A stretch of DNA of 64,000 nucleotides from Isoetes taiwanensis (taxonomy: Eukaryota > Streptophyta > Lycopodiopsida > Isoetales > Isoetaceae), in assembly GCA_021234155.1 (NCBI GenBank), contig JAJEKV010000004.1:8808109-8872108 (forward strand), read 5' to 3'. Both the position numbers and the translations under genes were made by a program. The notes below the pieces were generated by a model. The model was not told the origin of the DNA. It worked only from the letters and a program-made list of their open reading frames with translations, and did no database searches. This document shows, in pieces, positions 1 to 64,000 of this stretch. How positions within the stretch are numbered: the stretch's first letter is position 1; each line of letters starts with the position of its first letter.

Positions 1-3000
1 TGGGGCAGCTTTATGATAATACGGGCAACATCAATTGTTGGATAGACTCTGATTCACTTGTGTGGATGCAACTCGTTGTAGGCCCACAACCTCACATGCT
101 ATTATCACCAGGGTGGGTTTAAGCATCGCAAAAGCTAACATGCCTAGAAATATAAGGCGATATGACATGATGTGAAGGACCTATATGTGTTGTATTTGAT
201 ATGACGTGATGTGGAGGAGCAATGTGTGTTGGATTTGATTTGGTTTTTGTTTTTGAAACTTGTTCTTTAAGTTGTTCTTTTTGTGGTGATGATGAAGTGA
301 TTACGCTAGCCCCTTTTTATTGTTTGCTAGTTGTGTAGGAGCATATTCAATGTTTATTTATTTTTCTTATTGGTATGGAAATGTACAGGTTGAGTTTAGA
401 TTGCTATTATGACCATTGTGTATTTGATAATTTTAGATTCAGATTTAGGTTTAGGTGTATTTTTTACAGTTGGTTATTCTATTTTTAGGATTTTAATGTG
501 AGGGCTCTCAAGGTTTGATTCTTGGAATATTCATTATAATGTTGGGCTTCCTAAATTCAGATTCAGTTATAATGTAATTTAACCATAATAGTAATGTCAG
601 ATTCAAGTGAATGAACCTGACATAGTCCCATAATCCATCCCGAGTTATTTGATTTTCCAATTGCTTTTAAATAGCAAATACTTGGAAGTCTATTTGTGGC
701 ATAAGGTTTGAACATGGGTTTGTGTAAGGTGCACGTTGTCCTTTTTGGCTTGCTAGTGTCCATGGAAGCGTCCCTGTTCACATGCATTTTTTTTTAGATT
801 AATTGATTGAGGCCTTCTTTCTTCCATTTCTCTTCACATCACTCGCTTTTCTTGGATCAAAATATTCTATCTATCTTTGTTTTGATATATTTATATGTTT
901 TTATCTAGCATCATTGCAAGATAACAAAGTAGAGCAAACTTGTCGTTGTTCTTGCAGAAGTCTTGGCTATGGCAATTCACTTGGCACTAGATTAGATCAA
1001 CCCCTCTTGTCAGGTTCTATCTTGTTTTATGTTCTTGCAGAGTTTCTATTTGCATTGAGATGCTGGGTAATATTTGAGTTTTATATGCTAATCATGTACA
1101 CAATGGAGACTGCTTCTGATTTTGTTATATGGATGAGTTAGAGCAAGCTACCCCGCCCTTGGAGATTCGATTTTCCTTCTAAAATAGGACTGGATTCTCT
1201 GCTGCATTTATGGCATCTGGATCTCTATGTGTAAAACTTGTGAGGCAAAAATGGGCAACAATTAGGATCTAAATAGCTAGCATCTAATAGGTAGCAACGG
1301 TATGGTTGTTCAGTTTTGTGCAAATTAGGATCTAGCTACCCAATTTTCACACACAATTTTGAATCGTTGTTGCAGTAAGGTATAATATTGCATCTCAGGA
1401 CTCAAATTGGTAAATGGCTGAGTTATTGTTTCGCTGGTTTTGTTGGCCGAAAGCAAAGAGAGCTAAAGTGACATTTTTCATTCTTGATTGTGGCAGTAAG
1501 CCGACCATGATTAAGTAGGATATGTTCTCTTACCATTTCCTGAGATCACAAGTTGAAATTTCGTATTTACCATGTACAGTTGTGGTGTGAAGCTTGATTG
1601 TGAAGCTTGATTGCAATGCTGATGACAAGGCCTATTAACGTCAAACGAGATTATGCATAATTTTGGATTCATTTCACCTGACTACTTTGTAAATTTAACC
1701 GTGCAGCACATTTTTCATTTCCCTGTGACATATGAAGACATGATTTCGCTTCATGTGACTGGTGCTTCATCCCTTCCTGTTTGAGGATGAACCTCCTACG
1801 AAACAGAAAATAAGCCGATGTGAAGGTAATTTTTAGCATTTTTTAGGATGCATTTTTTTTGCATCAAGCTGACATAGAGTAGTATGGTGTATCTCTTTGG
1901 TGTTTATATTTCAATTCACATTCTCTGAATCAAGCCAGCTTCCTTTATAGCAACCCTGATTTTTATCCAAATGCTCTCTTCCACTTTTTTTGTCTTATGC
2001 TATAGCTTTCTAAAATTGTCCATGCAAAGTCTAGAGGTCTCAAAATCAGGTTGCAACTTGCTTTCAAGATAGGAATCCTATGTGGCAGCCTTATTAACTA
2101 TTTGATACTCACAAAATTACATGCAGATTTGAGAAGTGCAAATGTATATTATCTAAGATATTTTGTCTGCCTAGGTTTGCATGTCAATTTAGGTCTCAAA
2201 ATGATTTTGTTGGAGAGCTGCCACTATTTAGCAAGATAAAGTAAGCTCACTTGGATCTCAGAGGATGATTTGTGTAGTCTCTGAAACTTTTCTTTTCTTT
2301 TCATCTCATTGTATGTAGACTGACTTTTTTTTTCCTTGAGAGATGCTAGATGCTTTTATTTAATGTTTCCAACCTTTGTGGACTAGTATTTTAAGCTAAC
2401 ATCTTTGCTTATGTTGTAGATTTTCTCTCGGATATGTGTTTATCTATACCAAAGCTGGTTATACTGTCTATCATGGGAGCAACACATAAATTCAAGCCAT
2501 TATTAGAATGAAGCAGATTTTATCCCATGCAGGCATATTTTCTAGCGGAAGCATTCAACTTCTAATAAGTCTGACATTTCAGGTCCATATTCTCTTGGGT
2601 TTGTACGATTGAGCTAAATTTGTTGAGATGTGGATTTTGAAATTTATACTGCATGCAATGCAAGGGAAAACGTTGCAGTCTGTGGTAATGTCAGCAATCA
2701 ACAAGTTCCTAGATAAACCATATAAAAGCCCATGGATAGATTACTCTTTATTTGTAAATCTCTTTGTCTTGGTTGATCACAGAAATTATCTAGCACTATT
2801 CTCATCAAACTGCCAAACCGTCTTACCACTAAAGAAACTTGATTGCTAATTGAAATACATAGTTGATGGATCCTAAAAAATCTTAATAAAAGATAACAAT
2901 TCTTGAGGAATCTAAATTCTTGAGCAATTTTGATGCTTGAGGATGCCTTAAGAATGGCGATGGCAATTGGGATTGCTTTTGAGATTGACTATAGCTTTAA

Positions 3001-3075
3001 GCTGTACAACTCCTTAAATTATATGCAGGGTGTACGTGACCAATTAGAATTGTGTGTGAAAATTGGGTAGCTAGG
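1..3075. other. AT-rich intergenic DNA, no gene supported
   Basis: Only short open frames without recognisable domains occur here, on either strand, and none has coding-like composition. I see no RNA gene, long inverted repeat or transposon end that I can support. Likely ordinary intergenic or very old transposon-derived DNA. Confidence 0.5.
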
Positions 3076-3375
3076 CCAGCAACCTATTTGGTAACCTGAA
3101 GAAAGAGCACATGAGTATGGTCTAGCAAGAAGAAAATCAATTTATTCTTTTGGAAGATAGTTTTAATCTTCCAACAACCCATTTGGTAACCTGAAGAAAG
3201 AGCACATGGATATCGTCTAGCAAGAAGAAAATCAATTTATTCTTTTAGAAGATAGTTCTACTCGAGATTAGGATTGCTATACTGTCAAGTGGCAATCTAG
3301 GAAAATCAATTTATTCTTTTAGAAGATAGTTTTACTCGAGATTATGATTGCTATACTGTCAAGTGGCAACCTAGT
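3076..3375. repeat. Nested tandem duplications
   Basis: Two overlapping direct duplications lie back to back. One unit of about 95 bp, beginning near 'cccatttggtaacctgaaga', occurs at about 3085 and again at about 3178. A second unit of about 73 bp, beginning 'aaaatcaatttattctttta', occurs at about 3229 and about 3302, and its start lies inside the first duplicated unit. Copies differ at only a few bases, so the duplications look fairly recent. No coding content is seen. Confidence 0.75.
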
Positions 3376-3689
3376 TCCGTGATCTTTATTTCTCAAAATT
3401 TACAGATGCCATATTCTAGCAGAATGAATGGATTGGAAAGGAGAAACCACTCTGGTTTCCGGCAGATCTGCAACCACGAATGCGTCGAATCTAAACCAAG
3501 GTATTTCTGGCAAGGCTTCATGATTTGAAGCTCTGTGTTGCATCCGAAGCTTCCCCGACATGAAGTGCTTGCGAATTCGAAGCTGGGAGCTCTTGCCGAA
3601 TCTGAATCAGCAACAAACCTGATAAATAAAAACCGTCTCTGCCAGAACGACTCTTCAAAGATCAAATCAGCGATGGTACTTATTGAAGC

Positions 3690-3924
3690 AGGCTGTACAC
3701 CCCGCAGATCTGGCGACCTCATATAAGCATGTCAGGATGTCGCAAAGCCGCTTCTTGCAAAATTCCCAACAATTATCTATTGAACCCAAAAGCTTCTTTA
3801 CATCTTCTTGGTCGATTTCTCCACCTGTAGAGTTAGGAAATGCACCCAAGGCCGTGGAAGAAGTGGCCGGAACTGTTGCAGGAGTGCCATTCTCCTCAAC
3901 CTTGCGTTTTTTGTTATGGTCCAT
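3690..3924 (-). pseudogene. UBA2-like RNA-binding protein, N-terminal fragment
   Basis: Reading from an ATG at 3924 on the minus strand gives MDHNKKRKVEENGT, a lysine/arginine-rich NLS-like start. A serine/threonine/proline stretch follows, then GEIDQEDVKKLLGSID. This matches what I know of plant UBP1-associated protein 2 (UBA2) and related RRM proteins, where a basic start and an '(E)DVxxLLEP(I/L)' helix precede the first RRM. After SID the frame must shift to keep similarity (LLGILQEAALRHPDML is readable in another frame), and it shifts again before EVARSA. No RRM follows in the next 300 bp. I infer a broken gene fragment, either a pseudogene or a piece captured by a transposon. A first exon of a gene whose other exons I cannot see is the alternative. 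Confidence 0.4.
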
Positions 3925-4534
3925 TATCCACGAATGCGAGCTGCCAAGCAGAAACCATTATCTGCCAGAAGGACGTATATGTTGGAACTTACTGTGGCAT
4001 CATTGGCGTAAGATTTACATTTAAAAAAGCTCTGTAGTTCTCGAGCAACTTAGCCATGCTCATATCTTGCACAAAGAGAAATTTAATCAGTTTTTTTTGC
4101 AGAAGCACAGCCGGCAGATTCGCAAGCAACAAAAACACAAGAGGGACGGATGTTTTGGGCTTCAAGCCCTTGGTGTGAATATCCTTAAATAGGGACGCCG
4201 CATCAGCCAGAGGTAGGAAGACAACGGAGCTGTCGAATCTTACTGGCCGCAGACCGGCATATCAGACAAGTATAATTAAGCTGAGTTCAAATTTATAAGC
4301 TAAGTATATATCAGGCCGGCATATCAGGTAGGCTTTCCATCAGAATCACTTGTCTTTCTGGGTTTGCAGGTATTTACATTAAGAAGGCGGCAATCTGTTA
4401 CAGACAGCGGAGGGGATTTGATAGTTGCTGATTGAGTTTTCTATGGATTTGATCCTGCAGGGCATGAAATCGGTCCCTGCCCAAGGATTTCAGGGGTTCG
4501 ATACCCTAAGGGGTCCGGCCGCTGGTCGGACAAA

Positions 4535-4612
4535 ACATATAGGCCTTTCAAGCATGAAATTTCTGCTTTGTTACATATAGGCCTTTCAAGCATGAAATTT
4601 TTGCTTTGTTTC
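4535..4612. repeat. 41-bp tandem duplication
   Basis: The phrase 'catataggcctttcaagcat' followed by 'gaaatttctgctttgtt' occurs twice in a row with one substitution (ttctgc versus tttgc). It is a local direct duplication in non-coding DNA. Confidence 0.7.
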
Positions 4613-4851
4613 AACAATCCAGGGCAGTTCTTGAAGACCCAACATATAGTCCAGGGCCATGGAGGTGCTAATACAGGAGCTGGGGGGTTTTCAAAAATTG
4701 GATGAATAGATAGCTTGGAAATTTATGTGGATCTGCTCTTCCTAGAATAGATAGCTTGGAAACTTATGCACGATCAAAAGATGAGTTTGGAGCCTGCCAC
4801 AGCCACTGCAGTTGTGCTTCCACCACTATTGCCTTCAAAAAGCAGCAGGTG

Positions 4852-4877
4852 CCTTCTCGACTCGGTAGTCGAGAAGG
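4852..4877. repeat. Perfect 10-bp stem hairpin
   Basis: CCTTCTCGAC (4852-4861) and GTCGAGAAGG (4868-4877) are exact reverse complements around a 6-nt loop. A similar hairpin lies 155 bp downstream at 5032-5053, so the two may mark the ends or internal structure of a small element. Confidence 0.7.
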
Positions 4878-5031
4878 ATTATAATGTTTAAAGAAGTGAG
4901 TTTTATTTTTATTTTGTATAATGTTTGGTGGCCAACAAAAGAAATATTTGGTGCCCATTTCATACCTGGCCATCCGCTCATGGGGCTTCTGCTGAAGGCT
5001 TGGGGAGCACAGAAGGGAGGAATCGTGCCCA

Positions 5032-5053
5032 TTCTCGCCTCGTGAGGCGAGAA
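5032..5053. repeat. Perfect 10-bp stem hairpin with 2-nt loop
   Basis: TTCTCGCCTC (5032-5041) and GAGGCGAGAA (5044-5053) are exact reverse complements. The stem resembles that at 4852-4877 (both contain TTCTCG). An AT-rich stretch and then the polypyrimidine tract follow. Confidence 0.7.
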
Positions 5054-5170
5054 AAAACTTCTCAGCATTGTCTAAATTGTTTAATTATTTATTATCTAAT
5101 TAAATAGTTAATTAATTATATTATTTAGGCTGTCTAATTAATCTTTTTATTTTTTCGCATTTTTTTTTTA

Positions 5171-5416
5171 ACCTGCCCCTCCCCCTCCCCTTTGCCCTTC
5201 CCCCTCCCGCCCTTCCCCAAGAGACCCCGCCCCTCCCCCTCCCTTTGCCCCCCCCTCCCCCTTCCCCAAGAGAACCTGCCCCTCCCCCCCCTCCCTCCCC
5301 ATTTGCTCGGCCCCTCCTCTTTGCCTTTTTGCCCTCCTCGTGCTCCTTTGCATTTCCCCTCCCTCCCTCCTGTCTCCCCTTCCTTCCTACTCTTCTTTCT
5401 CCACCACCCCCCTTCA
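5171..5416 (+). repeat. Polypyrimidine tract built from ~50-bp repeats
   Basis: About 240 bp consist almost entirely of C and T on the plus strand, with runs of 4 to 8 C. The motif CCTTCCCCAAGAGA recurs at 5211 and 5260, and CCTGCCCCT-like starts recur at about 5172, 5226 and 5275. The core is therefore an imperfect tandem repeat of about 50 bp. The minus strand has many G-runs of 3 or more, suited to G-quadruplex or triplex structure. The proline-rich (plus) and glycine-rich (minus) open frames across it are compositional artefacts. Confidence 0.85.
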
Positions 5417-6081
5417 TTTTCTCGGATTGTCGTGTGTAAATGTTATTCTTATTTTATCAAGGAAAAATCTAATAATAATTCAATGGCAACTTACTTTTTT
5501 TTTTTTTGCATGAGTCCCATTTTCAGTCTGAGTCTCAAATTTCAAAATTTGACCCACTTTAATTAAATGCGACTTAATATCTACCCATCTACCTATCTAT
5601 CTTGAAATGAGAAACATAAAACACTGCTACATCATGTGCATTTCTTAATGGAACAGAACCTCTCTCCAACATTTCATGTGTGAAAGCTTACCTGCATTAA
5701 CTCATAAGCCTTAATATCACACACATAAGAAACTCAAAAGGTGCATCACTCACACTCTTTCCTGCCGATCATGGCCTGTATCTTCATCCCAACCAACCTT
5801 AAGGCATCTCCATTTTGATCCTGGCCATCTGTTAGGATTTATGTCGCTAGTATGAAGTGAAATCACGTCAGTTGATTTGAATTCCACTATGCTTAAAAAG
5901 CCTTCAAACAAAGAAAACCATTGCTCTTTTGAATTGATGGGAGCAACCACCAGATCATATCACGTGGTTTTTGTAACTGACATCATTTGAACTCAAGAAG
6001 GCTACATGTTTGGTCAAGCAGTGCTGGACAAATAAGACATCATGCTCTCTATCACCACTAATATAAAAATGTGTTCTTCGA

Positions 6082-6175
6082 CATGGGTTTTTTAATCCCA
6101 GGCAGTAACGAGCTTGCTTTGCTCTTTTTGTATTGGGTCCCATAGATCATTTGTTCTCTGTGGATGATAAAAGAC
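6082..6175 (+). mobile_element. Old LINE 3'-UTR copy (hairpin/pentanucleotide-tail family)
   Basis: The segment contains, in order, 'gggttttttaatccc', 'gggtcccata' and a 'ctgtggatgataaaa' end. These are diverged versions of the conserved blocks seen in the copies at 9975, 10912, 12239, 34720 and 36655. No tail of tandem pentamers is preserved and the 5' side is indistinct, so this is an older copy of that family. Confidence 0.45.
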
Positions 6176-6770
6176 AATTTAATGCAATACAATTTTTGGG
6201 TAAAAACATGCTAGGATGTGCCTTAAAAAGTATCACTTAGGAACAACAAAAGTATCTAAAAGGGTAGCAAGTAGTTGGGGACTAGTTACCTGTTTAATAT
6301 CTCAATAAAAGATACGTATTTGAATTATTGTGTTTATTTTGGCCTCCGATAGTATTATCTTTATCGTATTATGAATATTAACATATGTTTTGACTTTTAT
6401 TTTGGATTTTTGAATTAGTTTTGATGTAAAGGAAATTGAGAAAGTGCCCAGTTTTGAAGTACCTAGTGTAGGTACTTTTGCAGGTTCCAAAGGTGGCACA
6501 CCCTGATATGCTTTGACCCCTTCTTTTTTTTCTTCGGACTTGGTGTATGTCTATAAGTGATACGCACTAGAATAGTGCATTCTCGAATGAGGGCTCACAT
6601 GGAAATAGACAAAAGCTCCCTAGGCTTTTCATTCATCTCAGCAGAATTCTACAGGGTTGAGAGTGGGTAGCTGCACATTTGCAAGCTACCCACAATGAAA
6701 AATACAGGGAATATCCAGTTATATCATCTGGACCCCAAAAAAATTCTATAGATGTCGGTTAAGTGTACAT

Positions 6771-6849
6771 GCCGAGAGCTTATCGTCGGGATTGAAAAAC
6801 CCCGCCCTTTCGGGTTTTCGAGAAAAAACCCTAGTGATAAGCCCTCGGC
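6771..6849 (-). mobile_element. LINE 3'-UTR hairpin remnant
   Basis: A long imperfect palindrome: GCCGAG and CTTATC on the left pair with GATAAG and CTCGGC on the right. They flank the core that contains 'attgaaaaaccccgccc' and 'gggttttcgag'. The core is the same as in the other copies of the hairpin-bearing LINE 3'-UTR family (for example 36755-36823), here in reverse orientation. Confidence 0.5.
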
Positions 6850-7436
6850 AAGGGGCTTGGACATAATGTAAGGCTGCAAAAAAATGCTCCCACAAAGAAA
6901 CCCACGAAACCTGAAGAAGACGAAGTCGCGCATCCCACTGTACCTGCACATCAACAAACTAGAACAGAAAGATAAGAAAACAACAACCTCAAAAAGCGAG
7001 GGGCTGGTCACGTGTGCCACGCGACAAAAAACAACATTTACAATAACATACACATTAGGGAGGGTGGGTGGGGGTCAAGGGAACTGCTGAGAGAGGAGAA
7101 AACGCCGATCAGAACTCGATGAAGAACCTGCAAGAAAAAGCAATCCCCAAATGAACCAGAGCCCCAGAAAATACATGCAATGTATGCATGCATGCAAGAG
7201 ATGCATGCTCGTCCATTCGAGAATACCGATCCGATGACTCGGATCGATGACGTGATCATTGCACTAATGCAAGATTTGTATTTCTTATTGAATTTTGGAA
7301 GTATAATTTTTGCCAAAGTCTATAATTGATACTATGGTATCTTCTAGAAAATTCGCTAAGCGATCCCTGGACTACTTACCTTTCCATGTTTCCTGAACTG
7401 CTTAGCTTGCCGTGTTGTCTAAACTACATAGCTTGA

Positions 7437-7469
7437 TTTCAACCCACATAATAGTTATGTGGGTTGAAA
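7437..7469. repeat. Perfect 15-bp stem hairpin
   Basis: TTTCAACCCACATAA (7437-7451) and TTATGTGGGTTGAAA (7455-7469) are exact reverse complements with a 3-nt loop. It stands alone in non-coding DNA. There is no U-tract or neighbouring gene to suggest a terminator. Confidence 0.8.
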
Positions 7470-8930
7470 ATCTTTAAGGAAAGACTAAGCTGTTTTAAAC
7501 ATTTCAGCAAATGCGATGATATTGTAAATCAATTTATTGACAGATTTAGGACGATTCTTCTTCTTGCTCTCCTAAAAGTTGGCAGCTATAATTATTCTCA
7601 TGAACAGATGTTAAGATAGTGCTTGTGGCTTCGAAATACCTTCTTGTTGTTGTTCTTCTCTTTGGTGTTCTCTTTTCGTGTCCTTCTTGTTGATGGTCTC
7701 CTTGTTGAAGCTTTTCTTTCTAGTATCCTTCCTGTCAACCTTACCTTTTGACTTCTTAGATTATCTTTGGTACCTGTCTGCAAATGACAATCAACAATGC
7801 ACTAGTCAGCAAGGCTAAAATAGACCATTAAAGTTAATGCATACTTGTAGCTAACATTATTCATTGGTTCAGCACCATCTTTAGCTTTTATTTGCAAATG
7901 AACATTCTCATAAACTTTCTCAGATGTCTTCCATTTCACTCGATGGCCTAACTTACATCACTTTCCTTGGGACATGTAGGGAGTTTAGTAGGTCTATACT
8001 TTTTGCATTTCAACAACACACAGTTATGTGCATGCCATTCCCCCCAAAGCTATACATATTACAATTTCAGGTGCAATTGGAGCCATGTATACTTTTATCA
8101 AGCCTCACTTTATTTAAGGCATGCCTCACAAAATCTGTTCTCAAGTGATGAGTACAATAAAGGTTTGTTCAAAGCATGGAAACCCCGCAAACGACAAGCA
8201 AAACTCTAAATATTGCCTCATGGTGGCTAGAAAAGGCAAATTGAAATATAATTGGAAGAGTAAATACGATTGAAATACATTTGCCAGCAAACTATCATGT
8301 CAACAAATTGTTTAATATATTTTGGTTACATAAAAGTATATTAAGTTAAAGGTGCCCGAGTCTTTTTAAGAAGTGCAATGCATGTAATATCTTTCTTCCA
8401 CTAAAGGATTTTATTTTTGTCATGTGTATTTTGCATGGTGATACTCTAGTATTGTACCTCCAAAAGTTAGCCACCAGTTCTCTTTCATTATAATAAAGTT
8501 TGTTACACCTGGGCTTGTTTTCGAATATGGACCAAGGACCATCACCTGCTTCTGCTGCTATTCTTCTTCTCATATAATTTGCAACAAATTGCTTATCAAC
8601 TCCCAACCTTCTAGAGAAAGCACATATATTAGTAGTAGCATCAACAGCATAAACTATTATAGGGTGAAAGCAAGCTAGGGTATACATGAACCGGGACATC
8701 ACCAGAAGTACATCTAGATGATGTAGTTCAGTCTTTGAGATTTTATTGGTGTTAAGAAGTGCCATAGAACATTGTCTACTTATTACTCTTAATCTTAGTA
8801 CAACTAGTTTTGGATAAGGATGTAATTTAAGTACTTAGCTATACATTTGTATACTTCTATAGAAGTACACAGAAAGGTACATGTTAGATAATTTTTTATG
8901 TATACCTATCATGCTTTCACCCTATAACAC
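7470..8930. other. Intergenic DNA with one unassigned minus-strand ORF
   Basis: The only frame of note is on the minus strand at 8346-8765 (139 codons). Its middle, with FSRRLGVDKQFVANYMRRRI and FWRYNTRVSPCK, has the feel of a DNA-transposon or phage-like helix-turn-helix region ('FWxxxTRVSPxK'), but I cannot name a family. It has no obvious promoter, and the flanking DNA is non-coding. Probably a transposon remnant. Confidence 0.3.
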
Positions 8931-8939
8931 TTCTATCTC

Positions 8940-10113
8940 TGCCCATCTACAAGTACTTGGGAATGGAGTTTCCTTATTCACAATGTTGGGACACATCCAT
9001 TCGATTGCGGGTGACGGTAGGCTAGAAAGCGCTTTATGAAATGCAGACAATAGCCACAGGGCAGAGCTCTATGATTGGGGCCATCCATCACATCTATTCA
9101 AGGTACTGCTGGAACCCGATCTTCTGTATGGGGTTGAGGTCTAGGTCCCGATGGTATCCTTGGCGACTTGGAATGACTGAGCATGTGCAGAAAACCTTCT
9201 TATTACGGGCATGCGGGGTGAAATTCATATCAAATCCTGTTGCAGAAGATAGGATTCTTGCCTCTTTAGAGGGCAGCCCTTGATAGACACATCATTTATT
9301 TCCAGAAGGTTGTCAATATGGACGATGCCTGTCTTATGACCCAGCTTACACCATAGCAATGAAATCGCATCGGCTCAAGGCATGTTGGAAGGACAAGAGA
9401 GCTCAATGGCTTGCCAGATGGAATGTATAGGAGCACAGGTCCACAGGTGAACACAGAGGTAGACCATGATAGCCTGAGGCAATACCTTGACACTTGTTTC
9501 CTCAATAAGCTTTGGGACTACAGGGGCCTGGAGCAGGTCAAAATGACACCTTACAAGGAACATGTAAACCCCACATTGGACAATGGCCCACAATGTTCCC
9601 TGCGTTCAAATCTGCTCATGAAAAAGCGCAAGCTCATTGCCTCAATTCGCAGAGGTACCCATCATCTCCGAATTGAGACAAGCAGGTGGATTAAGGAGCC
9701 ACGCCGGGCTAGGCTTTGTCAATATTGTCAGCTAAGAGCCATTGAGGATGAATGCACACTTTTCAGAGCTGTAATCAGATCCAGGCACTCTACACTGTCT
9801 TTGTCAGGTCCAACCAGCCGTCACACATGATACTCAACACGGCCTTGGTGCGCTCACTAGGATCATACATTCAGGAGGTAATGGATCTGAGGGCTTACAT
9901 ATACCTCCAAACAACCACTGGACAGGTAATACTTCATCATGTATTTATGTATATTTGTACAGTTTGTCAGCGTTCTTATTGCTGCCACGATTTTTTCAAA
10001 CACCCTTCGGGGTGGGGGTTTTTTTAATCCGAGCAATAATATGCCTGCTGCGCTCTTGTATCGGGTCTTATAGGCCAATTGGCCTCCAGTGGACGATAAA
10101 AAACCATTCATTC
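8940..10113 (+). mobile_element. LINE remnant: RT C-terminus plus hairpin 3' UTR
   Basis: Plus-strand frames read YKYLGMEF around 8955, then a stretch with LGMTEHVQKTFLLRACGVKF (about 9165-9225). The 9411-9830 frame contains KRKLIASIRRGTHHLRIETS and RRARLCQYCQLRAIEDEC. The last block, with C-x2-C and an acidic 'ED(E)C/H' motif, is the zinc-knuckle C-terminus found after the reverse transcriptase of many plant and algal LINEs. Frameshifts separate the blocks, so it is dead. From about 9975 the sequence becomes the conserved 3' UTR (a hairpin core, GGCCAATTGGCC, then GTGGACGATAAAA). This ties the dispersed hairpin repeats in this window to a LINE. The 5' part is missing. Confidence 0.65.
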
Positions 10114-10376
10114 TTTATATCATAACGCTCTTCATTTTTATGCCCCTCAGTAGTATTATTTATAGTTCTCAATATATTTTTAGAAGTGTTGGCTTTCTTG
10201 GTGATTGAAAGACCAAGCTCGGGTAGCCACTTGGTACTTGGGAGTTGCATCACCAAAGAGTGTCTTCACAGTAGGATGGCAAAGTCTTTCACAATTTCTT
10301 TTCATCCATGTGCTTAAACAACCTTTCTCTTTGATTCTACATTTGCTGCAAGTTCTCTCTCCCTTTTATGCATCCT

Positions 10377-10423
10377 CTCCGTGGACGTTAAAAAATTTAT
10401 TCTATTCTATTCTATTCTATTCT
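10377..10423 (+). mobile_element. Minimal 3'-end LINE insertion with (ATTCT)n tail
   Basis: Only the last bases of the LINE 3' UTR (CCGTGGACGTTAAAAAA) and a tail of four to five ATTCT units are present. CATCCT occurs immediately on both sides (10371-10376 and 10424-10429), consistent with a short target duplication. It is an extreme 5'-truncated retroposed copy of the family. Confidence 0.65.
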
Positions 10424-10911
10424 CATCCTGCTTAACCTCGCTCTATAATTCAAGATACCTCCATTATCTTTTCAAAGCAGTTAAAGTCAAGTGGTTTGAA
10501 ATGAAGAAAAAATACAGAATTCAGAATATAAAGGAGGTTATAAGTTATGACATTAGAACCTGCATCCTGCATGTGGGAATTGATAATTTACAAATATTGG
10601 AGTCTCTAGAATATTAAGACACATATGTCGAATACTAGAATACTAGAATCGTTCTTTAAAGGAATAATTTGCAACGTTATGAATGTAAAGCGTGTACAGA
10701 AGGAGGCCCATTTGATGTAAATCCTACTTGTTGGTATTGATATTCTACCACCAATTCTGCGGTTTAGCATCAGTACACTCACATGGCATAATTCGTAAAA
10801 CAAACTACCTTCATGCCTTGCTATAGATTCAAATTGGTTTGATGTGTGTCTGCTTTGATATTCACTTTCATGAAACAATTCTTGCTAATATTGTTGGAGT
10901 TCCTAAGATAT

Positions 10912-11076
10912 GAATAGAATAGAATAGAATAGAATAGAATAGTTTTTTTAACGTCCACGGAGACCAATAGGTCATGGGACCCATATAATGGGCTAGTACA
11001 ATCATTACTACTAGGATTAAAAAACCCCTGCCTCGAAAGGTTTTCAAGGGAAAAATTGCAGTAATGATGGTACTAG
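10912..11076 (-). mobile_element. LINE 3'-UTR copy with (ATTCT)n tail, reverse
   Basis: On the plus strand it begins with five to six GAATA units, followed by the reverse of the conserved end (ttttttaacgtccac), then 'catgggacccata' and the hairpin. CTAGTAC and TCATTACT at 10993-11008 pair with AGTAATGA and GTACTAG at 11060-11076. The internal core is 'gattaaaaaacccctgcc'. Structure and order match the 36655 copy. Confidence 0.75.
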
Positions 11077-12229
11077 ACAAGCGGAGATAATGACTACTGA
11101 GGGCTCAGTAATTGCAGACGTTTATCTAGAACCTCGAGTATGTATAATGCCAAGTCATGCACAGATGGTGCTCTGAGAAGTTGTGGAAGCGTGGAATGGA
11201 ATGCTAAGGTCAAAAAATGATAAACAATATTAACAAGGTCTAAGCACAATATTGGGGAACAATCTTTTTGACTTTGACATACGATGCTAGTGGAGTGCTT
11301 TATGAGTGATATACTAATTTTAGAGGTCAATGATCGAACGATGGTTCTTGAGCGTGAAATTGCTCAAGAATATCGGGAAGAAATTGCTGGCCCGCCAAGA
11401 TTTCCTTATCAAAATGTTGTCACCCTGCTAAATTCTTATTTCCCCACTCAAAGATAAAATGGTGTTGGCTTTGTTTTTGTTTCATGAAGAATCGGATTTG
11501 GTTGAGCGCTATGCTACAGAGTTTCAAATGAAATTTGAAGGTACAAATCCAAAATTGCTGGCAAAGAAACCAGGTTTTGATGTTGAAGCAAAGATTATGG
11601 TACCAGATATTGTTGCATCAAGCATTATGGTAGCCAAGGAATTATCAAAATTAGGAGATAAGGTGCCTTTAATTCTTCCTTTTGATAATGTGGTTTCTCC
11701 CATCATGTTAGCAGAAAGCCTATTAGCTAAAGCATGGTCCATGCATTTATGTCAAATGGAAATGTGTCTCACAAATACAACTTGCAGGAGAATAATGTCT
11801 GCTAAAAGAAGGATGCAGAAGAGAAGAGCATAAAGATTAGCACTTGAATCTGCCACTAGTTCGAGTGTCAATGTTTAAAAGCAGGATGAACAGAAGTGAT
11901 AAGCTTTCTATTAAATATAGTTAGATAGATACACAACTATTGGATTTCCAATAGAGAAGATACACAACTATTGGAATTCCAACGCTAGTTAACAAGAAAC
12001 AACTTATGAAGCTTAGGAGATGCAATGAGGGCCTTAAGACTCAAAAATCATGTAGGTTGCATCCCATCCACTTTTTGGAAGAATCTCATGTTAGTAAAGT
12101 TAATATGCCTTGTTATTCCATTGTTTGGCATTGTCACATCTTGTTTATTAATTTTGGGATCGCTTTGTTTCTAGTTTAAGGCCACATTTAAATGTGTTCG
12201 CTTGATAACACAAATTGCCTCTTATAAGA
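11077..12229. other. Intergenic DNA with an unidentified ORF remnant
   Basis: The plus strand reads protein-like from about 11330 (VLEREIAQEYREEIAGPP, then a stop). After a shift it continues in the 11459-11833 frame (124 codons, including KLLAKKPGFDVEAKIMVPDI). The composition looks coding, but I do not recognise a family. The two frames are offset, suggesting a broken gene or transposon ORF. The remainder holds nothing I can name. Confidence 0.3.
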
Positions 12230-12238
12230 AGTTTCAGA

Positions 12239-12376
12239 ATAGAATAGAATAGATTTTTTATCATCCACAGAGACCAATTGGACTATGGAGCCCAAACAAA
12301 GAGAGAGCAACAAGCATATTACTGTCAGGATTAAAAAACCCACGCCCCGAAAGGTTTTCGAGGGAAAACCCTTAGC
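12239..12376 (-). mobile_element. 5'-truncated LINE 3'-UTR copy with 9-bp TSD
   Basis: GAATA units at the left are followed by the reversed conserved end (ttttttatcatccac) and the hairpin core (ggattaaaaaaccc, ccccgaaaggttttcgaggg). The copy stops inside the hairpin. AGTTTCAGA flanks it directly at 12230-12238 and 12377-12385, a good target-site duplication for a retroposed, 5'-truncated copy. Confidence 0.8.
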
Positions 12377-12385
12377 AGTTTCAGA

Positions 12386-13978
12386 GAGAAAACCCTAACA
12401 TCAATTGGTTTGAGTCTTTAAAACCATTATTTATTAGAAGATTGAATGAATGAGAGATTTGCATATACATTTATCACATGAAAATAGAATTTGTAAGACA
12501 AACAATGAATAGAATTATGAGAGATGATATAAACACACATGGACCAAATCGCAAGTGCAAGCTTCGATTTGTCAAAATTCTTAAAGCGAAGACAAAGACT
12601 TTTGCTAGTGTCAATGAACTATAGAGGTCAATGTTCTGCCCTAAGGCAAAGGAGGAGGCTTGGCACAAAGCTAAATGTGTATTAAAAAACTCAAAAGATA
12701 CCCAAGGGAAAAAAGTGCTCTTTGGACAATTGATTGGAAGAACTTCGAGAAGGTATGTCAGTGTTATCCTTTTGAATGTTTTGGAGGTTCTAGGTTAAAG
12801 AGGCAATAAAAAAGCTTGTGGACAAGGATGAAAAAGTGTCAAAGAAGACCAAAAACATTATGAGAATAGTTTAGAAAATGATTGAAATAATTTGTGTCTC
12901 ATGCGAGTTCTGTTATCAAGCAATTCATCCCACATAATCAGACAACCTGATGGCAAGCAAAGCAATTTAAGAATAGTCTCCAAACTTTTCCAAATGTACT
13001 CTCGAGGTATATGATATCAAGCATGGAATAAAATAACGGCTAAGGTTAGCCAAATGGCTATTTTATAGCAGTTTTGCCAAGAAAAATGGCTAAAGTAAAT
13101 TGTAAAAATGCCCAAAAAAAAGAAAATTTTAGCCCAATTTTTTTGCCGCCCAAGTGAGTTTTTAGGTTGGATAGCCAAACCTTTACCTCCAGACATATCC
13201 ATTAGGACATCGATTAGCTAAACCTAAGATAGTGTGGGCTTAGAAAAATGGATAGATTAGCCCAAAATTCAACATCAATGTATGTACTAACTTTAAGAAA
13301 TTTCAAATAGGGTTTATATTTTTCCTTTTTTTTTCACTTTCTTTCTTGTTCCAAGTACAAAGTTGAAGCATTAGAGGAAAAGGGACAATGTAGTCCCTTT
13401 TCTTTTAGGTTTTTGAACATATTCATGTATGTTTGTGTCTTGATTTTATGTATTTACAATAAATCCAATGTCTTTGCCAAAATGCTTGGATTTTTTTAAA
13501 TTACTACAGCGTGGTGGCTAATATTTGCCTTTCCATTTTGTGAAAGTTTAGCCAAAAGCAAGAAATTGTGATGGAGAAAAACCATTTAGTTTAGCCAAGT
13601 GTTAGAAACTTCTAGCCCCAATTTGAAGGTAGTTTAGCTAAACCTATTTTGGCTACACTAAAATATAGGAGTAGTAATTTATTCCATGATATCAAGATCA
13701 CCATCTTGCACCTAGAGTGATGTATCAGCACTTATATCACTTAGCATATAGGTGCTGACTAAGCACTTCATCATCACCTAGCAACGACCCACCACTTGTC
13801 ATAATTAGCTACGACATAATTAGGAGTGGTTTGTAACAGAAGCAATTATTATTGACCGCCCTTCGTATATCTTGTATTCTCATATATGTTTCAACACAAT
13901 TTATTTTTGCCTTTGTTTTGGAAGCTTGTGCTCTCGGATATCGGTGTAGGTGTGCTGAGATTGATTCAAAACATAGCA
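12386..13978. other. AT-rich intergenic DNA
   Basis: Only short frames occur, without family resemblance. Several imperfect repetitions of 'tagccaaa/ttagcta' occur at 13040-13680, but no clear unit or boundary could be set. Confidence 0.4.
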
Positions 13979-15105
13979 ATGGAGAGGGATGCAAATTACA
14001 TTACCTTCCCTGGCAGTCTTGTGATTCAAATCTTTGACGGCACAGGTTTCTAGCAATGGAAGAGAAGAATGGCTCTTATTCTCAAAGCTGAAGGAGTTTG
14101 GAGAATTGTAAGTGGCCAAGAACCAGCACCTAAGCTTCCATTCGATGGCAAAAGCAAATCTTACCTTGATGCTTGGCAGCGCCAGGATGACAATGCTATG
14201 GCTACGATTGGGTTTTTGTTGCTGAATCTCTTCTTGATGAGGTTCAAAAGGAGAACAACCTCAAAGTAATACAAGAGAGATGACTTTTTACTGTGTATGG
14301 ATGGTTTTGCCTAAGGGATTCGATTGCCTTTTCTAGATTTTTAGTCCCATATTATAGTATCTATGATGTATCTTTATTTTTATTCTTGAAATAGTCGTTT
14401 GTCCTTCAAAAATAAAAAGGGAGGGAGAACAATTATGATTTATATGAGGCTACCATCCAAGAGCATGAAATGAGAATGAGAATGATATTTTATCGTCCAC
14501 TGAGGCCCATACAAATTGCGCATTTGTATGCTGAAGTGGTGATTTTACACTGGGAAGAGACCGAGAGTCTTGATAAATTCACAGACCGCATGAACAACAC
14601 TCCTGGCAGATTGAAGCCTCTGGAGAAGAGAATAAGATCTCTCCTTCATTGCAATTATGTTTTTCTTAGAAATTCTTTCCATGCTTTGTGCAACAATCTC
14701 ATGCAAATTGTCGACATGGACCTCAATCATGCAATCAACTCTGTCAATGAGGAGTTTATAATGAGGAGGGATGCTGGGATTATCAAAGATGAGCACAATG
14801 CCTTTTTTTTGCAAGCCATTCTGAGCCTAAATCCTATGCAAAAAGGAATGAGAAAGCTAAGAAAAAGAAGAATAACAGCAGCAACACCTTTAAGGCTGCG
14901 AACAGCAAAGGCACATCACATAAGCAACAGACCTGTGACCATTACAAGGAATCATACCGCAATAGAATGCAGGAAGAAGAAGAAAAAACTTGAGCACAAA
15001 CTGAAAGCTTTGGAGACAAACAAAGCTTCAGCCAATGTGGCTCAAATTGTAAAAGAAATAAGCGAATGTGGTTCCTTCCATCCCCAATTATGTGTCTATC
15101 TGTAA
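13979..15105 (+). pseudogene. Copia-type gag remnant
   Basis: From the ATG at 13979 the frame reads MERDANYITFPGSLVI, then a stop. It continues with KRRMALILKAEGVWRIVSGQ, the 'W(K)xxMxxxLxxxxLWxxVxG' block typical of Ty1/Copia gag. After an interruption the 14470-15105 frame contains EETESLDKFTDRMNNTPGRL and DLNHAINSVNEEFIMRRDAG, matching the central gag region. A C-x2-H..H-x4-C zinc knuckle (CDHYKES...HTAIEC) is readable near 14935 with one frameshift. A LINE 3' end is inserted at 14466. No protease, integrase or RT follows, so only the gag end survives. Confidence 0.65.
14466..14512 (-). mobile_element. Short LINE 3'-end insertion inside Copia gag
   Basis: Three GAATGA-like units followed by 'tattttatcgtccactgaggccca' match the terminal block and tail of the hairpin LINE family in reverse orientation (compare 36655-36720). 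It splits the Copia gag frame, which resumes with LYAEVVILHWEETE. It is therefore younger than the Copia element. Confidence 0.6.
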
Positions 15106-17380
15106 ACAAGTGCCCTTTCAAATGTGAAACTAACCCAATTAAACAAATACTTACTTGGATTTGCTTCCAAAACAAAGACACGGGCAAAGATAGTTCTAGT
15201 TTCATTGTTTTTCAAACCAAACTAATAAATCTTTTTATCAACTCCTTCAAATGTTGCTCATGTTATAGCCTAATTACTTTGATACTGTTGTCTTTCTTAA
15301 CTTCCTGCTTCCAAACTGTAAAAAAATCAATCCTTGTGCAATCTACCCAAGTAATATTAATTGAATCTTTGCCTTTGTGACACAAGCCACAATATTCCAC
15401 AAACTACTCGACTGTAGAGGCAATCTTCATCTGCAAAATTAGGTCAGATAGAAACTAGGCTTTTCAACTTAAAGATGGCAAAAATGATTCTTTTTCTTGG
15501 GGACTGTACCCACATAATAGCAGGCATGGAAATGATGCAGAATATAAGGCAAATTATAATTCTAGCATACATGGAAGAGCACACAGAACGACTGCGCCAT
15601 TCGAGGTTTTGGGGGAAATAAAATCATAGTTAGATTTAGGGAAAGGAGGGAGAGGGGATGCGATTGAGGTGCTTGGCATGTGTGTTTTTGCCTCCCAGTG
15701 TTATGCTAAGACCCAAGAAGTGTAGTAAAGATTAGCGTACATCATAATAAAGAAATAAGATGCAACTTAATGAATGAAAAGAATTTATAGAAATAGGTTC
15801 TAGCTAATCTCAAGACATCCTACTCGTTGATGTTGATGTGAAACCTCAATTATGCACATTATAGTGATTAAAGGTTAGCATTTAAATAAAAAAAGATTCT
15901 AGACATCTTAGAAAAAGTTACCTTTATGCCTTGAAATAACTTCGAGGTGATTTGAAGTCGATCTACTTTTGTATTGTTCAATTCAACATTGTGCACTTCT
16001 AAAATTCCTAATAAAATTGAAAAAGATAGTAGATTAATAGCATAACCTTAAACAAAATTAGTTGAGACCTTACCTTCAATTGATGATAATGATTCAATGT
16101 GGCAGGATTAATTAATTCCAGGAAGATTGCAAGAAAAGATCAAGAAAATGTACAAAGCTAATTGTGGGCAATTCATTCTCTGGACTGGATGAGGAGAAAC
16201 ATATGATTCGGCAATTCGTGAATAATAATCCTAGAATCTTGCAGAATACTCATGCAAGACCTGCATGTTGGATAAAAATGCATCAGTAGCAACAACAAGA
16301 TAGAGCGACAACGTATGCGTCATAGTTGCAATTGATAAAACTGGGGCAAGAAAAAATACATGCATTTTATGGAGGAAATCCCTTCACACCACCAATTTGC
16401 AATTCAAAATGTAATGTGCTTCCAAATTGGAGGGGATCGCTGAGGTGGATCAATTCAGATCACTCAATCAAAGCCCGTGTGAAAGATGATGAAGTGTTAT
16501 GAAGTGATGTGGTAGTTATCAAGCACATGCGCCGCACACATGAGAACTTGAGCACCTGCATTAAAAGCAGACCTTCAAGTGACTATATGCTTCCAGCAAG
16601 CTTTCAAAATCATGAAGCCAAATCACAAGGTATGTTATATGCCTATAGCAATTCACATCTGTTACCTTCAACATAAAAAGACGAATCGAATGGTTAGACA
16701 AATATAACAACATGTTTAATTCTCTCTTGAATAAACAATGAATACAAGCTCCCACCTAAATGGAGGTCATGAAGTTGCATTCATTCGAGAAGTGAAGAGC
16801 ATGACCACAATATCCCACTGCTTCTGCTGCTTATCATACACGACATAAGTGATTGGGATTTCCTTTCCCACCTCTTCAAGTTTTTGGGACACCTTTGGCT
16901 TTGAACCTTTTCTATGGGTGCTTTCCCATGGGCAGAAAACCTCCAGGCTTCCTGAAGGTCAGGTCTGTTTGTCCGATGTTCCCATGAGCTGAAAACCGGA
17001 GTGGCTGAGGTTAAGAACCTCGTTTAGAAAATAATCGCGAGGAATACTTTTGGACCTGGGCCTGACCTCATCCAGGTCCGGCCGTCCATGGGAAAGCGCC
17101 CTATGTCTACTCCAAGGTCTCCCGCCCCCCCAACGCAACAACATTCTGGCAATTCCATCCTTCCAATAAAGAATATATTCGAACATCTAAAAATATTGAA
17201 ATTACCTTTCACTTCTTACACGCCAACCAAAGAGTAGTAAGCATAGTAAAGATTGAAGTGAAGTTACTTAGGTCGGGCATGCATGCATGATGCGCTATTA
17301 AATCCCAAAGGAGTTGGGCCTTTTTGTTTTGGTACAAGTTGGACAATCTAGAATTGCCACGTTTTACTCTCTTTCTTTAT
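15106..17380. other. Intergenic DNA upstream of the BFR1-like gene
   Basis: No coding region is supported. Near the 3' side is a GC-richer stretch (about 16920-17140). A TGGGCC element at about 17312-17319 resembles plant site II/TCP promoter motifs, and 'attaaatccc' at about 17297 could serve as a weak TATA-like element for the downstream gene. Both are weak. Confidence 0.35.
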
Positions 17381-17463
17381 ATTCATTCCCCTGTCGTCGT
17401 TTAGCAGGAGAGAAGAAAAGGAAGACGCTGGACGACGGCGCCTTCGTGCACTCTACTCGACAG

Positions 17464-17664
17464 GTGTGTAGATCGGCTTCTTCAGATCCATTTAAACTTG
17501 TTGGGTTTGTCTACATGTTGCTAGATTTTTTTAGATTTTTTGAAATGGAATATGTCCGGTTCCCCTAAGGCCTGTAAGTCTGTCCAGATTTGGCATTTTA
17601 GCTTTGTTGTCGTAGATTAGGCATTGCAATTCTGATACTTTCCTTTTTTTTGTAATTTGTTTAG
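17464..17664 (+). other. Likely 5'-UTR intron of the BFR1-like gene
   Basis: A CAG/GTGTGT donor at 17463/17464 ends a purine-rich leader (gcaggagagaagaaaaggaag). A T-rich tract ending 'gtaatttgtttag' gives an acceptor at 17664, two bases before the ATG at 17667. Leader introns of this size directly before the start codon are common in plant housekeeping genes. Inferred from splice signals only. Confidence 0.6.
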
Positions 17665-17666
17665 AG

Positions 17667-19205
17667 ATGGTGGGAATGATAGAGAATCAGAGTCAGAACC
17701 ATAGTCCTGCTCAAGTAGAGATTTTAGGATCCGATTCAGACCTTGGGAAAGGTTTAGTGCCTAAGTTTCACAAAATGAGAAAACCTGAAAGGCCCGACAG
17801 AGCCATGCTTGAGGAACAGCTGGCTAAAATCTCCGAAGACATTGACGCTTTGCAGGCTAGAAATTATGAAATTAAAGTTGAGATAGCCAATAAGCAGCTG
17901 AATAAGAATCTAGCATTACAGGAGCTCATGGATGCTCGGGGGAAGCTAAGCAGTCTTAGTGTAGCTTTTAGGACTGCAGTAGATGAAAAGAGGGCACTTA
18001 AAGAAGAGCTCGATTTTGCTGACAAGATGCGCGACAGGATGAGAACAGATGCCAGGGCTTTGAGGGAAAAGCTTCCTTATGTGAAAGTGGACCAAATCGA
18101 TGCAGAGATTAAGAAACTTGAGTACAAAATGGCACATACATCTCTCCAGATCCAAGAGGAAAAAAAATTGGTGCAACAAATCAAAGATCTTAGTAAATCC
18201 AGGGATTTTGTTAAAGATTATAGCGAGCGAATGGATCATATCAGTCAGGACGGGAGCTCAAGAGTTGAGATCTTAGAGAAAATAAAGGCAAAAGATAAAT
18301 TTCTGAACGATCTTAAAGCTCAGCAAGAAGAGCAGAAGAAAAACCTTGCCGATATTCGTGCTAGAGAAGCTTCTTGGTCTGCAGATATACCAATCCTTAT
18401 CAAAGAAAGGGCTACTGCCTATGAAAAAATTAGTTCCCTTAGAGAGGAAATAAATAGGTTGAAATATGAGTTTAATCTGAAGGAGAGGGAATTCATTTCA
18501 AAGGACAGGGAATGGAGGAAGCAGCAAGCAATTGAACGAAGAATCAAGTTTGAGAAACGAGAAGCAGAACGTAAAGAAAGGGAGAAACTAAAGAAGGAAA
18601 AAGAACTTGAAAATTATGTAGAACCTTACACAGATGAGATCATTCTCTGCGGGCAGCTCTCATCATTTCTCCAGAAATTTGTACCTTTCGAGGATGATGT
18701 CAATGGTTTAGTTGTGTCAAAAGCAGAAATTCTTCCACCTAAGGGTTTTGGGGATTTTGTTTTGAGCAAAAAGAATCGAGCAGACGAAGAGTTAGAAGGA
18801 TGGTTTGGAGGAGTTGGCAATAAAGGAAAGGGTAAGAAATCGAAGGCTCTTCTACCAGCTAAGATGAGGGAGAAGGAGAGGCTGTCTCTGCCTTTGGATG
18901 TCCTCTCATCCTTCCAAAAAATTGAGCTTGACCCCCCTCTCACTGTGGGAGATGTTATTAACACTCTAGAGTGTATTAGAGTTAAGAAGGAAGGTTTTAC
19001 TAAGCGTCAAGATGATGCCCGGCAAACTCAGTCCGATAATTCTGAAGATTGTACTGATGTTGAAGCTGGAAGCACCGAGAAAGGACTTGGTGAAGTCCAA
19101 CCAGTTGGGAATGAACTTGATGAGATCCAATCAGTTGAGAATGAACTTGGTGAGACCCAACAAGTTGAGAATGGACATGGCGAGATTCAACAAGATGATA
19201 TCTGA
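17667..19205 (+). CDS. BFR1-like coiled-coil protein
   Basis: An uninterrupted 512-codon frame. After a variable start, residues about 43-330 are a long charged coiled coil that opens with KPERPDRAMLEEQLAKISED. It includes LPYVKVDQIDAEIKKLEYKM and ends in a lysine/arginine/glutamate-rich helix followed by EPYTDEIILCGQLSSFLQKF. This order (RPDR start, 'Y.kv.qID..I..LE', terminal 'P..dEI.lC.qL..yL') is what I know of the BFR1 family, ER-polysome and mRNA-associated coiled-coil proteins first found as multicopy brefeldin-A suppressors in yeast. Plant proton-pump-interactor coiled coils are a weaker alternative. The C-terminus has four roughly 11-residue repeats. There is no signal peptide or membrane segment. 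The CDS is intronless with an intron in the leader, and an AATAAA at 19872 could be its poly(A) signal. Confidence 0.75.
   Translation: MVGMIENQSQNHSPAQVEILGSDSDLGKGLVPKFHKMRKPERPDRAMLEEQLAKISEDIDALQARNYEIKVEIANKQLNKNLALQELMDARGKLSSLSVAFRTAVDEKRALKEELDFADKMRDRMRTDARALREKLPYVKVDQIDAEIKKLEYKMAHTSLQIQEEKKLVQQIKDLSKSRDFVKDYSERMDHISQDGSSRVEILEKIKAKDKFLNDLKAQQEEQKKNLADIRAREASWSADIPILIKERATAYEKISSLREEINRLKYEFNLKEREFISKDREWRKQQAIERRIKFEKREAERKEREKLKKEKELENYVEPYTDEIILCGQLSSFLQKFVPFEDDVNGLVVSKAEILPPKGFGDFVLSKKNRADEELEGWFGGVGNKGKGKKSKALLPAKMREKERLSLPLDVLSSFQKIELDPPLTVGDVINTLECIRVKKEGFTKRQDDARQTQSDNSEDCTDVEAGSTEKGLGEVQPVGNELDEIQSVENELGETQQVENGHGEIQQDDI
19081..19200 (+). repeat. 33-bp coding tandem repeat at the BFR1-like C-terminus
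   Basis: About four units encode NEL(G/D)E(I/V/T)Q(S/Q)VE-like peptides just before the stop codon. The units keep the frame but differ in sequence. This is typical of a fast-evolving low-complexity tail. Confidence 0.75.
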
Positions 19206-19609
19206 CCATGAAGGAGATAAGACCACGTCTATTTTATTTTGGAGACTGAAGAAAAGAGTTATGTTTCTTGAAACTGATTTAAGTTCGAATTTGATTTTTA
19301 TTTTTCTGGATTCTAGTTATTTGAACCTTGACACATAATTTGGGTGTACCATTGATTTCCTGTTTGCTGTATACTTACATGCTATTCAGACTATTTTTAA
19401 TCGTTACAGGATTTGTCTTTGAGCTATTTCAGATTGTTCTGTTGATTTTGTATTCTTATTGTACCAAAACTCATTTGAAAACCTTCTGATTTTAGGATAT
19501 CTTGTGTCAAACATATTTTGCCATTAACATTGAATGCACCAAGTGCTGTGATTTTTAAGGAGCCTTTTGCAAAATGGTGTTCCCAATTTTGGGTGTGCCT
19601 TATCCTTTA

Positions 19610-19631
19610 GCAGCAGCAGCAGCAGCAGCAG
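19610..19631 (+). repeat. (CAG)n microsatellite
   Basis: Seven consecutive AGC/CAG triplets occur in non-coding DNA downstream of the BFR1-like gene. They lie in its possible 3' UTR if the AATAAA at 19872 is used. Confidence 0.85.
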
Positions 19632-20017
19632 TGGGGTTCATCTGAACATTTAATAGATCCTCCAACTTAATTCAGAAAATAGCAAAAGAGATGGTGATAA
19701 AATAGAACCAGAGTTTTGTTGACACAAATTCATCACTTTAACATCCAGGCTTCTGTTAAGAGTTTTGGTAATAATTTTTGGCATGGATCGATGGCTTGTG
19801 GAAGCTTCATTACCGTTATGCATCTTATCGTGGAGTATAAATTCTTGCTAGGCTGTACACTTCATCATCAGAATAAAGCTTAACCGCCATTGTCATTTTG
19901 TACTAATTTTTTTTAGTTGAAATTACTCTGAACATTAAGTAATGGTCTGTTTAAGCTTATTTTTCAAGTGGACCTTTTGTTCAAATTACTCTGAAGATAT
20001 CTAGTCTATTGACTGGA

Positions 20018-20262
20018 CCTTTTGTTCAGATTACTACTAAATGTAGACCATATATTTACTTTCAAAGTAGCTCCTTTAATTGAGTATTTTTGGGGACATA
20101 ATTATAGTGTAAAAATAGGTATTTTTCAACTGGACCTTTGGTCAAATTATCAACTGGACCTTTTGTTCAGATTACTACTAAATGTAGACCATATATTTAC
20201 TTTCAAAGTAGTTCCTTTAATTGAGTAATTTTTGGGGCATACTCATAATGTAAAAATAGGTT
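20018..20262. repeat. ~135-bp tandem duplication
   Basis: A block beginning 'tggaccttttgttcagatta' and running through 'ctttcaaagtagctccttta' to 'gtaaaaatagg' occurs at about 20018-20130 and again at about 20155-20262 with few differences. Shorter copies of the 'ctggacctttggtcaaatta' motif flank it. Non-coding. Confidence 0.75.
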
Positions 20263-20613
20263 GGGCAAATTCTGCCCATGCTTCCAATTGAAAAAATTGC
20301 GTTTCCTTCTTTGGTTGCATTTCTTGGCTGCTACGTTTCCTTTGGCGGGGATGATTAGAGATCTATCCAGCACTTTAAAGATCTACACAGCGATTCTCAG
20401 GATTTTATCCAGCATTCTGAAGATCTACACTGATTTTAAAGAGTTTACTAAGCGTTTTGAGAATTTTTACTGCCTGTAGAATTGCCCTAACCTATTTCCA
20501 TGTTTTAAGAATGCTGCTTTAGACAACATTCTGGCATGCCAATCGTGCCACTGCGCTCGGCATCTTCCATGCCATAATGTTGCTTTATATGCATTAGTCC
20601 CATTTATCTTTAC

Positions 20614-20662
20614 AAGAGATTTATCGCGACGGCCAAGGCCGCCGTGAACATTTCTCTTTATC
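20614..20662. repeat. GC-rich palindrome element, copy 1
   Basis: The conserved frame 'acaaga(a/g)atttat' - CGCGrCGGCC..GGCCGCCGyG - 'aacatttctctt' is present, with the palindromic core at 20625-20646 slightly decayed. The same element is at 22091-22134, and half of it is at 28783. It stands out against AT-rich DNA. Confidence 0.65.
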
Positions 20663-20799
20663 GACTTCATGCGAGTTCGAAATGATGTAAATGTTAAGCT
20701 TGGTGTTAGTTCAAAAATTATACAAGATGCTAACGCATCAATGGGTTGCCCTTTAGAGGAGCTATTGAGCCATGCACAATTACGGACTATTGTGATTAC

Positions 20800-21441
20800 C
20801 ATGTAGGTGATAAGGATCGTCGTGTTTATTGACTCTTAATCGATATTTTATATTTATTAACTATTATCATCTTATAAATGATAAGAGTCGATGTGTGAAT
20901 AACTAATAAGCTGGCTCAAGTTACCCCTTCCACACAACTTTGTCATATACGATTATGATATATGCGTGCGTAAAGTGATGGTGCATGCTTGTGTATGCTC
21001 TAGATTTTGTGGAGAATAACCCCCTACTGGGACCCCCTTCCTGGAGTGAAGTTATTTTGCTGCATATCATAGCATTGTTAGTATTGTTTACGTATCTCAT
21101 AAACCAATTAGTTTTGGTTATTCCTCCTCTTCTTGTTAGAATGAGTCTTTTAAGTGCACAAATAATAGCATAGGCTAGGTTCGGAAAATGGGTCATCCAA
21201 AAAATTTAGTAGTCCTTGTTGCCTTTCACCCTCTAGACCCACAAGCATTATAAATGGGATCCTATGCAATCACATAATATGCTATCATAGTAGCTTGTTA
21301 TAAAATAATTTTGAAATTCTCTTTAGTATTGCTTAGGACATGGTAGTCAGGTTTTGATGATTTCTCTACACTCTTCTTATTAGGCACATCATTAAAATAT
21401 CGATTAAGAGTCAATAAACACGACGATCCTTATCATACATG
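20800..21441. mobile_element. Terminal-inverted-repeat element, 42-bp perfect arms
   Basis: The arm at 20809-20850 (starting GATAAGGATCGTCGTG) is the exact reverse complement of 21393-21434. Short outer extensions (CATGTA and TACATG) continue the inverted repeat with a 2-nt offset. The 540-bp interior has no protein motif I recognise, so this is a non-autonomous DNA-transposon-like or fold-back element. I could not see a convincing target-site duplication, so the superfamily is left open. Confidence 0.7.
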
Positions 21442-22090
21442 CTTTCGAGAAGCTTGATATTCAGCACGTTGTGATTTCAATATTGAAACATGAGGTAACC
21501 ATGATTTTTCGTGGGAACTTAGTAATATCTCATATGGGTTAGTATTTCACAGGTTCTGACATCCATTGTCATGTCCAATAGCCTTGTTGTCTTTAGAAAA
21601 AGCCACAACCTTAAATCTTCAACAATGAGTGTTATTTGGAATGAAATTCATCTTATGGATGGCTAGTGGTGACTCTCGCCTTATTTTCTTTGTGCAGATT
21701 GTTAGGGTTTCCTATTCCCCTCAAATTATTCAACTTGTCCCTAAACTTGTTGCATACATGTTTATTATTTGCTCTTTTTATATGTGCCTTTTTCTATAGT
21801 TATTAGAAGTCATGTGGCTCTAGATACCACAACCAGCTTATAGAATGTATAGATTTACATGAAGGGCTCAGAAGGCTAATGCATCATTCTTGTTTGGTAC
21901 GATTCAAGATCAACAATTGCATTAACTCCCTTTGTCGCACCTTGAAACCCTGTATTTGAATTGTGCTTGTCTTTTGATAGTTTATATGGTAGGCCTCGAC
22001 ACCCATCTTGGGTTCATTCATGTCATATTTCGTGTAGCATTCCATGATTTGTATTTTCTCTAACAAATTGATTAAATAGTAAAAGCTTAC

Positions 22091-22134
22091 AAGAAATTTA
22101 TCGCGGCGGCCTTGGCCGCCGCGAACATTTCTCT
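22091..22134. repeat. GC-rich palindrome element, copy 2
   Basis: The core CGCGGCGGCC-TT-GGCCGCCGCG (22102-22123) is a perfect palindrome, flanked by 'acaagaaatttat' and 'aacatttctcttcc' as in the copy at 20614. The copies share orientation and flanks but not wider context, so it looks like a small dispersed element. Confidence 0.7.
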
Positions 22135-22139
22135 TCCCT

Positions 22140-25100
22140 GACTTACTTTTGCAAGGTCGGATTTGCATATCTTTCGAATGGTGCAAAAGATATTCTTGGA
22201 CTTAATAAGGAGAATTTCTGTGAGAGGGTTGAAGACATGGGTTTTATTCGAGAATCATCTCCTCAAACATGCCATCATAGCTGATGAAAAACAAACCTAT
22301 AAACATTTTCCACCTACAAACACACATAGATTCTTGGCTCCCTATACATTCCCCCATGTTTTTCCCTCTATATTTTTGCACAATTTAATTCCTCCTCTAT
22401 ATTTAATCTCTTTATACTGCAAAGAGATTATCAATCAAAGTCTTACATGCAAAGATCATCCAATGTGTAGTCTTGCGAAAGAATTTGTGTCGTTCAGAAA
22501 TTATTGGGTCACGTATGGGTATGGCATAAAAGCACTTTTACACATGTATCTAACGTTGACAAATAGTTCAACTTCAAATAATCTGATTAACTACTTCAAG
22601 ACTCTATAATACTCTGATCTCCTCCAGACTGGAGCTGACCCTAAGATCCAAAATGGACACATCTAGTGGAGCTTCCAGCGATCCAATCCAGGCAGGTACA
22701 GTCCAAGCAGCTACGCAGCTGCAGATGAAACTAGGATGCTACAGTCGCATCCAGCCATAGTAGGAGTTTAGCAATTCCTTGGATGCAGCCAATGTGTCAA
22801 AAATTATAGGCTATTTTCTGCTGCAAGATCATGGAGCACAGGAGATGGTGAGTCTCGCATTGGGTCCGTATCCATTTCTGGCACAGAAATTTCGAAACCG
22901 ATACAAAATCTTGCCCCCAGATGTCCCGATTTCCATAGCCCAGACCGATTGAGACCCGCTGCTTTATACATTCCTGAAAAACTCCCCGTTCCACTTATTC
23001 TCCCTCTGGTATGACCGACGAGCAGATTCTTCTCCAGGATAAAATAGCCGATCTCCATAAACAGAAACTTGAAGCGATTCAGAATCAGCCATTTGGGCAG
23101 GATCTGTTGGGATTGCATGAAAGGATAGGATATATAGGATTGCATGAAAGGATCTGTTGGATGCCCTCACATGCCAAGCGAGCTGCATTCGATCTTTGAA
23201 ACATTGGCGCTCATCTCGCCTCAATTGAGAACACCCAAAACAACCTTTTCTGCAAACGAACTGTGATATCAATGATCCAATGTGCCTTGACCCAATTCCG
23301 GCGCAGAAGAAATAAAAACCTGGATCTACAACCCAAATGCGTTGTTGGGCGGACTGTATTGGATCAATTTCCCAACAAATTGCTGTTTTTTGTTCTAGAT
23401 TCACGCCTGTCCTCTGCTCTGTGCCACATTCTTTTCTGTTCCCAATGCATGAATCTAATTCGCGATTTAATTTGCTTGGCCCATGGCGATGAAGAAATTA
23501 AAAATTCCCCAAGAACCCTGCGCTCCAAAATCTGAGTTTTGCCAAAAACCAAATCTGATTTTTGCGCAGTGTTGAGGCAAGCCAGGGAAGTACGATTGAT
23601 GGGTTCTGGTTTTCCAAATTTTTCTTGCTTTCAATCGGTCAGAAGTACAGCTCAAGAACCCTAATATATTCTTATAAAAGGCTAGGGCATAGATTGCCGT
23701 AATTGAGCTCTGCAAAACCTGATCTGTCTTGTTTCAGTTTTGAAGCAAGAGACCCACGGTTTCCCCGTCGCAATCTGCTTACCTCATTCTCCATCGTCTC
23801 AGCAACTCTGTACCGCCATGAATCTGCAATTTTTATTTTTTGAAGAACACAAACAACCGCATGCTTCTGGCCCAGTTTTTCCTGATTGGAGCCTTAAATG
23901 TGAAGTTTCTTTTGATCAAATGCGATCAACACCCGTAAATTTTTGATTAATTCTGAAAGTGGATCCATCCCCTGCCAGGGCCGCTATTGCGGTGGATCCA
24001 GCCTCACCGGAAGCAGCAAAATTTCTTGTCGTGTGCAGAGAGGGAGGTGCAGAGAACCACAAAAAGAAAAAGAATAAAGAAGTACACGTGTCGGCCTCGC
24101 CTGAGGCAGAACCCAGAAATATTAGCTATAAAAAAATAAAAATTCGAAATTGGATGTATCTTTATATATGGTTTGATGAGTTTGACGGAAGTGGGCGGTT
24201 CAGATTGAATCTGGGTTTTGAAGCTCTGTTCAGTCCTGTGTATCTGTCTCACCTTCGTGCAGCTGAATTTAAAGTCGTAGGATGCAGAATTGCTATATAA
24301 CTAGTAGAGCCAGAGAGATTATGACCTATATCCTGTTGATTAGATTAGCATTTCTATACTAATGTAAAGAAGCTAGATTATGCAACAGGAAAGCCTAAAT
24401 GGTCAAGCAAATTTTAAACAGAAAACAGAGTACCCAGGAGCAAGATGACCCAGGACTCCTATTTTGAATTGAAATGTGAGAATTCCTTCGGAAATTTGTC
24501 AGATTAGACCTGCTAAGATGAAAAATCGGATTCTAAACCAAAGCAGCCTGTTACCTTCCACGGTAAGAAATGAATGGTTTGTTTTGTCGGTCATTGGGGC
24601 TATACAGACGGTGAGAGAGGCCGTTGATGGAACTAAATCTTGGGAATAAGCCCATAACGCTGTGTTTTTCTAGCTTGATACTAATGCATCCCAAGTTGCC
24701 CTTGATTGCTCTGTTTTCTGCTTCAATCTGCTCTTGTGGGGCAGTTTAATTACCCATCTGCTGCAAAAGGGCATGTTTGCCTCTCAATCAAACAAGTCCA
24801 ACCCAGTTTGCGTTCAAACGAGAGCATATTAACAAACATCTTTGCTCTTTTCGGGAGGAAGAACGGGAAAAAAACGAAGGCTGTCAGAAACGGAAGGAAT
24901 TGGAATTTGGGAGCGCAAGGGATAGCTATGGTCAATTAGAAGGCAGGCGATGCTCCTGACACACCAACACCTAAGCCCCATACAAGAATCGCCAGATTTT
25001 TAGGATTTCTCAACCAGTTGGCTGCAAAGCTCCTGACAATTTCCCAGCTCACTCTGCCCACGCCAGGAAGATTGACACCATGTCTACATCCAGTTTCAGT

Positions 25101-27978
25101 ATTGGGAGTTTGACAAGAAATTTCATCTCTTGCTTCTGCAAATTTCTTAAAACTTAGGGGGGGAAACAGCATTCCCATAGAGGGTTTCATCTGGACAGGG
25201 GTTCCTGATGTTCCCAAAGCTGTTAATTTTACCCCCAATTCCCCATCAATTAATAGGCTGCCCACATTTGAGGATTTCATTTTAGACTCAGAAGGCACAT
25301 GATCGCCGTTGTTTTTATTCATTTGCCCCGGGGGGTTCGACTAGATTATGGGGTATGAAACATGTGAGTGCACCAAATGGGTTTTTTTATTGCGTCTCTG
25401 GTACCGTATACATAAGAAAAATATAAGGTTTTTATAGTTTGAATGCCGTATAGATACCAGAGGGAGTGTGGTGGCGCCAATGTGCGATTCGTATTCATAC
25501 TGTAAGGATCCATCATTTTTGGTGAGCTTCTACTGTTGGGGATTCCGTCATCGAGTCTTAGATCAAGGTCTATATTGTATGAATGACGAGGCTGTATGTT
25601 TTAAGTTTCCTTTCATTAACTTATAAAATATCACTTATAAAATTACTTACGTATTAATACTTACATAATAAGTATTAATACTATGATAATATATAAAGTA
25701 ATAGAGATGTCGCTATGTATGGAAAGGGTTGTCAAGTAAAAGTGTTTTGGGCAAGTAATTATATGATATGGGCTGCATTCTTTTACAAATAATGTAGTCG
25801 TATACAAAGGGTTTTTCATATGGAACTGTCGTATACAATGGGTTTTTTGACAACCTAAGGAACGCACATGGCATATATACCTATAATAGAGGTGAATCCC
25901 CCGGGTCATTTGCGGAGTTGGGTCTTGACTCGAGCTGTTCTGCATTGTCCAAAACGCCCCTTTCTGGAAGGAGACTTCGGCATGGGAGATGCCATAGCAA
26001 ACCTGATCAACCTCTAGCTGGAAAGTAGAGAACGAGTTTAGGAGATTAAACTATGTATTGTGGGTCGGAATGAGATGCAAATGGGATCAAAAAGGGGTAG
26101 AACATACGGCAAGGCAGGCCAAAATTTACTCACCGGCAGCCCATTACAGAAAATCTCGCACCCGAATGGAGGCAATGGTGATGCAAATCCAAATCAGGTC
26201 CAAGAATTTGTAAAAGCTTAAAAAAAACCATAGGGAGCAAGCAGAAACGGATTGCTTTTCTGATTACCCAAGTTAGTGCCTGAGTCCTTCATTTGCCCCA
26301 AATTTTGCCGGTCTGTTGGGGCTGGAGAAGGCATTGCCGAGGCGAGACAGAAGGGAGGATCAGCCCATGCTCTTTCACAGCCATGGAAGCGATAGCTCTC
26401 CATAACTCTAACGGAAGAACTAAACGCCTGGGGTATGATTACAGACGCCCCTGCCGCTGCTGCCGCCCTCGCCCATGCCACTGTCATCCCAAACAATCTC
26501 TACCGTCTACCGTCAAACATCCCAAATGAATCTTGGCTGTCTAAGTGTCACTGAGTCTCACAAAACCCTAAAAAAGCACAAGCAATCGCAACCACCTATA
26601 CAGAATTTACTATGGCATATTATACTTAAAATAAATCAAGGCCTTTTATACGTCACTCCACCCTCCAACAAGAGGGTTGCCCCCTACGGGCAACCCAATA
26701 AAAGTTGAACCCATTATCAACTCCAAATATGGAGGTTGATCTTATGAATGCCTGCATAAATGATTGTCATTAGCATATAGCCATAAATACACAATGGATT
26801 TAAAAAGAACCATTTGCTCAAAGCATCTCCTTGCAACCTCTACATTGTTGTGGATATTACAAATACTAAGAAGGCATGCCATCATCAATTGCCAGTTAGT
26901 CAAGAATGTTAGAGCATGCTTTCTTCTGATGTAAAGAATGCAGTAGTAACTTTCATGTACAATTTCTATCTAATTTCCATGCAGAATGAATATAAGCAGT
27001 AAAGGTGAGTTTGCTGCAAGCAATATTCAACAATCATGTGGTCGAGAAGTTCTAGTGGAACACAAGCAAAATGCCTATCTTAGTAAGTTTAAATAATACT
27101 AGCTATAATAGAATATGCCAAGGTGATTAGTTTGAGACATACTTTTATCCACTCCATGCCACAAAAGATCCAGTCCTTCTCATAGAAGGGAATCCAAATT
27201 TGCAATTTCTTTTGAGGCCTTAGTTTTGATCTTGAAAGTCATGGCTCCCAACCCGCTTTTAATAATGTATTGTTTTTATCAGAGCTTTCTTCTTGCATTT
27301 GATAAGGGTTTTTTCCTGCAACATTTTCCTTCTCACTAATCAGTATCATCTGTGCAACCATGGCCAGATTCTTGAGTTTACTGGGTCCAATATGATTATG
27401 AAATAGGGGAATGGATCAATTCTTGTTTTTTTCTAGTTTCTACTCTTATCTAGAATCGCATATTAAACTCAGCAATGCTAATGCTCCGCTCTGCCTTTTT
27501 CCATCGGTTTCTACCATCTGGGTTACAGAGAAGAAATCAAGTAATTTCTATTTCGACGAAATAGCCGAATCTTTGCAGAGCAATATGTATTGAAGAAAAT
27601 TAGATCAAGCCAAAAGGAGGACATGGGCATTGCCTTGTTCCTTAGATTCATAGAAAGATTTGAAGGGTTTGTGGGCTGACCTGAATTTGCCATAGCCAGA
27701 GCTGACCTTTGGAATTGCCTTCTTCCCACCATTGCCAGGCGTCAAGGTTGGAATGTCAAAACTTGAGGTAGAATGAAAGGAAAGAACCACAGACTGAAAG
27801 ATAACAGCCTTGTGATATGGAAGGTCACAATCCCAGCCCTCATTCCAAAATCTTAAGCATTGGATCTGTGCAGATCAATCTAGGCAAAAAGTTCTATGTC
27901 TCCCTGATACGAACCAAGCTCCCAGCTCTTAAATTCGGTCTCCTAGTTGTTAAACTCGGTCGCAGCTCCCAGCTCCCA
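22140..27978. other. Non-coding or unassigned region
   Basis: Many short frames occur on both strands, but none carries a domain I know. The best are minus-strand frames at 24936-25322 (128 codons) and 26218-26496. The latter starts MFGMTVAWARAAAAAGASVI, a transit-peptide-like alanine-rich start, and a strong GTGAGT donor-like site follows near 26132. These could be exons of an unrecognised or decayed plant gene on the minus strand. A perfect 9-bp hairpin (GGGTTGCCC-CCTAC-GGGCAACCC) is near 26674-26696. Confidence 0.3.
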
Positions 27979-27988
27979 TCTTTGTTGC

Positions 27989-28310
27989 GGAGAGTTTGAA
28001 GAATCCGGCCCCCCTCTATTGTAGAAACTGGCCTGTGCAGCGATTGAAGCAGATGGCCCCTCCCATTGAAGGAATCCCCCCTTTGAATCTATCCGGCCCC
28101 CTCTGCAGCTGATTTAGTACAGTAAAAAAATACCAAAATTCTTGTACAGTTTGTCTTATCTGGGTGATGCAGTAGAGGGAGGGCCGAAGAGGGAGGGCCG
28201 AATAGGTTCAAACGGGGGGGCCGGATTAGTTCAATGGAGGGGGCCGGATACTACTGTAACTGCGCAGGCCGGATACTACAGTAGAGGGGGGCCGGATTCT
28301 TCAACTGTCC
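27989..28310. mobile_element. Mutator-like MITE with 9-bp target duplication
   Basis: CTTTGTTGC flanks the element directly at 27980-27988 and 28311-28319, the 9-bp duplication length typical of Mutator-like elements. The ends form imperfect inverted repeats of about 45 bp sharing GAAGAATCCGGCCCCCCTCTA and, further in, 'ggcctgygcag'. The interior repeats the motif GGGGGCCGGAT/ATCCGGCCCCC several times in both orientations, giving a highly foldable 322-bp unit. No coding sequence, so non-autonomous. Confidence 0.75.
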
Positions 28311-28782
28311 CTTTGTTGCAGGGATCTTGAGGTACAGAGACATGGCCAAGCAGAGCGCGAGCCTTAGCAATATGCTCGGACCGTAGCAATGGGCAGCATG
28401 CACCGCACATAACCAAGCTCAACAAAAGATCGGAGCATCTAGAGGCGACCTGCAGTACCTAAGTTCGGAGGCGACCTGTTGCCGGCACTTGCGGCACAGC
28501 AGGGCGGAGCGGTGCGTAACATAGTTAATTTTCTCTTCCTATTAGCTCGCATTAGAGTCTGTGCCAGAGTACTGACTCCTGGCACTGATATGGCGCTGGA
28601 AGAAAAGCCATCGCCGATCTTATCCTGTTGCTCCGCTAATAGTAGGGCAGAGATATTGATTTTTCTTTTTTGTTTGAATAAATATGCTATTTTTTTTCCG
28701 TCGAAACACAGAATATGCCAAAAAGTAGATGTGTCATTAACTAGACAAAAAGGCACCTTGCCAATAGCAATTATATGAGTTA

Positions 28783-28804
28783 GACAAGAAATTTATCGCG
28801 GCGG
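28783..28804. repeat. GC-rich palindrome element, half copy
   Basis: 'gacaagaaatttatcgcggcgg' matches the left half of the elements at 20614 and 22091, then diverges. It is either truncated or an empty/excised site. Confidence 0.5.
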
Positions 28805-28854
28805 ATGTATTAGGGAAGTGACTTTCCTCTACTGGCTCATTTACTAATTAGAAC

Positions 28855-29315
28855 TCTGTTTGCCCTAGATCCTATAAAGATTCCTTTAGGTTCCATAAGG
28901 ATTCCCCATGATTCTTGTATGATTCCTCTGGGTTCTCTAAGATTCTCTTATGATTTTGTTGTTTTGTTAAGATTTTATAAAGATTACCTCAGATTCTCTT
29001 AAGATTCTGATACATTCTCTAATATTCTATATGAAAATTCCTTTAGATTCTCTAAGATTCTATCAAGATCCTCCTAGATGCTCTAACTTTCCTCTAGATT
29101 CTCTTAAATACCACGAAGATTCCCCATGATTATATAAAGGTTTCCCTAGATTCTCAAAGATTCTATGAAGCTTCTTCATGATTCTCTAAGATTCTATAAG
29201 GATTCTTTTAGATTCTCTTAAGATTTGTCTAGATTGTTAAAGATTCTCTCAAGATTCCTTAAGATTCTAGGAACCTTTCACATAGGTTCTTTAAAATTCC
29301 ATGAAGATTCTCCAT
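28855..29315. repeat. Degenerate tandem repeat of GATTCT-type units
   Basis: About 460 bp are built from variations of 'agattctctaagattctat' and 'aaggattcctttagattct'. The basic period is about 12-16 bp and higher-order units are roughly twice that. Copies differ at many positions, so this is an old minisatellite. There is no ORF. Confidence 0.8.
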
Positions 29316-30585
29316 TTCGATTGCATTGGCTCTAATGGCATTGAAACAATGGCAAATTACCAGTGTCGGAAAGCTCTCGACGAGAGGAATCCAATGGCGT
29401 GGGGTCCTTCTTGATCTAATCAACCATTGTGGAATATGGTTGTTTGAAGCAGAGGTAGAAAAAAGAAGATTTCTAGAATGCTATTGTGCCACTTCACCCT
29501 TTCCACATTAATTAGAGCACCACTTCTTGGCACCTTCCTTAACCTACTCAAAAAGTTCGCACACATGTCAAGATTTTTGAATAGAATGTTGGATAACAAA
29601 ATGTTGAGGTATCAATTTTTAGAAAGAATTCATTAGTAATAAATACGCCATGGGACGTGTAAAAAAAGGGCTTAAAAATATTAAAAACATTATCTGAAGT
29701 ATATTATCCAAAGTGTTAGAAATAAATAAGTCTTTGGACACGTGTCAAAAAATGGCTTTAAAAGTGTTAACAAACGAATAAGCCACGTGTCCACAAAAGA
29801 AACAGAGATCCTTGGAGAATATTCTATAGGAATCTTGCCTATAGCAATTATATTGTCTAGATAAAGTCCTTTTCAAGGTTTTTATGAAAATAATTGCCAA
29901 GGAGGCCTTGCCACAAAATTCTACCCGACATAAAAAAAGGATCTTAATGCTGCAACAATAGAATGAAAAATGATTCATTCATGAAGCTCTTTGAGCAATC
30001 CACATGTCCATAGTTTTTCATACTCTATTCTAACATCAAGTCATGGAGTTTTATATGCTTGGCCAATCTGCATATATATAGTTTAGGCTATTGAAATTGA
30101 ATATTTTACAATCACTCGGATTAACCAGCTCATATTACCCAGTTAACTGCATTTTTTGTTTCTTCCATATTCTTTGCTCCTTATTGCAAGTTTTCTTGAT
30201 CTGCGTGTTGCCCATCATTGGATCACAAATCTTCCAATACTCGAAAGAGTCTTCTAATGATTATTGCAATAATCTTCCAATTACCCTTAAAATGGATAAT
30301 GATGATCTATCTATCGTGCTAGTGAATGTTTCATGCTCTAATCATCTACATCCCTTAGAGGCAATCCATCATTATCCACGAGCCGCCACGAGCAAGTGTT
30401 TCCACTTGACAAGGTACTAAAGGGACTATGACCTTCACGTCTTCTTGAATGCATTAATGGCAACAGACAACAGAGATGGGGAGGTGGATTTAGATCATCA
30501 ACCCCTGCGGCAGCAATCTTTACGAGGCCTGAATGCATGCTGATACTTTAATGTTTCAATAGAAAAGTAGCTTTATTTTACCTAT
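29316..30585. other. Intergenic DNA, nothing recognised
   Basis: Only short frames without recognisable motifs occur. Repeated 'cacgtgtc' phrases near 29735 and 29778 lie in an AT-rich setting, but no element boundary is evident. Confidence 0.4.
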
Positions 30586-30589
30586 CAAG

Positions 30590-31465
30590 TGGTGCATGAG
30601 ATCGCCTCCGCAATCTCTAGAAGTGACAAAGCAATACTACTTTCACAACATAGAAAACCTCCTCATCTCCTGTTTATTGCAAAACTGGTCAAGGATGAGA
30701 GGATCGTGGTAGAAACTGTATTGAGCAGGACCGAAGCCGTTACCTTTGCTTGGAACCAACCACCTTTGGGAAATAATTACTGAAACTTGAGCAAGGCTAA
30801 TTTGTACTCCCGTTTGATCTCTGCTGCTAGTACTAATACCACGTAATATGCTCCAGCAATCAAGATTTTGCCAAGAGTCTATTATTTGGGTGAACATTAT
30901 AGGAAATATAGTAGCATAGGCCAATTCTTCCCATGCTTGTTTTCCCAGATTTGAGAATTCTAGAATTCCTCCATGACCCTGTTGGTCAAGCCTAAGTCAT
31001 GACCTGCTTCAACAATCAGAAACACTCCTTAGGTTGGTGAGTACCAAACCAATGCAAGTGGCATGAGCCAATGCTGTTTTAAGTCTCCCCATCTCTAGCG
31101 GAACTTTTGCATGAACTTGTTGTGCAAGCTTAGCTTTATATTTGCTAATAATCCCCGGAATTTAACCTGGGATAGAACTAAGAAACTATAGAAGCATGTA
31201 TCTACCATATCTATCCCTTGCTTGGGGACCTTCGAGAGCTCCAAGAGCTCTAACCAGGCTTTAATCCCATGTTGAGAATACAAATGATGGAAAAGAAGCA
31301 CTAGAATTGATTAGATTAATAATGGGACAAGAGGTCCTTAAATACAAATGTAAGAGCCATCTACTCCTTAATGCAAGGAGTTGTTCGACGGCTATGGTAG
31401 CTGGAATGCCACCTAAGCTCATAACTCCAACAGTCTTTGCAAGAGCTAAATAGTATGAAGTCAAA
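30590..31465 (-). pseudogene. Possible LINE RT C-terminal remnant
   Basis: The minus strand reads LAKTVGVMSLGGIPATIAVE followed by QLLALRSRWLLHLYL (about 31450-31350). This resembles the 'GGlGi....q..AL..KWi...l' segment after the LINE reverse-transcriptase core. Further minus-strand pieces down to 30643 keep some coding feel but contain several shifts. It lies head to head with the plus-strand endonuclease remnant at 31470. Confidence 0.35.
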
Positions 31466-31469
31466 CTGA

Positions 31470-32050
31470 CTTTTCGATATTGGTGGTTTGTCATCGAACA
31501 TCCTCTGCATACAAGAGACGAGATCGAACAACCCAGCCAACTTTGAGACAACTAAGTACAGGTGTCTGCTCAACAGCAACGCATGCAGAATAGTCACACT
31601 CTATGACGACAACATGCTCAAACTTCTCCACCAGGAACAAGTCACGGACCCTGAGTCACTGCCACCCTCGCTACGTTCCAAGACTGGACAGGGGGGCCGT
31701 CGTCCAGACGGCCAATATACAACGTCGAAGCAATTGCGAACAGTGCAACATCGCAACCCACAGCCAACACCAACAACGCAATAGAAGCCACCAGGACGGT
31801 CCACATGGGAGATTTCAACATAGACACCTTGCGATAAAAACATTATCATCGCGACCCTCCAAGCCACCATGCCCAGCCTCACCCAATAAGTCAACACCCC
31901 CGGGCGCTCCACATTGCTATTCGACCACATCTAGCAGACTTCAAGCCCACGCTCTGCAACACCGGTCACTGCTTCTGGACATATATAGCATTCACTTGAA
32001 GAAGAATACAACTTCAAAAAATGCTCAATGGGCTCAGCCTAAGTAGTATA
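31470..32050 (+). pseudogene. LINE endonuclease remnant
   Basis: The plus strand reads GGLSSNILCIQETRS near 31485-31520, with the glutamate of the APE-type endonuclease 'xQET' motif. Near 31800-31830 another frame reads HMGDFNIDTL, the 'GDFN' catalytic block. Near 31920 FDHI resembles the following conserved 'xDHI/Y' region. Frameshifts lie between them and no RT follows in this orientation. Which LINE family it belongs to is not clear. Confidence 0.55.
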
Positions 32051-32871
32051 AAGTCATCAATACTTTCTCTTCTCCTCCTCAGTATGGATACCTCCGAGAT
32101 CTCCAGTCATCATGCATGCTCTAAAAACAGTAGCTAAACATATCTGTCAATCTTATTGCTATCAGCTAATTGAATTCCTTTCTCAAATGCATTAATAATT
32201 TTCTTATTCTAGACATCCCTGCCCCTATTTGTAAGTGCTCTTTCATGTGCGATGTCTCCAAAAATGATATGCACATTGCATGCTTCTCTGCACCACCATA
32301 CAACCAATGCAAAGCACACTATCTACTAAGTTCTACAACACAAAACAAGCAAACCATGGAATGATGAAACCTGAACAAAGCCACTCTCACAGAAACCATG
32401 AAAACACACTCTTGGAACACCAGAGGGAAACCCCTCGTGTTAGGATAAAAAGAATTTCATTTATAAGTAAACTGTTACAAAGCCCTGTAGTAGATAGACA
32501 CCCTATGTATAACTTAGCCAACCTTAGGTATGGAACCATTTCCACATGGCACCATCCTATTGGTAACCTGCCACATGGACGCACCCCATTGGAGCCACAT
32601 GGCATAACATGTCAACCCTAACCTACTAAGGGCCAAACCCTAGACCTAGGCCATTCTTCTGGCTCCAACAATTCTGGACCTCAGCTCGTGTTCGTAACTC
32701 TGTTTTGAAGATCGTTTCCTGTAGCACAGCCTAGTGCAGCAGTCCCAGGAGTGCATGCCCATCAAGAGAAGTAGAATCTACCCCAAAACATCTGCAGGGT
32801 GATGGAGATACCAGGAGCTCACAAGACTTCCTCTGGAGCAGGTATTTTGAGTAGATTCTTGTAGCGGCCTC

Positions 32872-33005
32872 TGATACGAATATGGTAGCTTGGGGGAGTA
32901 GCCTTGGAAGTTAGTCTTGGTGGACTAGCATGGGTGTCTAAGTTTGGCAAATTATTGGCAAGGAAAGGCAATAAAGGCAACCTATGATCCATATTTATGA
33001 TGCTA
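32872..33005 (+). repeat. Dispersed repeat, LTR-like (plus copy)
   Basis: The block 'gaatatggtagcttggggga' through 'gttagtcttggtggactagc' to 'ttggcaaattattggcaagg' is present in reverse complement at about 38150-38300. A TATAAATAG box about 45 bp beyond the shared part (33050-33058) suggests a decayed LTR with its promoter, perhaps Copia-type. I found no second LTR or primer-binding site. Confidence 0.5.
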
Positions 33006-33059
33006 AAAAGGCTTAGCTAAATAAAAAAGGGCTAAAGTCGTAGAGACCTATAAATAGAC

Positions 33060-34550
33060 GTTGAACTTCAGTTACATATATCTTGGCAACTAGAGCTCCG
33101 ATTGAAAGATTCTTATATCGTTGAAACCAATTCGGAGTCTAGTTTCCGAATTGGGGTGGCACTTTCTGTGATTCATCCGAATAAGAGAGATATAGCCAGA
33201 AGAGTGATAGGGGGTCAAAGAAGACTGCTCTACTCATTCGCGCTTGAATCTGATTCTAAGAAAACCATTACTTTTTCTTAGAGCTTCAGCTGTTCTTGTT
33301 CAACAACCTGTTATTATCCTAGAGCCTAACTCTTGGTGTCTTATATTGAGGACCGCTAGCTCAAGGAAGGAGCTACCAGTGGAAGCTGATTGTCAGGCCT
33401 TGTCATAATTCTGCCAATTCTTAGCACCGAATGACACGGTTGGGCGGTGAATTCATACATTGGTTATTGCATTTTGACCTAGCTCCAGTTTTGGTGAACT
33501 AGAGCTTGGCCAGTCTGAGTTATCCATGTAACTCATATTGTATGTTTGTTTCAAATAGATATCTTTTGTCATTGCTAACAGTTTGATTGTGGATTATGTA
33601 GTAATTCTGGATGGATTACAGATTGGGAGACCATGAATTGATTGAGAATCCTTAAATAAGGTTTCAGGGAGATAAAAGGTATGGTTCATTGGTGTGATCC
33701 ATAACAGCCTCGCTCCTTCAGTCCAGTATATGTATTTTTGCATGTATGTACATGAGGCATGCATGCAGTATGCACATAAGCAAGGGTTTACTTCTTTGGA
33801 AAAGGGTTTACAAAAGGGAATTTTTGCAAGAGAAGGTTTTTGGAGCTTTGTGGTGCTGAGGAAATACCGAGGAGGCCAGAGGAGGATTGCACCGGAGTTT
33901 GAAGAGACTGCATCAAATCTTCTTCTTTCAGGTGAAGTTTTCACTGATCTATCTGAGATTTCATATGTTGCAGATTGGATTCAAGCACGTTATGGATAAA
34001 AGATGATGAATTGTGATCATGGAAAGGAGGAAGGATTTATTTGCTAGAACCTTAATACTATAACTAGATCACATGCTACAGAAGTATCACCAGTATCACG
34101 TGCACTGCTATAAAGGCAAATTTCAAATATAGATCCTTGAGATTTAGTATGGCTTGTCAGATGGGAATCTCTCTAGATTCAAAGCAATAAGACAGATTTG
34201 AATAATGAAATGAGGAAATAAATTATCGAAAAATATTGAAATCTTAGAGGCAGCTTCCGAAAGCATCTTTGGCAGACCTTGGAGTGTCTTGAAAAGGGTC
34301 GATTGTGTCTAGGATGGGCTATTTTCAGAGCAGAAGGTTCGGATTTGGGAGTAAGATGAGGAATTTCAGTTTTTAGAATTGATAACATAAACTTTCCTGG
34401 CAAATTTCCAGCCCAGAAAACCACCTTGAAACTACGATGGAGCCACTTGGAATTCTTTGGAACATAGAGTCAGGGCCAGATTAGAAGATTTCGGGCTCCA
34501 ATAAGCCTAAATCAAGGCCATCAGGATGAGTTTGAGCTGGTCGGCGCCAA
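33060..34550. other. Intergenic DNA, nothing recognised
   Basis: A 101-codon plus-strand frame at 33694-33999 has no domain I know. The rest is non-coding. Confidence 0.35.
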
Positions 34551-34574
34551 ACTCCAACATCCAGGTTTTTGACC

Positions 34575-34634
34575 TTTTTGTATTGTATTGTATTGTATTG
34601 TATTGTATTGTATTGTATTGTATTGTATTGTATT
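34575..34634 (+). repeat. (TATTG)n pentanucleotide repeat
   Basis: Eleven or so consecutive TATTG/GTATT units lie just upstream of the snap-back inverted repeat. The unit differs from the (ATTCT)n tail of the LINE family but has the same period. It could be a tail of another non-LTR insertion. Confidence 0.85.
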
Positions 34635-34645
34635 CTTTGGATTTG

Positions 34646-34719
34646 TTAAGTTGTTGGTTTGGTCATATTTATTACCATGTCAAAACATGGTAATAAATAT
34701 GACCAAACCAACAACTTAA
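34646..34719. repeat. Perfect 35-bp inverted repeat, 4-nt loop
   Basis: 34646-34680 and 34685-34719 are exact reverse complements over 35 bases, separated by CAAA. The left arm is genomic flank plus the start of a target duplication. The right arm begins with the rest of that duplication (to 34689) and is then a copy of the flank. A LINE 3'-end copy follows directly at 34720. See the findings for the proposed origin. Confidence 0.95.
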
Positions 34720-34815
34720 TCCTAGTAGTAATGATTGTACTAGCCCATTGTATGGGTCCCATGACCTATTGGTCTCCGTGGACGTTAAAAAAACTATTCT
34801 ATTCTATTCTATTCT
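34720..34815 (+). mobile_element. LINE 3'-UTR copy with (ATTCT)n tail and 19-bp TSD
   Basis: It starts inside the family hairpin (TCCTAGTAGTAATGATTGTA), runs through 'gggtcccatgacctattggt' and 'ccgtggacgttaaaa', and ends in ATTCT units. A 19-bp direct repeat (ATTACCATGTCAAAACATG) lies at 34671-34689 and 34816-34834, bounding the insertion together with 30 bp of inverted flank at 34690-34719. Confidence 0.85.
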
Positions 34816-34834
34816 ATTACCATGTCAAAACATG

Positions 34835-36654
34835 TAACACTACGGATAGAATTGCGTTCTGCCTCGGCTTAAGCAAAATGGAAGAGTTTAGCTAGCAAAG
34901 AAGATCCAAGCATAAAGAGTTGGGCGATATAATCAAGTAGTAAGAACATGCATTGCTTTTAATGGTTGAATTTGCTTTAACAAAGAACTTATGGAATATA
35001 AGGTTAATAATTCTAAGACTATTGAGTAAATTGTACTTTTGACGCTTGGAGATAAGTCTTTGGCTAGTGATCAATTGGGAAGGACTAAAAGTGGTTGTGG
35101 TCATAAGACCCTATAGATTTTTAAGTTGGAAGTGCTTAGTTTTTGAGGATCACATTAGTAGAGCTAATAAATTCATTAGCTAAGAAAGTGGTTTTTCAAT
35201 ATTAAAATATAAACCATAGCTAAGTGACCTTATTTAAATAAAATTGCAAAGTTAGCCCACATCTACATCAGAGTAGTGGTTCTAAGTATGCTACATCAAA
35301 TTATTTGGGTTGTTAGGTATTCATCCCTTGTTTAGCTACTCCAACATGGTATTGGATGAATTGGCAAGAGAATTACATGGGAAGTATGCTTTGGATGGTA
35401 AGTATTGCAAATAGGAAAATGCTAGTATTCTATTTGCTCAATGAAGTGCATGTATGAGAATTACATCAGTGTGACACATGGCTCGAGACTTCCTCAACAT
35501 GTTTGGATTGGCATCATGGTCTTCATTACTAATATAAGCTAATTCAACTTGTAAGGGCAACCTCAGCAAGGGGCAGAGTATGATCTAGACATACGTTTAG
35601 TAAATAATCTAATGATTATTACACTCAGTCTTTGCAGTGTTTCACTGTTATCTTGGCATTATAATATGCATCTGGATCTTCTAGGGTCGAGCTTCTAGAT
35701 TCGGTGGCCTAGATTGCTCCGGCATGCTCATGTTCATTTGTGTTTCTCTGTGATATTCTTGTGCTCTATGACACCGGGCGTAGTTCTCCTGGTAGGGATG
35801 CTACGTCACCTCTGTGTCTCCATGGTAAGAGGTCCTCCAGTGCCAGACATAGGCTGGAAAGGTTATTCGCATACACGGTTCACCCCACCACTCCCGATAC
35901 AGGACTCGGAATGTGTCTTAGCTAGTCATGTTTCTGCTAAAAGGGCCTGCATGTAGGCTGGCTGAGCTTCTCATTGTCCTGGAGTTATGTTATGACATAT
36001 CACTAGAACATGCATACAACATATTTGTGGATGTTGTTAAGAAGGTTATTAGACCCACTAAAGAGCTCTCATTAACATTAGTAATTCATTAGCATTAGTA
36101 AAGCTGGATCTTTAAGTAATTCCAGAGGAAAAATTCCAATTTCGAAGTCACATCTATATAGTGAGTGATAAAGCATCATCTAGTTTTTCATGCTGATATA
36201 CATTTCCTGCAAATAATTAGTAGTTCTTCCACTATTTTTACCATAAGGAAGTGGTTTCTGCGACCATCATTAACATCGAATGTACGAAATTAAGCTATAA
36301 GGGACGTTGCCTTGTGGAATTCTGAGCTGGTATATGTATGCCTCAAGTCACACAAAGTGTTACTTCCATCTGTGGAATTCAAAACCTAAGTTTTGATATG
36401 GAAGGACTAACGAACTTGATAAATGCATTATATCACACATTCATATGTCGATATTTCATAATACGCTTGCTCTTACTATTTTTTCCTCATGTCTAAAGTA
36501 TGTACTTCAATTATGAACTCGTATAGGATTAGACAGACACAATTAGAGTTGATGTAAAAGACACCACAATTTACATCTTTCGTTAATATTTTCTTAATAG
36601 TAACATATTCAATATTTTGCAGCCTCATATGCTCAAAATTCCATCATCAGTATA
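34835..36654. other. Intergenic DNA, nothing recognised
   Basis: Short frames only. A GC-richer patch near 35700-35960 contains an 80-codon frame without family resemblance. Confidence 0.4.
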
Positions 36655-36824
36655 GAATGAGAATGAGAATGAGAATGAGAATGAGAATGAGAATGATTTT
36701 TTATCGTCCACTGAGGCCAATCGGCCTATGGGACCCATAAGGAGCGCAGCAAACTTATTACTGTCCGGGTTAAAAAACCCCCGCCCCGAAGGGTTTTCGA
36801 GGGAAAAACCGTGACAGTAATAAG
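36655..36824 (-). mobile_element. Best-preserved LINE 3'-UTR copy
   Basis: Left to right on the plus strand: six to seven GAATGA-type tail units, ATTTTTTATCGTCCACTGAG, the palindromes GGCCAATCGGCC and TATGGGACCCATA, then a hairpin. In the hairpin TTATTACTGTC (36755-36765) pairs perfectly with GACAGTAATAA (36813-36823) around a GC-rich core (ccccgccccgaagggttttc). This copy defines the family structure. The 5' limit falls exactly at the hairpin end, so it may be a structured 3'-UTR module mobilised on its own. Confidence 0.8.
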
Positions 36825-36954
36825 AATGCTGTCAAACTGTACAAGTATACATCAATGTTTATATACATGTCAAGTGTGTGCCCGAGGACATAGCTGATCT
36901 CGCATGTCCATAACCTCCTGAAGATATGATCCCAGCACCCGAGATTGATTACAA

Positions 36955-37560
36955 GAACATCACATGAGAGTCTATTTCCATTTGATTTGTCTACATCTTT
37001 GTACAATATGTCAAATGATTTTCATTGCATAGCTTTGCATTCGCCACTTTAGCACATTGTTGCACCATCTTAACTAGACAACAAGAGGTCAACAATTGAT
37101 ATAATTGCACTTCAAACCATCTCTCCTAAGTTTCATAGGCATATCAATCTCTTTTTAAGATTGATCCATTTATCTAGCCTTTGGTCTTTCCCCTTTTAAG
37201 ACAATTTAGCTTATGGGTAATGGAGGACACTTGACAGATGCAAGCCTGAACATCACATGAGAGTCTATTTCCATTTGATTTGTTTGCAGCTTTGTACAAT
37301 ATGTCAAATGAGTTTCATTGCATAGGTTTGCATTTGCCAATTTAGCACATCGCTGCACCATCTTAACTAGATAATAAGAAGCCAACAATTGATATAATTG
37401 CACTTGAAATCATCTCTCCTAAGTTTCATACGCATGTCAATCTCTTTTTAAGATTGATTCATTTATCTAGCCTTTGGTCTTTCCACTTTTCTCATAATAC
37501 CTAAGACAATATAGCTTATGGGTAATGGAGGACATTTAACAGATGCAAGTGTGAAACCAA
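36955..37560. repeat. ~293-bp tandem duplication
   Basis: The block from 'gaacatcacatgagagtcta' to 'gggtaatggaggacacttga' occurs at 36955-37247 and again from 37248, with about 10% differences by eye and small indels. No coding content. Confidence 0.8.
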
Positions 37561-37654
37561 GTCTAAAACCCTTCTCCATAAGTATTGCAAAGCAAATCAA
37601 TACAACTATTTTCTACAATTCTTCTTATTATAAACGGATATACATAGGCAAAAA

Positions 37655-37860
37655 AACTCACAACCAAATTCATTTACTCCACCTACATGACATCTTCCAC
37701 AACCAAATTCATTTACTCCAAGTAGATGACATCTTTCACAACCATATAATTACATGACTTGCATGATACATATGCATATAAATCCACAACCAAATTCATT
37801 TTGTCTCCTTATATGGCATCTTTCGCAACCATATAATTACATGACTTACATGACATTTCC
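37655..37860. repeat. ~39-bp imperfect tandem repeats
   Basis: 'cacaaccaaattcatttact' plus 'atgacatctt' recurs at about 37659, 37698 and, more diverged, 37787. The related phrase 'aaccatataattacatgact' recurs at about 37740 and 37828. Non-coding. Confidence 0.7.
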
Positions 37861-38149
37861 TGACAAATAGTTGCTAAAGCCCGGCAATGACAGCCACCAT
37901 TACTAGTTTGTTTTAAAGTCTAAATATCTGAGGAAGGTCGTTGGTTGTTCTGGTGCAAGAAAGCTAGAGTAGAACAGCTGAAACAGGCTGTAGAAGTCAC
38001 AAGAGATTATTGCTAAAGATTCGATGTAGGCCGCTTATATCTGAAGCTGATCCGATTATGGCATGCCAATTCCATTTACAAAAAGGCCGCTGTCCTTTTA
38101 CTCAACTATGGCTCTACCTATTTTAACCTTTGCATGCTAAATAATATCT

Positions 38150-38300
38150 TGGCTAGATATTATTTAGCCATAACCATTGTAATTGCCATTTAATTGCCTT
38201 GGCTTGACAATAGTTTGCCAAAGTTACACATCCATGCTAGTCCACCAAGACTAACGTCCAAGAGCACTCCCTCGAGCTACTATATTCATAATAATGCCTC
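38150..38300 (-). repeat. Dispersed repeat, LTR-like (minus copy)
   Basis: The reverse complement of the 32872-33005 repeat, sharing the 'gttagtcttggtggactagc' core and the 'tttggcaaactattgtcaag' block. The two copies are inverted and about 5.2 kb apart. An additional palindrome (taaataatatcttggctagatattattta) lies at about 38138-38167. Confidence 0.5.
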
Positions 38301-39735
38301 CCTTTCAGGAGGCAACTGACCTCAGTTGTATCCATAAACTACAAATTGAGCATCAACTCAATTTGTGTATTTGAGCAGGTTCAAGCTTAAGATTATGATC
38401 TTACAAATAGCACCAATTGTTCATGATGATCACATTTGTTGAGGCTAGAGATATAGGATAGGTACCGAAAGGTTTAGATTAATCAAAAGAGCTGTAATGT
38501 AATTATCAAGGTCTAAGATTATACTAATTTAATTAAACTTCTAAATTAAAGAATTGGGTTACATTTAGAAGAAGTTCGGGTTTTATTAAGGGACCAACCT
38601 CAACCAGTAGCATCAACTACTGCTTTCCATATTTAGACACCAATCTAAGATTGTCACATTCATCCATTAATATCAAACGATTATGGCACCAACCATAGTA
38701 TTGTACTTTATTAATGGCATGAACAATCATCATAAGGAAATATTACAATCAAAGATATAAAGTATCTAAATTCTAATCAAAATATTTAATCACGCTCCTA
38801 TTTACCAGACAAGTGGTGACCGATTTTCAGTTTGCTCTTCTCTTCTTCCATATGTGCTATATGAGTTGCTTTCTTTTTCACTTTTGATTTCTTAGCTTCA
38901 GATATTTCCCCTTTTAATTCCTCTATATGCACATTGCGCATTTTTCCTTCAATGCTTTTTCTTGATTGCAGAGGATATGCAAAATCTCCATCAGTTGAAA
39001 TGCTTGTCAAGACCAAGAAGATCTCTTGATGAAGCCAATCTTGCATACCAATTGGGATGCCAACAGTTGCTATGGGTCCCTTGGAGAATGTGCATGTTTG
39101 CCAATAATTTCGTCAGAGCAATCTGTTGTTTTATTGGTAAAATAATATGTTAGAGATGATTAAGTCTCAACGTGGAATCACTGAATGAACTTGCACTTTT
39201 CAAATTTATTTTGTTGTTGGATATCACGAAGGTTAAGTTTAAAGCGAAGAGACGATGGCAATATTTGAGAAAGATTGAAAGCTTGATAATTATACAACAA
39301 ATGTGAGAAGACTGAAAGCTTGATACAGAGCTGCTGCATTCCATTATGTATGGTAAGGCCAGTAATAACTCGATGCTCAACCGTGAAAGAAGTAGACGAG
39401 GAAGTCCTCTTGGTACAATGTTGAACATGCAAGGAGCTAGAGGGAAACCCTACCTAATGCCTCTCTCCATTGAAAAAATAGGAGCAGATTCTCCAAGGAA
39501 AATAATAGTAGCCTGATTAGGTGACAAGAGTTTCATCACTAGAGAGATATGAAGGCCTCTCCACAGTCAAGGCCAAGAGCATCTTCCTTTTTAAGGGACC
39601 AACTGATATGATCATGTGCCTTTTTAAAATTTAACTTTAAGTAAATAATCTTCTAGCTCGTCCTCTCAAACAAAGTTGCTATGCTGCTCAAAATACTTCT
39701 TTCAGAAAGGAATCGGGACTGCCCTTTTTATGTTC
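38301..39735. other. Intergenic DNA with short lysine-rich frame
   Basis: The minus-strand frame at 38798-39046 is rich in K and E (EELKGEISEAKKSKVKKKAT). It could be a coiled-coil exon remnant but is not recognisable. Nothing else is supported. Confidence 0.35.
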
Positions 39736-39985
39736 CTACAAAATGGGTTTTCGCTTCTCTGCGTATGCCTTTATAATAATCTTGTAGAAGGATGAGAGCC
39801 GCCAGTCATCAATAATTTTGGTTTCTGTAATTTTGGGTATCGAAGTGATACTTGTATTCAACCTTTTATCTAAACGGATTATCTCCAGGAAGTCCAAATA
39901 AGCTGAATGTACAAACTGTCCCATCCAGTCCCAATTTCCTAGGATCCCACGAGTCCATGGTTCTGCCATGAGAAACGTAGCATTC
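39736..39985 (-). pseudogene. LINE RT fragment
   Basis: The minus strand reads NTSITSIPKITETKIIDDWR followed by LSSFYKIIIKAYAEKRKPIL. This aligns with the 'sLIPK...p..isDWRlitL...yKIiaKaLA.RLKpvl' segment of the LINE reverse transcriptase, which is also found intact in the LINE at 40.6-46 kb. It is a short, degenerate piece of a related element. Confidence 0.6.
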
Positions 39986-40615
39986 CATACTTAATAGACT
40001 CCCAACTTATCTCTCTGGTCTTGAGAGACTTTGAAAAAATTTTTGTTGAGCACCATCCTTGAAGCAATTCCTGTATTCAACACTATTCTTTTCAAAGAAG
40101 GCTTTAAAATGATTGTGTAAAAATTCCTTTAATTATTACAGCTCCCTGATTATCGCGTCGTTCTTTAATTCCAAGGAGACCAATCCAACAGAATGTCTCC
40201 TTTTTCTTGTGGCTCTAAAAACAAATATAGAACTTCTTGCTTATCCAGTTTAGATCGGCTTTGATCGGCTTCATTTACTTTGATGGATTCGAGACCTCTA
40301 ATTTCTTATTATATAACTTCTCTTTTGTTTGCATTTGAATTGAAGTTTAAGGTTGGTGGTTTAAGATAATTTCAGCGGCCTCTACGATTAACTAATTAAT
40401 ACAATGTATCATATGATTAAAGTTGAACGGTTTGGCAAGACATTCAAAAATGTAAAGTAAAGATTGAAGCAATGCAAGAAACAAAAAACATAAAGCAAAT
40501 TGGTGTTACTGAAAACTCAAAATTGGTGTTCTTCTTCCACGCACTGCCCTTCAAATACCTATTATTTTGCCTTTGAACACCCACATTTTGCCCCTTAACT
40601 GCCCCTTTAATACTC

Positions 40616-40631
40616 CACCTTAAGAATTGTT
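40616..40631. repeat. LINE target-site duplication, left copy
   Basis: CACCTTAAGAATTGTT is repeated exactly at 45984-45999. The 16-bp direct repeats bound the LINE, with the plus-strand poly-T (its poly-A) directly inside this copy. Confidence 0.9.
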
Positions 40632-40708
40632 TTTTTTTTTTTTTTTTGAAGAATATAAGAATATATTAAACCACTAGAATGCGATCAAGTACAATGATAA
40701 GTGTGGTG

Positions 40709-41905
40709 CTAAGAAATGAAGTGCCCATCACGATCCACAATCTGTAGGAATGTCGACCAAATTTCTCGCTTAACTGTGCCAGGCAAGCTTGAGACTTGGT
40801 AAGCCTGCCACAACTTATGCCTCAAGATCGGAACCAACCGAAAAGGGCTAAGCACTGCACTCTGAAAGACCTTCGCTCTCCGTCTTTTCCAAATCAGCCA
40901 CAAAATCCAAGCTCTGCATGAATGAAATGCCTGTCGCTTGGCCACTGCCCAACCGCTAGGAAAGACTCCCAAGAGAATCTTCTGACTGCACAGTGAAGAC
41001 CCAAAGAGGGCTCTCACCCAGGACCAAGCTGCCCCTACCTCTGTGCATAGGACAAAGCAGTGCTCAATGGTCTCTCGTCGCCTCCCACATAAAGGGCATG
41101 TTTCCGCTACCTGAGGCTTGAACCCGTGGACTCGGACATTCACCCTGAGGCTACGGTGCAAGATCTGCCACAAAAGGGTATGGATTTTAGGAGGAGGCAA
41201 TGTATTCCACGCCCACTTCCACATGGCAGGCCACTTACTCCCTGGAAGCTTAAGCGACCACTTATCCGAAGGCGGCAACGTGTCCTGAAGCGCTAGAAGC
41301 CCATAAGCCGATGCTACAAACTGAGATGCATCAAGTCCACTATGCGACTTCCAAACGCGATTGACTTGAGAAGACAACTGCAATGGAATAGCATTAGCAA
41401 TTCTGGCCCAAGTCCATATGTCCCACCGCCGAAGGCCAAATCTTTCTCTAAAAAACTCCCACGGCGCCAGATGACCCTCCCAATACCAGTCACGGATGGA
41501 TGTTACCCCTGCAGCAATCCATCGGCGCTGAGTACCTGGGTGTAGGGAAGAGGCCAAGGGAGATGCAGAATCCAAGGGTAACCAGAGAAAGGGCAATGAG
41601 GCTACCATACACCTGCTAGGGTCCAATGAAAAGAGAACCTTGACCACCTTCCAGGCCTTCAAGAGACCCTTAAGAAAAGGCGAAGCATGAGGGAATGGCC
41701 GCAAATCCTCAAAAGAGCCCACGGCAACTGAGCCGGAATTGCTGGCTTCTAAACACAATAGAGTGGCGAAGCGACTGTGCCAACAGAGCCAAACCTGGGG
41801 ATTGTTTCTCCTGCAACAACTGCCAGATGAATTTCGACACCAGAACCTTCGTGTGCAATGACACCTCAAGCATACCCAAGCCCCCTGCCTTTCTGGGACA
41901 CACAC
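40709..41905 (-). pseudogene. LINE ORF2 C-terminal region (zf-RVT)
   Basis: From about 41725 this minus-strand frame continues the reverse-transcriptase ORF after a shift and runs to a natural stop at 40709. It contains the CPLCGRRRETIEHCFVLCTE motif (C-x2-C...H-x4-C), the zf-RVT zinc-binding module downstream of the RT in plant LINEs. A tryptophan-rich helix and WILWLIWKRRRAKVFQ follow, as usual in this family. The upstream part of the open frame (before about 41725) is out of frame and not the real protein. Confidence 0.75.
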
Positions 41906-43350
41906 ACTTCCACCATGCGACCTTCACTGTAGCCCCCTCCTCATTTCCTCCCCAAACAAAATTGTGAATGGTGTCATCCAACTCCTTAACCACACTTTCT
42001 GGCGCAAGTATGCAGGAGGCTGCGTAAACATGAGTGCTACAGAGCACTGACTTGGCTACCAGAATCCTACCAGCCATGGTGAGTTTACTTCCTCTCCACC
42101 AGTTCAGATGCTGCTTAAAATTCTGTAATGTCTCCGCCCAAATTGCCCTAGCATTAATGTCCAAGCCAAATGGTATGCCTAACAGTTTGGCAGCTGTGTG
42201 TGGCAGTGTAAGAGCCCAGGGAAACTGACTCAACCACGCAGGAGGAGGTTCCTCCAGCACCCACATGACCGAGCACTTGGACCAATTAAGCAAGCATCCC
42301 GAAGCTAAAGAAAAGGCATCCAAAATATTCTTGGCTGCCTGGAGATTGGACTCATCTGCATGAAGAAAGAGGAATGTATCATCCACAAATTGACTGCAAA
42401 CCTGTTGCAACCCATCATCCATGTGGAGACCTTGCACCACATTGTCAGCAACTGCGACCTGAAAAAGCTGCGAGAGAGCTTCTGCCACTATAGTGAACAG
42501 AAAGGGGGCCAGCGGACACCCATGCCTAATGCCTCGGCCCACAGAGAAGATTGAAGAGGTCTCACCCTGACACCACACTGTCGCCCTAGTTGACACGTGC
42601 AGCTTCATAATCGTTTCCCTGAAACTAGGTCCACACCCAAAGGCCTGCATCATATCCGCCAAGAACTGCCAGCTGACACTGTCATAAGCCTTGGCAAAAT
42701 CCAGCTTAAGAAAAACAAGGGGCTGCCTCATCCTACGAGCCCAATGCACTCCCTCAAAAGCAGCAGCCACATTATGAAGAATATTCTGCCGAGGGAGAAA
42801 ACCAGGCTGCTCTGTGCTAATGGCATGAACTAGCACTGGCTTAAGCCTCTCAGCCAAAGCCTTAGCAATGATTTTATACACTATAGACAACAGAGTAATA
42901 AGCCTCCAGTCACTGATGGTTTTAGGATGCTTACATTTGGGTATAAGTGAAATACAACCTGTATTCAGTAGAGGATGCATCGAGTTATTCCCCAAAAGAT
43001 CCACATACACCTGCACCACCGAGTCCCCCGCCCACTCCCAGTACTGCTGAAAAAACTCCACTGGTATTCCGTCCAACCCAGGACACTTATTCCGAGCCAA
43101 CAGGCGGCATGCGTCCCCCAACTCCTGCCCTGTCAACGGCTCCTCTAAGCTCTGTCTTTGAAGGGCTGAGATTCTTGGCGATACCTTGGCCAGCACCAGC
43201 TCCTGAAACACACTCTGTGAGGGAAGCAGACTCTCCTTGAAAAACCTTTCATAATGCGCTGCTGCAAAGGCCTTGATAGCATCTGATTGCTTCAACAACA
43301 CTCCCTGGGGTGTAACTATGTCAGCCATGGCTGCTGCATACTTCTTCTGG
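41709..43350 (-). pseudogene. LINE ORF2 reverse transcriptase
   Basis: The frame contains all RT blocks: NKCPGLDGIPVEFFQQYW, ISLIPKCKHPKTISDWRLIT, LKLDFAKAYDSVSW, GRGIRHGCPLAPFLF and the catalytic FVDDTFLF (Y/F-x-D-D type). Then come LLNWSKCSVMW and the thumb region with GGLGMLEV. It performs target-primed reverse transcription in active elements. The 5' side joins the preceding segment through a frameshift, and a 21-bp direct duplication (7 residues, RQKKYAA) lies at about 43330-43372. The 3' side shifts near 41725. The RT core itself appears intact. Confidence 0.85.
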
Positions 43351-43359
43351 CGGGCTGCA

Positions 43360-44470
43360 TACTTCTTCTGGCGGACTTTAGAGCAAGTGACGTCAAACCC
43401 GCTTTGACCCTGGCCTGCGACACCTTGGCCTCCTCCTCAACCTCGATCTGACGAAGCACCTGCTGCTCACGCAAGCCACCAGAGACCCGCCCTCTAAGAG
43501 ACTCCAATTCCGCATATAAGTGACGCTGAGCCAAAGCCTTTTGCCGCCCCCATTCTTTCGCAAACTGTTTTACTCTAGCCGTAACCATTGCACTCATTCC
43601 ACTGTCCTGACTGAATATCTACTGCCAAATGAGCTTACAGCCAGCTGTGAACTCTGGATCCTGAAGAAAGCTTGTGTTAAGCTTAAAAACCGTCCTGAGA
43701 GGCCGCGGTGGGCAGTCATGAAGCCGCTGAATGATCTGGGGAGTGTGATCAGAGACAGAGGTGGCCAGAACATTTACCCTAGTGAAGGCTGGAGCATAAT
43801 CCAAGACTGCTGGAGTGCCATAAACTCTATCCAGCCTAGAGTATGCCCTACCATGCCCCAGCCAATTATTGCACCAAGTAAAATTCCGATCCCCAGGAAG
43901 CTCTGTCAAACCCCACTCCCGCACAAGCCTAAGCCATTGGTCACGCTCAAAACCCTGCACAATATCTGAACCAATACCATGCCTGTCCTCTGGGAGCTCC
44001 ACCATGTTAAAGTCACCCAAGACAAACCATGTAGAACCCATACCAAAGGACTGGAGGTTATTTCGCAGTTGTGCCCATAAACAACCTCTCTGCGTGGCCC
44101 CAATTGGTGCATACACATTTACTAAGCCCCACTCATACTGGCCCTTCCATTTAATCACTGCCCACTGGCCCTGGCTATCTGTGGCTGAAAAGGTTACATG
44201 TACACTCATTTTTCAACAAATCAAAGTACCTCCCCTGGTCCTGCCCGTTGTAGCAGCTGCAGCCACATACTGATTACCCAAGATATTCATTAGGTTGTTG
44301 ATATCGCCCCGGCACATTTATGCTCCTGCACACGCAAGATATCTGGATTAAGATTCTTCACAGCCATGGCGAGACATGCTCGCTTATTCGGAGAGGATTT
44401 GATGCCTCTCACATTCCAAGATAGAATTTTCTTATCCATGTGGGTCTTTGTGCACCAAGGGGCCATGATC
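43360..44470 (-). pseudogene. LINE ORF2 endonuclease, frameshifted
   Basis: The start is at about 44440 with MDKKILSWNVRGI and, further on, LNPDILRVQEHKC. These hold the conserved Asn and Glu of the APE-type endonuclease (QEHK in place of the usual QETK). After a shift near 44290 it continues with WGLVNVYAPI, FVLGDFNMVE, the 'SRLDR' block and SDHTPQI, the catalytic DFN and SDH motifs. A second shift near 43600 precedes the linker to the RT. It nicks target DNA in active elements. Confidence 0.75.
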
Positions 44471-45929
44471 CCCTTGCAAAGCCTCACATGCCTCAACACG
44501 ATCAGCCCAGGAAGAAAAGTTCTGGACTACTTGATCAATCACCATTTGATCCACTTGAGGAGGGGCCTGCACAGTGGGCTGCAGATGGGCTAAATGACCC
44601 TCTTGAGGAGCTCTCACCTGAGCTCGCCTCCTAGAAACAACTTGTTGCCACCCTTCCTCTTTCTGCTGCAACTCTTCAATTTGTGCAAGTCTCCTACATA
44701 CATCGGGATCCACCATACGAGAGGAGGGTTCAGGTTGTGTCCCTGGACTGCCCACCTGCTCCACAGCCTTCATTTGCTCTGCCTGCTTGGGTGCTGAATG
44801 AGGATTATGCTGGTGAAACTGCTTAAGCGAAGGAAACATTGCCAAAAGCTCCCCCCCATTGAGCAAGTCCAACTGGAAGAAAGAATAATAATCACCATTT
44901 TTAACCACAAGACTCTGAGGTAACACTTCATCCGCCCGAATACCTACACATATCTGTGGTGCACCCACAATCGAGTGCGCTATGTGAGTTCCCAGGCCTT
45001 TGCCCATGGCCATTAGAAACTCAGGCACCATCATCTCTGGACAGATCCCGGATTTGAAGCCAGCATGGCATTCTAACTGCAGCAGGCCTAGCAGAAGAGA
45101 AACCTGGAGCATAATGCTGGAAAAAAACATAGCCTCCTCCCATATGTGCCACTCCATGCGAGACCAACTGCTCCACCGTGGCCTCAGAATCAACCATAAT
45201 AAGAAAAAAATTATTACCCAGCAGGGTCATATATGGAGGCAACCCCAGCCTCTTAAACTGAGCCCGTAGCCAGTACCCAAGCCTCTGCATATCCAAAAAG
45301 GCCCCAGTGAAATGGCCTAAGACCAAAGATGCAACCAAATTCTTTGTATACTGCACATGCTTCTGGTGATTGATTTCTACAACAGGAGGTAATGATTTAA
45401 AAACTTGCTGCAAATCCTTCTTGTTATTCTGCTCTAAGAAAAGCAGTGCCTCTGTCACCCTAAAACGTTTCTCTGCACTTTCTGCTTGCAACGGTTGCCT
45501 AATCCAATAAAAAAACCTAGGCCTAGAAAGACGGGCAATTGTGTCATTACCTTTCCATGCATGAGGAGCTGCGGCTCGTGGTGATTGAGGCATCGCCTCT
45601 GAGGGGTCTTCTGGCAGCAAACCACCATTCACACCAACCAAGGATGGCAAAGTTACAGACTCCAAAGGTGGCATCGAGCTGGGCACCACCTCTCTATTCT
45701 CCATCCAATCCGAATTTCCAAAAGCCAGCTCCTGGGAATCCACCGGATGCCTACTGGATACATCCTGGCTAAGAATTGGCTCTTGAAGATCCAGCGCCAA
45801 GCTGACACAGCTTTTGGATACGTCCTTGCCTCCTTTCTTTCCTCTCGCAGCATCTCTGACACGAATCCCTGGCCCAGCCTTCTCCAGGCCCAAAATCGGT
45901 GCAGGATTCCCCACCATCACTATGTTCAA
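44432..45929 (-). pseudogene. LINE ORF1 (nucleic-acid-binding, DUF4283-like)
   Basis: The first frame, MNIVMVGNPAPILGLEKAGP onward, runs to about 45035 and includes VASLVLGHFTGAFLDMQRLG, LPPYMTLLGNNFFLIMVDSE and CWLQIRDLS. A one-base shift then leads to PEFLMAMGKGLGTHI and a glutamine-rich C-terminal part ending near 44432. This layout matches the DUF4283-type RNA-binding ORF1 of plant L1 elements. I see no CCHC knuckle. ORF1 ends just upstream of ORF2. Confidence 0.65.
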
Positions 45930-45983
45930 GGGTTTGTCATCAGCAGTGCCAGCAGTCCACCCAAATACTTATAAGTATCGCAT

Positions 45984-45999
45984 CACCTTAAGAATTGTT
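45984..45999. repeat. LINE target-site duplication, right copy
   Basis: Exact copy of 40616-40631 (CACCTTAAGAATTGTT), directly next to the LINE 5' end. Confidence 0.9.
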
Positions 46000-46965
46000 G
46001 TAAATTGCATGAGAGGCATGGTTAATTGTTAGGCATTTGTGGACCAATGAAGGTTAAGTGTGGGCATTGGGCAATCCATTGGAGGTTAATGGTCCATTGA
46101 AGAGTATTTTCTGGTTTATTGGGGACCATACAACTTAAAATCTTCATAACTGGCATCCAATTTGTGGAAACGACTTGTATTTAGCATCAAATAGGAAGTT
46201 TCAAAAGACTAAGCCCATCATAATAAAGTTTTTTCCTTTTTAAGTGGGTTCTGCGCATAAGCACCCTCCCCTAAGTTATATATCCAAGCAAATTATAGAA
46301 TCAATATTATTCGTAGAGAACCAATACCATATATACAATTGTGTGAGACATATTGAAAGCAACTACTAAACTTAAAATTTTAAAATTATTTAAAATTTTG
46401 AAAATACGCATTATTGTTGTGCAGCAAACTTTTAGACTTTAAACAATGCTTGTGGCCCCTATTTTCTGCTCGTGGCCTCCATTTTCTTAGATGGTGTAAA
46501 TTGTTGGTTGCTTCTCGAGGAGGAGGAAATTTTTACGTCATGCCACTATTCTCCATATGAAAGGAATCATCCCATCAACATCTAAGTTGGTAATCTGGAT
46601 TTTTATCTTCAAAGCATCTCGAATTACTAGTAACATTTTTTTCAAGCAGAGTAGGAAACTCAATACATGATTATAAACTCATTATAATTATGTGGCAACT
46701 ATGTAAATTAAGAGAAGTAGATGGTACTAAAGACATAAAGGAAATGTTTTCTCAGTGACCACGCCTCAATATCCTAGATACAAATGCAGTATTTTGCAAA
46801 GATGCCAAAGTTATGGAAATTCTCAACTGCATGCAAACTGTGGTAGAGTCCAACGTTGGAAAATCAATTTGGAATATGTAGTAGTTCTCTCTTAATCTAA
46901 TAATCAATAAATCTTGATTTGTTACCTTTTTTAAAACAATATATCTAAGATTTACCTGCATACTC
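46000..46965. other. Intergenic DNA, nothing recognised
   Basis: AT-rich, with short frames only. Not clearly related to neighbouring elements. Confidence 0.45.
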
Positions 46966-46974
46966 AGGATTGAC

Positions 46975-47900
46975 TCGGGACTGCCTTTGTTTTTTCTTTT
47001 TCCTTTTTTTAAGGACGAAAGCCAAAAAGTTTAAAATCAGATAAAAAGTACAAAATTTACATGTCTCATCTATCTGTATAAGCATAAACAGATGCCTTAG
47101 GAGCCTGGAGCACAATGTACTTACTCCAGAATAGGAGACTAACGATAAGAATCAATTCGAAGGTATTGAATCCAGATGCCTTCCATCATTTTTTATTCAA
47201 GGGAAGAACACTCGTAGGCTGTCAATATCTTCTTCTGGACCACCATAATAACACCGCGTGCATAGGAATAAATGCCCTGAAAGATATGGTGTCGGCGACG
47301 CTCCCATATCGACCATAGGAGCCAACCGGAACCAAGATGGAATGCCCTTTGTTTAGCTGGAGGCCATGCATTGGGATAGGAAGCCAAGAGGATGCATCGG
47401 CAGTCCAAGGTACTGTTAAATAAACCTTGTAGCCAGGACCACGCTGGTTGAACCTCTGGACAATCAAAGAGACAGTGCTCAAGAGTCTCAACGTTTGAAA
47501 GGCAGAGCGGGCATACTGCAGATATGTAAGGATCATAGCGATGTCGGAAGGCATTAACACGCAGACACCTGTGGATAACCTGCCACTATAGTACAGAGAC
47601 TTTAGGGTGGAGCAACCTATCCCAAAACCATCGTCGTGTACGGCACAAAGTGGGTTGTGGAACCTGTAAGTGCCACCCATCTGGCAATTGGAGGGGCAGT
47701 GGTGCTAAAAGAAGGCGATATACTGATCTGACAAAGTGCTTGCCTTTGTGAATATTTTCATGACAGTCCCATGGCACCCTTTTAGCAATAACTGCAAGTG
47801 GCGCTTTGAATCCATCTGCCAATGATCACCAGAAGATGCAAAGAGATCCTGCAATGGCTGACAAAAAGGTCCCGCAAATGGCTGACAAGCCTCCAGATTT
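46975..47900 (-). mobile_element. 5'-truncated LINE: zf-RVT end and tail
   Basis: Minus-strand frames read the C-terminal region of a second LINE: HKGKHFVRSVYRLL, then CPLCLSNVETLEHCLFDCPE (zf-RVT C-x2-C..H-x4-C), then QRAFHLGSGWLLWSIWERRR. It is related to, but clearly diverged from, the LINE at 40.6-46 kb. Frameshifts separate the blocks. A T-rich run at about 46980-47010 represents the 3' tail. The 5' side stops near 47900. Confidence 0.65.
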
Positions 47901-48950
47901 TCTTGTTGAGGATTTTGTCATGGCAACTCAGGCAAACAGTGAATTCATGTTCCCAACTTCATTGATTACAATATAACTTGCACATGTTCCTATGTGTAGC
48001 ATCATAACCACGGCAGTGGCATCATCAGCTTAGCCAGCGGTAGGAAAAATCCAGGAAAAATCTTTTTCTTCCTTCAATCAAATCCCAGGAAAAATCTGCT
48101 CTGTTTATTAAAATGCATGTCATGGATATAAAGCTTTTGGTGTTCGAAACTGCTTCCAATGCCATGAAGCTTGAACCTGACTAGATGCCCTTTGTTAATA
48201 GGCAAAACATACACTTGAACCTGACTAGATGCCCTTTGTTTCCGGTGCTTTGCCTGCTTGGCAAGTTGTCCGTTCAAGATAGAGCTTAAACGCAAGCTAG
48301 AAGACATAAAATATAATAAATAAGAAAGAAACGCAGCTGGACTGGAGCCCTCAAAAAATTTTCAATTCTGGACCTTCAAAACATTCTGTAAATAGCCTAC
48401 ATCACTATGCCTACACGTAACTAATTATGTGAGCCCTATTCTAGAATCACTACCTTAGAAAGCAAAGCTAAGCAATTTAAACTAGGGAATTTATAGAATG
48501 TAAGGAAGTGGAGGATATTAAAAATTATAAAGGCAAAGGCTGTTATCACCTATGAAATGCAAACAAAACAAGGCATGGTGTGCATGATTTAGATCTTAGA
48601 TGGAAAATATCTAACAATGAACTCAAAAAATAAGAGGAGACATTTATGGCACATGCAAATGCTCTGTCCTCCAGCACGAAGTTGTAATTCAATGAAGTGC
48701 ATCGTGCCACAAACAAGTTTCTATTACCATTTTGTTCTAACAAATTTGTTACAGAAATTATATTCAGGACATGTAGTGCATTAAGAACTAACAAAACGTT
48801 TATTGCTAATGAAACATGACCCTTATTTTATTTGTGAGCTGGTAAATTCGTTGCACTGTAATTTGCACTCCTGTAAATCACCCTGCTAGCGTTGTGCTTG
48901 AGAAATAAATATGCAATACTAACAATGTGCCCACGTCATAGGGGTGAATT
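47901..48950. other. Intergenic DNA, nothing recognised
   Basis: Short frames only. A 38-bp phrase containing 'cttgaacctgactagatgcc' is repeated near 48170 and 48212. Confidence 0.45.
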
Positions 48951-49070
48951 ATCTTTTTTTTGATTGAAGGCTATTTATATTAATTAAAGTATAATAGATT
49001 GTACAAAAAACTTTTTTCAAGGGAAGTTTAACCCTTAAAAAATATCAGCTTATGCGGGATAAAGGATTAA
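48951..49070 (-). mobile_element. LINE 3' tail fragment abutting the LTR
   Basis: A plus-strand T-run followed by 'gattgaaggctatttatatt' and 'gtacaaaaaac' has the same layout as the 3' ends of the two LINEs upstream (T-run, 'gaagaatataagaatatatt', 'gtacaatg'). It looks like the 3' end of another 5'-truncated LINE. The chromovirus LTR begins directly after it, so the retrovirus-like element may have inserted into it. Confidence 0.4.
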
Positions 49071-50530
49071 TGTGACGTTCCAGTATGATATACGGTCTCA
49101 AGACGTATACTGTACTGCACCGTCTCCAGTCGACGTGTACGCGCCCTAGGGGGCAACTTGCAATGGTGCGCACACTTAGCAATGCGCGCACCTTTAGACC
49201 TTTAACCCATTAAAGGTAGACCAAGGGTCATGGAAACCCTAAACCTAACTGATAGCCTACATAAGGCACCAAACCCTAACATTCCCTTTTTCGCCCACAG
49301 ACCTCCCGAGCTCCGATTCGCGTGCCTGAGGAATCAATTCCAACTCCCACGATCTGCCCGTGTGCCCCAGCTTGTCAGATCATTCCTCCAACCGCATCCC
49401 GAAGTAGAACAGAGACATGGACACCTTCGGATCAAGAGGAGTGAACCAGGGATCAGGTATTTGGTCGATTGAATAGCCTAAACCTTATTCCAGCCTTCGA
49501 ACCAGTAGGTTTAGCCTATTAAACCGCCCTTAGTAGCCAAGCTGATCCTGAGATTGACTCTAACTAAAGAACCTAACTCTATGAGATAGATTAGTTCTTA
49601 TTGCTTATGTTGATATGATGGACGAATGCATTCTGTGGACTCATTGTATTGGGAAGGGGGGTAGAGACTTAAAGCTTAGTAGATGATGCTCCTAGCTAGT
49701 CCCTCTTAGTGCATTACTAGAATTCGGCCTGTGTACAGGAGCCCACCTGGTTGTGGGTGAAGGGGCCAGACTGGCTTAGAATGAGGTTCGTGTTCTGACC
49801 CTTGACCGATCCCTCTGGTGTGTAAGGCCTATCGGGGATCAGAGTGACTAGGTCTAATGGCTTGCCACTGAGTGTGGGTAAGGCATGGGCTCGACACCCG
49901 TGGGGTGGTGTACACCTTCCAGTGGGTTAAGTCGAATAAGGGCAGTGGCCCTCTAGTCATCTTGGGTCAGCATGTAGATCTCTGGAGGGAGCGATCCCTA
50001 CCTGCCCCATCGGGACTGGGGAGATGTAACCCAGGAATAGCCCCTTTGGCTATGCACCCGGCGGGCTACAGTCAGGTCCCAACACTTTTCAACCTACTCT
50101 GCAAAGTGTGCACAGGAGGGGCGGATGGAGTGGACAACCCTAAGCCATGTTCTTATGCCAGCCCAACCCATTGTCATGATTCTGTCTGCAATGAACTCTG
50201 GAGACCCAAGCTTGTCAGTCATCCCCTGGAGTCTGAGCCTTGGGTAGGAACTTCCTTTGTATTGTGCTGATCTTTGTCTATGCAGATGTTGAGGTGCCAC
50301 CCTTCGAGGTGGATATATGATGTTATGTTACTGACGTGTATGTTTACGCTTCTGCAGCTAGGTAGGCCCTGAGGGAGACGGGGTAAAATGACCCCTTCAC
50401 TCTTCCCACTGTGGACCCTAGAAGGTCACAGTGATATGTGGAGGGCCCTGTATCAGTGTGGAGCTGGTGCGGGGGATGAACTCCTATTTGTATACGGTGC
50501 GGGCATCGTATACGAGTAGGGGACGTCACA
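49071..50530 (+). repeat. 5' LTR of chromovirus copy 1
   Basis: 1,460 bp from TGTGACGT to ACGTCACA, which form perfect 8-bp terminal inverted repeats with the canonical TG..CA. It is followed after one base by a tRNA-Met primer-binding site. It matches the 60418-61888 LTR almost throughout, with small clustered differences and a roughly 15-bp insertion near the start of the other copy. GTATACG/CGTATAC inverted repeats lie near both ends. Half-CRE motifs (TGACGT/ACGTCA) at both ends are potential bZIP sites. Confidence 0.95.
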
Positions 50531-50531
50531 G

Positions 50532-50543
50532 TGGTATCAGAGC
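50532..50543 (+). other. Primer-binding site, tRNA-iMet
   Basis: TGGTATCAGAGC, complementary to the 3' end of plant initiator tRNA-Met, lies one base after the LTR. Confidence 0.95.
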
Positions 50544-50736
50544 AATGTTCTTGGAGACCAAGAGCAAAGCACTGACCATGCTCCCAGTAGTACTAATTTG
50601 GTAGGATCCTCAAGCCTCGAAAAGTGGGAAATTTTTTTTTCTCATTTTTGTAGTTTATGCTAAGCTAGTAACAGTTAAGTGAATTGGAACTTAATAAGAC
50701 TAAAAAGAATGAGCCAAAACCTCCTCAGGCAAGGTG

Positions 50737-50803
50737 GTCTCACACGTCGCGCCTGGTCAAAGAACTGAACTTTAGTTTTTGAGCAGGGCGCTACCTGTGA
50801 GAC
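50737..50803 (+). repeat. 67-nt palindrome H1 (upstream of ORF1)
   Basis: GTCTCACA at the left pairs with TGTGAGAC at the right. Inner segments GCGCCTG..TCAAA and TTTGAGCAGGGCGC also pair, leaving a small loop around 'gaactt'. It is the first of four family members in the element, all in the same orientation and all 67 nt long. The stem may act in RNA (leader structure or packaging) or as a DNA element upstream of the ORF1 promoter. Confidence 0.85.
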
Positions 50804-50927
50804 ATCGAGCCAAGAACACAGTAAACTTGATGAATTTGAGAAAGGTAATATGGTAAGGCCAGTTCTAAGGTAAGAATTAGTTAGAATAGTATGTTTAAAT
50901 CACTTAAATTACTTAAAGATGTGTAAG

Positions 50928-50994
50928 ATCTCACACGTAGCGCCTGGTCTAAAAACTAAACTCTAGTTTTTGAACAGGGCGATACCTGTGAGAC
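50928..50994 (+). repeat. 67-nt palindrome H2 (upstream of ORF1)
   Basis: Same family as H1, with ATCTCACA replacing GTCTCACA at the left and GCGCCTGGTCTAAAAAC pairing with GTTTTTGAACAGGGCG. It starts 191 nt after H1 and 169 nt before the TATAAATAG of ORF1. Confidence 0.85.
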
Positions 50995-51096
50995 CAATAA
51001 GTAGAAAAGGTCTGAAATAAGTGTAAGTTTTAAGTAAATAGGTGCCTTGGCATGTTAAATAGAGCAACTTGAATTTTGACCTAAAATTGCCCAAGC

Positions 51097-51105
51097 TATA
51101 AATAG
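51097..51105 (+). promoter_or_regulatory. TATA box of ORF1 (copy 1)
   Basis: TATAAATAG, 109 nt upstream of the ORF1 ATG. The leader between contains CCTCATTT, a pyrimidine-rich 'tctgctcccgctccct' and 'aggcgatctt', all with counterparts in the ORF2 leader. This supports independent Pol II initiation inside the element. Confidence 0.6.
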
Positions 51106-51205
51106 ATGTAGACCCCCCTCATTTGTACGTTCCCGTCCTTGAAATCTGCTCCCGCTCCCTAAGGCGATCTTTGGCGTCCGATATCCGATTGTCGAACCGT
51201 CAAAC

Positions 51206-52494
51206 ATGGCACGGACCAAGCAGACTGCCAGGAAGGCCCGTCCAGGCGAAACCCCCAGCGCCAGCGACGCCAATCTCATTCAACAGATGCTTCGGGAGAG
51301 GCTCGTTGCGAGAGGAGGTCGACTATCTTCGAGCGAGGAGAGCATCGCAGATGAGCAGAACGAGGAGATAGGCCAGCAGACCGACCGAGAAGAAGATGTG
51401 CACTCGGATGCCGGGACAGAGCTGCTCGACGAAGAAGACGAAGAGGAAGCAGCAAAGCGAGAAAGGAGAACCAAGGCCCGAGGGAGTAGAGGATGCCGAC
51501 TCCAGAGCTTCACTCATTGAAGAACAAGTCGAGGCCCGGATTCGGGCGAGAAAGAAGCAGAGGAGCAGCAGAAGAGGGAGCGAGCCAAGGCTCGAGCCAA
51601 GTGAAGAGGAAGACCTCGCGGCCTGGATCGCAAAGCATGAAGCAAAACAACGTCGCAGGGAAAGCAGGAAGAGGAAGAGGGAAGAAGAGGAGGCGAAAGC
51701 GGCGGAGGAACTCAAGCAGAAGAAAGGGAAATTTGTCGGGAGCCCAAGGAAGCTCAAGAAAGTTCCGCAAGTAAAGAATCCTAACCCTAAGATCGCGGAT
51801 CACCGAGAGGCCACCGACACCACCGAACTCTTCCGGGCGACTGGACGAAGACCATGTCCCCAACACCGAAGGTGGAAGCTCTTCTAAGCCCCCAGATGAT
51901 GAGCAGGCAATACCCCACCAAGAGCACCCCGACCTGGAGCAGCAGAACCAAGCGCAGAAGCCCCCTCCTTATCCGAAGTGGGACAGGAAGAAGCAACCAC
52001 GGCCTGCCCGAGAGTCCTATGTCACGGACCCCGTGAAGATCTATGAGAGAAAGATGAGGGAGCACGAGGCATACATGAAGGAGTGGGAGGCTTACAACTC
52101 CTACTATCAGGAGAACAGAGTACGGACCATAGAGGGTGGACATCCGACAAAGCAGCAGACTCTAAGGCCGCCACCACTGAAGCCCAAGGTCCCTAAGAAG
52201 CCAGCCAAGAAAAAGCCCAGCAGGAAGGAGACCGAGAGAAGAGCGCTAAGAGAGATTAGGCACTTCCAGCACAGTTATGGCCTCCTAATTCCCCGTGCCC
52301 CCTTTAATCGTCTAGTTAGAGAAGTCATGCAGGACTTCAACACTGGCATGAGGGTCACAGATGAGATGCTGCTGGCACTGCAGGAAGCGGCTGAGCAGAA
52401 AATAGTGCAACATTTTGAAGACTCGACAGCTTGCACTCATTTTGTAATAATAATCAATTTTGAGTACTTTATGTGTCTGAACTTGTTTAATTAG
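51206..52494 (+). pseudogene. H3-like ORF1, copy 1 (frameshifted, fold intact)
   Basis: It starts MARTKQTARKARPGETPSAS: residues 1-9 after Met are identical to the histone H3 tail, including K4 and K9, and S10 is Ala. An acidic then basic coiled-coil-like linker follows. The first frame ends at 51520, and the product continues in other frames (to 51887, and from about 52033), so copy 1 carries two or three indels relative to copy 2. The C-terminal frame has a lysine/proline-rich hinge and then ALREIRHFQ, LLIPRAPFNRLVREV, QDFNT, ALQEAAE and HFEDSTACTH at 52243-52440. These align colinearly with H3 alpha-N, alpha-1, loop 1 and alpha-2, with about half of the positions identical by eye. Alpha-3 is absent: after THF the frame reads VIIINFEYFMCLNLFN and stops. 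LLIP+APF is a plant CENH3-type signature. It lies between two hairpin pairs. Confidence 0.85.
52243..52440 (+). other. Histone-fold segment (alpha-N to alpha-2) in ORF1 copy 1
   Basis: 66 codons with the spacing of histone H3 throughout, including the same loop-1 length as canonical H3 (QDFNTRMRVTDEMLLALQ against the H3 pattern QDFkTdlRfqssavmALQ). EIRHFQ and LLIPRAPF follow plant CENH3, whereas RLVREV-QDF follows canonical H3. The L2/alpha-3 part, needed for a full handshake dimer with H4, is missing. Confidence 0.8.
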
Positions 52495-52560
52495 GACAAG
52501 TTAGCAAGTAGTAGTTTTTGTTTTAGTAAAATAGGACATTTGCAGACCAAAAAGTGTGAT

Positions 52561-52627
52561 GTCTCACACGTCGCGCCTGGTCAAGAAACTAAAGTTTAGT
52601 TTTTGGACGAGGCGCTAGCTATGAGAC
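52561..52627 (+). repeat. 67-nt palindrome H3 (upstream of ORF2)
   Basis: GTCTCACA pairs with TATGAGAC (one mismatch). GCGCC pairs with GGCGC, and AAACTAAA with TTTAGTTT around a single base. Same family and length as H1 and H2. Confidence 0.85.
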
Positions 52628-52760
52628 CTTGCCCAAATTTGCCCAAAACAGCTCCAAATTGACCAAGTAAGGGATCAATTCTGCCTAATTTGATGAGTCT
52701 GTCATGCTTCAACCCTTATTTTATCCAAATTGGACATGTTCTGATCGAAATGGGACTGAT

Positions 52761-52827
52761 GTCTCACACGTCGCGCCTGGTCAAGAAACTAAAGTGTAGC
52801 TTTTGAACGAGGCGCTACCTGTGAGAC
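52761..52827 (+). repeat. 67-nt palindrome H4 (upstream of ORF2)
   Basis: Same family, with GTCTCACA/TGTGAGAC perfect and GCGCC/GGCGC perfect. It lies 200 nt after H3 and 258 nt before the ORF2 TATA box, mirroring the ORF1 arrangement. Confidence 0.85.
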
Positions 52828-53018
52828 CTCCTACCAATTCTTCACCATAACTTGTCCAAATGATCTTCAACCTGTTGTATTAGCATCGTTAGGTAATCCA
52901 GTCATGCTCAAACCCTTAAATTAGTCTTCCAATTCCCATTTTGACCTTAATATAGGCTAGAATTGCCCAACCCCAAGAATTTTCCAAGTCACCCAAAAAT
53001 TAGGGTTTTCCCCTTTTC

Positions 53019-53027
53019 TATAAATAG
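53019..53027 (+). promoter_or_regulatory. TATA box of ORF2
   Basis: TATAAATAG, 122 nt upstream of the ORF2 ATG. The following leader shares CCTCATTT, 'tttgctcctgccccct' and 'gctccctgaggcgctctt' with the ORF1 leader, so the two promoter modules look homologous. Confidence 0.6.
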
Positions 53028-53140
53028 GTTCCTCATTTCATATGTAGCACCCTACGAGTTTGCTCCTGCCCCCTTAGCCGATTTTCCAGCTCCCTGAGGC
53101 GCTCTTGCATCCGTTTGCTAGTCTCTTCCTCGCTAAACTC

Positions 53141-54668
53141 ATGGCAACCTCTGATTTCAGGCGATGGTACAGCGCCAGCGCTCATGCTGCCGAGGCTGAC
53201 ATCGATGAGATTTTCCGGGTCTTCCAGAAAGAAATAGATGTTCAAGCAACCTTGCACGCAACCCCAGCATATAGCAGAGTCCTGTCTGAATTCCAAGCTA
53301 GTGTAGAGCCATCGTTAGTACAACTCCCACCTTGCATAGGCTACTTTGTTCCTAGGCAATCCCTTCAAGCAGCCTTAGGCAATGTTCCTAACATTGCCAA
53401 GTATCTCACAAACAAGGCCCAGCGCATGCCCGAGCCAATGGTCCTGACTGTCAACAGGACCAAGTACTTCTCTTTCAACGCTGCGTTAGCAATTTTTCTT
53501 ACCCACCGTGCCGAGAACCCCATGGGAGAAACTTCCATTCCCCCCATGGACGTGGACCCATTAGCTACCGCAGCAGCACAACAGCTCCTTTCGCAGTATG
53601 AACAGGAGCAAGAAGGAAAGGAAGAAGACGAGAAGTCAGAAGAAGAAGATGACGACTACGTCGAGCTCGATCCAGCAGAAGAGCAGCGGCTAGCAGAACA
53701 AGAGTTGCAAGAATTCGAGAGAAGCCGGCAAACTCTCAGGATAGCGCCACCCCTTGGGCTAGGCATCACAAGACTAGCCCCCATCATCGTCGAGGGCGAA
53801 GAGTATTTGCTCCTAAGCGACATCCAAAACCTCCCGGAGTGCAGGGAAAGAGAGTATCGACCTGACGAGTTGCTGCACCAACTTCGGAGAACAGACCTGG
53901 ACGACTTCATCGTCCGAGGAACCTCCGACTTCCCACTCCAAGTAAGGGAAGCCGACACTTATACGGGAGAGTCCACCTCCGACATTCAATCCTATAGCAA
54001 CATAAGGCAGATTATGGAGGCGCGGGAACTACCGACGGAGAAAGAGTTCCTTGCTCTACAGGAACAGATGGGGATCCGCCACAAGACCTCGAACATCTTA
54101 ACGGCAAGTTCTTCAACAACACCTCCCCGAACGAGAAGAGGCGAGTTCGACCTCAGGAGAGCTTCAGCAACAGTCAGAGACTACAGGGAGCTCACCACGA
54201 TGGAGGTCGATGACTATGCCGGCAGACACAGATTTGGAGGCCGAGGAGGCGAGGATCCGTCACACAACGACAGGTCGTTGCGGTATTACCTTCCCCTGCT
54301 GATGGATGGAAGAATAGCGGTAATTCACCGCAAATTCACCCCCAGGGGCGAGGAAGGAGTATCGATGCTAATTGCGCTCTCAGGCTTTGGCCGGCATGCT
54401 CGGCTAGCTCCCAACACCGAGGATGCCATCCTGGTGAAGAGAGCGGTAGCACTCGATGTTTTTGACTTTGCCATACCTTACAGACGGCAGGGGAAGAAGG
54501 CAAGTGACCGCCGCCTACACCTCCGAGCGCAGGATAGAAGATTTGGCGAGAGCTTTGCAGGGTGGATCTTCAGTCAACGTCCTTAGGAACTTGGGTCATT
54601 CAGTGGGAACAGCCCAAGTGAAGAAGTTCCTAGAGGATAATCCATCCTACCGGAGATATCAAGAATAG
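53141..54668 (+). pseudogene. ORF2, unknown protein before gag
   Basis: It starts at the ATG at 53141 (MATSDFRRWYSASAHAAEAD). An open frame runs to 54586. The more protein-like ending is in the +1 frame from about 54470 (RIEDLARALQGG ... NPSYRRYQE, stop at 54668), so one frameshift lies near 54470-54490. The N-terminal ~130 residues look globular (FQKEIDVQATLHATPAYSRV, YFSFNAALAIFLTH). Then a strongly acidic stretch (about residues 158-195: EEDEKSEEEDDDYVELD), then a second, mixed globular part. I do not recognise a family. It is not a standard gag, and a distant histone or chromatin-protein relationship could not be shown. Own TATA box and hairpin pair upstream. Confidence 0.6.
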
Positions 54669-54839
54669 TTAGGAATCTTGATCCCGGAAACCTTTTTGTA
54701 TTAATATATTATATAATATGAATATTTAACTTCTTTTGCACTTAATTGTTTTGTTGATGTATTTTTGTTCCGCAACTATACCAACAACACACATAATGCA
54801 AGAGAACAAATAAAACTAACATTACAGCCATGACCAATT

Positions 54840-56182
54840 GTGTATGCAAATAGGGAACAAAGAACGGTCGAGCAAAACAGGAGGCCCAACAGAGATGAAG
54901 AGACCCCTGACAGGCAACCCCTTCAAAGGAACCTTTTCGAAGGATATGGCCCCATGACCCCAGAAGAGGAGATGTCGCAAATGCGAACAGAGCTGGACCA
55001 GATAAAACCCCTACTAGCAGCACAAGCATCAGCCGGGCCACAAACGACACCCCGAAAGTCGGAGAAAGACAAAAGGAGGAGCAAGAGAAGGAGGTCCCCC
55101 AGCACAGAGACCTTCGACTCAAGCTCGCTCTCGGACTCTGAGTCCGAGAAAGAGGCCGACCAGGTGCCGGACCATAGAGACGGCAGATAGAAAGACACTA
55201 AGGCCCTGGAGTACCAGAAGAAAGTGGACTCAGCACTGGGCAATGTATGGAAAGCCCGGAAACTCGAACAGTTCTCGGGCGAGAACAGATCCGGCTTAGA
55301 GGCAGGGGCATGGCTCGACGAAATGAGCGAGTATGGAAATGCCTACGGCATGAAGGATAAGGACAAAGGCAGGGGTGGCAACGGCCAACCCCGAAGGGCC
55401 GCGACGCGATATGGTGGAAGGGCTATGCCAAGGCCCATGGTTTGAGCAGTAGATGCATGCCGATTTAAGAAGTTCTCAAAAGCTTTCAAACACCACTATG
55501 TTCCTCGAGAACACAAGTCAAATATGATGCAAAGAAGTTCTACAAAGTTGCAACAAGGTTACAAGACGATGCGTATACAATCAAGAATTCATGAGGCTAA
55601 GATGTATATGTGCCTAAGCCGAAAGGAGAAACACGCAGCTGGAAAGCTACATAGAAGGACTGAACGAGGAAACAGGAAGCTCGTGAAGGGCAATAGACCC
55701 AAAAAACAAGATCTCAAGCATAATCCAAGGCAATTAGTTTGCAAGGATCCGGGCCCCGCATCAAATAAGACGTAAGCAGCTTTACTATCGATAGAGGCAA
55801 AGCAACGAGGGAGCTACGGTCCTAGGGCAGCCAGCCCAAGTCCAAAGAAAGTCCCCATACAATAGCAACCGGGAAAAAAAAGAAAGAAAGCGTGTGTCCT
55901 TCGGGGACAAACAGAAGGTTCCAACTACCGAAAGCAAAGACGGTCCTTTTACAAGCGATGCCCAAGGAGAAAAGGCAGGAATGCATAGACAAGCAGCTCT
56001 GCTTTAGATGTTTCCAGCCGGGCCACCGAAGGGCGAACTGCCCATTTGTTATGAGCTCGGCGCTAGCGGAATGGGGCGGATGGGACACTCCGTCAGATGA
56101 GGACGGCGAGGCAGCACGCGATTATATTCAGGATGAGTGCCACATCTTCGCTGCTATAGATACAGAACAGGCAGAGACCTAG
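54840..56182 (+). pseudogene. Gag of the chromovirus, broken
   Basis: Pieces in order: a charged, SR/KR-rich N-terminal region (54840-55187), an in-frame TAG at 55188, then KARKLEQFSGENRSGLEAGA followed by WLDEMSEYGNAYGM. The latter is the 'kF.G......a..Wl..m' start of the Ty3-type gag core. Several shifts follow between about 55370 and 55890. The last part carries the zinc knuckle CFRCFQPGHRRANC (C-x2-C-x4-H-x4-C, about 55999-56040) and ends at a TAG (56180) that is in frame with pol. The start codon is uncertain. Confidence 0.75.
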
Positions 56183-57159
56183 TATAAGGTAATCTCAACA
56201 GTAGGGAAGGCAAAGGCTAAGTCTTTCATAGTCTTGATAGACTCCGGAAGTAGCCATAACTTCGCATCCCTGAGGATGGTTGAAATGTTGAAATTGAAAC
56301 CCCTAAAGTCCAAGCCAAGACCCGTAATCTTGGCAAGCGGAGCAGTAAGACATACAGCTGGAAAAAGGATCAACTTCGACATCGATTGGCCAGGGATTAA
56401 TATCCAGATGGGGGCAGAAGTAATGGGCATTGGCAAGTATGACTTGATCGTTGGAATGGAGTACCTTGGACCAGCAGGGGCCATCATTGATTGTGGAAAG
56501 CGGAAGGTGACCTTCCCAACACCCGACGGCAAAGCCATTGAGATCACAGGTAAAGAAGTTACTCCCATCATGCAGCGTATGTCTGTTAAGAAGCTGCTCA
56601 AGTCTATAAAGAGCGAGCAGGTAGCATACATCTTCAAACTTGAGGTTGAGGAACCCGAGTCGGAGGGAAGCAAAGAAGAAAAAGTGCTCAGCAAGTTGCC
56701 CAAGCAAATCGCCAACTTGATCACGGAGTTCCACGATCTCTTTCCAGATGAGATCGAGAAGCTTCCTCCTTACAGGGGAGTAGAGTGTGAGATAGCACTC
56801 GAACCAGGGACCAAGCCGACGAGCAAGGCCCCATATAGAATGACCACACATGAACTCACGGAGCTAAAGAAGCAGTTACAAGAATTGCTCGATCTACGCA
56901 GCGTCTCACCATTTGGGGCACCCATCCTCTTTGTCAAGAAAAAGGATGGAAGCTTGAGAATGTGCATAAATTATAGATAATTGAACAAGCACACCATCAA
57001 GAACAAGTACGCACTCCCCAGATCGGACGACTTGATGGATCAGCTCCAAGGGGCAAAGGTCTTCTCCAAGATCGACCTAAGGTTAGGTTATCACCAGATC
57101 AGAATAAAGGAAGGGGACATCCACAAAACGGCTTTCATGGGCATTACGAGTTCACTGTA
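56183..57159 (+). pseudogene. Pol: protease and N-terminal RT, broken
   Basis: Protease with VLIDSGSSHNF (catalytic D-S-G). Then the RT begins with CEIALEPGTKPTSKAPYRMT and SPFGAPILFVKKKDGSLRMC. An in-frame TAA at 56978 interrupts [32 protein letters not shown] follows in frame. About 10 bases are missing after KTAF near 57138, causing a shift before [12 protein letters not shown]. The frame is continuous with the zinc-knuckle part of gag apart from the stop at 56180, suggesting a single gag-pol ORF originally. Confidence 0.8.
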
Positions 57160-58266
57160 ATGCCATTTGGGCTATCCAACGCCCCAGCTACGTTCATGAG
57201 ACTCATGAACGACATCTTCAGAGAATTCTTAGACAACTTTGTCATAGTATTCTTCGACGATATTCTAGTGTACAGCAAAACCATTGAAGAGCATGCACAA
57301 CACGTAAGAAAGGTGCTCGAGAAGTTAAGGAGGCATCAGTTGTATGCCAAGTTGTCGAAGTGCCACTTCACAACAGAGAAGGTGGAATACCTCGGTCATG
57401 TGATTTCAGCAGAAGGAATCTCGACAGACCCCGCTAAGATTGAAGCAGTAATCCAATGGCCGGCACCAAAGAACGTCCATGAGGTCAGAAGTTTCCTTGG
57501 CCTCGCAGGGTATTACAGAAAGTTCGTGAAGAACTTCGCAAAGATAGCAGCCCCACTGACAGACTTGACAAAGGTGGAGAAAGTGAAAAATTGGGCAGAC
57601 CATTGGCTCAAGAAAGCCCAAGTAGGATTTGAATTGTTGAAGGAAGCTTTGACAACCGCCCCCGTCTTAACCCTGCTTGACCCAGAAAAGGACAAGTTAG
57701 TGGCGACGGACGTAAGCAAGATAGCCACAGGTGCAGTGCTCATGCAAGAGGAGCGGGTAATAGCGTACGACTCAAGGAAGATGAATGACGCCGAAACGCA
57801 TTACCCGACGCACGACCAAGAGCTGCTAGCAGTTGGCAGGGCGTTGAGAATCTGGAGGCATTACCTCTTAGGGAGGAAGTTCCAGCTGGACACTGATCAC
57901 CAGAGCCTCCAGTACGTATTCACGCAACCACATCTCAATCTGAGGCAGAGAAGGTGGATGGAGTTTCTCGAGGAGTACGACTTTGATATAGTCTACAAGC
58001 CCGGGAAACTTAATGTGGTCGCAGATGCGTTTTCAAGGCATCCGCTGACAACCAGGGTGCACTGCAAGGCAATCTCAACACTCTTCAGCGATTTCGGGAA
58101 AAAGATAGAAGAAACCTTGCCAACAGATGTGGACTTCAAGGAAGTATGGGCAAGCTTGTGCAAGGAAGCGAAAACGGATAAGGAGAGGGAAACCTTCAAA
58201 AATTTTAAGAAGGTAACCTCCTATACCACAAGAACAAGTTGTGCGTGCCGGAATCATCTGGAGTAA
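57160..58266 (+). pseudogene. Pol: RT (FFDD) and RNase H
   Basis: [20 protein letters not shown], then [12 protein letters not shown] with the catalytic F-F-D-D at 57250-57264. The thumb is followed by RNase H beginning [26 protein letters not shown] and DALSR-like DAFSRHP close the domain. The frame is open for 368 codons and leaves the true frame near 58200, where a shift leads to the integrase. Confidence 0.85.
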
Positions 58267-59585
58267 GAAAGTTGATCCTCCACGACACCCACAACAGCCC
58301 AATAGCTGGCCACGCAGGATTCATGAAGACATACTTTAAAGTGCGTAGCAGCTACTATTGGCCAGGAATGAAGAAGCATATAGCTCGCCACATCAAGGAG
58401 CGCCAGCTATGCCAGCAAACGAAGGCAGAACAACTTCAAATTCCAGGGGCATTGGAACCACTAGCGGTGCCAAACGCTAAGTGGAAGGTTGTCAGCATGG
58501 ACTTTATAACAGGACTGCCAAGGACAGTAAGAGGTAAGGATGCCTTGATGGTCGTGGTCGACAAGTTGTCGAAGATGGCCCATTTTGTGCCTTGCAGGAC
58601 CACGGACACAGCTATGGATACGGCAAAGCTCTTCACCAAAGAGATCTTCAGACTCCATGGCATGCCAAGGAAAATTATCTCCGACCGAGATCCGAAGTTC
58701 ATCAGTGCCTTCTGGCAGGATCTCTTCACAACGATTGGAACGAAGCTATCCATGAGCACGGCTTATCATCCGCAGACGGATGGGCAAACGGAGCGTGTCA
58801 ACAGAATATTGGAAGACATGCTCCGAAACTATGTCTGGAACAAGCAAGGTATGTGGGAGGAATTTATTCACTTGGTGGAGTTTGCATACAATAGCACCAA
58901 GCAGGAATCATCCCAAATGTCGTCGTTCATGATCAACTGCGGCTACCAATGCCTACTTGGCACAATCCCGTGTCAAAAGTGGAAGTTTCGCAGCAAATGT
59001 TGAGCGACATGCAGCAGCTTGTGGAAGAAGTTCGAGGGTACCTTCTAGCAGCAAGGAGTCGACAGAAGAGCATTGCCGACAAACATCGGACAGTCAGAGA
59101 ATTCCAAGTCAGAGATGATGTATGGCTCAAGATCAAGGTAAAGCAGGCGAAACTCCGCATCGGAAATTGCAAGAAGCTTGCTCCAAGATGGGCTGGACCC
59201 TTCAGAATAGTCCCGAGAGTGGGTAACCAATCCTACAAGTTAGACTTGCCAGCACACTTAAAGATCCACAAAGTCTTCCACGTGAGTCTGCTGAAGAAGC
59301 ATACTCCCAATCTAGAGGAAGTTTTGGACACCCCAACGATGTTGGAAATGACAGAAGAGCAGATAGAAATAGTTCCAGAACTAATTCTTGATAAAGCATT
59401 CAAGAAAACAAGGAGATCGGAGTTTCTCCAATACTTGGTCAAGTGGAAACACTTGCCGGTGGAAGACGCGACATGGGCACTTAAAAGAGATCTGGAAAAA
59501 ACAGTACCCACAGTTTATGGAGCAATGGGACGGCAAGGTCATCTCCGAAGAAATCGGCTCAGGCATGTCGAATTGTGTAGATTAA
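58239..59585 (+). pseudogene. Pol: integrase with C-terminal chromodomain
   Basis: The zinc-binding region is H..H (LHDTHN, GHAG) then RQLCQQTK, in which the first Cys of the usual C-x2-C is Arg. Catalytic core: MDFITGLPR, SDRDPKF and HPQTDGQTERVN give D, D, E. A shift near 58950 leads to WLKIKVKQAKLRIG, WAGPFRIV (GPY/F module) and FHVSLLKKHTPN. The chromodomain IVPELILDKAF...EFLQYLVKWKHLPVEDATW lies at about 59368-59480. It retains the central Trp but lacks the other two cage aromatics, as in group II chromodomains. An A-run indel near 59495 shifts the frame, and the likely original stop is at 59583-59585 (GMSNCVD). Confidence 0.85.
59368..59500 (+). other. Integrase chromodomain
   Basis: Colinear with HP1-type chromodomains: 'ilDka.kk....eYLVKWKhlP.edATW'. 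Cage position 2 (W in VKWK) is present. Positions 1 and 3, expected aromatic, appear as Ile and Leu. In chromoviruses this domain directs integration to particular chromatin. Presence is well supported; binding specificity is not. Confidence 0.8.
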
Positions 59586-60404
59586 TAGCTTGCCTACTTA
59601 AGTATAATCTACGCATGCAACCTATGAGGTAAGGGTTGCATGCGTTGTTACCGATGATGAGATTACTACGGTGATCTCTAGGACGTGGTGTAATGTCAAT
59701 GTAGGCATGACCGCGGTGCCGCTTGGAAAGTCTACTTCTGTCCCACGGAAGTAGACGACCTCGAGAGAAAGGAGGTCATTGAGGAATGCATTGATAGGAA
59801 AAGCACCTCTAGCCCCATATATGCTTTGATAGGAGGAATCTGGCCTTCACGCCCCATATACGGGAAGGACCTATCCTCCACGCTGGGCAACTAAAGGTGT
59901 AGGCATGAGCGCCATATAGGCATTATAGGCATTGTCTCCTCGGCCACGATGGAAGAATCATCCTCTTCCTACGCCGAGAGATTAGCCATGCATTCATGTA
60001 GATAGGTGGGGTGGTCATCATATAACCAAAATTTTATTTAATATTAATGGTACTAACGTAGTATTGACCCGCAGGCCAATAGAGCGCTCCGGAGGGCCAG
60101 GAGGTCGAACTACGAAGACTTGCAACACAATTTTGTTGTAATGTGTTGCAAGGAATAAAGAGTACCTCAAAGAATAATTGTACATATAATAATAAAACCG
60201 AAACATTAGGAGTTATTGTTATAATGACAAAGTGATAACTATTGGATTGAATAATAGTATAATAATGTTCTATAAATATTACCTTGAGGTAATTCTATTA
60301 AATGTATAACTATAGTAATAAGTATGTCCTATGCATGAGGTTGATTGCAGGTTAAGAAGATCCCAAGGTGGGGAGAACCACGATGCTGCGGACAGCATCA
60401 ATTC
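59586..60404 (+). other. Non-coding 3' region between pol and the PPT
   Basis: No ORF of note. Directly after pol there is a perfect 12-bp inverted repeat (ACGCATGCAACC at 59611-59622 and GGTTGCATGCGT at 59634-59645). The middle contains several repeats of 'gccccatata' and 'ataggcat'. It is unusually long for a plant chromovirus 3' region. Confidence 0.5.
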
Positions 60405-60417
60405 AAGGTGGGGAGAA
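60365..60417 (+). other. Polypurine tract, duplicated around a hairpin
   Basis: AAGGTGGGGAGAA occurs at 60405-60417 directly before the 3' LTR and again at 60365-60377. Between them GATGCTG-CGGA-CAGCATC (60382-60399) forms a perfect 7-bp stem. The proximal tract is the expected plus-strand primer site. Confidence 0.85.
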
Positions 60418-61888
60418 TGTGACGTTCCAGTACGATATACGGTCTCAAGACGTATACCATACTACGCCGTCACGCGTACACGCCGTCCAGTCGACGTGTA
60501 CGCGCCCTAGGGGGCAACTTGCAATGGTGCGCACACTTAGCAATGCGCGCACCTTTAGAACTTTAACCCATTAAAGGTAGACCAAGGGTCATGGAAACCC
60601 TAAACCTAACTGATAGCCTACATAAGGCACCAAACCCTAACATTCCCTTTTTCGCCCACAGACCTCCCGAGCTCTGATTCGCGCACTTGAGGAGTCAATT
60701 CCAACTCCCACGATCTGCCCGTGTGCCCCAGCTTGTCAGATCATTCCTCCAACCGCATCCCGAAGCAGAACAGAGACATGGACACCTTCGGATCAAGAGG
60801 AGTGAACCAGGGATCAGGTATTTGGTCGATTGAATAGCCTAAACCTTATTCCAGCCTTCGAACCAGTAGGTTTAGCCTATTAAACCGCCCTTAGTAGCCA
60901 AGCTGATCCTGAGATTGACTCTAACTAAAGAACCTAACTCTATGAGATAGATTAGTTCTTATTGCTTATGTTGATATGATGGACGAATGCATTCTGTGGA
61001 CTCATTGTATTGGGAAGGGGGGTAGAGACTTAAAGCTTAGTAGATGATGCTCCTAGCTAGTCCCTCTTAGTGCATTACTAGAATTCGGCCTGTATATAGG
61101 AGCCCACCTGGTTGTGGGTGAAAGGGCCAGACTGGCTTAGAATGAGGTTCGTGTTCTGACCCTTGACCGATCCCTCTGGTGTGTAAGGCCTACCGGGGAT
61201 CAGAGTGACTAGGTCTAATGGCTTGCCATTGAGTGTGGGTAAGGCATGGGCTCGACACCCGTGGGGTGGTGTACACCTTCCAGTGGGTTAAGTCGAATAA
61301 GGGCAGTGGCCCTCTAGTCATCTTGGGTCAGCATGTAGATCTCTGGAGGGAGCGATCCCTACCGCCCCATCGGGATGGGGAGATGTAACCCGGGAATAGC
61401 CCCTTTGGCTATGCACCCGAGCTGGCTACAATCAGTCCCAACACTTTTCAACCTACTCGCAAAGTGTGTGGGAGGGGCGGATGGAGTGGACAACCCTAAG
61501 CCATGTTCTTATGCCAGCCCAACCCATTGTCATAATGCATGCGCAATAATGAACTATGGAGACCCAAGCTTGTCAGTCATCCCCTGGAGTCTGAGCCTTG
61601 GGTAGGAACTTCCTTTTTATTGTGCTGATCTTTGTCTATGCAGATGTTGAGGTGCCACCCTTCGAGGTGGATATATGATGTTATGTTACTGACGTGTATG
61701 TTTACGCTTCCGCAGCTAGGTAGGCCCTGAGGGAGACGGGGTAAAATGACCCCTTCACTCTTCCCACTGTGGACTCTAGAAGGTCACAGTGATATGTGGA
61801 GGGCCCTGTATCAGTGTGGAGCTGGTGCGGGGGATGAACTCCTGTTTGTATACGGTGCGGGCATCGTATACGAGTAGGGGACGTCACA
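60418..61888 (+). repeat. Shared LTR (3' of copy 1, 5' of copy 2)
   Basis: 1,471 bp, TGTGACGT...ACGTCACA, near-identical to the LTR at 49071-50530. Differences are clustered (start of the LTR; around 61360-61450; around 61535-61560). It is preceded by a PPT and followed by a PBS, so it serves both copies. Confidence 0.95.
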
Positions 61889-61889
61889 G

Positions 61890-61901
61890 TGGTATCAGAG
61901 C
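61890..61901 (+). other. Primer-binding site, copy 2
   Basis: TGGTATCAGAGC directly after the shared LTR, identical to that at 50532. Confidence 0.95.
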
Positions 61902-62094
61902 AATGTTCTTGGAGACCAAGAGCAAAGCACTGACCATGCTCCCAGTAGTACTAATTTGGTAGGATCCTCAAGCCTCGAAAAGTGGGAAATTTTTTTTCTC
62001 ATTTTTTGTAGTTTATGCTAAGCTAGTAACAGTTAAGTGAATTGGAACTTAATAAGACTAAAAAGAATGAGCCAAAACCTCCTCAGGCAAGGTG

Positions 62095-62160
62095 GTCTCA
62101 CACGTCGCGCCTGGTCAAAGAACTGAATTTTAGTTTTTGAGCAGTATGCCACCGTGAGAC
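62095..62160 (+). repeat. Palindrome H1, copy 2 (partly decayed)
   Basis: Left arm as in copy 1. The right arm reads GCAGTATGCCACCGTGAGAC instead of a complement, so the inner stem is disrupted here. Confidence 0.75.
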
Positions 62161-62284
62161 ATCGAGCCAAGAAACTGATAAACTTGATGAATTTGAGAAA
62201 GGTAATATGGTAAGGCCAGTTCTAAGGTAAGAATTAGTTAGAATAGTATGTTTAAATCACTTAAATTACTTAAAGATGTGTAAG

Positions 62285-62351
62285 ATCTCACACGTAGCGC
62301 CTGGTCTAAAAACTAAACTCTAGTTTTTGAAAGCAGGCGATACTGTGAGAC
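62285..62351 (+). repeat. Palindrome H2, copy 2
   Basis: Equivalent to 50928-50994, with small changes in the right arm (GAAAGCAGGCGATACTGTGAGAC). The terminal TCTCACA/TGTGAGA pairing is kept. Confidence 0.8.
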
Positions 62352-62453
62352 CAATAAGTAGAAAAGGTCTGAAATAAGTGTAAGTTTTAAGTAAATAGGT
62401 GCCTTGGCATGTTAAATAGAGCAACTTGAATTTTGACCTAAAATTGCCCAAGC

Positions 62454-62462
62454 TATAAATAG
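62454..62462 (+). promoter_or_regulatory. TATA box of ORF1, copy 2
   Basis: TATAAATAG, 109 nt before the ATG at 62563. Box and leader are identical to copy 1 except for one base in the leader. Confidence 0.6.
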
Positions 62463-62562
62463 ATGTAGACCCCCCTCATTTGTACGTTCCCGTCCTTGAA
62501 ATCTGCTCCCGCTCCCTAAGGCGATCTTTGGCGCCCGATATCCGATTGTCGAACCGTCAAAC

Positions 62563-63747
62563 ATGGCACGGACCAAGCAGACTGCCAGGAAGGCCCGTCC
62601 AGGCGAAACCCCCAGCGCCAGCGACGCCAATCTCATTCAACAGATGCTTCGGGAGAGGCTCGTTGCGAGAGGAGGTCGACTATCTTCGAGCGAGGAGAGC
62701 ATCGCAGATGAGCAGAACGAGGAGATAGGCCAGCAGACCGACCGAGAAGAAGATGTGCACTCGGATGCCGGGACAGAGCTGCTCGACGAAGAAGACGAAG
62801 AGGAAGAGGAAGCAGCAAAGCGAGAAAGGAGAACCAAGGCCCGAGGGGAGCAGAGGATGCCGACTCCAGAGCCGACCATTGAAGAACAAGTCGAGGCCTG
62901 GATTCGCGAGAAAGAAGTAGAGGAGCAGCAAGAGCGGAGCGAGCCAAGGCTCGAGCCAAGTGAAGAGGAAGACCTCGCGGCCTGGATCGCAAAGCATGAA
63001 GCAAAACAACGTCGCAGGAAAAGCAGGAAGAGGAAGAGGGAAGAAGAGGAGGCGAAAGCGGCGGAGGAACTCAAGCAGAAGAAAGGGAAATTTGTCGGGA
63101 GCCCAAGGAAGCTCAAGAAAGTTCCGCAAGTAAAGAATCCTAACCCTAAGATCGTGATCACTGAGAGGCCACCTGATCAGCCACCGAACTCTTCTGGCGA
63201 CTCCTCCGACGAAGACCATGTCCCCAACACCGAAGGTGGAAGCTCTTCTAAGCCCCCAGATGATGAGCAGGCAATACCCCACCAAGAGCACCCCGACCTG
63301 GAGCAGCAGAACCAAGCGCAGAAGCCCCCTCCTTATCCGAAGTGGGACAGGAAGAAGCAACCACGGCCTGCCCGAGAGTCCTATGTCACGGACCCCGTGA
63401 AGATCTATGAGAGAAAGATGAGGGAGCACGAGGCATACATGAAGGAGTGGGAGGCTTACAACTCCTACTATCAGGAGAACAGAGTACGGACCATAGAGGG
63501 TGGACATCCGACAAAGCAGCAGACTCTAAGGCCGCCACCACTGAAGCCCAAGGTCCCTAAGAAGCCAGCCAAGAAAAAGCCCAGCAGGAAGGAGACCGAG
63601 AGAAGAGCGCTAAGAGAGATTAGGCACTTCCAAGCACGCAGTTATGGCCTCCTAATTCCCCGTGCCCCCTTTAATCGTCTAGTTAGAGAAGTCATGCAGG
63701 ACTTCAACACTCGCATGAGGGTCACAGATGAGATGTCTTGGCGGTAA
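62563..63747 (+). CDS. H3-like ORF1, copy 2 (394 codons, fold interrupted)
   Basis: Start MARTKQTARK, identical to H3 residues 1-9 after Met. Residues ~24-45 form a short helix-like segment (LIQQMLRERLVARGG). Residues ~46-90 are acidic (DEEDEEEEEAA), and ~105-180 are alternating acidic/basic coiled coil with KQRRRKSRKRKREEEEAK, a likely nuclear-localisation region. Residues ~195-320 are Pro/Gln-rich and low complexity, with DPVKIYERKMREHEAYMKEW near the end. Then comes a PKVPKKPAKKKPSRK hinge and, from residue 349, the histone fold ALREIRHFQ...LLIPRAPFNRLVREV. A 3-bp insertion adds a residue after IRHFQ relative to copy 1. At 63735-63747 the sequence diverges to EMSWR-stop, and alpha-2 (KEAAE...IVQHFEDSTACTH) is readable only in another frame. 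The linker is intact here and the fold intact in copy 1. Confidence 0.85.
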   Translation: MARTKQTARKARPGETPSASDANLIQQMLRERLVARGGRLSSSEESIADEQNEEIGQQTDREEDVHSDAGTELLDEEDEEEEEAAKRERRTKARGEQRMPTPEPTIEEQVEAWIREKEVEEQQERSEPRLEPSEEEDLAAWIAKHEAKQRRRKSRKRKREEEEAKAAEELKQKKGKFVGSPRKLKKVPQVKNPNPKIVITERPPDQPPNSSGDSSDEDHVPNTEGGSSSKPPDDEQAIPHQEHPDLEQQNQAQKPPPYPKWDRKKQPRPARESYVTDPVKIYERKMREHEAYMKEWEAYNSYYQENRVRTIEGGHPTKQQTLRPPPLKPKVPKKPAKKKPSRKETERRALREIRHFQARSYGLLIPRAPFNRLVREVMQDFNTRMRVTDEMSWR

Positions 63748-63932
63748 TCAAGGAAGCGGCCGAAAGCGTAAAAATAGTGCAACATTTTGAAGACTCGACA
63801 GCTTGCACTCATTTTGTAATAATAATCAATTTTGAGTACTTTATGTGTCTGAACTTGTTTAATTAGGACAAGTTAGCAAGTAGTAGTTTTTGTTTTAGTA
63901 AAATAGGACATTTGCAGACCAAAAAGTGTGAT
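63748..63932 (+). other. ORF1-ORF2 spacer, copy 2
   Basis: Holds the out-of-frame end of the histone-fold coding sequence (to about 63819), then AT-rich spacer identical to copy 1. Confidence 0.7.
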
Positions 63933-63999
63933 GTCTCACACGTCGCGCTTGGTCAAGAAACTAAAGTTTAGTTTTTGGACGAGGCGCTAGCTATGAGAC
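63933..63999 (+). repeat. Palindrome H3, copy 2
   Basis: Equivalent to 52561-52627 with one change (GCGCTTGG for GCGCCTGG). It ends one base before the window end. Confidence 0.85.
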
Positions 64000-64000
64000 C

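Follow-up and report, generated by a model that had tools for sequence, protein, structure and literature searches.

The locus described here raised the question of whether an LTR retrotransposon of the quillwort Isoetes taiwanensis had captured a gene of the histone H3 family, as was claimed in an initial annotation of the 64,000-nucleotide stretch of DNA analysed (the window). The position of the open reading frame concerned (ORF1) in the copies read, the full H3 fold encoded elsewhere in the genome and the high copy number were observed directly, and the capture was supported both by the histone score and by further copies having the ORF in the same place. We propose that ORF1 is probably an H3-fold accessory gene of an Isoetes Ty3/gypsy chromovirus lineage, captured from the host and acting on chromatin. 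With greater confidence, its product is very probably a histone-fold accessory protein maintained by selection.

The element was found in the window as two units with the middle LTR in common, the first starting at 49071 and the second following the shared LTR (Table 1). Unit 1 had the LTRs, primer-binding site and polypurine tract, followed the order protease, reverse transcriptase, RNase H and integrase (Pfam RVP_2, RVT_1, RNase H and rve), and ended its integrase with an ordinary C-terminal chromodomain (Chromo, PF00385, 1.5e-08). When the chromodomain was inspected by eye, W45 was present and Y24 and Y48 were missing. The primer-binding site TGGTATCAGAGC presumably matches initiator tRNA-Met. 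The stretches 49069-52628 and 60416-64000, belonging to units 1 and 2, were 96.5% identical, and their differences fell in tight clusters that could be noise of long-read assembly or decay; the accessible text of the genome paper describes an assembly from Nanopore reads (PMC8566536). The LTR-internal-LTR-internal order of 49071-64000 is as expected after inter-LTR recombination. The tRNA and Rfam scans of the window gave no matches, and the NCBIfam scan gave one irrelevant weak match.

Table 1. Coordinates of the chromovirus features in the window.
Feature	Position	Strand	Remark
LTR, unit 1	49071..50530	+	TGTGACG...CGTCACA
Primer-binding site, unit 1	50532..50543	+	TGGTATCAGAGC
Two hairpin repeats 5' of ORF1	50737..50999	+	~50737-50806 and ~50928-50995; z -5.9, -7.4
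TATAAATAG before ORF1	51097..51105	+	109 bases 5' of the ORF1 start; possible internal promoter (inference)
ORF1 unit 1, part one	51206..51520	+	M-ARTKQTARK..., frame then lost
ORF1 unit 1, second frame	51775..52494	+	H3-type alpha-N, alpha-1, loop 1 and alpha-2 at 52243-52434
Site of ~96 extra bases (alpha-3 and C-terminus) in other copies	52437..52439	+	7/7 other fetched copies
Two hairpin repeats between ORF1 and ORF2	52561..52831	+	z -5.8, -6.2
TATAAATAG before ORF2	53019..53027	+	119 bases 5' of the ORF2 start
ORF2	53138..54586	+	distant relative in family A
gag region	54834..56182	+	several frames; zinc knuckle ~55997 (under Pfam cut-off)
Protease, reverse transcriptase, RNase H	56183..58266	+	two frames; Pfam
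Integrase and C-terminal chromodomain	58209..59632	+	two frames; Pfam
Polypurine tract	60405..60417	+	AAGGTGGGGAGAA
LTR common to units 1 and 2	60418..61888	+	
Primer-binding site, unit 2	61890..61901	+	
ORF1 unit 2	62563..63747	+	M-ARTKQTARK to alpha-2 start; 394 aa open, then frame lost

Some features of the window lay outside the chromovirus. A plant L1-type LINE with broken frames was located at 40709-45968 on the minus strand (DUF4283, an endonuclease below cut-off, reverse transcriptase and zf-RVT). A 529-aa coiled-coil ORF at 17616-19205, perhaps a host gene, had no Pfam match; we take it to resemble plant Bfr1-like proteins. A 293-base repeat stood in nearly two tandem copies, 92% alike, at 36955-37490.

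ORF1 sits inside the LTR element, between the primer-binding site and ORF2, gag and pol. The claim that it opens with M-ARTKQTARK, the H3 1-9 tail, in two tandem copies was confirmed at 51206 (unit 1) and 62563 (unit 2), the tail match by itself having an E of 0.003-0.005 over the whole window. From residue 10 onwards, ORF1 of the window family (the window element and its close copies) was unlike H3. The ORF1 of unit 2 was a single frame open from 62563 to 63744, giving 394 aa from Met with a linker of alternating acidic and basic character; the longest frame of that stretch measured 415 aa, whereas none of 300 dinucleotide shuffles gave one longer than 230. The ORF1 of unit 1 was broken into two frames, the fold being encoded in the second (51775-52494).

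The profile search proposed in the initial annotation returned significant Pfam Histone scores for both folds (4.1e-18 in unit 1 and 6.5e-09 in unit 2). The unit 1 fold also matched a PDB chain of H3.3 at 2.7e-18, and was 44% identical over 104 columns to Arabidopsis H3.3. The histone fold at the end of ORF1 was confirmed, with the unit 1 frame split and that of unit 2 lost at the start of alpha-2. The window ORF1 stops short after alpha-2, and alpha-3 is missing from both units. Single-sequence AlphaFold2 gave a poor model of the fold (mean pLDDT 56) that bears neither way on the assignment, and a Foldseek search with that model returned 41 weak matches, none of them to a histone and none reaching E 0.001. 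The identity of the histone fold is based on sequence evidence, not on structure prediction. Window units 1 and 2 are damaged and unable to make the full protein.

Further copies were sought across 1,658,258,908 bases of the Isoetes taiwanensis genome (1110 records). The unit 1 ORF1 piece gave 150 scored matches out of 9861 first-look candidates, with the two window units among them. Every match had an E of 1.2e-93 or better, and identities were 70-100%. By hand count, the matched stretch was free of stops in 108/150 and contained stops in 42/150. Most in-frame stops were TAG, which is what CAG codons would become by C-to-T decay. Seven other loci (L002-L008) were each colinear with the window over a stretch that begins close to the LTR end and reaches into ORF2, and five of them had the exact primer-binding site; additional copies of the kind expected, in which ORF1 stands between the primer-binding site and the ORFs that follow, were thereby found. 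The placement of ORF1 within an LTR element likewise held, since LTRs, primer-binding site and polypurine tract flank it in the window and it occupies the same place in other copies.

All seven loci had about 96 more bases at window position 52437/52439, which in the six with an open fold encode ACTVHAKRVTLMRQDM(Y/H)LASRIKGERP, an H3-type alpha-3 and C-terminus. Hence, the missing alpha-3 is a loss in the window units; the initial listing of a fold without alpha-3 was true of those units, but did not describe a trait of the family. A search of the downstream window by tblastn with alpha-3 peptides gave nothing convincing, and an intron before alpha-3 (GTAATA in the window) was considered and dropped once the other copies showed the loss. 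In L002, an ORF1 of 444 aa is open from MARTKQTARK to ...GERP. It scored 1.5e-28 against Pfam Histone over profile positions 7-122 of 122 when run without its first and last residue, and had alpha-N, alpha-1, loop 1, alpha-2 and alpha-3 in order, which the window units did not. Among eight window-family loci, MARTKQTARK was exact in four (L001, which is window unit 1, L002, L003 and L005), had one-residue variants in L007 and L008, and found no match in L004 and L006.

The whole genome was also searched with a back-translated motif, PGTVAL(R/K)EIR, which was encoded in 682 places (0 in the reversed control). Seventy of these loci were read, namely the first 30 listed and 40 picked by hand, partly for unusual codons, and the motif was in frame in 69. 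Ordinary host H3 genes, recognized by KSTGG or TGGVKKPHR upstream, made up 6/69 (L026, L028, L045, L046, L049 and L053); L045 and L046 share a contig (C445), at a distance of 52 kb from each other. The other 63 resembled element folds, of which 34 were open through alpha-3 and 29 were not, and were sorted into sequence groups A to D, mostly by reading the fold only.

For families A, B and C, the element context was read in a single copy per family (one 10-kb stretch each, L039-L041), from the 5' side to pol and short of the 3' LTRs. In each, an ORF1 with an H3 fold was followed by a second ORF, gag and pol; the ORF1 of the B copy and that of the C copy were each divided between two frames. These ORF1s scored 8.5e-41 (A), 1.2e-39 (B) and 1.8e-39 (C) against Pfam Histone, and Ty3_capsid was matched in family A at 3.6e-12. 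Families A and B share the primer-binding site of the window element, and the family C stretch contained no exact one. The RT-RNase H region was 78% (A), 73% (B) and 76% (C) identical to that of the window element. The three ORF1s had an N-terminal region in common (31-44% identity), to which the window ORF1 gave no match at E 0.01, and the H3 1-9 tail was absent from them. An H3-fold ORF is therefore not a feature of one odd element, since related families within the lineage have one as well. That the folds are merely host H3 genes lying near or inside elements has a negligible probability: ordinary H3 genes did occur among the loci, but the other folds outside the window family differ from host H3 and form their own clade (93/83), and ORF2, gag and pol follow in the same order wherever the context was read, which refutes that explanation at those loci.

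The second ORF of the window element encodes 482 aa from Met. It had no significant Pfam relative, its best PDB match was at E 0.4, and single-sequence AlphaFold2 gave a poor model. A distant relative (22% over 456 columns, E 2e-10) occupied the corresponding place in family A; family C gave short matches, and family B gave none at E 0.01. Two strong 70-base hairpins precede each of ORF1 and ORF2 (z -5.8 to -7.4), followed by the TATAAATAG sites given in Table 1. Both sites were present in 7/7 other window-family loci, where the exact hairpin pattern occurred 0 to 4 times per locus. The two leaders 3' of the hairpins aligned at a score of 62 against a maximum of 59 in 500 shuffles, a narrow margin. 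The duplicated leader may constitute a promoter cassette or an RNA signal cassette, and ORF1 and ORF2 may each have their own promoter.

Selection on the fold was estimated within families, as synonymous change was saturated between the window family and the others. The pooled pN/pS was 0.113 in the window family (6 loci, 15 pairs, chosen as top protein matches and thus biased toward conserved copies), 0.104 in family A (9 loci, 36 pairs), 0.075 in B (3 pairs) and 0.203 in C (1 pair), and that of two host H3 genes was 0.008. Codons with a single change gave N/S ratios of 0.29 in the window family and 0.05 in six of the nine family A loci, against 2.55 and 2.42 in simulations without selection. 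The ratio was 0.13 over the 34 open folds, which were retained only if open and are therefore biased toward intact copies. The effect exceeds what we would expect those sampling biases to give, and the fold seems to be under purifying selection in more than one family. It is accordingly very unlikely that the elements picked up a fragment of host H3 by accident and have since carried it as a functionless passenger. Captured gene fragments are common in plant LTR elements, and the broken frames and absent alpha-3 of both window units would suit a passenger; however, strong purifying selection in several families (pN/pS about 0.1) largely refutes it, full folds with an H3 C-terminus exist, and three sister families, all of one lineage, have the ORF at the corresponding position.

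The origin of the captured sequence was examined in trees of the fold. The window family grouped with plant CENH3, represented by three angiosperm sequences, at supports of 90/90, 95/89 and 96/93, and the sister families grouped with canonical H3 in a clade of their own (83/80 and 93/83). Human CENP-A fell on the H3 side. At the five positions from alpha-N to alpha-2 where the three plant CENH3s agree against H3 (63, 65, 85, 87 and 89), the window copy had the CENH3 residue in 5/5; L004 has I at position 85. The fold has a sixth position of this kind, 131 in alpha-3, where full copies have K, H3 has R and CENH3 has G. Among the fold positions at which the two H3s are identical and differ from every CENH3, the window copy had a CENH3 residue at 63, 65, 85, 89 and 107 and retained that of H3 at 76, 77, 78 and 80. 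The overall alignment score of the window fold was higher for H3.3 than for any CENH3, and a CENH3-type loop-1 insertion was absent from its alignment with H3. With two plant CENH3s as queries, no PDB chain reached 1e-40 or 1e-38. The trees suggest that the fold of the window family is nearer to CENH3 than to H3, but not every measure agrees.

A single ancestral capture for all folds, after which the window family diverged fast and came merely to resemble CENH3, has a substantial probability that falls somewhat short of even. It would account for the identical position of ORF1 within one retrotransposon lineage, and agrees with the alignment scores, the four retained H3 residues and the place of CENP-A; a topology with all element folds in one clade was only marginally disfavoured (p-AU 0.050, 0.028 without CENP-A, and 0.052). 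The grouping with plant CENH3 in the trees and the five CENH3 residues argue against it, as does the H3 1-9 N-terminus, found in the window family only among the element ORFs read. On these sequence comparisons two captures are favoured, not proven. The fuller proposal, that canonical H3 and CENH3 were captured separately and are used as nucleosome-forming variants marking element chromatin or steering integration, is possible and should be regarded as rather doubtful. The large insertion between tail and fold suggested in the initial annotation is one possibility only, since CENH3 tails vary and the sister N-terminal region differs.

A mechanism for a captured, chromatin-acting accessory protein was proposed from kept residues and ORF position. 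Host coding sequence of the H3 family would have been captured by an ancestor of the element; a CENH3-like sequence was probably taken, or acquired later, by the window family, and a canonical H3 by the sister families. The ORF1 protein would pair with host H4, be handled by host H3 chaperones, and enter or bind nucleosomes, thereby placing its element-encoded N-terminal extension on chromatin. The extension, which in the window family still has K4 and K9 within its H3 1-9 tail, might then either aid docking of the integration complex or make element chromatin harder to silence. We give roughly even chances to the ORF1 protein working within or on nucleosomes. Across seven folds, host H3 among them, all residues taken as H3-H3' and ASF1 contacts were kept except L126, which is I in family C, making H4 pairing and chaperone handling plausible. 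The window family lacks the RPGT that precedes alpha-N in H3 and has changes at R63, L65, F84 and K122, so that its DNA contacts would be weakened. The segments corresponding to the CATD (loop 1 and alpha-2), which directs CENP-A to centromeres according to the accessible text of two papers (PMC7475651, PMC5489561), are present but changed in the window family. Targeting of centromeres was retained as a speculative reading and not as the main explanation; repeats are described as evenly spread in the available sections of PMC8566536.

Two other functions were weighed against action on nucleosomes. The ARTKQTARK end could act as a mimic or decoy that occupies H3K4 and H3K9 enzymes or readers and never enters a nucleosome, which we consider improbable. 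The tail, exact in four of the eight window-family loci, changed at one residue in two and without a match in two, and the dissimilarity to H3 from residue 10 on are in its favour; yet the A and B ORFs read have no tail and their fold is selected, and the integrase chromodomain lacks Y24 and Y48 of the K9me cage, so that binding of the element integrase to the tail is not expected. Equally improbable is a role of ORF1 in packaging element RNA or cDNA, with the histone fold compacting nucleic acid in particles. A separate ORF before gag, an alternating acidic and basic linker and the binding of DNA by histone folds would suit such a role. However, the residues taken as H3-H3' and ASF1 contacts are kept and would not be needed for packaging alone, and a gag exists already (the Ty3_capsid match of family A and, below cut-off, the zinc knuckle of the window).

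The initial annotation knew of no described plant LTR element with such an ORF, and no retrotransposon with a histone H3 ORF was found in the open-licence PMC papers searched. The word histone occurs 0 times in the main text, as accessible, of PMC7264820, PMC8566536 and PMC10541799; two published genome papers on quillworts make no mention of the ORF. The unit 2 ORF1 protein had no relatives in IMG/VR and GTDB. To our knowledge, and within the literature searched, no retrotransposon lineage has been described with an H3-fold gene under selection. Histones package genomes and carry the marks by which transposons are silenced; if the proposal is true, a selected H3 made by a retrotransposon would be a case of a genomic parasite supplying part of the chromatin of its host, and, if two captures occurred, the window-family protein would be a centromeric histone encoded by a mobile element. 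Direct tests of how elements evade silencing or choose sites, and of whether a mobile element can influence centromeric chromatin, are thereby opened. Many of the H3 genes counted in an Isoetes genome may belong to elements.

Among known systems, the window family was compared with plant CENH3. Both have LLIPxAPF in alpha-1, T/E/L at H3 positions 85/87/89 and a MARTK start, and VTLMRxD before alpha-3 is as in Arabidopsis CENH3. Unlike plant CENH3, the window family has a 300-residue linker, no loop-1 insertion, an H3-like QDFxT, K rather than G at 131 and a location within a retrotransposon, and it starts with MARTKQTARK in place of MARTKH. Viral histones, such as the polydnavirus H4 with its extended tail and the Marseillevirus histones, are likewise core histones with extra sequence encoded by a mobile or viral genome; they belong to DNA viruses, whereas the Isoetes case is an H3 in a retrotransposon.

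The CRM centromeric retrotransposons are also chromoviruses and are linked to CENH3 chromatin; their group A targets it through the CR motif of the integrase, and the accessible text describes no histone gene in them (PMC3059260). The Ty3/gypsy chromoviruses with a type II chromodomain have the same protease, reverse transcriptase, RNase H, integrase and chromodomain. According to the available sections of PMC3350952, type II chromodomains are marked by the absence of Y24 and, in most cases, of Y48; Galadriel-like elements lack both residues, as the window element does, and Selaginella SM-Diluvium, also of group II, differs from it in keeping Y48. The same sections describe no histone ORF in type II chromoviruses, whereas the window element has two extra ORFs before gag (PMC3350952). 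The orchid Gypsy elements that hold a captured m6A RNA demethylase, as described in the accessible part of PMC9289625, likewise keep a captured host domain as an additional ORF through replication; the orchid capture is an enzyme, whereas that of Isoetes is a core histone, carried by several families of one lineage (PMC9289625).
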